From Pandoraea horticolens (GTDB lineage Bacteria > Pseudomonadota > Gammaproteobacteria > Burkholderiales > Burkholderiaceae), in NCBI RefSeq assembly GCF_902459555.1, contig NZ_CABPSM010000027.1, positions 1 through 38,602 of the forward strand: 38,602 nt of DNA. The letters are read 5' to 3'. The translations under genes and the position numbers were made by a program. Below are positions 1 to 38,602 of this stretch, one piece after another. Every line of letters starts with the position of its first letter. The stretch's first letter is position 1. The notes under the pieces are model-generated. The model saw only the letters and a program-made list of their open reading frames with translations. It did not search any database and had not been told where the DNA came from.

Positions 1-77
1 CCCAGGCGTGGATCGGCCAGATTGACGTAACGGCGCACGAATTCCGGTGCGTTCGGATCTTGCGGAACGAGGGCCAT
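1..77 (-). CDS. alc: Allantoicase, N-terminal fragment (runs off the left edge)
   Basis: Only the first 25 or so codons are in the window. Reading leftwards from the ATG at 77 gives MALVPQDPNAPEFVRRYVNL and then ADPRLG. A start followed by 'NAPEF.RRYVNLADPRLG' is how I remember bacterial allantoicases beginning. Allantoicase hydrolyses allantoate to ureidoglycolate and urea in the cytoplasm. It lies 97 bp downstream of uraD and in the same direction as puuE, so the three ureide genes form one likely transcription unit. The call rests on a short peptide plus this context. Confidence 0.75.
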   Translation of the reverse strand, partial: MALVPQDPNAPEFVRRYVNLADPRL

Positions 78-174
78 GCCAACTCCTGATGATTCGGTAA
101 AGTCTGAGAAGGGTGAATACGAAACCTGGTTGAAACTCTGTGGCGGACGTCCATCCGCCCGATCTGCCTGCGTC

Positions 175-708
175 TTAGTCGCGCACCAGATCCTCCAGAC
201 GGAATCCCGCGATCCGGAAGATCTGCCGCAGACATTCTTCAATCTCGTCCGCCCGGCTGTTTTCAAGACGCACAGCAAAATTCTCGATGATGCTGCTGCG
301 CGTGTGACCACGCACCGCCAGAATGTACGGGAAACCAAACTTGGCCTTGTACGCGCCATTTAGTTCGGTCAGACGCGCAAACTCTTCAGCGCTGCATTGA
401 TCGAGCCCCGCCCCCGCCTGCTCTCGCGTAGACTCAGCCGTCAACTCGCCACGCACCGCCGCCTTGCCCGCCAACTCAGGGTGAGCCCGTATGAGATCAA
501 GCTGCGGGCCTTCACCCGCATCGATCACAGCTTGGCACAGGGCGTCATGCAACGCATTGACGGTGGCAAACGGCCGGTCTTCCCACGCGGCTTCCGCCAC
601 CCACGGGGAATGCTCGAAAATGCCGTCGAGCGCGGCAACGAACTCGGCGAGCAGCAGCACCGACAACTCGGCAACAGTACGTTGTGTCATAGGCAACGGG
701 GCGTTCAT
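175..708 (-). CDS. uraD: OHCU decarboxylase (2-oxo-4-hydroxy-4-carboxy-5-ureidoimidazoline decarboxylase)
   Basis: A 177-residue cytoplasmic enzyme that decarboxylates OHCU to (S)-allantoin, the last step from urate to allantoin. The conserved features of the family are visible: the FEHSPWVAEAAW stretch with the likely catalytic His, the RAHPELAGKAA motif, and the C-terminal NGAYKAKFGFPYILAVRG signature. The open frame extends 30 codons upstream, but the ATG at 708 follows a good ribosome-binding site (GGAGAG about 6 nt upstream) and starts MNAPLPMTQRT, the usual length for the family. It sits between puuE and allantoicase, as expected for an allantoin-forming and -degrading operon. Confidence 0.93.
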   Translation of the reverse strand: MNAPLPMTQRTVAELSVLLLAEFVAALDGIFEHSPWVAEAAWEDRPFATVNALHDALCQAVIDAGEGPQLDLIRAHPELAGKAAVRGELTAESTREQAGAGLDQCSAEEFARLTELNGAYKAKFGFPYILAVRGHTRSSIIENFAVRLENSRADEIEECLRQIFRIAGFRLEDLVRD

Positions 709-848
709 CAACCGCTCTCCTGGAAAACAAAGGTGGCGCCCCCCGCCATGCTCCACGCACAGCCCGATGACGCCTGTCGGATTCAATCTGGATACCAACC
801 ACTACGCACTACGCCCCTCCGAACGCAGCGCCTCACGCATGAACTCGC

Positions 849-1793
849 TTAAGCCGCCACGAACGGATGACGCTCTTGCCAGTGACGCGCCACGTCGATG
901 CGACGGCACACCCACACGCGATCATGCTTCTCGATGTGATCGAGGAATCGCTGTAACGCAGCGAAGCGCCCCGGACGGCCCAGCAACCGGCAATGCATGC
1001 CGACGGACAACATCTTCGGCGCCTCGTCACCCTCCGCGTACAAAACGTCGAAGGCATCGCGCAGGTAATGGAAGAAATGGTCCGCCGTGTTGAAACCCTG
1101 CGGCGCCGCAAAGCGCATGTCGTTGGAATCAAGGGTGTACGGTACGACGAGATGCGGCTTGACCTCGCCACCACTCGTCTGCACCTGCGTCCAGAACGGC
1201 AGGTCGTCGCCATAGTTGTCCGAGTCGTAGACAAACCCGCCCTGCTCAACCACCAGACGGCGCGTATTCGGGCTGTCGCGGCCCGTGTACCAGCCAAGCG
1301 GCGCGCTCCCCGTCATTTCCTTGAAGATGTCGATGGCGATACGCATGTGCTCGCGCTCCGTCGCCTCATCCACGTTCTGGTAGTGAATCCAACGCCAACC
1401 GTGGCACGCAATCTCGTGCCCCAACGCCTGAAACGCCGCAGTCACTTCCGGATGACGCTGCATGGCCATCGCCACACCGAAGACGGTCAGCGGCAGCCCG
1501 CGACGCTCGAATTCACGCAAGATGCGCCACACGCCCGCACGCGACCCATACTCGTAAATGGACTCCATGCTCATGTGACGCGCCTCGTAAGCCGCCGCGC
1601 CAACGATCTCGGACAGGAACTGCTCGGACGCTCGATCACCGTGCAAAACACAGTTCTCGCCGCCTTCTTCGTAATTCAGAACAAACTGAACGGCGATTCG
1701 CGCACGCCCCGGCCAGTCGGCAAACGGTACGTGGCGGCCATAACCGATCAGGTCGCGGGGATAGTCCTTGGAGCTTGCGTTGTTGCTGGCCAT
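849..1793 (-). CDS. puuE: Allantoinase PuuE (polysaccharide-deacetylase-like type)
   Basis: A 314-residue protein of the NodB/polysaccharide deacetylase fold. It opens hydantoin-ring allantoin to allantoate and is unrelated to the amidohydrolase-type allantoinase AllB. Visible family signatures are the N-terminal YPRDLIGYGRHVP, the NYEEGGENCVLHGD segment, EIACHGWRWIHYQ in the middle, and the YDSDNYGDDLPFW and TLDSNDMRFAAPQGF segments. I chose the ATG at 1793 (MASNNASSKDYPRDL) because a GAAGGA element lies about 12 nt upstream and the upstream extension has no family similarity. It is the first gene of the leftward puuE-uraD-alc unit, with 140 bp before uraD. Confidence 0.93.
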   Translation of the reverse strand: MASNNASSKDYPRDLIGYGRHVPFADWPGRARIAVQFVLNYEEGGENCVLHGDRASEQFLSEIVGAAAYEARHMSMESIYEYGSRAGVWRILREFERRGLPLTVFGVAMAMQRHPEVTAAFQALGHEIACHGWRWIHYQNVDEATEREHMRIAIDIFKEMTGSAPLGWYTGRDSPNTRRLVVEQGGFVYDSDNYGDDLPFWTQVQTSGGEVKPHLVVPYTLDSNDMRFAAPQGFNTADHFFHYLRDAFDVLYAEGDEAPKMLSVGMHCRLLGRPGRFAALQRFLDHIEKHDRVWVCRRIDVARHWQERHPFVAA

Positions 1794-2139
1794 GATGTCT
1801 TGGCGTCCTTCTGATGGCGGAACGATCGAAGAAGTGTAGCCAAATCCACCCCCCGGAAACATAGCCATATTCAGATATTCAGGCTGCGTCTGGACGTATA
1901 GTCGCCCCCTCTTCGCCATGCGCTCACAACCCTGCACATGGCTAGACTTCGCCCCACATCGCCCTCGCCACCGCACCCCATGGAACGCCAACTTCCACGA
2001 AGTACTCGCCAAACAACCACAAATTTCGCACAACCGTCACCAAACCGGCCGGACAGCAAAAAAGCACGCCGGGCCGTCGAATCGACCCGGCGTGCTTTCG
2101 TATACGGCGTTTGCGCCTTCCCGAACCCTCGGCCCGGTG
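1794..2139. other. Gene-free stretch between puuE and ldcA
   Basis: These 346 bp hold the leftward terminator of ldcA (2055-2098) and must hold the promoter of the puuE operon. I see no convincing protein-coding frame, no RNA gene and no strong operator-like palindrome in the rest. Confidence 0.6.
2055..2098 (-). terminator. Rho-independent terminator of the tadA-ldcA unit
   Basis: A perfect 13-bp stem: AAAGCACGCCGGG at 2061-2073 pairs with CCCGGCGTGCTTT at 2086-2098 around a 12-nt loop. On the minus strand it is followed by a run of T (complement of the A run near 2058-2063). It lies about 40 bp past the ldcA stop codon, so it ends that leftward transcript. Confidence 0.92.
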
Positions 2140-3710
<1,571 letters not shown>

Positions 3711-3811
3711 CTATTCTCGCACAGCCCCCCCCGCTACCACCGCGCCCCTCGCCACATCCCGCACATCCTGTCACCAGCAATATCCCGCGTTCTCAGCCGG
3801 GCACCACACCC

Positions 3812-5122
3812 TCACGCCATCACGGCGTTCGGCACACCGCGCTTGCGATACAGCACAAGCGTCGCAATCAATCCGCATGCGGCGGCAAAGGTCATCCACC
3901 AGCCCGGCGCCGCCTTGTTGCCGGTCACGCCGATCAGCGCCGTCGCCACCGCCGGGGTGAAACCGCCGAAAAGGGCCGTCGCCAGGCTATACGCCAGCGA
4001 GAATCCCGCCGTGCGCACATCCACCGGCATGATCTCGGTCAGCGCCACCACCATCGCGCCATTGTAGCTCGCATAGAGGAAGGACAACCACAACTCGACG
4101 ATCAGCATCTTGCCAAACGTCGGCGCCACAACGAGCCACGCCAACGTGGGATACGCCGTCAGGATGGTCAGCACGGTAAAGACGATCAACAGCGGCCGCC
4201 GTCCAATACGATCGGACAACGCACCCATCACCGGCAGCCAGATGAAGTTGGAAACCCCCACGCAGAAGGTCACGGCGAGCGCATCGGTCGTCGACAGCTT
4301 GAGCACCGATTTCCCGAACGTCGGCGTATAGACGGTGATCAGGTAGAACGACACGGTCGTCATCGCCACCAGCATGGTGCCGGCCACGACCAGCCCCCAG
4401 TTCTGCATGATCGAACGGAAAATCTCCCCCGTGCTCGGACGATGTTTGCGCGCAAGAAAGGCCTCGGTTTCCTGCAATGAACGCCGAATGACAAACAACA
4501 CTGGCACGATCATGCAGCCGATGAAAAACGGGACGCGCCAACCCCAATCTGCCACTTGCCCCAGCGTCAGCCATTTGTTGAGCAGGTACCCCAGCAATGC
4601 CGCCACGATGATGGCGACCTGCTGACTCGCCGACTGCCAACTCACATAAAAGCCTTTATGACCCGGCGTCGCCATCTCCGACAGATAGACGGACACCCCG
4701 CCCAACTCGACACCCGCCGAAAAACCCTGCAACAATCGGCCAATGAGCACGAGCAGCGGCGCCAGATACCCGATGGTCGCAAAACCAGGGATGAACGCGA
4801 TGAGAACGGTGCCCATCGCCATGATGGACAATGTGACGATCAACCCCCGGCGACGCCCGATCCGGTCAACGTACGCACCCAGAATGATGGCGCCCAACGG
4901 CCGCATCAGGAAGCCCGCGCCGAAGGTCATGAACGTGAGCATCAGCGACGCAAATTCGTCGCCCGATGGAAAAAACGTCGCGGAGATGTAGGTGGCGTAA
5001 AAGCCAAACAGGAAGAAGTCGAACATCTCCATGAAATTGCCACTCGTGACACGAATCACGGTGGCAACTTTCGATGGAGATGTACGCGAAACCGACGCAG
5101 GGCTGACGGGGCTGGTAGCCAT
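3812..5122 (-). CDS. MHS-family MFS transporter, citrate/tricarballylate:proton symporter type
   Basis: A 436-residue inner-membrane carrier with about 12 hydrophobic segments. Metabolite:H+ symporter (MHS) marks are the N-terminal [19 protein letters not shown], the loop motif [30 protein letters not shown], and the second-half [12 protein letters not shown]. This is closest in my memory to CitA/TcuC (citrate, tricarballylate) carriers, but substrate is not provable from sequence. I start it at the ATG at 5122 (MATSPVSP), which has a GGTGGAAC element upstream; eight further upstream codons are possible. It stands alone, followed leftward by tadA after a gap of about 185 bp. Confidence 0.87.
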
Positions 5123-5205
5123 GAAGTTCCACCTCACCGGACACAATGTCGCTCAAGATAGCACTTGATTCGACGCCCGGACACCATGTTTCTCCTTCGC
5201 GCGAG

Positions 5206-5216
5206 CCCCCCCCCCC
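5206..5216. repeat. Run of 11 C residues upstream of the MHS transporter
   Basis: A C11 homopolymer in the 118-bp gap between the transporter start (5122) and the end of the aldo-keto reductase gene (5241). It lies about 85 bp upstream of the transporter start codon, so length changes could alter promoter spacing; it could equally be neutral. Confidence 0.8.
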
Positions 5217-5240
5217 GCCAAGCCCGTATTACCGAATATT

Positions 5241-6044
5241 TCAGTCCCAGGCCGGGGCGAGCGACGCCGGGTTGGCCTGACGATCGTTGCGATCCAGCGC
5301 TGCAATCTGCGCCATGTCCTCATCGCTCAGGCGCAAATCGCGCGCCTTTATGTTGCTGGCCAAATTCTCGCGCTTGGTCGATGACGGAATGACGGCATAC
5401 CCCTGCTGCATCGCCCACGCCAGCGCCACTTGCGCCGGCGTCGCCCCATGGTTGCCGGCAATCTTCACCAGCACCGGATCGTTCAGCACTTTGCCGTACG
5501 CCAGCGTCATGTACGACGTAATAGGTACCCCCTGCGAGCGGGCAAATTCCGCCACCTTCCGGTTCTGCAGATACGGACTCAGCTCAATCTGGTTGGTCGC
5601 CAATTCACCCGCCCCAACAATACCGATGGCCTGCCGAAGCAACGCGATGGTGAAGTTGGAGACGCCGATGGCACGCGTCAGCCCCTGTTCACGCGCCTCG
5701 CGCAACGCGCCGAGATATTCCTCCATCGACACGGCATTGGCAGGCGACGGCCAGTGAATCAACGTCAGATCGACGCGGTCGGTGCCCAGCTTCGACAGAC
5801 TGTCCTTCAGACTCGGAATCAGCTTGTTGTGGGAAAAGTTGTCGATCCAGATTTTGGTTGTCAGATACAGCTCGTCACGCTTGACGGGCGATGCCGCGAG
5901 AGCTCGGCCAATGTCAGCCTCATTCTCATAGATCTGCGCCGTGTCGATGGCACGATAACCCAACTCCAGCGCGTTGGTGACGGTGTCGAATACCGTTTGG
6001 CCCTTGAGACGGAACGTGCCGAGGCCGAAGGCGGGAAGACTCAT
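5241..6044 (-). CDS. dkgB: Aldo-keto reductase, 2,5-diketo-D-gluconate reductase B type
   Basis: A 267-residue NADPH-dependent aldo-keto reductase (methylglyoxal / 2,5-diketogluconate reductase family). Catalytic tetrad visible: Asp34 and Tyr39 (DTAQIYENE), Lys64 (TTKIWIDN) and His97 (LTLIHWPSP). The [24 protein letters not shown] and [11 protein letters not shown] segments match E. coli DkgB as I remember it almost residue for residue, including the extreme C-terminus ending in PAWD. The ATG at 6044 ([13 protein letters not shown]) matches the family start; the longer open frame upstream does not. Confidence 0.93.
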
Positions 6045-6229
6045 GAGTGCAACTCCTGTCGAAAACGTCGCGCCAGAAAAATCAACGTCGGTTGAATGGC
6101 TTGACTGAAGGCCACAGTGTGTCGGATTCCCGCTCGCGCCAAAAGTCCCCGCAGACGCACAAGATTCGTGCCTCGGGTTCATAAATATGTGCGACTTAGG
6201 ATGTTGCTCTCTGCAATCGGGAAATGGGC

Positions 6230-6907
6230 TCAGATGGCGGCACGCGCAAGAAAGCCGACGTCGTCACGCGCCATCGCCTTGATTTCATTGCGCGTTCTGA
6301 GAATGTGTGCCTCGAGAAGAGACACCACCGCGGTTACGTCGCGACGCCGGCATGCCGTCAGAATCTCGTAATGGTCGTGCTGTGGCTTCTCTTTGCCGGT
6401 GGCCTGCGACATAGCCAAATGCGAATACCGGTCGGTATTCAGGCAGTATTCTTCGATGAGCATCCGCAGACGTCGGTTGTTGGCCGGCGCGGAGAGTGCC
6501 AGATGGAAACGCCGGTTGTACTCGGCCCACTCCGAGACGACTTCAGACGCCGAGTACTCGGCCAGGATCTGCTCCATCACCTGAAAGTCGCGCTCCGCCA
6601 TATTGGGCACGGCGAGCTTGGCGGCGTGGCATTCGAGCGCTACGCGAATATCGAGCAACTCGCACAACTGTTCGAGATTCATGCTCGCCACCGTTGCACC
6701 ACGGTTCAGACGGTGCGTGACCAATCCTTCCGCTTCCAACTGACGCAACGCTTCGCGTACTGGCACTCGGCTGGCGTTGAAGCGCTCGGCCAGCGCTTCC
6801 TGACGCAATTGATACCCACCCGGAAGCACGCCGCTCAATATCTCGTGGCGAAGCGTATCGCGAATGGCCTGATGACGTGCCTGGGGTCCGGAGGTTCGCA
6901 TGATCAC
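6230..6907 (-). CDS. GntR-family transcriptional regulator, FadR/FCD subfamily
   Basis: A 225-residue regulator. The N-terminal winged helix-turn-helix is at about residues 10-75, with [21 protein letters not shown] and [17 protein letters not shown]. The C-terminal FCD ligand domain at about 85-215 shows its metal/ligand motifs in [29 protein letters not shown] and [13 protein letters not shown]. The start ATG overlaps the stop of the ParB-like gene by 4 bases (ATGA), so it is probably made from the same message. Carboxylic acids are the usual effectors of FCD regulators; target genes here are unknown, and dkgB 185 bp downstream is a candidate. Confidence 0.88.
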
Positions 6908-7779
6908 TTACCCGCTCGCGCCTCCGCGAGCGCAATCGTCAGATGGGCCACCTTTTTCTTGAGCGCATCGCGCTCGGCGGTCATGGCCTTGAGTTCTTTC
7001 GACAGACGCGTCAGTTCGTCGGACGGATCGGCGCTGGTGTCCCACGGCGGGGTACCGTCATCGTCGTCTTCGACGATCTCTTCGTCCTTCTTTTTGCGCG
7101 GCTTGACCGGACGCGCCTCACGCACCTGACGTGCCAACTCGCGCAACTCCTGCTTGCCCGCCACCACCGCTGCCACTTGCGCCGCAGCCGGTAAGGTCGA
7201 GACGGCCGCCGCCGCATTGATCGACACTTCGCCGCGCTTGACCGCATCCACCAATTCCGGCGCCGCCGCATTGTGGATCTGCTCGATTTGCCCCAGCGTA
7301 TTGCTCGACAGACGTGCCGCCCGAGCCAGCGCCGCGCGCGTGAGCGCCATCGTGTGCGCCGGAATCGAGGTCTTGCCGCCGTCCTGGGCGGCGCCATCGT
7401 TCGCCATCTCGGCCTGCGGGGCTTCCGCCGGTGCAGGAGCTTCTGCGCCACCGCTACGCGCTTCGAGAATCGTCTTCTTGCGCAACGCCAGCACGCCGCG
7501 CTGGTAATCGGACACGCTGCGCCGGCCCAGATGGTTGTCGATCATCCACAGGCGCACGTCGTCCATCGACTTGAACGATGGGTTCTGGACGGTTCGAAAT
7601 TCGATGCTGTGCTTACGGCAGATCTCGTAGCGATTGTGGCCGTCGACCAGCACATCGCCCCACAGGACGAGCGCGTCGCGGCAACCTTCGGCAAGCAGGC
7701 TCTGTTCGAGCGCAGCATATTCATCAGGCGTCAACGGATCGATGTACGCCTTGAGTTCTTCGTTGATCTGGACTGTCAT
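6904..7779 (-). CDS. ParB/Srx-fold protein ('plasmid replication/partition-related' family)
   Basis: A 291-residue protein with an N-terminal ParB/sulfiredoxin-like nuclease fold: the LVLWGDVLVDGHNRYEIC segment (residues 37-55) carries the conserved DGHNR core. The middle has a helix-turn-helix-like LSSNTLGQIEQI region and an Ala-rich stretch. The C-terminus has a basic PRKKKDEE segment followed by an acidic patch and a final coiled coil (about residues 250-290). Start chosen at ATG 7779 (MTVQINEELKAYIDP); 22 more upstream codons lack similarity. No parA, parS cluster or plasmid genes are near, so it is a chromosomal orphan. Function beyond likely DNA binding is unknown. Confidence 0.8.
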   Translation of the reverse strand: MTVQINEELKAYIDPLTPDEYAALEQSLLAEGCRDALVLWGDVLVDGHNRYEICRKHSIEFRTVQNPSFKSMDDVRLWMIDNHLGRRSVSDYQRGVLALRKKTILEARSGGAEAPAPAEAPQAEMANDGAAQDGGKTSIPAHTMALTRAALARAARLSSNTLGQIEQIHNAAAPELVDAVKRGEVSINAAAAVSTLPAAAQVAAVVAGKQELRELARQVREARPVKPRKKKDEEIVEDDDDGTPPWDTSADPSDELTRLSKELKAMTAERDALKKKVAHLTIALAEARAGK

Positions 7780-7927
7780 GGATTTTTGTAACGATGCCCC
7801 CGTACCCGATGCCGCTGGCAGCAGCGCCATGTGGTACGTCGGCAAGGAGAGACTTTGCAGGCCGCATTATCGCCTGTCTGACCGGCATTGACGAAACGTC
7901 CCCGTCACACCTTGCTCGTCCGGGCGC

Positions 7928-8542
7928 TCAGGACAGCACGCCGTGGTCTGTCAGGAAGGCCTGAATGCGTGCCAGACGTGCCACCGGGTCCGCCATGCTC
8001 AGCAGCGTTTCCTTTTCGTGCGCCGGCAACGGCAGCAACTCGGCCCAGCGATCAGCAACCCATCCGCATTCGTCGAGCCGGTACGGCGGCGCCAACGGCA
8101 ATTTCGCCGCACGCGCCGGATCGCGTTGCAACCCGGCGATCAGCTTGCCCAGCGTATCGGCACTGATCTGGAGCGAATCGGGGATGGCGACATTGGTGTC
8201 GTCCGGCAGCATTTGCGCCTCTCCCATCCATAACCCGTATTTCCCCAATTCGACGGACGAGAGACGGAACTTGGTTGTGCCGCGACACACGATTTCGAGC
8301 AACGACGGCATGGTCGCACGCCAGTCGTCGATGCGCGCCATCGTGCCGATCATGGCGGGCTCCTCGACGCTATCGGGCAGACGCACTTCACTGCCCTGAC
8401 GCAAGACGACGACACCGAATTCGGTGCCGTCGGCAAGGCATCGCTTGATCAGGTCGAGATAGCGCACCTCGAAGATGCGCAGATGCAATACCCCAGCGGG
8501 AAACAGGGCATTGCCGAGCGGGAAGAGCGGGATCTGGGCCAT
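7928..8542 (-). CDS. LON substrate-binding-domain protein (stand-alone, no protease)
   Basis: A 204-residue protein matching the N-terminal domain of Lon alone: IPLFPLGNALFPAGVLHLRIFEVRYLDL-type opening (split here as IPLFPLGNALFPAGVL and LRIFEVRYLDLIKRC), then EFGVVVLRQGSEV and a helical C-terminus. No AAA or Ser-Lys protease domain follows. Such YbbN/cereblon-like single-domain proteins are common in proteobacteria and have no proven role. It begins 19 bp after the LysR stop; a GTG at 8569 could give 9 more residues overlapping lysR. Confidence 0.87.
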   Translation of the reverse strand: MAQIPLFPLGNALFPAGVLHLRIFEVRYLDLIKRCLADGTEFGVVVLRQGSEVRLPDSVEEPAMIGTMARIDDWRATMPSLLEIVCRGTTKFRLSSVELGKYGLWMGEAQMLPDDTNVAIPDSLQISADTLGKLIAGLQRDPARAAKLPLAPPYRLDECGWVADRWAELLPLPAHEKETLLSMADPVARLARIQAFLTDHGVLS

Positions 8543-8561
8543 GCCATATGATGACACGAAG

Positions 8562-9500
8562 TCACACACGGCAAGTGCCGATGTCTGGACAGACAGACGC
8601 CTCCTGCGCGAACCGGTCGATCAGGAAATCTAGCAGCGCGCGCACGCGCGGGACCATGTATCGCGTACGATGCCGCACCGCATACACCCCCGGCTCCTTG
8701 TCGACGTAATCGGAAAGCAGGATCTTCAGCCGCCCTGCCCGCACATCGTCGGCGGCGTCCCACAGCGTTTTGCGCACAATCCCCCGTCCGTCAAGCGCCC
8801 AGCGGCGCGCCAGCGTCCCATCGTTCGTCTCCCACGCCTGCGCCATCGGCACCGTGAATTGCCAGGTCGCTTCCGCCTTGCGGAAATGAAACTCGTTGAG
8901 TGGCCCCGACGACGTCACCAACACGATGAACCGATGCGCCGAGAGCGCCTCCGGGGTCGACGGCTCCCCATGACGGGCCAAATAATCCGGCGACGCACAC
9001 AGCACACGGCACATCGGCGCGAGACGTCGCGCCACGAGCGTGCCGTCATCCGGCTCGCTAAAGCGAATCGCCAGATCGACGTCGTCCTGCACGAGATTGG
9101 AGATGGAGTCGGTCAACGTCAGGGATAGCCGCACGTCAGGATGACGTGCCGTGAATTCGTCAAGCCAGGGCGACAGTTTGTGCAGTCCGAAATCGGTCGA
9201 TGCAGACAGCCGTATCTTGCCCCGTATTGCCGCGCACCCTGCCTGTAGCGCCGCCTCGCCGTCGTCAATGGCCTGCAAGGCGACGAGACAGTGCGAGAGA
9301 TAGACGCGCCCCTCGTCCGTGAGACGTAACTGACGCGTCGTGCGCACGAACAGACGGGTCTGCAACGACGCCTCAAGCTTCGCCAGACGCGCGCTCGCCG
9401 CAGCGGGCGACAGCCCCAGCTTGCGCCCGGCCGCCGACAGGCTGCCGAGCGTCGCCGCGCTCGTGAAGAGACGCATATCACCAAGTTTGTCCGTTGCCAT
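8562..9500 (-). CDS. LysR-family transcriptional regulator
   Basis: A 312-residue LTTR. The N-terminal helix-turn-helix (about 1-65) shows LSAAGRKLGLSPAAASARLAKLE and the following RTTRQLRLTDEG. The effector-binding domain covers about 90-300. It is divergently transcribed from the MFS efflux gene at 9599 with a 98-bp shared region that contains a palindrome, the classic LTTR-target layout, so it probably controls that pump and itself. Confidence 0.92.
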   Translation of the reverse strand: MATDKLGDMRLFTSAATLGSLSAAGRKLGLSPAAASARLAKLEASLQTRLFVRTTRQLRLTDEGRVYLSHCLVALQAIDDGEAALQAGCAAIRGKIRLSASTDFGLHKLSPWLDEFTARHPDVRLSLTLTDSISNLVQDDVDLAIRFSEPDDGTLVARRLAPMCRVLCASPDYLARHGEPSTPEALSAHRFIVLVTSSGPLNEFHFRKAEATWQFTVPMAQAWETNDGTLARRWALDGRGIVRKTLWDAADDVRAGRLKILLSDYVDKEPGVYAVRHRTRYMVPRVRALLDFLIDRFAQEASVCPDIGTCRV

Positions 9501-9502
9501 TT

Positions 9503-9530
9503 TTCATTCAGATTTGAAATTCATTCAAAT
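9503..9530. promoter_or_regulatory. Candidate LysR operator between divergent lysR and MFS genes
   Basis: A perfect inverted repeat, ATTTGAA (9512-9518), 5-nt spacer, TTCAAAT (9524-9530), contains the T-N11-A pattern of LTTR boxes. The octamer TTCATTCA also occurs twice (9503-9510 and 9520-9527), 17 bp apart. Position next to the lysR start and AT-richness in a GC-rich region support an operator/promoter role; no binding has been shown. Confidence 0.55.
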
Positions 9531-9598
9531 TTCCCGCGAATTATCAAATATAGCGCGCGTTGGCAGACTACGTCACATCGTCCCGCCCGGGACACTTC

Positions 9599-10858
9599 AT
9601 GTTTGGACTCCCCCTCATGTCAACCTCCCCCGCTTCCTCCCCAACGCCATCGCACGGCCGCGCAGCAACATCGTCCACGTTAGCCGACGCCACGCCCTGG
9701 GCATCGATGACGGCGTTGATGCTCGCCACGTTCGTGGCGGCCGCGAACGAAACGGTGCCCGCCGGCCTGCTGCCGCAGCTGGCCGACGGCTTCAACATTT
9801 CCGAATCGTGGGCAGGCCAGATGGTCACGCTATGCGCCCTCGGCGCCGGCGTTGGGGCGGTACCCCTGACCGTGCTGATGCGTCGCTGGTCTCGCCGCAC
9901 GGTATTGCTGGTCGCCCTGCTCGGCTTTGCCGTCTGCAATGCCGTCACCGCTGTCTCAACCGATTTCACGCTGACGCTGGCCGCGCGCTTCGTCGTCGGT
10001 CTGGCAACGGGGCTCGCGTGGAGTGAGATCGCAACCTATGCGCGCCGTCTTGTTAGCCCATCGCGGCAAGGACGCGCGCTCGCGTTCGCCATGCTCGGCG
10101 TCCCCCTCGCGTTGGCGATCGGTGTTCCCGCAGCCACCGCGCTCGGGCATCTCATCGGCTGGCGCTGGGTGTTCGGCGCGCTGGCGGCTGTCGCGCTGAT
10201 TCTCGTCGGCTGGATGCGCCTGATCGTGCCCGACGTGCCGGGCACGAACGACACCGGCAGCGGCTCCGGCGCGCGGGCCTCGATGATCGACGTCCTTCGT
10301 CTGCCGGGCGTTCGTCCGGTGCTCGCGGTGGTGATGCTGTGGGTTATCGCGCATTACACGCTCTATACCTACATCGCGCCGTTTCTGGCGTCGGCAGGCA
10401 TGGGCGACCGGCTCGCCGCCGTCTTGTCGACGTTCGGCATCTGCACGCTCGTGGGGCTCTGGGGTGTCGGGCTGTGGGTGGATCGCTGGCTGCGCCGACT
10501 TGTGCTGCTGGCCCTCGCCGGGTTCACGATCGTCATTGTCGTCTTCGGGACATGGCCGACGTCGTGGCCGGTACTCGTCGCCGGCGCGGTACTCTGGGGC
10601 CTCAGCTTCAGCGGCGCACCGACGATCTTGCAAACGGCGCTGGGCAACGCGGCGGGTAAGCACGAGAACGTTGCGCAATCGATGCTCGTGACGGTGTTCA
10701 ATCTGTCGTTCGCGGGCAGCGGGATCCTGGGTGGCGCGGTGCTGTCGACATGGGGTGCCGCCGCGCTGCCGCATGTGCTGGTAGTGCTCGCACTGGCCGC
10801 GTTGGGTGTCGCGTTCGCGGCCAGACGGCATGGCTTCGTGCAGCGTATTCAGGCGTAA
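9599..10858 (+). CDS. MFS transporter, DHA1-type efflux pump
   Basis: About 419 residues with 12 predicted hydrophobic segments and no ligand domain. DHA1 drug/sugar-efflux features are the opening TALMLATFVAAANETVPAGL, the loop motif LMRRWSRR, the motif C-like GVPLALAIGVPAATALG, and IGWRWVFGALA. Substrate unknown (sugar, arabinose or drug efflux are typical). Start is uncertain: ATG 9599 has GGGACA upstream, ATG 9617 (MSTSPASSPT) is the next choice. It is divergent from the LysR gene, its likely regulator. Confidence 0.85.
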   Translation: MFGLPLMSTSPASSPTPSHGRAATSSTLADATPWASMTALMLATFVAAANETVPAGLLPQLADGFNISESWAGQMVTLCALGAGVGAVPLTVLMRRWSRRTVLLVALLGFAVCNAVTAVSTDFTLTLAARFVVGLATGLAWSEIATYARRLVSPSRQGRALAFAMLGVPLALAIGVPAATALGHLIGWRWVFGALAAVALILVGWMRLIVPDVPGTNDTGSGSGARASMIDVLRLPGVRPVLAVVMLWVIAHYTLYTYIAPFLASAGMGDRLAAVLSTFGICTLVGLWGVGLWVDRWLRRLVLLALAGFTIVIVVFGTWPTSWPVLVAGAVLWGLSFSGAPTILQTALGNAAGKHENVAQSMLVTVFNLSFAGSGILGGAVLSTWGAAALPHVLVVLALAALGVAFAARRHGFVQRIQA

Positions 10859-10934
10859 ATTCGGGCCACTGCCGACGAGCGGCAGCGAAGGCGCGCAACA
10901 CGTTAAGCGACGGCAATCGGCCGAGGGCTTGCAT
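10859..10934 (-). pseudogene. N-terminal stub of a GcvA-like LysR regulator
   Basis: Leftward from the ATG at 10934 the frame reads MQALGRLPSLNVLRAFAAAR. RLP.LN.LRAF.AA is the opening of GcvA-type LysR proteins. Similarity stops within about 20-25 codons, exactly where the MFS gene ends, so only the first helix remains. It points away from the SDR at 11073, the usual layout of a LysR gene and its target. This suggests a regulator was lost when this segment was joined to the MFS gene. Short match, so moderate confidence. Confidence 0.5.
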
Positions 10935-11072
10935 CACGTTGTAATTTTTCTACTGAGTGATGTGTTGAAATCCGGTTCGTCGAGCGTGTGCGGCAATGTT
11001 ACGCTGACGCACGCAAATCATGAAAGCTGACCACCATCGGGGTGTTTGTCAGCGTATTCGGAGGATATCGGC

Positions 11073-11777
11073 ATGACAGTGGAAAAAGTAGCGTTGATTA
11101 CGGCCGGGGGCAGTGGCATGGGTGCGGCGGCAGCGCGGCGTCTCGCGGCGGACGGTTTCAAGATCGGCATCCTGTCGTCGTCCGGCAAGGGCGAGGCATT
11201 GGCCTCCGCGCTGGGCGGTGTGGGCGTCACCGGGTCGAACCAGTCGAACGAGGCGCTGGAGAAGCTGGTCGCGTTGGCCGTCGAGCGCTGGGGCCGTATC
11301 GACGTGCTCGTGAACAGTGCAGGCCACGGCCCGCGTGCGCCGATTCTGGAAATCAGCGACGAGGATTGGCATCGCGGTATGGATACCTATCTGATGAACG
11401 TGATCCGCCCCACGCGACTCGTGACCCCGATCATGCAGAAGCAAGGCTCGGGCACGATTATCAACATCTCGACGGCGTGGGCGTTCGAGCCGAGCGAAAT
11501 GTTCCCGACATCCGCCGTGTTTCGCGCCGGACTGGCCTCGTTCACGAAGCTGTTTGCGGACAAGTACGCGAAGGACAACGTGCGGATGAACAACGTCCTG
11601 CCGGGATGGATCGACAGCCTGCCGCAGCAAGAGACGCGACGTGAGAGCGTGCCGATGCAGCGTTACGGCAAGGCGGAAGAGATCGCGGCGACCGTGGCGT
11701 TTCTGGCGTCCGAAGGTGGCGGTTACATCACCGGCCAGAACATTCGTGTCGACGGCGGACTGACACGCTCGGTTTGA
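11073..11777 (+). CDS. SDR-family oxidoreductase with altered catalytic Tyr/Lys
   Basis: A 234-residue classical-length SDR. NAD(P)-binding TAGGSGMG at residues 10-17, NSAG at 81-84 and the C-terminal GQNIRVDGGLTRSV are intact. At the active site the YxxxK of classical SDRs is replaced: after NISTAWAFEPSEMFPTSAVFR, Ser147 sits at the Tyr position and Arg151 at the Lys position, so normal dehydrogenase chemistry is doubtful. Start ATG 11073 has an excellent GGAGGA site 8-9 nt upstream. Stand-alone gene; the truncated LysR stub lies divergently upstream. Confidence 0.87.
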   Translation: MTVEKVALITAGGSGMGAAAARRLAADGFKIGILSSSGKGEALASALGGVGVTGSNQSNEALEKLVALAVERWGRIDVLVNSAGHGPRAPILEISDEDWHRGMDTYLMNVIRPTRLVTPIMQKQGSGTIINISTAWAFEPSEMFPTSAVFRAGLASFTKLFADKYAKDNVRMNNVLPGWIDSLPQQETRRESVPMQRYGKAEEIAATVAFLASEGGGYITGQNIRVDGGLTRSV

Positions 11778-11921
11778 GGCAGACGCGCACCCGCAAAACG
11801 CATTGCAGACATTCCTGGGTGCGCAGCGCATCGGCCGCCAAGTTGAATCACAGCGTGACGACCTCGGGCTCGAGCGCGTTATCAAGGTACGGACGGTTGC
11901 CTTGCCCGCCCGCCAACGCCC

Positions 11922-12380
11922 TCAGGCTTCCGGTGACTTGGACGCCATGCACTCGACTTCGACGCGCGCATCGAAAGCCATGCCATTCACGCCGAACGCG
12001 CTTCTGGCCGGGTACTTACCTTCGGTGAAGTAGCGCTTGTAGATATCGTTGAAGGCAGGCCATTCCTTCATATCGGCGAGGAATACCGTGCACTTGACCA
12101 CATTGTCCATCGCGTAACCGTTCGTTTCGAGAACGGTCTTGATGTTGCGCATCATCTGATGCGACTCGGCCTCCACGCCCCCCGGTGCGAGCTTCTGCGT
12201 TTCCGGCACGATGCCAAGCTGGCCCGACAGATAGAGCATATTTCCGACCTTAACGGCTTCTGTAAAAGGGAACGACCCTTTCATGACCTTGCCCGAATTC
12301 AGGTACTGCGGTTCGGCGGCAATAGCGGAAACAGCGACCGTGGCAAGAACAGTGGCAATCAATGTGCGGACTTTATTCAT
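11922..12380 (-). CDS. RidA-family protein with signal peptide (periplasmic)
   Basis: A 152-residue protein: an N-terminal Sec signal (MNKVRTLIATVLATVAVSAI, likely cut after AIA before AEPQY) followed by a complete RidA/YjgF fold. Cytoplasmic RidA deaminates reactive enamines/imines from PLP enzymes. Its key Arg (in KYPARSAFGV) and Glu (VEVECMA) are present here, so enamine deaminase-like chemistry in the periplasm is possible. Start ATG 12380 has AGGAA just upstream. Convergent with the SDR at 11073, 144 bp apart. Confidence 0.88.
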   Translation of the reverse strand: MNKVRTLIATVLATVAVSAIAAEPQYLNSGKVMKGSFPFTEAVKVGNMLYLSGQLGIVPETQKLAPGGVEAESHQMMRNIKTVLETNGYAMDNVVKCTVFLADMKEWPAFNDIYKRYFTEGKYPARSAFGVNGMAFDARVEVECMASKSPEA

Positions 12381-12737
12381 GAAAATTCCTCGATAGTTTC
12401 GGACAATCAAACACCTGCGAATTCAGTGGCTCGCGCCCACGAAGTGTTTGTCTCACCATCGCGGCAGACGCCTTGAACAGAGACGATGCATGAAGGGCAA
12501 CTACGTGACTGGCTGAAAGGCGTTGAGCTTGCTCGTGATGGGTATTGAGTTTTCGATGATATGCGCCGGTTTGCTTTCAGGAAACGAATAAGGCCTCACG
12601 TCACCCCGTTTTGGGAACCGTAGTACGCAAAAGCGCATGAAATCCCCTCGGATGCTTCACAGCGAGAACTAATGCCTCGATTCCTGATATCGCGATCACG
12701 CTCCGCACATCGGATTGGACGAGTACCTCGCGGTGAG
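12381..12737. other. Gene-free stretch between ridA-like and AraC genes
   Basis: These 357 bp contain the promoter region of the periplasmic RidA gene on the left. Short open frames exist on both strands but none has a start signal or a recognisable product, and I see no terminator or strong repeat. Confidence 0.55.
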
Positions 12738-13649
12738 TCAGAGGGCAGGCACCGTCTGCTCCCGCGCGTAGCGTGCCGGCGGCAATCCGACGTGACGGGC
12801 GAACGCAACGCTGAACGCGCTCGCGGAGCCGTAGCCGACGCACTCCGCAATCTCGGCGATGCCACGGTTGCTCCGCCGAAGCATGTTCTTTGCCAAGGCC
12901 ATGCGCCAGGTCAGCAGATACGCCATCGGCGCGAGGCCTACCGCACGGCTGAAACGCTCGAAGAAGACTGAACGAGAGAGTGCCGCTTCCCTGGCCAACT
13001 CTGCCACCGTCCACGCTCTGGCTGGGCTTTCATGCATCCGGCGGAGGGTGACGGCAAGGCGTTCGTCGGCAAGCCCCCGCACGAGGCCGGGCGACGCGGG
13101 TGCCCCGGTCGTCGAGCGAAGGGCTTCTATAAGCAGGACTTCGAGCAGGTGGTCGAGAATGACTTCGCGCGCCGGACGCCGATCGCGAAACTCGTCTTTG
13201 ACAAGCTGAACAAGGGTGGTGAGTCGCGGCTCGCCACGCACATGCACGACCCGGGGAAGCAGCGACACCAGCAGGTCCGCGTCGGGAGAGTCGAAGCTGC
13301 AATGGCCCACCAGCATTCTCAGGTCAGGCGATCCATGCTGATCGCCGATCCTGAATTCCCCGACGGCAAGGGCAACCGGTACGGCTTCCGGCGTATCGGC
13401 CGGGAGCGGCGCCATGCTGGACATTGCGAAGCCGTAAGCCTCAGGGACCAGGATGAAATCCCCCGAGCTGAGTGCAATCGTTTCCCCCCCGTCAACCGCG
13501 AGGCGGCAGGCGCCTTCAAGAACGACGCAATAAAAGGGCTGCCCGGCATCCGAGCGGTGGATATGCCACGGCCCGGCGCCGACGATGAGCTTGGCGTGCC
13601 TGGCGTGTGGCTGGAGAAGCGTGACCACCTCTGCCAACGGGTCAATCAC
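12738..13649 (-). CDS. AraC-family regulator with cupin (RCS-type) sensor domain
   Basis: A 303-residue regulator. N-terminal cupin-like domain (about 1-180) with WHIHRSDAGQPFYCVVLEG and the SGDFILVPEAYGFAM segment. The C-terminal AraC DNA-binding domain (about 200-300) has two helix-turn-helix units: WTVAELAREAALSRSVFFERF and IAEIAECVGYGSASAFSVAF. Starts at GTG 13649 with GGAGT about 7 nt upstream. Divergent from the SDR at 13748 with a palindrome in the shared 98 bp, so it most likely controls that SDR. Confidence 0.9.
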   Translation of the reverse strand: MIDPLAEVVTLLQPHARHAKLIVGAGPWHIHRSDAGQPFYCVVLEGACRLAVDGGETIALSSGDFILVPEAYGFAMSSMAPLPADTPEAVPVALAVGEFRIGDQHGSPDLRMLVGHCSFDSPDADLLVSLLPRVVHVRGEPRLTTLVQLVKDEFRDRRPAREVILDHLLEVLLIEALRSTTGAPASPGLVRGLADERLAVTLRRMHESPARAWTVAELAREAALSRSVFFERFSRAVGLAPMAYLLTWRMALAKNMLRRSNRGIAEIAECVGYGSASAFSVAFARHVGLPPARYAREQTVPAL

Positions 13650-13674
13650 AACCGGACTCCTGCGAATTAATTCT

Positions 13675-13697
13675 GGACTTTCAATTATAGAAAGTCC
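13675..13697. promoter_or_regulatory. Perfect palindrome between divergent AraC and SDR genes
   Basis: GGACTTTC (13675-13682), 7-nt AT spacer, GAAAGTCC (13690-13697). It lies about 50 bp upstream of the SDR start and 26 bp upstream of the AraC start. Position and symmetry suggest an operator overlapping both promoters. AraC proteins more often use direct repeats, so another dimeric regulator is possible. Confidence 0.6.
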
Positions 13698-13747
13698 TGT
13701 CTCGGTAGTCTATCGTCTTGGCATTGCAACTCACCTTTGAGCCCCCT

Positions 13748-14491
13748 ATGAAAACCGTTTTGATCACCGGATGCTCTTCTGGCTTCGGCCTTGAAACCGC
13801 CAAGTACTTCCTCGAGCGCGACTGGAAGGTTATTGCGACAATGCGTACGCCGCGAGAGGACGTGCTGCCCAGCTCCGCAAATCTACGCATACTCGCGCTC
13901 GACGTGACGGATCCCGAAAGCATCCGGCAGGCGGTCGAGGCCGCGGGGCCGCTAGATGCTCTCGTCAACAATGCAGGTTTCGGCTCGGCAGCGCCCTTTG
14001 AGGTCACCCCGATGCCGACGATACGCGAACTCTTCGAGACCAACACCTTCGGCACGATGGCTATGACGCAAGCGGTGCTGCCGCAGTTCAGGCAACGCAG
14101 AGCCGGCGTCGTCGTGAACGTCACGTCGAGCGTCACCTTGAAAGCGATTCCGCTGATCGCCGCATATACGGCGAGCAAGGCGGCGGTGAACGCATTCACC
14201 GAGTCGATGGCATTGGAACTCGAGGCGTTCGGCGTGCGCGCGCACCTGGTGCTGCCGGGGCGTGCGCCGGAGACCCGCTTCGGCGAGAATGGACGCGCCC
14301 ACATGCAAGGTCTCGACCACGAGGCCTATGCCGGGGTAGTACAGGGCTTCATGGCGGGATTGCGCGAGCCGGGACCAATCACCCATGCGCGGGATGTGGT
14401 CGAAGCGGTGTGGCGCGCGGTGACCGATCCGTCAAGTGCCATGCGGGTTCCCGCCGGCGCTGACGCTGAGATATTGGCCGACGGACACTGA
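13748..14491 (+). CDS. SDR-family oxidoreductase
   Basis: A 247-residue classical SDR with intact chemistry: GCSSGFG cofactor loop at residues 8-14, NNAG at 74-77, Ser near 128 (NVTSSVT), Tyr140 and Lys144 (AAYTASKAAV). Residues after the loop (MRTPRE) fit NADP(H) use. Start ATG 13748 begins MKTVLITGCSSGFG; the ribosome site is weak. Similar AraC-SDR divergent pairs are common in proteobacteria, but the substrate is unknown. Confidence 0.9.
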   Translation: MKTVLITGCSSGFGLETAKYFLERDWKVIATMRTPREDVLPSSANLRILALDVTDPESIRQAVEAAGPLDALVNNAGFGSAAPFEVTPMPTIRELFETNTFGTMAMTQAVLPQFRQRRAGVVVNVTSSVTLKAIPLIAAYTASKAAVNAFTESMALELEAFGVRAHLVLPGRAPETRFGENGRAHMQGLDHEAYAGVVQGFMAGLREPGPITHARDVVEAVWRAVTDPSSAMRVPAGADAEILADGH

Positions 14492-14575
14492 ACCGGACGC
14501 CAGCGGCGTCCGTATCCCGACGACAGTCGCAAAGCGCGCAGGGCATGCGATATGCGCTGATATAAGCGGTCGGAT

Positions 14576-14623
14576 TGACGGTATCGGGCAAAACCGTCCG
14601 AGGAGGGAATATCGATACCGTCA
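14576..14623. repeat. 11-bp perfect inverted repeat with 26-nt spacer
   Basis: TGACGGTATCG (14576-14586) and CGATACCGTCA (14613-14623) in the 201-bp gap after the SDR gene. A transcript could form a stem, but there is no T run, so it is not a typical terminator. The spacer contains GGAGGGAA with no start codon after it. Confidence 0.6.
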
Positions 14624-14692
14624 GCAGTACCGACATCCCCGCCAGGCATTACCCGAATTACCACGGTATGCCATCGCGGACGCCGATCTTGG

Positions 14693-15111
14693 TTATTTCC
14701 CTTCGGGAAAAACAGCGACGCTTCGAATTTCAATCTTGAGTTGAGGAAGCGCGAGCGACTCGACCCCAATTATCGACCAGGCAGGGAATGGACGCTCGGT
14801 GTAGCGGGCCTTGACCGGCAAGAACTCATCGACCGTATCTTTAAGATTGACGTGATAGCTCACCACCTCGACAAGATCGGCCATCGTCACCCCTGCAGCC
14901 GTAGGATTTCCTTAGTTCGCTCCAGGGCAACCTCAGTCTGTTCAGCAACGCTCTCGGGAACCGAGCCGTCGGATCGGAAACCGACCTCGCCAGCGATGAA
15001 AAGAAAGTTGCCCGCGCGAACGGCAGGCGAATAGCCATAACTCTCATAACCGCTTTGCGTCGCAGCAAACATCGGGTGATCCGCAGGGATCTCAAACGCT
15101 TTCTTGGTCAT
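14693..15111 (-). pseudogene. RidA-family protein gene broken by a one-base frameshift
   Basis: Two adjacent minus-strand frames together make one RidA protein. The first (ATG 15111, MTKKAFEIPADHPMF... to ...EILRLQG) ends at TGA at 14887. The second continues as VTMADLVEVVSYHVNLKD and ends ...RSVAVFPEGK. The join is at CAGGGGTGACG: five Gs instead of four would restore L-Q-G-V-T-M-A without interruption. So a single G has been lost from a G run, in the cell or during sequencing. In the C-terminal half the usual RidA Arg is Trp (PFPAWSIIGV), so even intact it would be a non-canonical Rid protein. It is divergent from the GlxA-type regulator. Confidence 0.8.
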
Positions 15112-15318
15112 TCCTTATGTCCTTGTCTTGATTCTCTCTATCGAGCGACATGAACGGCTAGATCTTCGATAACTTGCCTGCACCGCTCAGGCCACCAACC
15201 ATACGCCTGATTGAGGTAGTCTCAAAAGACGTTTTTCCCTCGATTTAAGACGAACGACTCTATCTGCAAACTTCCCTTACAATGAGACAACTCAGGATTC
15301 TCGGTTGACAATCTTTTC

Positions 15319-16266
15319 ATGCATCGAATTGGATTCTTCGTTTGCCGTGGCCACGACGCGCTCGATCTCGCTGGCCCACTTTCGACTTTTAATCAGGTAG
15401 CGACAGCCGTTGGTCATACCCCATATGATCTTCATGTCATCTCACAGGCGGGGGGTCTGATTCCCGGCAATACTGGTCTTCCGATCGAAACAAAGCCAAT
15501 TGGAAGACGCACGTTCGATACTGTCATCTTCGTAGGTGGCGATATAGACCCGATGCAGGAATCGGAGAACATCGCCGCTGTCAAGAAATTGAGTGCCAAA
15601 GCGTCGCGGGTGGCAAGCGTGTGTACGGGGGCATTTTTGCTTGCGGAAGCCGGCCTATTGAACGAACTGAGAGCGACGACGCACTGGCGCTACACCGCTC
15701 AATTGCAGTCTCGCTACCCTCGCACCAGAGTCGAGGGCGATAGTATCTACATCGCGGACGGTCGCATGTGGACGTCCGCAGGTATCGCCTCTGGAATAGA
15801 CTTGGCACTAGCCATGATCGAAAAAGACATGGGAGCGGAAACTGCGCGCAACGTCTCCAGGCTTTTAGTTGTGCCGTACCGCAGGCCAGGAGGTCAGTCC
15901 CAATTCTCTGCCATGTCGCAAATGGATCCGGAATCGGATCGCATTCGCATCGCGCTGAATTTTGCCAGGGAACATTTGGCCGAGGCACTACCTGTGGAGC
16001 GACTCGCGGATGCTGCAAATTTAAGTCCGAGACAATTCGGGCGAGCCTTTCGCCGAGAGACGGGTGAAACCCCTGCTAAGGCGGTCGAGCGTTTGCGAGT
16101 TGAAGCCGCTCGGCTGCGCTTGCAAGACGGTAGCGAACCCATCGAGCAGATTGCGCTCGCTGTAGGGTTCACCGATCCAGAGCGAATGCGCAGAGCCTTC
16201 GTCAAACTGTATGGGCATCCGCCTCAATCAATTCGACGTGAAAGCAGGCTCAGCGGCAACCGCTGA
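15319..16266 (+). CDS. GlxA-type regulator: DJ-1/PfpI domain + AraC DNA-binding domain
   Basis: A 315-residue protein. Residues 1-190 form a class I amidotransferase-like DJ-1/PfpI domain (LDLAGPLSTF; VASVCTGAFLLAEAG with the elbow Cys at 102; TTHWRY; TSAGIASGIDLALAMIE). Residues about 215-310 are an AraC domain (LADAANLSPRQFGRAFRRETG and IALAVGFTDPERMRRAF). GlxA regulators respond to small nitrogen compounds such as glycine betaine or dimethylglycine in known cases; the effector here is unknown. Divergent from the RidA pseudogene (207 bp), convergent with the PRISE gene. Confidence 0.92.
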   Translation: MHRIGFFVCRGHDALDLAGPLSTFNQVATAVGHTPYDLHVISQAGGLIPGNTGLPIETKPIGRRTFDTVIFVGGDIDPMQESENIAAVKKLSAKASRVASVCTGAFLLAEAGLLNELRATTHWRYTAQLQSRYPRTRVEGDSIYIADGRMWTSAGIASGIDLALAMIEKDMGAETARNVSRLLVVPYRRPGGQSQFSAMSQMDPESDRIRIALNFAREHLAEALPVERLADAANLSPRQFGRAFRRETGETPAKAVERLRVEAARLRLQDGSEPIEQIALAVGFTDPERMRRAFVKLYGHPPQSIRRESRLSGNR

Positions 16267-16415
16267 TCGATCCTTTGTCTTTCCATAAGGTGTGGAACGT
16301 CGAGTTCGGAATCCGCGACAGCACTTCAAAGGGACCTGAGAAATCGCATTGGTCCATATTCGGGAAGATCAAGCCGCCGATCTTCAAATGCTAATTTTCG
16401 GGAATCGTCCCCATG

Positions 16416-17462
16416 TCACGGGATGTACCGCTGCTGCCTTAGGTCCTCCAGCATCTCGAGATACATCTCCTCGCTATCGATGCAATCGTGGAACCCGTGC
16501 TTACGTGCCTTGATGGTGCTCGTGATGTTGTCGAAGGTAGACTTGAAAATCAAGTCGCCGAACTTCCACGATACGATTTCCTCGTAGGCGTACGGGCGCA
16601 GACCATGCTGTCCGACCAGTTCATTCCATAGCCCGGCCTTGCCCGTCATCATTGGGTGCAACGACATCGGGATCGGCTCCCCTGCGGGAACATCGAAGAA
16701 ATCAGCCAAACGTGGCCAGACCCGGGCCCATCGGAAGTAGTCACCGTTGGTGATGTTGTAGACCTCACCGCGGCAGTGCGCAGTTTCCCCGGCCCAATCG
16801 ACGGCTCGAGCGAGGAGCCGGGTGTCCGTCACCTGATACAGCGCGTCGTAGGCAGCACGAGGTCCGGGAAACGACATGGGAACGCCAAGGGCTTTTGCGA
16901 TAGTCCCGTAAATGGCAATCACCATAAGCAGGTTCATCGGATTCCCAACCGCCAGACCAGCAACGCCTTCCGGACGAAGCGCGGTCCAAGACCACGCCTT
17001 CCCGACCGAGTGGTCTCTGAGGAAGTCCTCTTGGTCGTAATAGAAGTTGGGGGGCATATGGCGAGGATCGCTCTCTTTCGCCGGCGAGAGTGGCATTGCA
17101 CCGAGTTGCACACCGTAAGCCTTGCCACCCTGCATCAGAGTGATGTGGCGCAGATTCGGCGCGTGCTTCTCCATCACCTCGACCATGTTCCTGAGCATCA
17201 GCAAGTTCACGTCGACGAGTTCTGCTGGGGAGGATTTCTCTTGATAGGCAGCGAACACGAGATGGGTCGCGTGCGGAACCCGAGAGAAATATCTTTCGCA
17301 GGAATCGCGGTCGAGCAGGTCGACCGGCAAGTGCTTCGCGCGTGTGGGGAAATCCGGTGCCCGGCGGGAGACGGCTACCAGGTCCACGTCCTTGTTTTCA
17401 TAGAACGCGAGGACTCCCCGGCCTATGACGCCTACCGCACCTGCAACGACAACTGTCTTCAT
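16416..17462 (-). CDS. PRISE-type atypical SDR (progesterone 5-beta-reductase / iridoid synthase-like)
   Basis: A 348-residue extended/atypical SDR. The cofactor motif is VAGAVGVIGRG (residues 6-16). The hallmark NFYYxxED motif of PRISE enzymes is present as NFYYDQED (139-146), and MQGGKAYG (110-117) supplies the Lys that replaces the classical site. PRISE enzymes reduce activated C=C bonds of enones with NADPH; plant members act on steroids and iridoid precursors and bacterial members on small enones. The natural substrate is unknown. Last gene of the leftward run that includes the NTF2-like, DJ-1 and SDR genes; about 170 bp separates it from the preceding gene. Confidence 0.85.
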   Translation of the reverse strand: MKTVVVAGAVGVIGRGVLAFYENKDVDLVAVSRRAPDFPTRAKHLPVDLLDRDSCERYFSRVPHATHLVFAAYQEKSSPAELVDVNLLMLRNMVEVMEKHAPNLRHITLMQGGKAYGVQLGAMPLSPAKESDPRHMPPNFYYDQEDFLRDHSVGKAWSWTALRPEGVAGLAVGNPMNLLMVIAIYGTIAKALGVPMSFPGPRAAYDALYQVTDTRLLARAVDWAGETAHCRGEVYNITNGDYFRWARVWPRLADFFDVPAGEPIPMSLHPMMTGKAGLWNELVGQHGLRPYAYEEIVSWKFGDLIFKSTFDNITSTIKARKHGFHDCIDSEEMYLEMLEDLRQQRYIP

Positions 17463-17633
17463 GGTTAGGCCACTCGCAAGATGAATACGTTAATTTCCGC
17501 ACCGGTAACCTACCCTTTTCGGCCTTTCAACACGTCGCCGCATGCCCGCAGCGACGTGTGTGAAAAAGGGGCACCGGCCTGAGTCCGGAACAGACCGGTT
17601 CCCGTCAGCAAAATGCAGGGGCGCTAACGCCGG

Positions 17634-18098
17634 TTAGGGTGCGGAATCGTTCCACATGTCGCGATGCAGCTTCCAAGTGCCACCCTGCTTCAAGAAGATG
17701 AGGATCTGCTTGCCTCGGTATTTGAGCTTTCCGCTTTGATCGTGGATCTCGGCATCCGACACCTCTGTCACGACCCGATCGTCTCCGTAGAATTCGTAAT
17801 TGCTGAAAGATACGGTGTCAGGCTGAGATCCGGTGCTGGCTTTGGTGAAATGCTCGACGATTGCTGCGGCCCCGACGATCCTGTTGCCTCCGGGCGGCAG
17901 GAGCGAGCCATCTTTTGTATAGAGGCGGCCTATCGCCTCGTAATCGCCGCGCACATAGGCTTGCACCCATCGGGCGTTCTCGGCCTTGATGGCCGCTTCG
18001 GTTTGAGGCTGCAGGCCATTGGCATATGCCGGCAGGGCAACCACGAAAGGCGAAAGGCAAACTGCAACGGCAGCTGCAAAATGACGAATTTGTCGCAT
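17634..18098 (-). CDS. Exported NTF2-like (DUF4440 / SgcJ-type) protein
   Basis: A 154-residue protein with a Sec signal peptide (MRQIRHFAAAVAVCLSPFVV..., cut after AYA) followed by a cone-shaped NTF2-like domain. Typical are the N-terminal helix IKAENARWVQAYVRGDYEAIGRL (shown here to ARWVQAYVRGDYEAIGRL) and the segment YTKDGSLLPPGGN, ending in WKLHRDMWN. Such domains bind or isomerise small hydrophobic molecules; no catalytic residues can be assigned. It follows the DJ-1/PfpI gene by 45 bp, so it is probably co-transcribed and also acts outside the cytoplasm. Confidence 0.85.
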   Translation of the reverse strand: MRQIRHFAAAVAVCLSPFVVALPAYANGLQPQTEAAIKAENARWVQAYVRGDYEAIGRLYTKDGSLLPPGGNRIVGAAAIVEHFTKASTGSQPDTVSFSNYEFYGDDRVVTEVSDAEIHDQSGKLKYRGKQILIFLKQGGTWKLHRDMWNDSAP

Positions 18099-18143
18099 CT
18101 ATCTGTTTCCAATCAAGGGGAAGTGAAGGTGACCGCGAGTATT

Positions 18144-18998
18144 TCAGCGAACGCCTGGGATTCGGGCGAGGCCCTTGGATGCGCCTGGCAATTCCTTGTC
18201 GACCATTGCGACGACTTCCGGCCGTGCGTCTCTGGGATGACCGGAATGGAATGGCGGAGCGGGATCGTATTCGATCACGAGCTGCGTGAATTCGGCGGCC
18301 TGTTGCCCCCTCATCTTCGAGGCAACGCGAAGTGCGAAGTCGATGCCCGCTGTCACGCCGCCACCGCTCATGAACCGGCCATTGTCGTCTTCTACAAAAC
18401 GATCCGGAACGCCGATCGCGCCATATTCGGCGAGCTTGTTGACGAAGGCCCAATGACAGGCACTTCGCTTGCCTTTGAGGATGCCAGTTGCAGCGAGTAC
18501 GAGCGATCCGTTGCAAACCGACGTAACGTGTTTGGCACTGTCAGCCAGGCGCCGAATCTGCTTCAGGTATTCCGGACGCATAGGCGCCGACAAATCGGAA
18601 CCACCGGGCACCAGGATCAGGTCGGTCTTCTCGATATCGGCCAGTCGTTCAGTGTTGCCATAAACAACCCCGAACTCGAGGGTGACGTTACCGCCATTGA
18701 GACTTCCATAGCGAACGTTCGTATTTGGTAGCCGGTGAAAAATCTCGCTAGGGCCAGCGAAATCGAGAAGCGTGCCCCCGTCGTAATTCACGATCAGAAT
18801 ATTGAGGGGTTCATTGGGGGCAAGCTCCGCCTGACTGCCCGCCTGCGCAAAAGCGGGAGTGGCGCTACCGAGCAAAGCGCCACCCCCCACTACGGCGCCG
18901 AGCGCGGCGACGCTTCCGAACTTGAGGGCACCTCGGCGGGAAAGACCTGCTCTGCTAAGTTGCTCTCCATAGGCGTTATTTTTGCTATGGTCGGTCAA
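18144..18998 (-). CDS. Tat-exported DJ-1/PfpI protein, isocyanide-hydratase-like
   Basis: A 284-residue protein. The N-terminus has a twin-arginine signal (SRRGALKFG with Arg21-Arg22, then a long Ala/Gly hydrophobic stretch, cut after TPAFA). The mature part matches GATase1/DJ-1 proteins of the cyclohexyl-isocyanide hydratase group: TLLDFAGPSEIF with the conserved Asp, TSVCNGSLVLAATG with the elbow Cys, and GGGVTAGIDFAL. After the Cys, Asn replaces the Thr usual in the hydratase. Start: the frame is open from GTG 19016, but GGAG lies 8 nt before TTG 18998, so I chose TTG. An exported member of this family is unusual. Confidence 0.85.
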   Translation of the reverse strand: MTDHSKNNAYGEQLSRAGLSRRGALKFGSVAALGAVVGGGALLGSATPAFAQAGSQAELAPNEPLNILIVNYDGGTLLDFAGPSEIFHRLPNTNVRYGSLNGGNVTLEFGVVYGNTERLADIEKTDLILVPGGSDLSAPMRPEYLKQIRRLADSAKHVTSVCNGSLVLAATGILKGKRSACHWAFVNKLAEYGAIGVPDRFVEDDNGRFMSGGGVTAGIDFALRVASKMRGQQAAEFTQLVIEYDPAPPFHSGHPRDARPEVVAMVDKELPGASKGLARIPGVR

Positions 18999-19155
18999 GA
19001 TAATTGCTCCTTGCACTTTGGCCCCTCTCCAAGCACAGTCAGGTTGGGCCAGATTGAAGAACCGCCACGACGAAAATCCTGGCGGGCGTTAATTGGGTTT
19101 GCGGGTTTGGATAGACAGCGATGACGTTCAGGGGCTGAAATCGGTCACCGAAGAC

Positions 19156-19902
19156 TTAAAGCTGCGAAGCGCCACCATCGACAACCAGTTCGGTGCCGAC
19201 GACGTAGGAGGATTCGTCACTGGCGAGATAAAGCGCCGCGTAGGCAATGTCCTCTGCCCGCCCCATGTGGCCCACTGGAATGGCTTTCGCGAGTTCCACC
19301 TTGAGGTTGCGAACATCCTCGTCGGCCATCCCCCACCTGCCAATCAGGGGCGTCTCCGTCGCGCCGGGGGCGATCGCGTTAAAGCGGATTTTTCGATCGA
19401 GAAACTCGTAGGACCAGCTACGGGCAAGCGATCGCACCGCCGCCTTTGCCGCCGCAGTCAGCGAAATGCCATGCTTGCCGGTCTGATCGACGAACGACGT
19501 ATTGAGAATGACCGAGGAACCCTCTCTCAAGTCCGGCAGCACCGCTTGAAGCGTGAACACCACGCCCTTGACGTTGATGTCCATGATCTCGCTGTAGAGT
19601 TGCTCGTCGATGTCGTTGAGTGGGGATGGGAAAGCCCAGCCAGCATTGGCAAAAACGACATCCAGGCCACCAAACTTCTCTTTTACCTCGGCAGCAATCG
19701 CTCGCATGTCCTTAAGCGAACGCACATCGCCCTTGAGGACGAGCGAGTTCTCGCCAAGTTCTGCCTTTACGCGATCAAACACGGCCTCATCGCGACCCGT
19801 TACCGCCACTTTGGCACCTTCTGCAATGAAGAGCTTGGCAGTGGCAAGACCAATGCCACTCGTGCCACCCGTGATCAACGCCGATTTGTTCTTAAGCCTC
19901 AT
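19156..19902 (-). CDS. SDR-family oxidoreductase lacking the catalytic Tyr
   Basis: A 248-residue SDR. TGGTSGIG (11-18), NAG (86-88 region), Asn110 and Ser136 of the catalytic set and Lys153 are present, but the Tyr of YxxxK is Thr149 (TAAAK). The C-terminus GTELVVDGGASQL is normal. Start ATG 19902 has AAAGGA about 9 nt upstream. First gene of the leftward run SDR - DJ-1/PfpI - NTF2-like - PRISE. The missing Tyr makes ordinary dehydrogenase activity uncertain, though some SDRs tolerate it. Confidence 0.9.
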   Translation of the reverse strand: MRLKNKSALITGGTSGIGLATAKLFIAEGAKVAVTGRDEAVFDRVKAELGENSLVLKGDVRSLKDMRAIAAEVKEKFGGLDVVFANAGWAFPSPLNDIDEQLYSEIMDINVKGVVFTLQAVLPDLREGSSVILNTSFVDQTGKHGISLTAAAKAAVRSLARSWSYEFLDRKIRFNAIAPGATETPLIGRWGMADEDVRNLKVELAKAIPVGHMGRAEDIAYAALYLASDESSYVVGTELVVDGGASQL

Positions 19903-19996
19903 TTCTGTGTTCCTTTCATTACTTCGCTACACATCAAGTCGCAGAGCAAAGAGTACTGCTGCGCTTGCCTCAAATTGATTTCGTAGGCGAATTATG

Positions 19997-20345
19997 GAAT
20001 CCACACAGAATGGCGCAAAGGACTTATATCCCTTAAAAAACGACACGTTGACCAAATGATTCTTAGGCAGCGGTCGCCGTTTCCGATCTCCCACCGAACT
20101 GCTGCACGCTTTCCGCAACGCCGCTGCTGCGCGAACTGATGATCCGATCCGCCAGCCTTCCGATGCGCTATCCGGAGGGCGGGATGGAATCGCGCCTGGT
20201 CACGCGGCACCTCGACGAAATCGCGCCGGCGCCGACCGGAAACCTTCATTTGCCCATGCCGGCCGACGCCCGGCTTCGCAAGATCGTCGAAACGTTCGTG
20301 GACCACACCGCCGATCGCGGGACGATCCGAATCCACAACGAATGG
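19997..20345. repeat. Imperfect 17-bp direct repeats bracketing the AraC fragment
   Basis: GAATCCACACAGAATGG at 19997-20013 and GAATCCACAACGAATGG at 20329-20345 match at 15 of 17 positions. The second copy starts right where AraC similarity ends. A weaker relative (GATTCCACACAGG) occurs at 21258-21270. This could be a duplication or recombination scar, or coincidence. Confidence 0.45.
20067..20327 (+). pseudogene. Internal fragment of an AraC-family regulator
   Basis: In one frame the DNA reads AVSDLPPNCCTLSATPLLRE, LMIRSASLPMRYPEGGMESR, then LHLPMPADARLRKIVETFVD and ADRGTI. This pattern (TPLLREL, then LHLPMPxDxRLRKI) is the linker between sensor and DNA-binding parts of cupin-type AraC regulators. 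A TAG at 20064 closes the frame upstream, and similarity is lost after GTI, so both the sensor start and the helix-turn-helix are missing. The same frame runs on into the next gene, which creates a misleading long open frame. Confidence 0.65.
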
Positions 20346-20375
20346 GTTGACACCCCGTCGGGTTGGGATATATTT

Positions 20376-20408
20376 GTACCTGTTTGTTTTGTTTTTCGTA
20401 CCAGTACA
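20376..20408. promoter_or_regulatory. Paired GTACC sites upstream of the isocyanide-hydratase-like gene
   Basis: GTACCTGT (20376-20383) and GTACCAGT (20398-20405) are direct repeats exactly 22 bp apart, just upstream of the start at 20421. The second is part of CGTACCAGTACA (20397-20408), repeated exactly, on the other strand, before the DUF485 gene. MocR regulators usually bind direct repeats, so the MocR gene of this module is the natural candidate. Confidence 0.6.
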
Positions 20409-20420
20409 AAGGATAAATTT

Positions 20421-21131
20421 ATGACTATCCCATCGGATGTTCACCTCAAGATCGGCGGCATCATCTTTCCCGGCATGGACCAATGCGACTTCACCGGCCC
20501 GTTCGAGGCCCTCGCCCGAGTCCCCAATTCCACTTTCTTCACCCTCTGGAAGGACAAGAACCCAGTCCGCGACCTCGCAGGCATGCTGCTTCTGGCCGAC
20601 ACCACTTTCGACGAAGCACCCCAGCTCGACGTACTGCTCGTCCCCGGCGGCTACGGCCAGGAAGCGCTGATGAACGACGAGACTGTTCTCGGCTTCATCC
20701 GCAAACAGGCCGAAGGCGCCCGCTACGTCTATTCGGTATGCACCGGCGCACTCCTTTGTGGTGCCGCCGGCCTGCTGCACGGCCGCCGCGCCACCACGCA
20801 CTGGACTGCGATGGACGTGCTGCCGCTATTCGGCGCAACGCCCAGCAACGACCGCGTGGTCATCGACGACAAGTTCGTCAGCGCCGGTGGCGTCACGTCC
20901 GGCATCGACGGCTCGCTGATCGTGGCGTCGTTGCTGCGCGGAGAAACCGTCGCACAGGAACTCCAGCTATATATGTCCTACGATCCGAAGCCGCCGTTCC
21001 AGGCCGGCTCGCCGGCCACGGCCCCCGCAGCGGTGCTCGCCACCGTCACCGAACGGGCCCGGGTCATCACCGAAAAGCGCCTGGCGACCGGGCAGGCGTA
21101 CCAGGCCGCACAGGCAGGCGTAGGCGCCTAA
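20421..21131 (+). CDS. inhA: DJ-1/PfpI family isocyanide (isonitrile) hydratase-like enzyme
   Basis: A 236-residue cytoplasmic protein without signal peptide, similar along its length to cyclohexyl-isocyanide hydratase, which turns R-NC plus water into the N-formyl amine. Equivalent active-site residues are visible: Asp23 (QCDFTGP), Cys107 and Thr108 (YSVCTGALLCGAAGLL), then RATTHW and SAGGVTSGIDGSL. The C-terminal YDPKPPFQAGSPATAPA also matches. Start ATG 20421 has AAAGGA 7 nt upstream; the frame is open further left only because of the AraC fragment. First gene of the module; GTACC sites precede it. Substrate is inferred, not shown. Confidence 0.82.
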   Translation: MTIPSDVHLKIGGIIFPGMDQCDFTGPFEALARVPNSTFFTLWKDKNPVRDLAGMLLLADTTFDEAPQLDVLLVPGGYGQEALMNDETVLGFIRKQAEGARYVYSVCTGALLCGAAGLLHGRRATTHWTAMDVLPLFGATPSNDRVVIDDKFVSAGGVTSGIDGSLIVASLLRGETVAQELQLYMSYDPKPPFQAGSPATAPAAVLATVTERARVITEKRLATGQAYQAAQAGVGA

Positions 21132-21389
21132 CCCCATCTCCGACGGGGCGAGTGCAGCCGCGCCCGCCCCCCCCATTTCCGCCCTAAAAACCGGTGTCCG
21201 GCTTCGCGAGATCGGTTCCCCCCTCCCTGCCGCCCCCCCCCTTACGGCCGAACCATCGATTCCACACAGGTTTACCCCGATTTTTTTCCATTTGACCGAT
21301 CGATCTGACCCATCTACATTGAATGGTACATATATATTTATGTACTGGTACGTAAATACAATTTGATCCTCGTTGATCTGGAGAAAAGA
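21132..21389. other. 258-bp gap with DUF485/actP promoter region
   Basis: Contains two C-rich runs (C8 near 21167-21174 and C9 at 21233-21241), then an abrupt AT-rich segment (about 21315-21360) with the paired GGTAC sites. The AT-rich part probably holds the promoter. No RNA gene or coding frame is evident. Confidence 0.5.
21325..21352. promoter_or_regulatory. Paired GGTAC sites upstream of the DUF485-actP operon
   Basis: GGTAC at 21325-21329 and at 21347-21351, again 22 bp apart and in direct orientation, opposite in strand to the pair at 20376. The 12-mer TGTACTGGTACG (21341-21352) is the exact reverse complement of the one at 20397-20408. Identical spacing and a 12/12 shared core argue for one regulator acting on both promoters. 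Confidence 0.6.
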
Positions 21390-21731
21390 ATGGACGCGCA
21401 CATAAGACTGTCAGAACCCATCGCCCCGCCGTCAACGGCGGAGTTCCAGCCCGGCACGTTCGAGGCCTGTGTCGCGTCGAAGAGTCGTCTGATCATCCGC
21501 CTCACCGCCGCATTTTTCGTCTGGTACTTCGCTTTGCTGATTGGCGATGGATGGTTTCGTTCGCAATTCGCTACCCCCATTGCCGGCATGGTGAACGTCG
21601 GCATGGTGCTCACGCTATCGCAGTATCTTTTCGGCGCCGGCCTCGCGATTTTCTACGCGTGGCGCATGCGCACCATCGACGCACAAATCGCTGCGGCAAC
21701 GGCAGCCGGTCCGGAAGGAGCACAACGATGA
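21390..21731 (+). CDS. DUF485 small membrane protein (symporter partner)
   Basis: A 113-residue protein with two hydrophobic segments: IIRLTAAFFVWYFALLIGDG and the stretch AGMVNVGMVLTLSQYLFGAG followed by LAIFYAWRMR. DUF485 (YjcH-type) proteins are encoded directly before ActP-type symporters and are thought to assist them. Start ATG 21390 follows GGAGAAAAGA. Its stop overlaps the actP start by 4 bases (ATGA), so the two are coupled. Confidence 0.92.
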   Translation: MDAHIRLSEPIAPPSTAEFQPGTFEACVASKSRLIIRLTAAFFVWYFALLIGDGWFRSQFATPIAGMVNVGMVLTLSQYLFGAGLAIFYAWRMRTIDAQIAAATAAGPEGAQR

Positions 21732-23632
21732 AACGGGACGCATGTTCGCGCCTTTTGCCGCGGATTGCCGCGTGCACGGCGACCCTTCTTTTCCCGGCGC
21801 TCGCGCCTGCGGCCGAAGTGGTGCCGCACGCCTACCGGCTGCACGCCTTTTCCGTTTTCGCCGCGGTGATCGCGTTCACGCTGATCGTCACCTGGTTCAG
21901 CGCGAGACGAGGTAAAAGCGCCAGCGAGTTCTACACCGCCGGAGGCGGCATCTCGGGCCTGAAAAACGGGCTGGCCATTGCCGGCGACTATCTGTCCGCC
22001 GCCGCGTTCCTCGGCGTGTCCGGCCTGATCGCGCTGTACGGCTACGACGGCATGCTGTATCTGGTCGGCTTCTTCGCCGCGCTCATTCCGGTGCTGCTGC
22101 TGGTCGCGGAACCGTGCCGCAATCTCGGGCGTTATACGTTCGGTGACGTCCTCGCCTACCGCCACAGCTTCAAGACCTCCAAGATGCTGGCAGCGTTTTC
22201 GAGTGTGATCATCGCGATCTTCTACATGATCCCGCAGATCGTCGGCGGCGCCGTGCTGCTCTATGCGCTGCTCGGCGTGCCCTACGAAGTATCGGTGCTG
22301 GCCGTCGGCGTCCTGATGCTGCTGTATGTCACGTTCGGCGGCATGCGCGCCACCACATGGGTACAGATCATCAAGGCAGCGTTGCTGCTGAGCATGTGCG
22401 GCCTGCTGGCGATGCTGTCCGTTGCGCCGTTCGGCTTCAACGTATCAACGCTGCTCGACACTCTCTCGCACCAGCCCGCGTTGCGCGACTGGCTGCTCGC
22501 TTTGCACCGCTTGCCAGCCGACGACAACACGCTCATCTCGCGAACTTTTTTCGAACCCGGCCTTTATCTCAAGGACCCAGTCGAGCTCTTATCACTGGGT
22601 CTCGCACTGACGCTCGGCACGGCCGCAATGCCGCATATCCTGATGCGCCTGTTTTCCGTGAAGAACGCGCAGACCGCCCGCCAGTCCGTGCTGTGGGCCA
22701 TGTTGTGGATCGGCGGTTGTCACCTGCTGATCATCGTGATCGGATTTGCCGCGGCTTATTATGTTGGCGCGGCCGGCATTTCGTCGGCCGACAAGGGCGG
22801 CAATCTGGCCGCGCTGCTGCTCGCTCAACACCTTGGCGGCGGTGCCTCGACGACCGGCGGGAACATACTGCTTGGCGCCGTGGCCGCGATCGCGTTCGCC
22901 ACCATCGTGGCGGTCGTCGCCGGTCTCACGCTGGCCGCCGCGTCGTCGCTTGCGCACGACGTGTACGTCGGCGTGCTGAAGGGCGGCAATGCTTCGGATC
23001 ACGAACAGGTTCGCGCCGGCAAGGTGGCGTCGGTCCTCGTCGCGTTCATCGCTACAGGCGCAGGCTTGTTCGCCAAAGGCCAGAACGTCGCGCATCTCGT
23101 CGGACTCGCCTACGCAGTCGCAGCGTCCGCCAATCTGCCGGCGTTGCTGGCAACGCTCTACTGGAAACGCTGCAACACTGTCGGCGTGATAGCCGGTGTG
23201 GTCGGCGGATCGCTCGTCGCGATCGCCCTCGTGCTGGTGTCGCCGAACATGCAGTATCCGCTCGCCGTTCGCGCCGAGGCGACGCGTGCGCTCGCGGCAT
23301 CCAGTACGCGGCTGGCCGCGCTCGAAGCCGAAGGTGCGATCCGGTATACGGGGCCGGGCGATTTCTCCGCCGCACGCGACGCCGCGCGCACGAGCCGCGA
23401 CGCGGCGCAGTCCACGCTCGATGCGATCGGCTCGCGCACGACCAGCCTCGTCGGCCTTCGGGCACCGCTCGTATCGCTGCGCAATCCGGGCATCGTATCG
23501 GTGCCGCTCGGCTTCCTGTTTGTGGTGATCGGTTCGCTGTTGGGCCGCCGGCGCGGATCGGGCACGGGGTGGAAAGCGCTCGTCTATCGGCGGGACAGCG
23601 GAGTCGGCGTCGCCCATGCCGTCGATCACTGA
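21728..23632 (+). CDS. actP: ActP-type sodium:solute symporter (carboxylate uptake)
   Basis: A 634-residue inner-membrane symporter with signal-like N-terminus (cut near APAAE) and the ActP signatures EFYTAGGGISGLKNGLAIAG, DYLSAAAFLGVSG, YRHSFKTSKMLAAFSS and FATIVAVVAGLTLAAASSLA. Family members carry acetate, glycolate, pyruvate or other short carboxylates with Na+. Longer than the E. coli protein (about 550) mainly through an inserted, Ala/Arg-rich helical segment near residues 512-585, between late membrane segments. Coupled to DUF485. In this module it is the probable importer of the carboxylated substrate. Confidence 0.9.
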   Translation: MKRDACSRLLPRIAACTATLLFPALAPAAEVVPHAYRLHAFSVFAAVIAFTLIVTWFSARRGKSASEFYTAGGGISGLKNGLAIAGDYLSAAAFLGVSGLIALYGYDGMLYLVGFFAALIPVLLLVAEPCRNLGRYTFGDVLAYRHSFKTSKMLAAFSSVIIAIFYMIPQIVGGAVLLYALLGVPYEVSVLAVGVLMLLYVTFGGMRATTWVQIIKAALLLSMCGLLAMLSVAPFGFNVSTLLDTLSHQPALRDWLLALHRLPADDNTLISRTFFEPGLYLKDPVELLSLGLALTLGTAAMPHILMRLFSVKNAQTARQSVLWAMLWIGGCHLLIIVIGFAAAYYVGAAGISSADKGGNLAALLLAQHLGGGASTTGGNILLGAVAAIAFATIVAVVAGLTLAAASSLAHDVYVGVLKGGNASDHEQVRAGKVASVLVAFIATGAGLFAKGQNVAHLVGLAYAVAASANLPALLATLYWKRCNTVGVIAGVVGGSLVAIALVLVSPNMQYPLAVRAEATRALAASSTRLAALEAEGAIRYTGPGDFSAARDAARTSRDAAQSTLDAIGSRTTSLVGLRAPLVSLRNPGIVSVPLGFLFVVIGSLLGRRRGSGTGWKALVYRRDSGVGVAHAVDH

Positions 23633-23669
23633 TACGCGCTCGCCGCGTCCTTCGCGGCCCAGCGGTGGT

Positions 23670-25025
23670 TCAGGCCGAAAGCGTGGACGACGTTGTCTGG
23701 CACACCCTGACGAGTGCTTCGACGAAGTCGAGCGTTTCAGCTGGCGTCATTCGGGCAGCCGTCACACGGATACCTTGTTGCCCCTCCAGACAGAACTCGT
23801 GCCCCGCCCGGACAAGCCAGCCGGCGGCGAACAGCCGCTGCGCCACTTCGAGTTCATTCTGCAGCGGAACCCAGACGTTGAGGCCGGCGCCGGGCAGCAC
23901 GTCGAAGCCGCGCTTTTTCAGTGCGGCCGTCAGCAACTGGTGACGCTCGCGGTACGCGATGCCCGCCGCCGCGATCTTCTTCTGCACCGAGCCCGTGGTC
24001 ACGAGTTCGAACACGAGACGCTGCACCAACGTGCTCACCCACCCCATCCCCACGCTCTGGCGCTCCTCCAGACGCTGAACGGTTTGCGCGTCGCCGGTGG
24101 AGAAAGCGATCCGGTAGTCCGGCCCGAGCGCCTTCGACAGCGATCGCACCGTCAGCCAGCGCCGCACGCCGGTGTGCCACGAATGGTAGGGCGCAAGGTT
24201 CAGCAGGTTCGTATGGTCGTCGTCGATGAACAGCACGTCGCTATTGCCGCTGACCATTTTTTCCAGCTCGGATGCCCGCGCTCGCGACGTCACCACGCCT
24301 GTCGGATTATGGGCGCGGCTCGTCGAGATCACCGCTTTGACCCCAGCCTTCAGCGCCTTGCGAAGGCTTGCCGGCACGATGCCCGCAGGGTCGAGCGCGA
24401 GCGGTACGGCATCGATGCCCATCGAACGAACGAGAGAATGCACGCTGATATAACCAGGGTCTTCGACTGCAACCCTGTCTCCCGCCCGGATGCCCGAGAC
24501 AATGAGTGCCCGCTCGATGAGGTCGAGTGCGCCTGCGGACACGAATATTCCGCCGGAAACCTCGATACGATCGTCGATGAACTGCTTGCGCGCCCAGTCA
24601 ACGAAAGCGTCGTCGTTCCGATGCTCGCCGTAGAGCCGGGGTTCGACGCTCATGCGCGCCATCGCCTCGTGGACTTCGGCCTCGTCCGGAAGAAGGGCCA
24701 CGTCGGGATTTCCGTCTCTCACGAAACGGGTCTGCGCGGCGCGGCCGGCCGCGTCGCGCGCGCCGGCCGCCGACGCGTGACGGCGCACGGTCGACCCTTG
24801 CCTCCCCTCCCCGGAGATCAGACCTCCGTCGCGAAGCTGCCGGTAGGCGACCGCCACCGTGTTCTTGTTAATGCCGAGGCTGTCCGCGAGCGCGCGAACC
24901 GTTGGCAGCGTATCGCCGGGTTTCAGACGATCTTCGAGTATCGCGCACTCGATCGCGCGCCTGATTGCGTCGGCCTTTCCTTCGGATGGACTGCTGTTGT
25001 CCAGATCGATGACGAGCGCTTCCAT
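23670..25025 (-). CDS. MocR/PdxR-type regulator (GntR HTH + aminotransferase-like domain)
   Basis: A 451-residue regulator. Residues 10-80 form a GntR winged helix (LPTVRALADSLGINKNTVAV, YRQLRDGGLISGEGRQGS). Residues 105-445 form a fold-type I aminotransferase domain with the PLP lysine at 298 (RSLSKALGPDY), Asn240 of AHNPTG and the Asp in FIDDDH. Such proteins sense PLP adducts of amino acids or amines. Start ATG 25025 has GGGGAA upstream. It is convergent with actP and divergent from the M20 gene, at the centre of the module, and is the best candidate for binding the GTACC pairs. Confidence 0.92.
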   Translation of the reverse strand: MEALVIDLDNSSPSEGKADAIRRAIECAILEDRLKPGDTLPTVRALADSLGINKNTVAVAYRQLRDGGLISGEGRQGSTVRRHASAAGARDAAGRAAQTRFVRDGNPDVALLPDEAEVHEAMARMSVEPRLYGEHRNDDAFVDWARKQFIDDRIEVSGGIFVSAGALDLIERALIVSGIRAGDRVAVEDPGYISVHSLVRSMGIDAVPLALDPAGIVPASLRKALKAGVKAVISTSRAHNPTGVVTSRARASELEKMVSGNSDVLFIDDDHTNLLNLAPYHSWHTGVRRWLTVRSLSKALGPDYRIAFSTGDAQTVQRLEERQSVGMGWVSTLVQRLVFELVTTGSVQKKIAAAGIAYRERHQLLTAALKKRGFDVLPGAGLNVWVPLQNELEVAQRLFAAGWLVRAGHEFCLEGQQGIRVTAARMTPAETLDFVEALVRVCQTTSSTLSA

Positions 25026-25041
25026 GAATTCCCCATGCTTG

Positions 25042-25059
25042 ATAAGACATAGTTTATCT
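25042..25059. promoter_or_regulatory. GATAA-N8-TTATC inverted repeat at the MocR promoter
   Basis: The sequence GATAAGACATAGTTTATC lies about 17-35 bp upstream of the MocR start codon. It could be an autoregulatory site, but it is short and in an AT-rich promoter region, so it may be chance. Further up, GGTAC (25141-25145) and TTACCAATAC (about 25159-25168) resemble the GTACC sites of the other promoters less exactly. Confidence 0.3.
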
Positions 25060-25196
25060 GACAATGGGACAAGCATATTGACTTATTCCGGATGGCTTTC
25101 CCGCTCTCCTTGAAACAGCAGTGAACGGCAATGTTTCCATGGTACGAACTTTTATTCATTACCAATACGTAACACACCCGATCGGACAAACCCATT

Positions 25197-26366
25197 ATGG
25201 ATGACACACTTTTCGACCCGGTTCTTCTGACCCAGCGCATGGTACAAACCCAGACGGTCAATCCGCCCGGCGACGAACTGCTGCTCGCCGCGGAACTTAA
25301 AGACCTGCTGAGCGAATTGGGACTTCACACCCTCGTTCAGGAAATCGCGCCCGGCCGCGCAAACCTGGTCGCATGGAGTACCGTCTCGGCCAGCCGCCGC
25401 CTGTGCTTCACCGGGCACCTCGACACCGTTCCGTTCGGCGCGGGAAGCTGGAGGGCTTCGCCGTTGAGCGGACACATCGATGGCGACCGGCTGTACGGAC
25501 GCGGCTCGTCTGACATGAAAGGCGGCATTGCGGCCTTCGTGTCGGCGCTCAAGCGTTATAAGGACCTGCACGGAACGCTACCCTGCGTACTGGTGATCCT
25601 GACCGCAGGCGAAGAGACCGGCTGCGAGGGCGCGAAGCGCCTGAACGAACTGGACGTGCCCGATCTGAACGTCGGTGCGATGATCGTTGGCGAGCCGACC
25701 TCGAATCAATGCGCGATCGGCCATAAAGGCGCCCTCTGGCTGAATGCCCACACGTCCGGCTGCGCGGCTCACGGCGCGATGCCCGAACTCGGGGACAACG
25801 CGATTTATCACGCGTCGGACGCGATCCAGCAACTGCGGATCTTTGACTTCGGGACTCCCGACGATCCACTGCTCGGCCGCCCCTCGCTGAATGTCGGAAC
25901 GATCTCGGGCGGAGCGAACGTCAATTCGGTCCCCGACGCCACCACGTTTTCGATCGACATCCGTACGGTCGGTGGCACGTCGCACGACGCGCTGGTCGAT
26001 CGCCTCGGCGCCTATCTCGGGCAGAAGGTACGGCTGTCCGCCGCCGTCGATGTCCCGGCGCTGACCAACGAACTGGAGAATCCGTGGCTCGGCTACGCGA
26101 TTGAAACGGCCGAGGCTGCGACCGGCGTTCGAACGGGACAAACAACCGTCGCCTACTTCAGCGATGGCCCGGTGCTGAGAGACTGGCTCGGCGAAGTACC
26201 GACCGTGATTCTGGGGCCCGGTGAACCCTCGCAGGCCCATCAAACTGACGAATGGTGCAGCGTGCAGCGCATTCGTCAATGCACCGGGATCTATCTGCAA
26301 CTGATCTCTGGCTGGCAGGCGTGCGCCGGCGCAAATTCGCAAGCGCACGCCGCGACGACGGCATGA
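25197..26366 (+). CDS. M20-family N-acyl-amino-acid hydrolase (ArgE/DapE-like)
   Basis: A 389-residue di-zinc hydrolase with all expected ligands: His74-x-Asp76 in FTGHLDTVPFG, Asp106 in SSDMKGG, Glu139-Glu140 in TAGEETGCEG, Glu166 in VGEPTS, and the C-terminal His in GPGEPSQAHQTDEW. A dimerisation (lid) domain lies between, about 175-290. The subgroup removes acyl groups from N-acyl amino acids (acetylornithine, succinyl-diaminopimelate). Here, beside an isonitrile-hydratase-like enzyme and a glycine-controlled dehydrogenase, N-formyl- or N-acyl-glycine is a reasonable guess. The ribosome site is weak. Divergent from MocR. Confidence 0.9.
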   Translation: MDDTLFDPVLLTQRMVQTQTVNPPGDELLLAAELKDLLSELGLHTLVQEIAPGRANLVAWSTVSASRRLCFTGHLDTVPFGAGSWRASPLSGHIDGDRLYGRGSSDMKGGIAAFVSALKRYKDLHGTLPCVLVILTAGEETGCEGAKRLNELDVPDLNVGAMIVGEPTSNQCAIGHKGALWLNAHTSGCAAHGAMPELGDNAIYHASDAIQQLRIFDFGTPDDPLLGRPSLNVGTISGGANVNSVPDATTFSIDIRTVGGTSHDALVDRLGAYLGQKVRLSAAVDVPALTNELENPWLGYAIETAEAATGVRTGQTTVAYFSDGPVLRDWLGEVPTVILGPGEPSQAHQTDEWCSVQRIRQCTGIYLQLISGWQACAGANSQAHAATTA

Positions 26367-26381
26367 CTGTATTTTTTTGTG

Positions 26382-26410
26382 TTGAAAAAGTGGCATCGAT
26401 CATGTAGCGT
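26382..26410 (+). promoter_or_regulatory. Possible promoter of the riboswitch-dadA transcript
   Basis: TTGAAA (26382-26387), a 17-bp spacer and TAGCGT (26405-26410), about 19 bp before the first aptamer. The -35 match is good and the -10 match is weak. The short T run just before it (about 26371-26377) may belong to the end of the M20 transcript. Confidence 0.35.
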
Positions 26411-26428
26411 TTCGTCGTTCTACACATG

Positions 26429-26611
26429 CAGTACGGGAGAGATCGTTCCTCGCGAACGACGCCGACGGAGCAACCGCCCCGGAAACTCTCAGGCAAAAGG
26501 ACCGTACTGCCAGAACATCTGGAGAGCGGCGCTTCGCGCGCCCACCGAAGGGGAGCCCCCCGGCCGCGAAGCGGCCGTGCGGGCGAAACTCTCAGGTACA
26601 TGGACAGATGG
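26429..26611 (+). ncRNA. Tandem glycine riboswitch (two aptamers)
   Basis: Aptamer 1: P1 is GCAGTACGG (26429-26437) pairing with CCGTACTGC (26502-26510); inside are GGGAGAG, the core GCCGACGGAGCAACCGCCCC and GGAAACTCTCAGGCAAAAGG. Aptamer 2 follows after a short linker: P1 is CATCTG (26516-26521) with CAGATG (26605-26610), inside are GGAGAG, CCACCGAAGGGGAGC and GAAACTCTCAGGTACATGGA. These are the conserved elements of the gcvT-type glycine riboswitch, here in the cooperative two-aptamer form. It precedes the DadA-type gene rather than a gcv operon. Confidence 0.95.
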
Positions 26612-26663
26612 GGCATCGGCGCCGGTTTGAATCCAACGCGGCCGGCGATGCTCAACTCATCTG
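26605..26663 (+). promoter_or_regulatory. Expression platform: P1 strand can pair with the ribosome site
   Basis: The 3' P1 strand of aptamer 2, CAGATG (26605-26610), is complementary to two identical hexamers: CATCTG in P1 itself (26516-26521) and CATCTG at 26658-26663, which overlaps the CTGGA ribosome-binding region 8 nt before the ATG at 26673. The alternative helix can extend by G-C/G-U to 8 bp. Glycine binding would hold CAGATG in P1 and free the ribosome site, giving an ON switch. A further GC-rich hairpin (about 26613-26651) lies between. Confidence 0.65.
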
Positions 26664-26672
26664 GATCATGTC

Positions 26673-27878
26673 ATGCCACGAATCGCCATCATCGGCGCCG
26701 GCATTACCGGCGTCACCACTGCGTATGCGCTCACGCAACGCGGTTATCAGGTCACCGTTTTCGATCGGCATCGCTATGCCGCGATGGAAACGTCGTTCGC
26801 CAACGGCGGGCAATTGTCCGCGAGCAATGCGGAAGTCTGGAACAGCCGCGCGACCGTGTTCAAGGGGCTGCGCTGGATGTTCACGCGCAATGCCCCGCTG
26901 CTGCTCAATCCGCGGCCGAGCTGGCACAAGTACAGCTGGATCGGCGAATTCCTGCGTCAGATTCCGCACTACCGCAATAACACGATCGAAACCGTGCGTC
27001 TCGCGATTGCGGCGCGCGAGCACCTGTTCGGTATCGCGGAGCGCGAGGGTATTCAGTTCGATCACGAGCGGCGCGGCATCCTGCATTTCTACGCCACGCG
27101 CAAGGAGCACGAGGCAGCAGCGCGCGTCAACGAACTGCTGCGCACCGGGGGACTCGACCGGCGGGCTGTCACGCCGGAGGAAATCAGAACCATCGAGCCG
27201 GCACTAAATGGCAGCTTCTTCGGCGGATTCTTTACGGAGTCCGATTCGACCGGTGACATCCACAAGTTCACGCGAGGCCTTTCGGCCGCGTGCGAACGGC
27301 TCGGCACGACGTTCCATTACGACACGGACGTGCAAGCGATCGATTCGCTCGACGGCGGCCGCATTGCGATTACCCGCACCGCAGGCCGTGATACGTTCGA
27401 TGGCGTTGTGATCTGCGCAGGCGTGGGAAGTCGGTCGCTCGCGGCCATGGTCGGCGACCACGTGAATGTCTATCCCGTGAAGGGTTATTCGATTACCGTG
27501 CATCTCGACGATGAGGCGAGCCGTCGAAGCGCGCCGTGGGTCAGCCTGCTCGACGATCACGCGAAAATCGTGACGAGCCGACTTGGCGTCGACCGCTTCC
27601 GCGTCGCGGGCACTGCGGAGTTCAATGGCGTGAACCGTGACATACGTGCGGATCGGGTGGAGCCGCTGGTTCAATGGACGCGTCGATACTTTCCGGGCGC
27701 TTCGACTGCGAGGGTAGTTCCGTGGGCCGGCCTGCGCCCCATGCTCCCGAGCATGCTGCCGCGCACGGGGCGTGGCAAACGCCCGGGGATTTTCTATAAC
27801 ACGGGGCACGGACATCTTGGTTGGACGCTCTCTGCTGCAACGGCGGAGGCTGTGTCGTCCTTGATAGATAATCGCTAG
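26673..27878 (+). CDS. DadA-type FAD-dependent D-amino acid/glycine dehydrogenase
   Basis: A 401-residue flavoprotein. FAD-binding GAGITG at residues 8-13 and Asp/Arg of VFDRH follow the DAO/DadA pattern; also ETSFANGGQLSASNAEVWN, WHKYSWIGEFLRQIP and C-terminal YNTGHGHLGWTLSAATAEAV, the DadA signature. Such enzymes oxidise the Calpha-N bond of small D-amino acids or glycine derivatives to the 2-oxo acid plus ammonia. Control by a glycine riboswitch points to glycine or a glycine derivative as the substrate. It ends the module; no terminator hairpin is obvious downstream. Confidence 0.9.
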   Translation: MPRIAIIGAGITGVTTAYALTQRGYQVTVFDRHRYAAMETSFANGGQLSASNAEVWNSRATVFKGLRWMFTRNAPLLLNPRPSWHKYSWIGEFLRQIPHYRNNTIETVRLAIAAREHLFGIAEREGIQFDHERRGILHFYATRKEHEAAARVNELLRTGGLDRRAVTPEEIRTIEPALNGSFFGGFFTESDSTGDIHKFTRGLSAACERLGTTFHYDTDVQAIDSLDGGRIAITRTAGRDTFDGVVICAGVGSRSLAAMVGDHVNVYPVKGYSITVHLDDEASRRSAPWVSLLDDHAKIVTSRLGVDRFRVAGTAEFNGVNRDIRADRVEPLVQWTRRYFPGASTARVVPWAGLRPMLPSMLPRTGRGKRPGIFYNTGHGHLGWTLSAATAEAVSSLIDNR

Positions 27879-27920
27879 CCCTCGGGCGACGAGTTCCGTC
27901 GGAACGTTGGGCCCGCACTC

Positions 27921-28007
27921 ATGACTGTTCGCTTCGGCAAACACCGGACCACATGGCTTGGCCTCATCGCCATGTGGTTCGTCGTGTTCGCTCCGATAAT
28001 CGGTCGG
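27921..28007 (+). pseudogene. Truncated DUF2946-like gene (first ~29 codons)
   Basis: ATG 27921 reads MTVRFGKHRTTWLGLIAMWF then VVFAPIIGR. A basic start followed by WLxLxAMxLxVxAPxxS is how DUF2946 proteins (small, copper/cation-linked membrane proteins) begin, but the His/Cys-rich rest is absent. The frame runs on into DNA that on the other strand encodes an integrase piece, so the gene has been cut at about 28007. Evidence is a short motif. Confidence 0.4.
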
Positions 28008-28106
28008 CTAACCGTTCGTCAGGAGCGCCGCTACGTGCAAGCCGTCGCGATCGCTCACCTTGAACATTTTTTCCTTAGGCGTCAGCGCGTCCAACTCACG
28101 GCTGGA
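28008..28106 (-). pseudogene. Relic of a tyrosine integrase N-terminus (DUF4102-type)
   Basis: On the minus strand the frame reads SSRELDALTPKEKMFKVSDR and then DGLHVAALLTNG and a stop. xLKPKEKxFKVSDxDGLYxxV is the arm-binding N-terminal start of P4-type integrases. Stop codons on both sides show it is a fragment; no catalytic part was found between here and the next gene. It marks the left limit of the foreign segment that carries the defence genes. Confidence 0.6.
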
Positions 28107-28272
28107 TCACTCCCACTCGATCATCAACAGACCGCCCAAACCCGCGTGGTTAAAGGATTTGGCTATGATCGAAATGGGCCTTTACCGTCGCTTTTACCGT
28201 CACCGCCGCATACCTTTTGCTGACGCGGGAGATGGGGCGATTGGCGAGGCGACGACTCTGGCAACACCATTA

Positions 28273-28557
28273 TCAATCAGCTTCAATTATACCGAACAGG
28301 CGACCGCACTTCATCAAGGCGACGGTGATTTGGGGATTGTTGCTCCAGTCGTAACCTAGATACGACCACAGCAAGTTATCCAAATATCCTGGCGTGACCT
28401 TCAACGCTTGCTCGGCACCGCAGCAGAAAAGAACCCGACTGCCCTCCCCGGCATCACGCCTCTCCGTCCTTGCCTTGGTCACAAGCCGACAGGCGATCAT
28501 ACCGCCCCAGATGTCAGAAACTAATGCATCATTTCTCTGTTCCGAGAAGTGTCCCAT
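28273..28557 (-). CDS. Small open frame of unknown function (doubtful)
   Basis: A 94-residue frame with four Cys, containing LWSYLGYDWSNNPQITVALM. I recognise no family, and there is no convincing ribosome site before ATG 28557. It may be a real small gene or part of the same decayed island DNA as the integrase relic. Listed because the surrounding 870 bp have no better gene. Confidence 0.25.
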   Translation of the reverse strand: MGHFSEQRNDALVSDIWGGMIACRLVTKARTERRDAGEGSRVLFCCGAEQALKVTPGYLDNLLWSYLGYDWSNNPQITVALMKCGRLFGIIEAD

Positions 28558-28750
28558 GAATACGTTAACCGGAAACCATCCTGCAACAAGCCCAATCCCT
28601 CCCTGAGGGGATGCTGTCGCCTAGGAAATCCTGCACTTGGGAAGCCAGTTGGCGATGGATGAGGCGTTCTCACCGCTGACCAGCGGTTGGCCCATTGCTG
28701 CGCGTGGTCGCGGTACCTACATTTTCAAAGATGTGGAATAAAGAGGCGAA
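28558..28750. other. Upstream region of the defence cluster
   Basis: Holds a near-perfect 14-bp palindrome, CCGCTG-AC-CAGCGG (28673-28686), about 65 bp before the start of the next gene, which could be an operator. No other feature is recognisable. Confidence 0.4.
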
Positions 28751-29221
28751 ATGGAAGGACACAATTTCGAGAATTTGCGGGCTCATATCGTCCCCCTGTC
28801 CGTGTCGCAGCGCTTCGACATCGCCCGCACCGAATGGTCCTTGGTCGCAGTCGAAATCAGCGAAGAATTCGACCATTGTCCATGCGGACAAGAAATTAAA
28901 GAGCATTGCTACATCCGAAACCGTCTCAACGGAAACGAGACCTATGTTGGCAATGTCTGCATCAACCGCTTCATCCAAATTGACACTGGCAACCTGTTCG
29001 ACGGGCTCAAGCGAATCGCGAAAGACTTAACCGCCAACGCCAACAATGACCTCATCGAGCATGCCTACCGCATGGGCTACCTCTACAGCGAGAAGGAATA
29101 CACGTTCCTGAAGCAGACGATGCGGAAGAGAAATCTCTCAGACGCGCAGATCGCGTGGAAGACCAAAATAAACAGGCGGATTGTGGCTCAAACTGTGGTT
29201 CGGAAACGTACCGTAAGATGA
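28751..29221 (+). CDS. Small Cys-containing protein next to the Gabija genes, unknown function
   Basis: A 156-residue soluble protein. The centre carries CPCGQEIKEHCYIRNRLNGN followed by ETYVGNVCINRF: a CxC, a HCYI.N and a GNVCI.RF element that could form a small zinc site or a stabilising knot. The C-terminus is basic and helical. I recall similar 'CxCG...HC.I.N...VG..CI..F' proteins only as hypothetical. GAGG lies 4 nt before ATG 28751. It ends 63 bp before gajA in the same direction, so it may belong to the same transcript and be an accessory of the system. Confidence 0.7.
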   Translation: MEGHNFENLRAHIVPLSVSQRFDIARTEWSLVAVEISEEFDHCPCGQEIKEHCYIRNRLNGNETYVGNVCINRFIQIDTGNLFDGLKRIAKDLTANANNDLIEHAYRMGYLYSEKEYTFLKQTMRKRNLSDAQIAWKTKINRRIVAQTVVRKRTVR

Positions 29222-29284
29222 TGCGTATGCGCCCCGTCATTGAATGAAAACCAACGGGCGCAACTCTCGGGGGAACGCACGCAA

Positions 29285-31270
29285 ATGTATATCGAACAGC
29301 TTCTTCTAACGAATTTCCGTTGCTTCGGGCCGGCTGGCACATCAATCGATTTGACGAGCGGTCTTACGACTTTCGTGGGAGTCAACGGCGCCGGCAAGAC
29401 GGCTGCGCTACAAGCGCTCCAGCGCCTCTTCGGGATCACTGGCGAGCAGCGACGCCTTCGTCGCCAAGATTTTCATGTGCCTGCAGCTGAGCCTGCGCCA
29501 CCTCTCCAACGCGCACTCACTCTTGAGGCGATTCTGGCATTTCCGGAGCTAGACGAGGCGGACGCCAACGCTGGGGCGATCCCGGAATTCTTTCAGCAGA
29601 TGGCAGCGGACGACGCCGGACAGCTGAAATGTCGGCTCCGCCTCGAAGCTACCTGGATCGATGACGGCTCGCTTGAAGGCGCCATAGAGCAAAAATATTG
29701 GGCGATCCGTACCCTCGGCGCCTTCGCTGAAGCCGACTGCATCGAACTCAAGGCACTCGACCGCGCTCGTATCCAAATGATCTATGTGCCCGCATCACGC
29801 GATGGCACCTCCCAGGTCACGTCCTTCCTGCGCGGCCGCCTCTGGCGTGCAATCAACTGGTCACAAGGTGTAAGGCGAAGCTTCGCCGACGCAGGCAGCG
29901 CTCTCAATGGCGCATTTGCAGCAGAGCCCGCCGTCGATATCGTTGTGGGCGCGGTTACACGGCGGTGGCAGCAAGTTCACACAGCGGGTACCGATACGAC
30001 ACCGCTGTTTCGTCCGATCGACCTGCGCTTCGAAGAGGCCATCCGCAAGGTCGAGGTTGTCTTCCGTCCCGACGAGGCAGGCCGCGAGCGAGCGCTCGAT
30101 GATCTTAGCGATGGACAGCGTTCGCTCTTCCATCTGGCGATGACGGCCGCCACCCTGGATATTGAAGCCAATATCGCTGCAAACGCCGCCGCAGGCTTTC
30201 AGCCAGGGGGCGTTCCCCTCCCTGGCCTTACGCTCATTGCCGTGGAGGAGCCGGAGAACAACCTCGCTCCTTTTTACCTGTCGCGCATCGTTCGCCAGAT
30301 TGAGGAGCTAACCGCCGGTCCACGCGCGCAGGCGGTGATCTCGAGTCACTCGGCAAGCATCCTCGCACGCGTTGATCCCGCTCAGGTCAGGCATTTCCGC
30401 CTAAACCCAGTCGACCGCACGGCGCGCGTGCGCGCGATCCGTCTTCCGCAGGATCAGGAGGAAGCATCAAAGTTTATACGCGAGGCAGTCCGCACCTACC
30501 CGGAACTTTACTTCGCACGCTTTGCCGTCCTAGGCGAAGGCGCCTCAGAGGAGGTGGTACTGCCGCGCCTTGCTGAAGCGATGAATCTCGACATCGACCG
30601 CTCGTTCGTCGCCGTAGTTCCGCTCGGCGGCCGTCACGTCAATCACCTGTGGCGACTTCTGACCGATCTCGACATTCCGCACGCGACCCTTCTCGACCTC
30701 GATTGGGGACGTGACGGCGGCGGCTGGGGACGCATCAAGACCGCATGCACCCAGCTCCTCGCGGTCGGCGTCGCACCTCAGGCCATCTTTGCACAACCAA
30801 GTCCTGCCGGTCCGGCTGCCGACCTCGCGACGTTTGATAGGAATCCCGCCGAGGATTTTGCTGGTTTGACGAACTGGGCAAACGCGCTTCGCCAGCACAA
30901 CGTATTCTTCTGCACTCCGCTCGATCTTGATTACTCGATGCTGCGGGCATTTCCTGGGGCCTATCAAGTTCTAGAACCCGGACGACAAGGTCCATCACAA
31001 CGAGGAAACCCACGCACCGCCGTTCTTGGCGAGGAAGGTCGCCATGGCCTTTACGGCGCGGAACATGAGCAATTGCTGCGCTGGTATCGTTATCTGTTCC
31101 TTGGTCGAGGCAAACCCAGCACCCACGTTCGCGTATTGAGCGACCAGACTTCACAGGCGCTGACAGCTGGTGCGCCGGAAGAATTGCGCGCCCTTCTGAC
31201 CTCGATCTCTGCTCGCCTTGCGCCGCCCCCTCCACCGCCGCAGAACCAACACCAACCCCCGGCGGCCTGA
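29285..31270 (+). CDS. gajA: Gabija protein GajA-like: OLD-family ATPase-TOPRIM endonuclease
   Basis: A 661-residue protein. The N-terminal SMC/ABC-like ATPase has Walker A VGVNGAGKT (31-39), a signature LSDGQRS (about 273-279), Walker B TLIAVEEPE (about 316-323) and the H-loop SSHSA (about 353). The C-terminal TOPRIM nuclease has the Glu motif VLGEGASEE (about 415) and the Asp motif DLDWGRD (about 470). In Gabija, GajA nicks DNA in a sequence-dependent way and is held inactive by nucleotide. ATG 29285 (MYIEQLLLTNFRCF) is the usual family start, though the frame is open 15 codons further up. gajB begins 2 bp after its stop. Longer than the Bacillus prototype; C-terminal tail is Pro-rich. Confidence 0.88.
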   Translation: MYIEQLLLTNFRCFGPAGTSIDLTSGLTTFVGVNGAGKTAALQALQRLFGITGEQRRLRRQDFHVPAAEPAPPLQRALTLEAILAFPELDEADANAGAIPEFFQQMAADDAGQLKCRLRLEATWIDDGSLEGAIEQKYWAIRTLGAFAEADCIELKALDRARIQMIYVPASRDGTSQVTSFLRGRLWRAINWSQGVRRSFADAGSALNGAFAAEPAVDIVVGAVTRRWQQVHTAGTDTTPLFRPIDLRFEEAIRKVEVVFRPDEAGRERALDDLSDGQRSLFHLAMTAATLDIEANIAANAAAGFQPGGVPLPGLTLIAVEEPENNLAPFYLSRIVRQIEELTAGPRAQAVISSHSASILARVDPAQVRHFRLNPVDRTARVRAIRLPQDQEEASKFIREAVRTYPELYFARFAVLGEGASEEVVLPRLAEAMNLDIDRSFVAVVPLGGRHVNHLWRLLTDLDIPHATLLDLDWGRDGGGWGRIKTACTQLLAVGVAPQAIFAQPSPAGPAADLATFDRNPAEDFAGLTNWANALRQHNVFFCTPLDLDYSMLRAFPGAYQVLEPGRQGPSQRGNPRTAVLGEEGRHGLYGAEHEQLLRWYRYLFLGRGKPSTHVRVLSDQTSQALTAGAPEELRALLTSISARLAPPPPPPQNQHQPPAA

Positions 31271-31272
31271 CC

Positions 31273-33156
31273 ATGGCGCTCGTCCGGCCAGAAGACTGGC
31301 GCCCGAGAGGCATCGAAGACCTAGAGCCTGAAGCGTGGCGGGCATTGCGGCAACATGGCTCCGCCTGTGTCTTTGCCGGGCCTGGCGCTGGAAAAACCGA
31401 GTTTCTCGCTCAGCGTGCTGCTTTCCTGCTCGAGACGGGGCGCTGCCCTACGCCCTACCGCATACTCGCTATCTCGTTCAAGAGCGACGCCGCGAGTAAC
31501 TTGGCCGCACGAGTGCACAAACGCTGCCCGCCCGAACTTTCGCACCGTTTCACTTCATTGACCTTCGACGCTTTCACGAAAAGTCTGGTCGACCGGTTTC
31601 TGACGGCGATACCAGCCGATTGGCGCCCTAGCCGGCCCTATGACATAGCGTTTCCGAACTTCCGCCAACTAACAGGTTTCCTTCAGGACTCGCTCCTGAA
31701 CGCGCCCAACCCGTGGAAGGCGGACGTCGCCGGTCTTAGTGCCAGCGATTTCGAATCGCACCACGCGGGGGCATATCGGCTTCCTATCGCGCGCGCGGCT
31801 GCGCAATCTGGAACCGAATTGACCATCCAACGATGGTGGGCGAGCCAGCTCGCCGCCCAACCTTGCTCGCGCATGACGTTCGTCAGCCTCAATCGGCTCG
31901 CCGAACTATTGTTGCGCGCCAGTCCCCATATTCAACGAGCCCTGCAACTCACATATCCCTTCGTCTTCGTCGACGAGTTCCAGGACACGACCTACGCGCA
32001 ATATGACTTCCTGCTGTCGGCATTCCAGGGCGCGGACGTCGCGATCACGGCCGTTGGCGACGACAAGCAACGGATCATGACGTGGGCGGGCGCGCGAGCA
32101 GATGCGTTTGAGCGTTTTGAAGCGGACTTTGCAGCAGTGCGTATCCCCCTCCTCTTCAATTTCAGATCCTCGCCCGATCTCGTGCGCATTCAGCACGTAG
32201 TCGCCCGGGCCTTAGACCCGAATGCTGCTGCCACCGTCGCCCAAGCCGCGCGGCAAGTCGCTGGAGACGTCGCCCAAGTCTGGAACAGTCCCAGCAAGGC
32301 CCGTGAGGCCGAATACCTCGGCCAGTGGCTCGCGAACGATATGGCCGCTCGCGGTCGCGCGCCTCGGGATTACGCCATTCTTGTTAAGCAAAAGTCCGAC
32401 GACTACGAGGCCGATCTCGCCGAACCACTCGCGAGAGCAGGCTTGCGCCTCCGCAACGAGAGTCACGCGCTCGGTCGCACGACGTTGCAGGATCTTCTGA
32501 CCGACACATTTGCGAAGATCGCTGTGGCGTTCCTTCGCTTGGGCTCGACGCGGCGTGCCGCGGATTCGTGGCAGCTCGCCTCAACAGCTCTGCTCGAAAT
32601 CCGCGCCATTGCAGATGGCGACAATGGCGGCGAGACTCGCACTGAGGACGAACTCACGACCTTCATCGCAACACTGCGCGCCGACATGGCCAACTTGCCA
32701 CCGTCTGCAGCCTCTGCGCAAGCATTCGCCGACCGTGTTTATGCATTCTTAAACCTAGCTGCCATCGCGCGGACATATGTCGAATATTCGACCGGTGACC
32801 TTCTCTCCATCATGGCGGAAGCCTTCAAACTGCACGTCGCCGCCTCAGCGAACGGAGCGCCGACATGGACCGGTACGCTCGACGTATTCGAAGGCCTGGG
32901 CCAGATTCCATTGATGACAGTCCACAAAAGCAAGGGGCTTGAGTACGACACGATTGTCTTTGTTGGTCTCGACGATCAGGCATGGTGGGCGCACAGGCCC
33001 GGAAACCCAGAGGGTCTCGCAACATTCTTCGTCGCGCTCTCCCGCGCAAAGCAGCGCGCGATCTTTGCATTCTGTCGTGAGCGCGGCCGGAGGCAACGCG
33101 TGGCTGAGTTGTTCCAGCTTCTAACAGAAGCTGGAGTACCGGAGATAGCAATATAA
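31273..33156 (+). CDS. gajB: Gabija protein GajB-like: UvrD/PcrA-type SF1 helicase
   Basis: A 627-residue SF1A helicase with full motif set: Walker A FAGPGAGKT (34-42), Ia LAISFKSDAA, II FVDEFQDT (about 231-238), III VGDDKQRIMTWAGA (about 261), IV LLFNFRSSPDLV, V MTVHKSKGLEYD (about 547) and VI VALSRAKQRAIFAF (about 586). In Gabija, GajB senses DNA ends made by GajA and hydrolyses ATP/dATP, depleting nucleotides. It follows gajA by 2 bp, hence one operon. Somewhat longer than the prototype GajB (about 490). Confidence 0.9.
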   Translation: MALVRPEDWRPRGIEDLEPEAWRALRQHGSACVFAGPGAGKTEFLAQRAAFLLETGRCPTPYRILAISFKSDAASNLAARVHKRCPPELSHRFTSLTFDAFTKSLVDRFLTAIPADWRPSRPYDIAFPNFRQLTGFLQDSLLNAPNPWKADVAGLSASDFESHHAGAYRLPIARAAAQSGTELTIQRWWASQLAAQPCSRMTFVSLNRLAELLLRASPHIQRALQLTYPFVFVDEFQDTTYAQYDFLLSAFQGADVAITAVGDDKQRIMTWAGARADAFERFEADFAAVRIPLLFNFRSSPDLVRIQHVVARALDPNAAATVAQAARQVAGDVAQVWNSPSKAREAEYLGQWLANDMAARGRAPRDYAILVKQKSDDYEADLAEPLARAGLRLRNESHALGRTTLQDLLTDTFAKIAVAFLRLGSTRRAADSWQLASTALLEIRAIADGDNGGETRTEDELTTFIATLRADMANLPPSAASAQAFADRVYAFLNLAAIARTYVEYSTGDLLSIMAEAFKLHVAASANGAPTWTGTLDVFEGLGQIPLMTVHKSKGLEYDTIVFVGLDDQAWWAHRPGNPEGLATFFVALSRAKQRAIFAFCRERGRRQRVAELFQLLTEAGVPEIAI

Positions 33157-33207
33157 TCCTCACCAAGCGACTCGCCCTGCTTATTCGGCAGTACGCGTAA
33201 TTCAGAT

Positions 33208-33266
33208 TCGGGCTCAAAATCCTCCGCCGCAAGGCTTGTCTGTTCGAATCTGGCCTCGGGGCACCA
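33208..33266 (+). pseudogene. 3' remnant of tRNA-Leu(CAA), probable attachment-site scar
   Basis: The stretch carries an anticodon loop CTCAAAA (33213-33219, anticodon CAA), the Leu-type variable arm CGCCGCAAGGC, a TTCGAAT T-loop (33243-33249) and CTCGGGGCACCA ending in encoded CCA. This is the 3' part of Burkholderiaceae tRNA-Leu(CAA) as I remember it. The anticodon and T stems have mismatches, the acceptor strand has an extra G, and no matching 5' half (GCCCCG...) precedes it, so it is not functional. Confidence 0.7.
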
Positions 33267-33272
33267 ATTCGG

Positions 33273-33303
33273 AGCCGCCCCCATGTAGACAGGGGCGGCT
33301 TTT
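33273..33303 (+). terminator. Rho-independent terminator behind the tRNA remnant
   Basis: Stem AGCCGCCCC (33273-33281) / GGGGCGGCT (33292-33300), 10-nt loop, then TTT. It probably once ended the tRNA-Leu transcript and may now also end the Gabija operon. Confidence 0.85.
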
Positions 33304-33347
33304 ACTGTCTGAAGCTATGCTGTGCCTTACCAATCAACGGGATATGC

Positions 33348-34337
33348 ATGCACTACATCGACGAGTTCCGCAAAGAGTTCCAGCAATGTACCGTCTTAGG
33401 TACGCCCAGTCCCCAGCACGCCATAGATCTGGCCAGTTGGCTTAAGGCTCAGGGTATTCAACTTTTCAAAGATGCATTCGCGCAGGAAACCAATCACTCC
33501 GTCCCCGACCTTCCTGACGAGAGGTTGATCGAACAAGCCTACCCAAAGGGCCTGAACGAGATCGACAAGAAACAGGCACAGCAAGCCTTCTATGCGTCCA
33601 ATGCCAAGATATTCTCCGAAACCTGTGCATGGATTGCTGAAGGTGTAATCAATGCCAGTACCGATGCTCGAAGCGAACCCTTCGCGTACCAGCATTACTC
33701 ACTACTTCGAAATCTCGCGCTAGATGCCCAAACGCTTTTGGATGATTGGGCTGCCCTAACCCAAGAAACCCCAGCGATGTATGGCATTTGGAAAAATTCG
33801 CTGCACGATTTTTTCCAGATCTCACATGCGGCTGAGCAGTTAATGTTCGGAGGTTCTCCGTTCTTTGCCTTCGCAGACCTTGCAACTGATTCGGGAGCCG
33901 CACTGCTCCGCGTGGCGCTCGAAACCAGGATACGCTTTGGCTTCGGACTACTGGGCGTTCTCGATCGATCGAATCAAACAGTCCTACCGCTCAACATGAG
34001 TAAAGTTTTGGCGGCAATCAAGCTACATGAGAGCAAGTTCAAACTAGCAATTCCACTACAACACATAGAGCGAATCTATAGCTGGTCAAACATCTACGTG
34101 CATGTAGGTTTGAAGCACTTTACCTGGTCGCCAATTTTTGCCCTTAAATACCTAAATCCCCTGCTTCGAGGCGGAGACTATCCTGGTGGGACGGGCGTGA
34201 ATGCGGGGATATATATTGACAAAGCAACGCTGCTCGACATTCAAAAAGAAGCGGAGACAGCGTACCAACTCGATACAACAAAATTTGAGCTTGTAACCAT
34301 TTCTCCCGAACGATGCTCGGCCATTTTGAAACCGTAG
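33348..34337 (+). CDS. Protein of unknown function, AT-richer than surroundings
   Basis: A 329-residue, mostly helical soluble protein; I do not recognise a named family. A central segment ALLRVALETRIRFGFGLLGV and a later IERIYSWSNIYVHVGLKHF resemble the helical core of HEPN-like or 'LRxxxE...WSNxYVHxG' hypothetical proteins, but the RX4-6H catalytic motif of HEPN nucleases is not seen (the spacing is Rx9H). Base composition is visibly lower in GC than the backbone and the trb genes. It lies between the tRNA scar and the conjugation operon, so it is horizontally acquired cargo; a defence role is possible but unsupported. Confidence 0.75.
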   Translation: MHYIDEFRKEFQQCTVLGTPSPQHAIDLASWLKAQGIQLFKDAFAQETNHSVPDLPDERLIEQAYPKGLNEIDKKQAQQAFYASNAKIFSETCAWIAEGVINASTDARSEPFAYQHYSLLRNLALDAQTLLDDWAALTQETPAMYGIWKNSLHDFFQISHAAEQLMFGGSPFFAFADLATDSGAALLRVALETRIRFGFGLLGVLDRSNQTVLPLNMSKVLAAIKLHESKFKLAIPLQHIERIYSWSNIYVHVGLKHFTWSPIFALKYLNPLLRGGDYPGGTGVNAGIYIDKATLLDIQKEAETAYQLDTTKFELVTISPERCSAILKP

Positions 34338-34446
34338 CTTGTCTGAGCTTCTCAGTCCGGAAACCCTTGTGCCAAGGGACTACAAGCAACGCGCCTAGAA
34401 ATTAGGCAAAAGATGTGTATAACGCAATGCCATAAGAGACCATTCC

Positions 34447-34908
34447 GTGACACCAGAAGACCTAACTTTTTACACAATGATTGGCACATTAGTTTCCGCC
34501 GTCGCGGCGGCAATTGCTGCAATCATTTCCATGCTCAGCCTGAAATCTTGGAAAAGACAGGCGAGATACGACAATACGCGAAATGCCGTGAAATCTTGGC
34601 TTTCAGGAGCAGCTATCTTTAGAGGAACTCTGAAGCAAATTTATTCCAGCAAGGTCAGCTGGCCGGATGACAAGGAGTCTATTGAGTTTGTTTCAAATAA
34701 TTACTGGCAGCTAGTTGCTCTCTGGCCACCGGTTCATGCAAGCCTTGAAGGAAAAGCTAAAAAGGTTGCTGAGGAACTTTGGCACGACCTATTTACAAAA
34801 TATAATAATTTCATGAGCGGTGCTGGCGAGCTGGAAGGGCTCGGACAATCCGTCGAGGCAATCTACAACAATGAGCAGCTCAAAGGCGTCATTGCTAATC
34901 CTCGTTGA
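34447..34908 (+). CDS. Single-pass membrane protein of unknown function
   Basis: A 153-residue protein beginning with GTG at 34447 (MTPEDLTFYTMIGTLVSAVA). One N-terminal membrane segment (about residues 8-32: IGTLVSAVAAAIAAIISML) is followed by a basic stop-transfer SLKSWKRQARYD and a cytoplasmic helical domain of about 110 residues. AAGAGA lies about 7 nt upstream. AT-richer than the backbone, like the preceding gene 109 bp away in the same direction. N-terminally anchored helical proteins of this size are frequent membrane partners in defence operons and in phages, but nothing here proves it. Confidence 0.7.
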   Translation: MTPEDLTFYTMIGTLVSAVAAAIAAIISMLSLKSWKRQARYDNTRNAVKSWLSGAAIFRGTLKQIYSSKVSWPDDKESIEFVSNNYWQLVALWPPVHASLEGKAKKVAEELWHDLFTKYNNFMSGAGELEGLGQSVEAIYNNEQLKGVIANPR

Positions 34909-34995
34909 CGCAAAACGACTAATAGTTCCGTTCAAGGCGGACGGCATCACCGCCGTTTCAATGTCCATCGCTTTCCTGCTAGCAACGTCGCCTAC

Positions 34996-35262
34996 CTATG
35001 ATGGATTCGCCTCGCGCTTTACTGGTGAGCGAGGAGGCCCGGATGTCGTACCTTTCCGGAATCCCCGATCTCCGGCCATGAACGCTTCCAGCATGTGAGG
35101 AATCAGCGTCAACGCATCAACCGTCTCACCGTAGGTTTGCGCGTGTAACGCGGCATAACGGTCGAGGTCAGCCTTTAGGCTCGCCGAACACGTAAAAGTC
35201 AGCTTGACGGTCTGAGTATCGGGCAGTGGCCCCAGCCGCAGCTTTTTCGTGGACGCACTCAT
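34996..35262 (-). CDS. DUF2274 protein of the trb conjugation operon
   Basis: An 88-residue protein starting MSASTKKLRLGPLPDTQTVK, the typical DUF2274 opening, followed by a ribbon-helix-helix-like helical segment (LKADLDRYAALHAQTYGETV). DUF2274 genes sit directly after trbI in Tn4371-like and related conjugative elements. Its start overlaps the trbI stop by 4 bases (ATGA). It is the last gene of the leftward trb operon in this window. Confidence 0.88.
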   Translation of the reverse strand: MSASTKKLRLGPLPDTQTVKLTFTCSASLKADLDRYAALHAQTYGETVDALTLIPHMLEAFMAGDRGFRKGTTSGPPRSPVKREANPS

Positions 35263-36551
35263 TGCATCGGTCCTCGCTGGACAAAGAGCGGCTGGTATAG
35301 CCGCAGCACAAGATCCTTGTTCACCATCACGTTGACCTGAAACCCAGGCCGTACCGTCAGCGTCGGCTGGATACTCAGGTCGCGGCGTGTGATTTCCTGT
35401 CCGACCTGATTAGCCGTGTCCTGCGAGCTGTCGCGTAACGCGATAACCGTGTTGCCGTTGGCGCTGCCCTGATTCGAGACAGCCAGTTCGGAGCCGACGC
35501 CGAGCATCGTGGACAGCACGGCACCCGTCAAAATGCGGCCCCAATGCCAGTCCACGCCATCCTCCAGGCCGGCATAACCGGCTGGGTCGATGCCGGGCAA
35601 CTTGTCGAGCGCGATCGACGAGGTATCGGGCAACACCAGCCGCAACCAGACCAGCAGCACCCGCTGCTGCCCGAACGCGACCTGGCTGTCGTAGCGCCCG
35701 ATCAGGCGCGAACTCTGCGGAATCAGCAGATAGTGGCCGGTTGCGGTGTCGTACACGGGCTGCGTGACCTCGGCAATGATCTGCCCCGGCAGGTCGGAAT
35801 TGATGCCCGTCACCAGCGCGGCCGGAATGATCGTACCGGCCATCACCGTGTACGGCGACGCCGGCGCCTGCAAGCTGCCCGTGTTACTGGTCGCAGCGTC
35901 GCCGCCCTTGGCCATGAACGCTTCCTTCTGGTCCTGCCGGTTCTGGATCGCCGTCGGGTCGTTGGGTTGCGCGGCCGTGGATGCCGGCCCGGCCCGCATC
36001 GGATTGAATGCGCCGGCCCCGGCATTCAACGTCGGTGTCGTGCCCGCCGACGCGGAAACCGTATCGGACTTGCCGGCATCGCTGCCGGTGCGAAAGAACA
36101 CCGCCGAGCGTGCAATCTCGTCGGCCTGGCGCTGCCGGTCAATGTTCTCGGCCGATGGCCCCGGATTGACGTTGCCACCCGGCAGCGGTGGCATCGCCGA
36201 CGCTGCACCCCAATCGCCGGGAAGCGGCGGCCCGAGTTGCGGCACGCTGGCCGGCGCCGCCGGCGCGGGTTTCGTGGGCAGTTTCGAGTAGTCGGCCGGC
36301 AACTGGTCCAGGTCGTCGGCTTTGGCGACCCGATCGACGTTGTAGAGGTTGGTCTGATCGCCCGAACCACGCCGACCCTTCGATTGCAGCGCCCACATCG
36401 ACGCACCGGCCACGGCCACCGCGAGCAGCGTGGCGGAGACGGCCAGCGTGCGACGGTTGAGCCGCGTTACCGCGCGCGGTGCTGCGCGCAAGGCGACGCC
36501 CTCCGGGGCGACCTTCGGCACGGGCTGGGCTTCGTGGTCAGTCGTGCCCAT
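35259..36551 (-). CDS. trbI: Conjugal transfer protein TrbI (VirB10-like)
   Basis: A 430-residue inner-to-outer membrane spanning channel protein of the mating-pair type IV secretion system. Short cytoplasmic N-terminus, one membrane segment (RRTLAVSATLLAVAVAGASM, about 35-55), a Pro-rich periplasmic stretch (KLPTKPAPAAPASVPQLGPP), then the VirB10 C-terminal domain with VMAGTIIPAALVTGINSDLP, GHYLLIPQSSRLIGRYDSQV and LVWLRLVLPDTSSIALDKLP. Start ATG 36551 overlaps the end of trbG by 14 bp; a longer upstream frame is not coding. Confidence 0.94.
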   Translation of the reverse strand: MGTTDHEAQPVPKVAPEGVALRAAPRAVTRLNRRTLAVSATLLAVAVAGASMWALQSKGRRGSGDQTNLYNVDRVAKADDLDQLPADYSKLPTKPAPAAPASVPQLGPPLPGDWGAASAMPPLPGGNVNPGPSAENIDRQRQADEIARSAVFFRTGSDAGKSDTVSASAGTTPTLNAGAGAFNPMRAGPASTAAQPNDPTAIQNRQDQKEAFMAKGGDAATSNTGSLQAPASPYTVMAGTIIPAALVTGINSDLPGQIIAEVTQPVYDTATGHYLLIPQSSRLIGRYDSQVAFGQQRVLLVWLRLVLPDTSSIALDKLPGIDPAGYAGLEDGVDWHWGRILTGAVLSTMLGVGSELAVSNQGSANGNTVIALRDSSQDTANQVGQEITRRDLSIQPTLTVRPGFQVNVMVNKDLVLRLYQPLFVQRGPMQ

Positions 36552-37542
36552 GACTGGCTCCCGCAGCCACGCCGTCGGTGCGTTCGATGCGTACCACAGC
36601 GGCCTTGTCACCGCCGAGCCGCAGCTCGGCCGCGCCGAACAGACGATCCACGATGTCGTAAGGGGCATGGAAACGGTAGTTCACCAGTTCGCCCTTGCCA
36701 TCCGGCCCGACCACGAACAGCGGCGGCAATTCACCCTGTGCGATACCGACCGGAAACTGGATATAGACATGCTGTCCATCATCGAACGCACGCACGGGTT
36801 TCCACGGCGGGCTGTCGCCCGTGATCGCATAGCGGAAATGCAACTGATCGAGGGATAGCCCCTCGGCCGCCGGCGCCTGTGCATCGGCGGCTTGGGCCTG
36901 AGCCTGCAAGGCCAGCATCTGGTCCTTCGGATACTCCCACGACACCGACGCCATCCACGCTTTCGCGGTGGACGTGAGTTCAAGCAGATAGGTACGCCGG
37001 TTTGTGGTGATGACGAGATTCGTCATGATCCCCGCGCGCACCGGCTTGACCATCACGGCCACGCGCCGGCTTGTGCCACTGCCGCTCGCGGTATCGCCCA
37101 CGATCCATTGCACGGTATCGCCGGCGGCGACAGTCACCAGTTCCTCGCCTTGCTGCAAACTGATGACCGTCACGCGGCCAGGGCTGGTATAGACCTGATA
37201 CAACGCACCATCGGAGAACGGCCAGACCTGGATCGCGTTGATGTAGCCGTCGCGCGTCGGCACCACACTGGCCTCTGCATTGGCCTGTTCGACACGCGCC
37301 TTCGCGTCCGCCGGCTCCGGTGCCGGCTTCGCATCGGCGGGAGGCAACGGCTTCATCTGATCCGGCAACGGCAAGGGCTTCGGCACTTCCACAACCGCAA
37401 CAGGCTTGGGCGGCTCGGGCAGCGGCTGCGCCTTGACCGATTCGTCCAGCGAGATCGCCGGCGGTGGTTTGCCTTGCGTGGCGCAACCAGCAAGGCTGCC
37501 CAGCAGGATGAGGAAGGCAATGGCAGTGATCGACGGTTTCAT
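36538..37542 (-). CDS. trbG: Conjugal transfer protein TrbG (VirB9-like), lipoprotein
   Basis: A 334-residue outer-membrane-complex protein. Lipoprotein signal with lipobox LAGC (Cys about residue 20), a Pro-rich linker (QPLPEPPKPVAVVEVPKPLP), then the VirB9 domain: IQVWPFSDGALYQVYTSPGR, TVQWIVGDTASGSG, and C-terminal FRYAITGDSPPWKPVRAFDD, HVYIQFP, LPPLFVV. Forms the outer core with TrbI and TrbF partners. Its start overlaps the trbF stop (ATGA). Confidence 0.94.
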   Translation of the reverse strand: MKPSITAIAFLILLGSLAGCATQGKPPPAISLDESVKAQPLPEPPKPVAVVEVPKPLPLPDQMKPLPPADAKPAPEPADAKARVEQANAEASVVPTRDGYINAIQVWPFSDGALYQVYTSPGRVTVISLQQGEELVTVAAGDTVQWIVGDTASGSGTSRRVAVMVKPVRAGIMTNLVITTNRRTYLLELTSTAKAWMASVSWEYPKDQMLALQAQAQAADAQAPAAEGLSLDQLHFRYAITGDSPPWKPVRAFDDGQHVYIQFPVGIAQGELPPLFVVGPDGKGELVNYRFHAPYDIVDRLFGAAELRLGGDKAAVVRIERTDGVAAGASHGHD

Positions 37543-38246
37543 GGCTTCTTCGCTCCTTCCGGTGCGTCCAGGTCACGGCTCCAGGACAGCCCGTTGATGT
37601 AGATACCGAGGGGATTACGGCGCACCTGCTGTTCGGTGCGCGGGGTCTGCATGACGAGAGTGAGCATCGCGGTCCAGTGCTCGGTGCCGGTCGGCGTGCC
37701 GTCGTTGAAATGCTGCTCGGTCCAGCGCACCTGGAATGAGGCGTCGCTGACACGCACCACGCTGGTCACGTCCACCGATACGGAGTCCTGCCCGACATGG
37801 GCAAACGGATCGTGAGCGCGTGCGTAATCGTTCAGCGTCGCCGCGCCCCGGTCAGTGGTGTAGCCATAGGCTTCGAGCCAGTTCTGCCGCACGACTACCG
37901 GGTCGATCGACAACGAGCGAACGTCGGTAATGAAGCGCGCCAGGTGATAGGCGATCTGCGCATCGGTCGGCTTGTACGGTGTGACTGCTGCGCCGACTGC
38001 GCGGACCTGTCCGGCGTGATCGACTTCCACCACATAGGGCGTGACACGCGACTGGCCAGATTGCCAGACGAGGCCCGCGGCCATCAGCAGTGCGAGGCCC
38101 AGGCAGCCGAAGGCCATCAGCCGCCAGTTCTTCGCCTGCACGCGCGCGCTGCCGAGGCGTTCATCCCATACCTGCGCGGCGGCCTGATAAGGCGTGGCGG
38201 GCGCAGGTGATTCGCTGTAGCGCACGCCGGGTCGTGTGAAGCGCAT
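37539..38246 (-). CDS. trbF: Conjugal transfer protein TrbF (VirB8-like)
   Basis: A 235-residue inner-membrane assembly factor. A short N-terminal cytoplasmic region (YSESPAPATPYQAAAQVWDE, RLGSARVQAKNWR), one membrane segment (LMAFGCLGLALLMAAGLVW), and a periplasmic NTF2-like VirB8 domain with TPYVVEVDHAGQVRAVGAA and NPLGIYINGLSWSRDL near the end. It lies 12 bp after trbL and is coupled to trbG. Confidence 0.95.
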   Translation of the reverse strand: MRFTRPGVRYSESPAPATPYQAAAQVWDERLGSARVQAKNWRLMAFGCLGLALLMAAGLVWQSGQSRVTPYVVEVDHAGQVRAVGAAVTPYKPTDAQIAYHLARFITDVRSLSIDPVVVRQNWLEAYGYTTDRGAATLNDYARAHDPFAHVGQDSVSVDVTSVVRVSDASFQVRWTEQHFNDGTPTGTEHWTAMLTLVMQTPRTEQQVRRNPLGIYINGLSWSRDLDAPEGAKKP

Positions 38247-38258
38247 GGCTCGCCTCCC

Positions 38259-38602
38259 TTACTCGTTCGAGGAATCGTTGAGTTCCGGCGCGGCCCCGCC
38301 GCCGCCGTGGTCGGCCGAGCGCACGACATGCGCGGCCGTCGAAGCGCCATGCGCGGCGCGCTGGCGGCGTTGCAGGCGTTGCGCCCAGTCGGGTGGTTTG
38401 TTGGCGGATGCCGGCGATGCGTTATCGGCAGTCACCGACGACGTGGATGTTTCGCTCGCGGCTTTGCGCGAGGCGGATGGCGCACCCGCGCCGCCGGTCG
38501 ATACCGCGCGATCGCGCACGGCGCGGACACCGGCCGCGACCCGCTCGCCGGCGGCCTGTGCGCCGCTGCGTGCGACGTTAGCGACGCCAGCACCGAAGGC
38601 TC
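38259..38602 (-). CDS. trbL: TrbL (VirB6-like), C-terminal fragment (runs off the right edge)
   Basis: Only the last 114 codons are present, beginning in a Gly/Ala-rich stretch (AFGAGVANVARSGAQAAGER) and ending in a hydrophilic, Ala/Ser-rich tail (PPDWAQRLQRRQRAAHGAST ... LNDSSNE). This polar tail after the polytopic part is typical of TrbL, and the order L-F-G-I-DUF2274 confirms it. Confidence 0.85.
   Translation of the reverse strand, partial: AFGAGVANVARSGAQAAGERVAAGVRAVRDRAVSTGGAGAPSASRKAASETSTSSVTADNASPASANKPPDWAQRLQRRQRAAHGASTAAHVVRSADHGGGGAAPELNDSSNE

Follow-up and report, generated by a model that had tools for sequence, protein, structure and literature searches.

A conserved gene set with an isocyanide-hydratase-like protein, an M20 hydrolase and a glycine riboswitch in Pandoraea horticolens: a candidate module for the catabolism of small isocyano carboxylates

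Introduction

InhA, from Pseudomonas putida N19-2 and P. fluorescens, belongs to the DJ-1 family and, according to passages of two papers, probably protects the cell from natural products that bear an isonitrile (PMC10971408, PMC10792529). In the isonitrile hydratase and NfdA route, an isonitrile is converted in two steps to a formamide and then to an amine and formate. NfdA, an enzyme from the amidohydrolase superfamily, has neutral N-substituted formamides as its substrates. Natural isocyano acids exist, as seen in sections of a study of the fungal CrmA pathway, in which an isocyano acid and an N-formyl amino acid are natural metabolites: bacteria are inhibited by valine isocyanide, which yields N-formylvaline on hydration (PMC9381783). 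A literature search, mostly of open papers and at the level of titles and opening lines of abstracts, turned up no bacterium that breaks down an isonitrile acid among the matches listed.

We analysed a stretch of 38,602 nt from Pandoraea horticolens (the window; genome G000), whose initial annotation had proposed that a carboxylated isonitrile, for example isocyanoacetate, is imported, hydrated, deformylated to glycine and oxidized.

Results

Organization of the locus

The six features named in the initial annotation were all confirmed at the coordinates of Table 1. They are distributed in several transcription units: the gene for the isocyanide-hydratase-like DJ-1 protein (ICH); DUF485-actP, whose genes overlap by 4 bases; mocR, convergent with actP; the M20 gene; and riboswitch-dadA. 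A single operon was discarded because of these several units and because a palindrome precedes two of them. Outside the conserved block, the sole blastn match to the 19.9-kb region from Pandoraea communis is a 570-base SDR piece (positions 19,337–19,905, 85.6%); since similarity otherwise ends at both block edges, the gene set behaves as a unit. The module is almost certainly a functional one.

Table 1. Features of the P. horticolens locus (positions in the window)
Feature	Position	Strand	Support
Conserved block	20323-28016	.	blastn 91.5% over 7.7 kb vs P. communis (G002)
Sigma-70-like promoter of ICH gene	20347-20374	+	TTGACA-16-TATATT, 11/12 matches
Operator-like palindrome before ICH gene	20395-20410	+	GTACCAGTACAAA
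ICH, DJ-1/PfpI protein	20421-21131	+	PF01965, 85.3 bits; 3NON, 206.7 bits
Operator-like palindrome before DUF485-actP	21339-21354		reverse strand GTACCAGTACATA
DUF485 small membrane subunit	21390-21731 (ATG at 21390)	+	PF04341, 52.4 bits for 21393-21731
SSF symporter, ActP/MctC kind	21728-23632	+	PF00474, 286.5 bits
MocR regulator (GntR HTH + aminotransferase-like)	23670-25076	-	PF00392, PF00155
Degenerate operator-like half-sites between mocR and M20 gene	25141-25172	.	by eye, unscored
M20 metallo-hydrolase, proposed N-formyl amino acid deformylase	25197-26366	+	PF01546, PF07687
Glycine riboswitch aptamer 1	26424-26514	+	RF00504, 73.3 bits vs gathering 32
Glycine riboswitch aptamer 2	~26512-26610	+	21-sequence alignment, invariant core
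CATCTG repeat beside dadA start, possible competitor for CAGATG	26658-26663	+	
DadA-type FAD amino acid dehydrogenase, proposed glycine dehydrogenase	26673-27878	+	PF01266, 244.1 bits

ICH and the M20 hydrolase

The closest solved structure to ICH is the isocyanide hydratase 3NON (E 3.3e-60, residues 7–221 of 236 aligned), and Asp23, Cys107 and Thr108, claimed from the start to be kept, align with Asp17, Cys101 and Thr102 of that enzyme. This catalytic triplet, common also to InhA, is present in 18 of the 19 DJ-1 rows aligned, P. fluorescens ICH among them, the lone exception being the second DJ-1 protein of the window, with Asn replacing Thr. The window ICH would hydrate isonitriles to N-formamides; it differs from InhA in belonging to another sub-group and in lying inside a regulated set with a transporter, a hydrolase and a regulator. 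Compared with P. fluorescens ICH, the module proteins have Gly at the residue aligned with Phe158, and further differences elsewhere. The AlphaFold model of ICH was poor (pLDDT 60.9) and was left out of the comparison. A sigma-70 scan of positions 19,900–28,300 returned two sites against 2.0 expected, making the promoter call for ICH weak when taken alone.

The residues H74, D106, E139, E140, E166 and H348 of the M20 protein, which we take to be the metal-ligand set, are invariant in all 29 aligned rows, including that of the window, in agreement with the full set of ligands first claimed; so are H192, N243 and R256, presumably residues of the lid. The protein shares domains, metal ligands and fold with the ArgE/DapE M20 deacylases, but differs from them in that the module M20s form a clade of their own (support 100/100) against the 23 other M20s in the tree, and in that none of the NCBIfam models listed (25 of 49) reaches its cut-off, the highest scores among these being 200.3 against 289 and 193.4 against 217.6. 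Likewise, it is an M20 protein and not, as NfdA is, a member of the amidohydrolase superfamily, and its proposed substrate is a carboxylate. We propose that it may act as an N-formyl amino acid deformylase.

Transporter, MocR and an operator-like palindrome

The symporter matched ActP/MctC NCBIfam models below their cut-offs (491.9 against 670; 482.7 against 750), and its presumable function is monocarboxylate uptake. The MocR protein scored 356.6 bits with the model for the PtsJ sub-family, whose cut-off is 573.

We searched for the palindrome with the pattern GTACYRGTACAWA, itself derived from the promoters of ICH and DUF485-actP. Exact matches in the 6.0 Mb of the P. horticolens genome occur at positions 20,395 and 21,339 and nowhere else, and four matches with up to one mismatch were found in the window against 0.07 expected. 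Two further genomes (G002 and G177) likewise contain it at two places alone, before ICH and before DUF485-actP, G383 and G273 only before ICH, and G333 before ICH plus a different mocR-like gene; the palindrome therefore precedes ICH in all six genomes searched. By eye, the stretch that separates mocR from the M20 gene holds the degenerate half-sites GGTACGAA and TACCAATACGTAA (two mismatches to TACCAGTACATAA). A literature search on MocR/PtsJ operators found none.

A tandem glycine riboswitch precedes the dadA-type gene

The riboswitch is tandem: the second aptamer is missed by the Rfam model (E up to 10) and aligns in the 21 sequences compared, with a P1 formed by CATCTG (26,516–26,521) and CAGATG (26,605–26,610). 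In the ligand-free MFE fold of positions 26,505–26,690, that same CAGATG pairs with all six bases of the CATCTG repeat beside the dadA start, and bases 26,666–26,671 are paired as well. A translational ON switch, rather than an OFF switch, is our proposal. The DadA protein scores 724.1 bits with PRK12409 (DAO; cut-off 494), its closest solved structures are glycine oxidases (66.6 bits), and the NCBIfam name for its family is D-amino acid dehydrogenase; glycine is the proposed substrate. Tandem aptamers and control by glycine are shared with the catabolism and transport genes known to carry glycine riboswitches; here, however, the riboswitch sits upstream of a DadA-type flavoenzyme. We found no work pairing it with a D-amino acid dehydrogenase in a literature search, and the word "dehydrogenase" is absent from the main text of a glycine riboswitch survey (PMC6944388).

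Distribution and gene order

The initial annotation had staked its proposal on co-conservation of the genes in related genomes, and the set does recur across several genera: its families co-occur in Pandoraea, Trinickia and Cupriavidus, with 32–95% identity to the proteins of the window. The module M20 clade (57–100% identity) was found in 5 of the 398 genomes of the family, that of the window included, and in one extra plasmid, and in these six loci ICH, DUF485-ActP and MocR all lie within 10 kb of M20. Further members of the clade occur in Pseudomonas sp. NA-150 and NPDC088368 and in Burkholderia sp. 22PA0106 and CF099. A second gene order, ICH-M20-DUF485-actP divergent from mocR, occurs in Cupriavidus, and is followed by riboswitch-dadA in C. 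necator N-1 (pBB1) and in G333. Conversely, ICH, ActP, DUF485 and MocR are absent from all 17 loci of distant M20s (42–48% identical; L115–L122 and L202–L210, 19.9 kb each except L118, 15.4 kb), among which L119 has a 40% DadA relative, and none of 80 M20 loci from genome contigs (26–48%, several on short contigs) contains two of the six families. M20 relatives from Pantoea, Klebsiella, Variovorax and Methylobacterium adjoin other genes. The distant loci, lacking the module partners, exclude M20 in general as a module marker.

ICH has none of the other five families nearby in 4 of 14 ICH loci, and 7 of nine more distant ICH-like loci (49–59% identity) lack the other module families, the remaining two having a MocR (30%) and an ActP relative (41%), respectively. 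MBL-fold genes adjoin ICH in G067 and Thalassospira, hinting at a hydrolase in place of M20; we keep this substitution as a lead because these genes match different models.

Of the 14 ICH loci, 6 have riboswitch-dadA no more than 10 kb away from ICH. In G298 and G223 it is directly upstream of ICH, M20 is absent, and a gene for an FdhF/YdeP formate-dehydrogenase-like protein precedes riboswitch-dadA-ICH. An Amidohydro_3 gene in G298 gained no support as an NfdA-like deformylase; a 63% relative is present also in the dadA region of G014. Riboswitch-dadA was found apart from ICH too, as a free-standing cassette; it is lacking in the regions examined from Trinickia, which has one elsewhere, and C. 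necator C39. The free-standing copy from P. phenoliruptrix is next to a kbl-like gene and tdh, and the ten neighbours of six other such copies showed no pattern of glycine-producing genes.

ICH-linked DadAs occupy three separate places in the DadA tree, with three changes forced in this sample of rows, and their grouping in one clade was rejected (AU p 5e-63 with four rows, 6e-4 with six rows). These changes could include losses or replacements. DadA is thus discarded as a fixed, vertically inherited member of the module; as judged from the tree, riboswitch-dadA is a separate cassette that joined ICH repeatedly.

Discussion

From the gene set, the catalytic residues, the clade-specific linkage, the palindrome, the tandem riboswitch and the repeated joining of dadA, all properties of the sequences themselves, we infer the reactions, substrates, transport and MocR binding as follows. 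DUF485-ActP would import an isocyano acid; ICH would hydrate the isonitrile by means of Cys107 and Asp23, giving an N-formyl amino acid; M20 would remove formate from it; and the freed amino acid, most likely glycine, would bind the tandem riboswitch and turn on the DadA-type enzyme, which would oxidize glycine to glyoxylate and ammonia. MocR may act at a GTACYRGTAC operator to control both ICH and the transporter. Whereas the CrmA pathway is biosynthetic and fungal, this module would be catabolic and bacterial. Import, hydration, deformylation and glycine oxidation, in this order, is the most economical reading of the locus.

The pathway first put forward for this locus is upheld in part: co-conservation of the set, a second gene order, the shared palindrome and the recurrent joining of dadA agree with it, but DadA and its riboswitch are no fixed members and M20 is missing from two ICH-DadA loci. 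Further points against it are the copies of riboswitch-dadA apart from ICH, the residues at which the module ICHs depart from that of P. fluorescens, and the D-amino acid dehydrogenase name of the DadA family. We consider a regulated module for the catabolism of a small isocyano carboxylate to have an even chance of being correct, and an isonitrile carboxylate to be marginally probable as the substrate. The repeated joining of ICH by dadA with a glycine riboswitch indicates glycine as the product, although our confidence in glycine as the amino acid falls somewhat short of even. Isocyanoacetate fits best among small isocyano acids, and a dedicated bacterial use of it, or of compounds releasing it, as food, in which a MocR switch governs the first steps and a glycine riboswitch the last, is somewhat less likely than not; we know of no natural isocyanoacetate.

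Chance vicinity of unrelated genes, with an unrelated DJ-1 protein, could be read into the several transcription units of the window and the free-standing copies of riboswitch-dadA, but is extremely improbable given the same families in three genera, in two gene orders and with a shared palindrome; for ICH, M20, DUF485-ActP and MocR, it is refuted by this recurrent linkage. It also seems quite unlikely that the DJ-1 protein is no isonitrile hydratase, and that M20 releases glycine from N-acyl-, N-carbamoyl- or peptidyl-glycine or from a cyclic precursor: all module members keep the catalytic Asp, Cys and Thr, the last of which is changed in the other DJ-1 protein of the window, no locus of the M20 clade lacks ICH, and the palindrome precedes ICH in every genome searched.

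A credible, if unlikely, alternative is that the module handles a different isocyano acid, the valine isocyanide of fungi for instance, or several of them, both to protect the cell and to salvage nitrogen; an L-amino acid would then be released by ICH and M20, and the linkage of dadA would reflect a rise in glycine or D-amino acids from some other cause. It is favoured by the fungal production of valine isocyanide and N-formylvaline and the inhibition of bacteria by the former (sections of PMC9381783), by the defence role thought likely for ICH (passages of PMC10792529 and PMC10971408), and by the loci with ICH alone, which also count against a catabolic module because a plain detoxification enzyme would look so. 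Conversely, it leaves unexplained why dadA with a glycine riboswitch is near ICH on three branches of the DadA tree.

If the catabolic reading is true, an enzyme family described as likely defensive would also serve in feeding, in an isonitrile catabolic pathway equipped for uptake, deformylation and sensing of the product. The M20 clade would then represent a novel kind of deformylase for N-formyl amino acids, and the riboswitch-DadA cassette would be a means, recruited repeatedly, to drain off glycine. Were isocyanoacetate the substrate, an undiscovered natural source of it would be implied. The locus offers a genetic handle in a tractable soil bacterium: its regulator comes with a candidate operator, its hydrolase is specific to one clade, and a transporter and a riboswitch for the product accompany them. 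The inducer of the module would name a natural isonitrile substrate and perhaps a new natural product.

Conservation of the Gene Set

The M20 hydrolase, the proposed deformylase, had matches at E <= 1e-85 in 25 of 398 family genomes, of which five (the window's own, Pandoraea communis G002, G177, G383 and G333) showed 57–100% identity and the other 20 showed 43–48%; in the order sample, one genome in 300, the window's own, reached 1e-105. With a sixth locus, on a plasmid of Cupriavidus necator C39, the linked M20 proteins formed one clade (100/100 support) against 23 other M20s. All six loci carry the isocyanide-hydratase-like gene (ICH; 73–100% identity), DUF485 (32–100%), the symporter ActP (60–100%) and MocR (47–100%), ordered as ICH, DUF485-actP, reversed mocR and M20 in Pandoraea and Trinickia, and with mocR divergent from ICH-M20-DUF485-actP in Cupriavidus. 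None of these four families occurs in the 17 fetched loci with an M20 of 42–48% identity, and nowhere among 80 further genome-contig M20 loci do two of the six families occur together. The co-occurrence expected in the initial annotation was recovered, and these comparisons of sequences confirm and strengthen its observation of the gene set. Additionally, protein searches matched M20 (63%) and ICH (80%) in Pseudomonas sp. NA-150, where each lies on a contig 6934480 bases long; from the equal sizes these were taken as one replicon, a sign of co-occurrence rather than of adjacency. Both were likewise matched on a metagenome contig of 8387 bases, taken as one on the same grounds.

ICH was found at E <= 1e-95 in 11 of 284 family genomes and, phylum-wide, at E <= 1e-80 in 3 of 398, window's own included. 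Among 14 ICH loci of at least 70% identity, not a random sample, MocR lay nearby in 10, DUF485-ActP in seven, and M20 and DadA in six each; four (G008, G248, G302 and G189) had none of them. Around more distant ICH-like genes (49–59%), seven of nine loci had none of the other families, and the remaining two were from Thalassospira, with MocR (30%), and G827, from outside the order, where a 41% ActP relative adjoins a 57% ICH.

Other neighbors of ICH were a chemoreceptor with an sCache_2 domain, divergent from ICH in Trinickia (such sensors often bind small carboxylates); metallo-beta-lactamase-fold hydrolases adjoining ICH and MocR in Thalassospira and G067, where no clade M20 was seen; and an MmyB-like (MLTR) XRE regulator in two genomes of genus g20, one lacking MocR. 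ICH-like genes also occur in 135 plasmid records, mostly from Pantoea (73) and Klebsiella (37), the latter 49% identical among the matches listed.

Features of the window and of compared loci (L numbers)
Feature	Position	Remark
Second DJ-1 protein	18144-19016	Apparent TAT signal
Glycine riboswitch aptamer 1	26424-26514	Rfam match
Glycine riboswitch aptamer 2	about 26512-26610	Core identical in kind to aptamer 1
Gabija pair	29240-33156	GajA 799.6 bits, GajB 723.7 bits
TrbI (PF03743), VirB8 (PF04335)	35259-38246	Conjugation genes
FdhF/YdeP-type gene	L242:5558-7867; L243:5349-7790	Two Cupriavidus-group genomes, upstream of riboswitch-dadA-ICH
Metallo-beta-lactamase-fold hydrolases	L175:8071-8769; L158:5-1021 and 3631-4683	
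sCache_2 chemoreceptor	L200:2540-4138	Trinickia
MmyB-like regulator	L238:10369-11325; L241:10382-11218	Genus g20
ActP relative	L213:7763-9124	G827

Genomic Context and a Candidate Operator

Positions 20323-28016 are 91.5% identical to G002, and this similarity ends at both block edges except for a 570-base piece of an SDR gene. The block sits between genus backbone and island-like DNA, because pieces of the left flank from 6633 to 20046 are instead common to G008 (88–95%) and the right flank holds Gabija and conjugation genes; judging by its TrbI and VirB8 genes, this right-hand DNA seems to belong to an integrative or conjugative element. The Gabija defence pair, just right of the module, looks complete. 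The second DJ-1 protein, with Asn replacing the Thr adjoining the catalytic Cys, is encoded in a PRISE/NTF2/DJ-1/SDR block common to G008.

The promoters of ICH and DUF485-actP have a palindrome in common, GTACYRGTACAWA; the pattern was built from these promoters, so that its presence there is by construction and its rarity elsewhere is the test. Counted by exact matches alone, it occurs in the 6.0-Mb own draft genome (G000), G002 and G177 only before these two units; G383 and G273 have it nowhere but before ICH, and G333 has it before ICH and once before another mocR-like gene; the reversed pattern gave 0, 1, 0, 2, 0 and 0 matches in G000, G002, G177, G383, G333 and G273. Repeats before ICH in C39, G298 and G223 are related to the palindrome, yet do not match it. 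Because it is shared, both units would be under one regulator, presumably the local MocR, tying transporter and ICH together through this candidate operator.

A Possible Glycine Link

The glycine riboswitch that had been placed before the DadA-type gene is indeed there, and is a tandem. Its second aptamer is kept in 21 of 21 dadA upstream regions compared, and by eye its P1 has one pair swapped on both sides between groups (A-T vs C-G), broken in L168. The P1 3′ strand, CAGATG (26605-26610), could pair with either of two CATCTG copies: one belongs to the aptamer (26516), and the other, at 26658, lies nine bases 5′ of the dadA start codon (26673). The minimum-energy fold computed without ligand for 26505-26690 joins the whole six-base strand to the second copy, and pairing also covers bases 26666-26671, immediately 5′ of the start codon, a predicted arrangement that would fit a translational ON switch.

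In a tree of 21 DadA proteins, all with the tandem upstream, the six copies near ICH fell in three places, the starred branches forcing three changes; a single clade was rejected both for the four that accompany the M20 module (AU p 5e-63) and for all six (6e-4). Thus, a glycine-controlled dadA appears to have moved close to ICH on more than one occasion, in one case directly upstream of it, in the Cupriavidus loci of G298 and G223. Losses or replacements of dadA may also account for this scatter. G383 and G333 carry an additional riboswitch-dadA elsewhere, and Trinickia has one elsewhere too. For repeated arrival, the simplest cause would be a pathway that yields glycine. This is not proof, because close DadA (12 of 121 relatives, window's own included) with its tandem riboswitch (11 of 11 upstream regions read) also occurs free-standing, with mixed neighbors.

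Both Cupriavidus loci have MocR, one has DUF485-ActP, and neither has M20. Immediately upstream of their dadA, and only there among the loci compared, lies a gene for an FdhF/YdeP-type, formate-dehydrogenase-like molybdopterin oxidoreductase (961.4 and 958.5 bits vs a cut-off of 582), a hint that would suit formate as the expected by-product of deformylation; to our knowledge, the function of YdeP is not settled.

Proposed Pathway

DUF485-ActP would import a small acid, ICH would convert the isonitrile to an N-formyl compound, M20 would remove formate, and glycine would be sensed by the riboswitch and oxidized by DadA. The reaction types of the second and third steps are each known separately, from isonitrile hydratase and N-substituted formamide deformylase. 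We know of no natural isocyanoacetate, and the matches listed in a literature search, in the portions consulted, made no mention of it occurring naturally or being broken down. Fungi do produce natural isocyano acids: the text consulted describes valine isocyanide, which is antibacterial, with N-formylvaline also made (PMC9381783). The pathway of the initial annotation is favored by the linkage of the gene set and the repeated riboswitch-dadA near ICH, whereas its M20 step is missing from the dadA-ICH loci of G298 and G223; import, hydration, deformylation and glycine oxidation is a plausible reading and the best fit.
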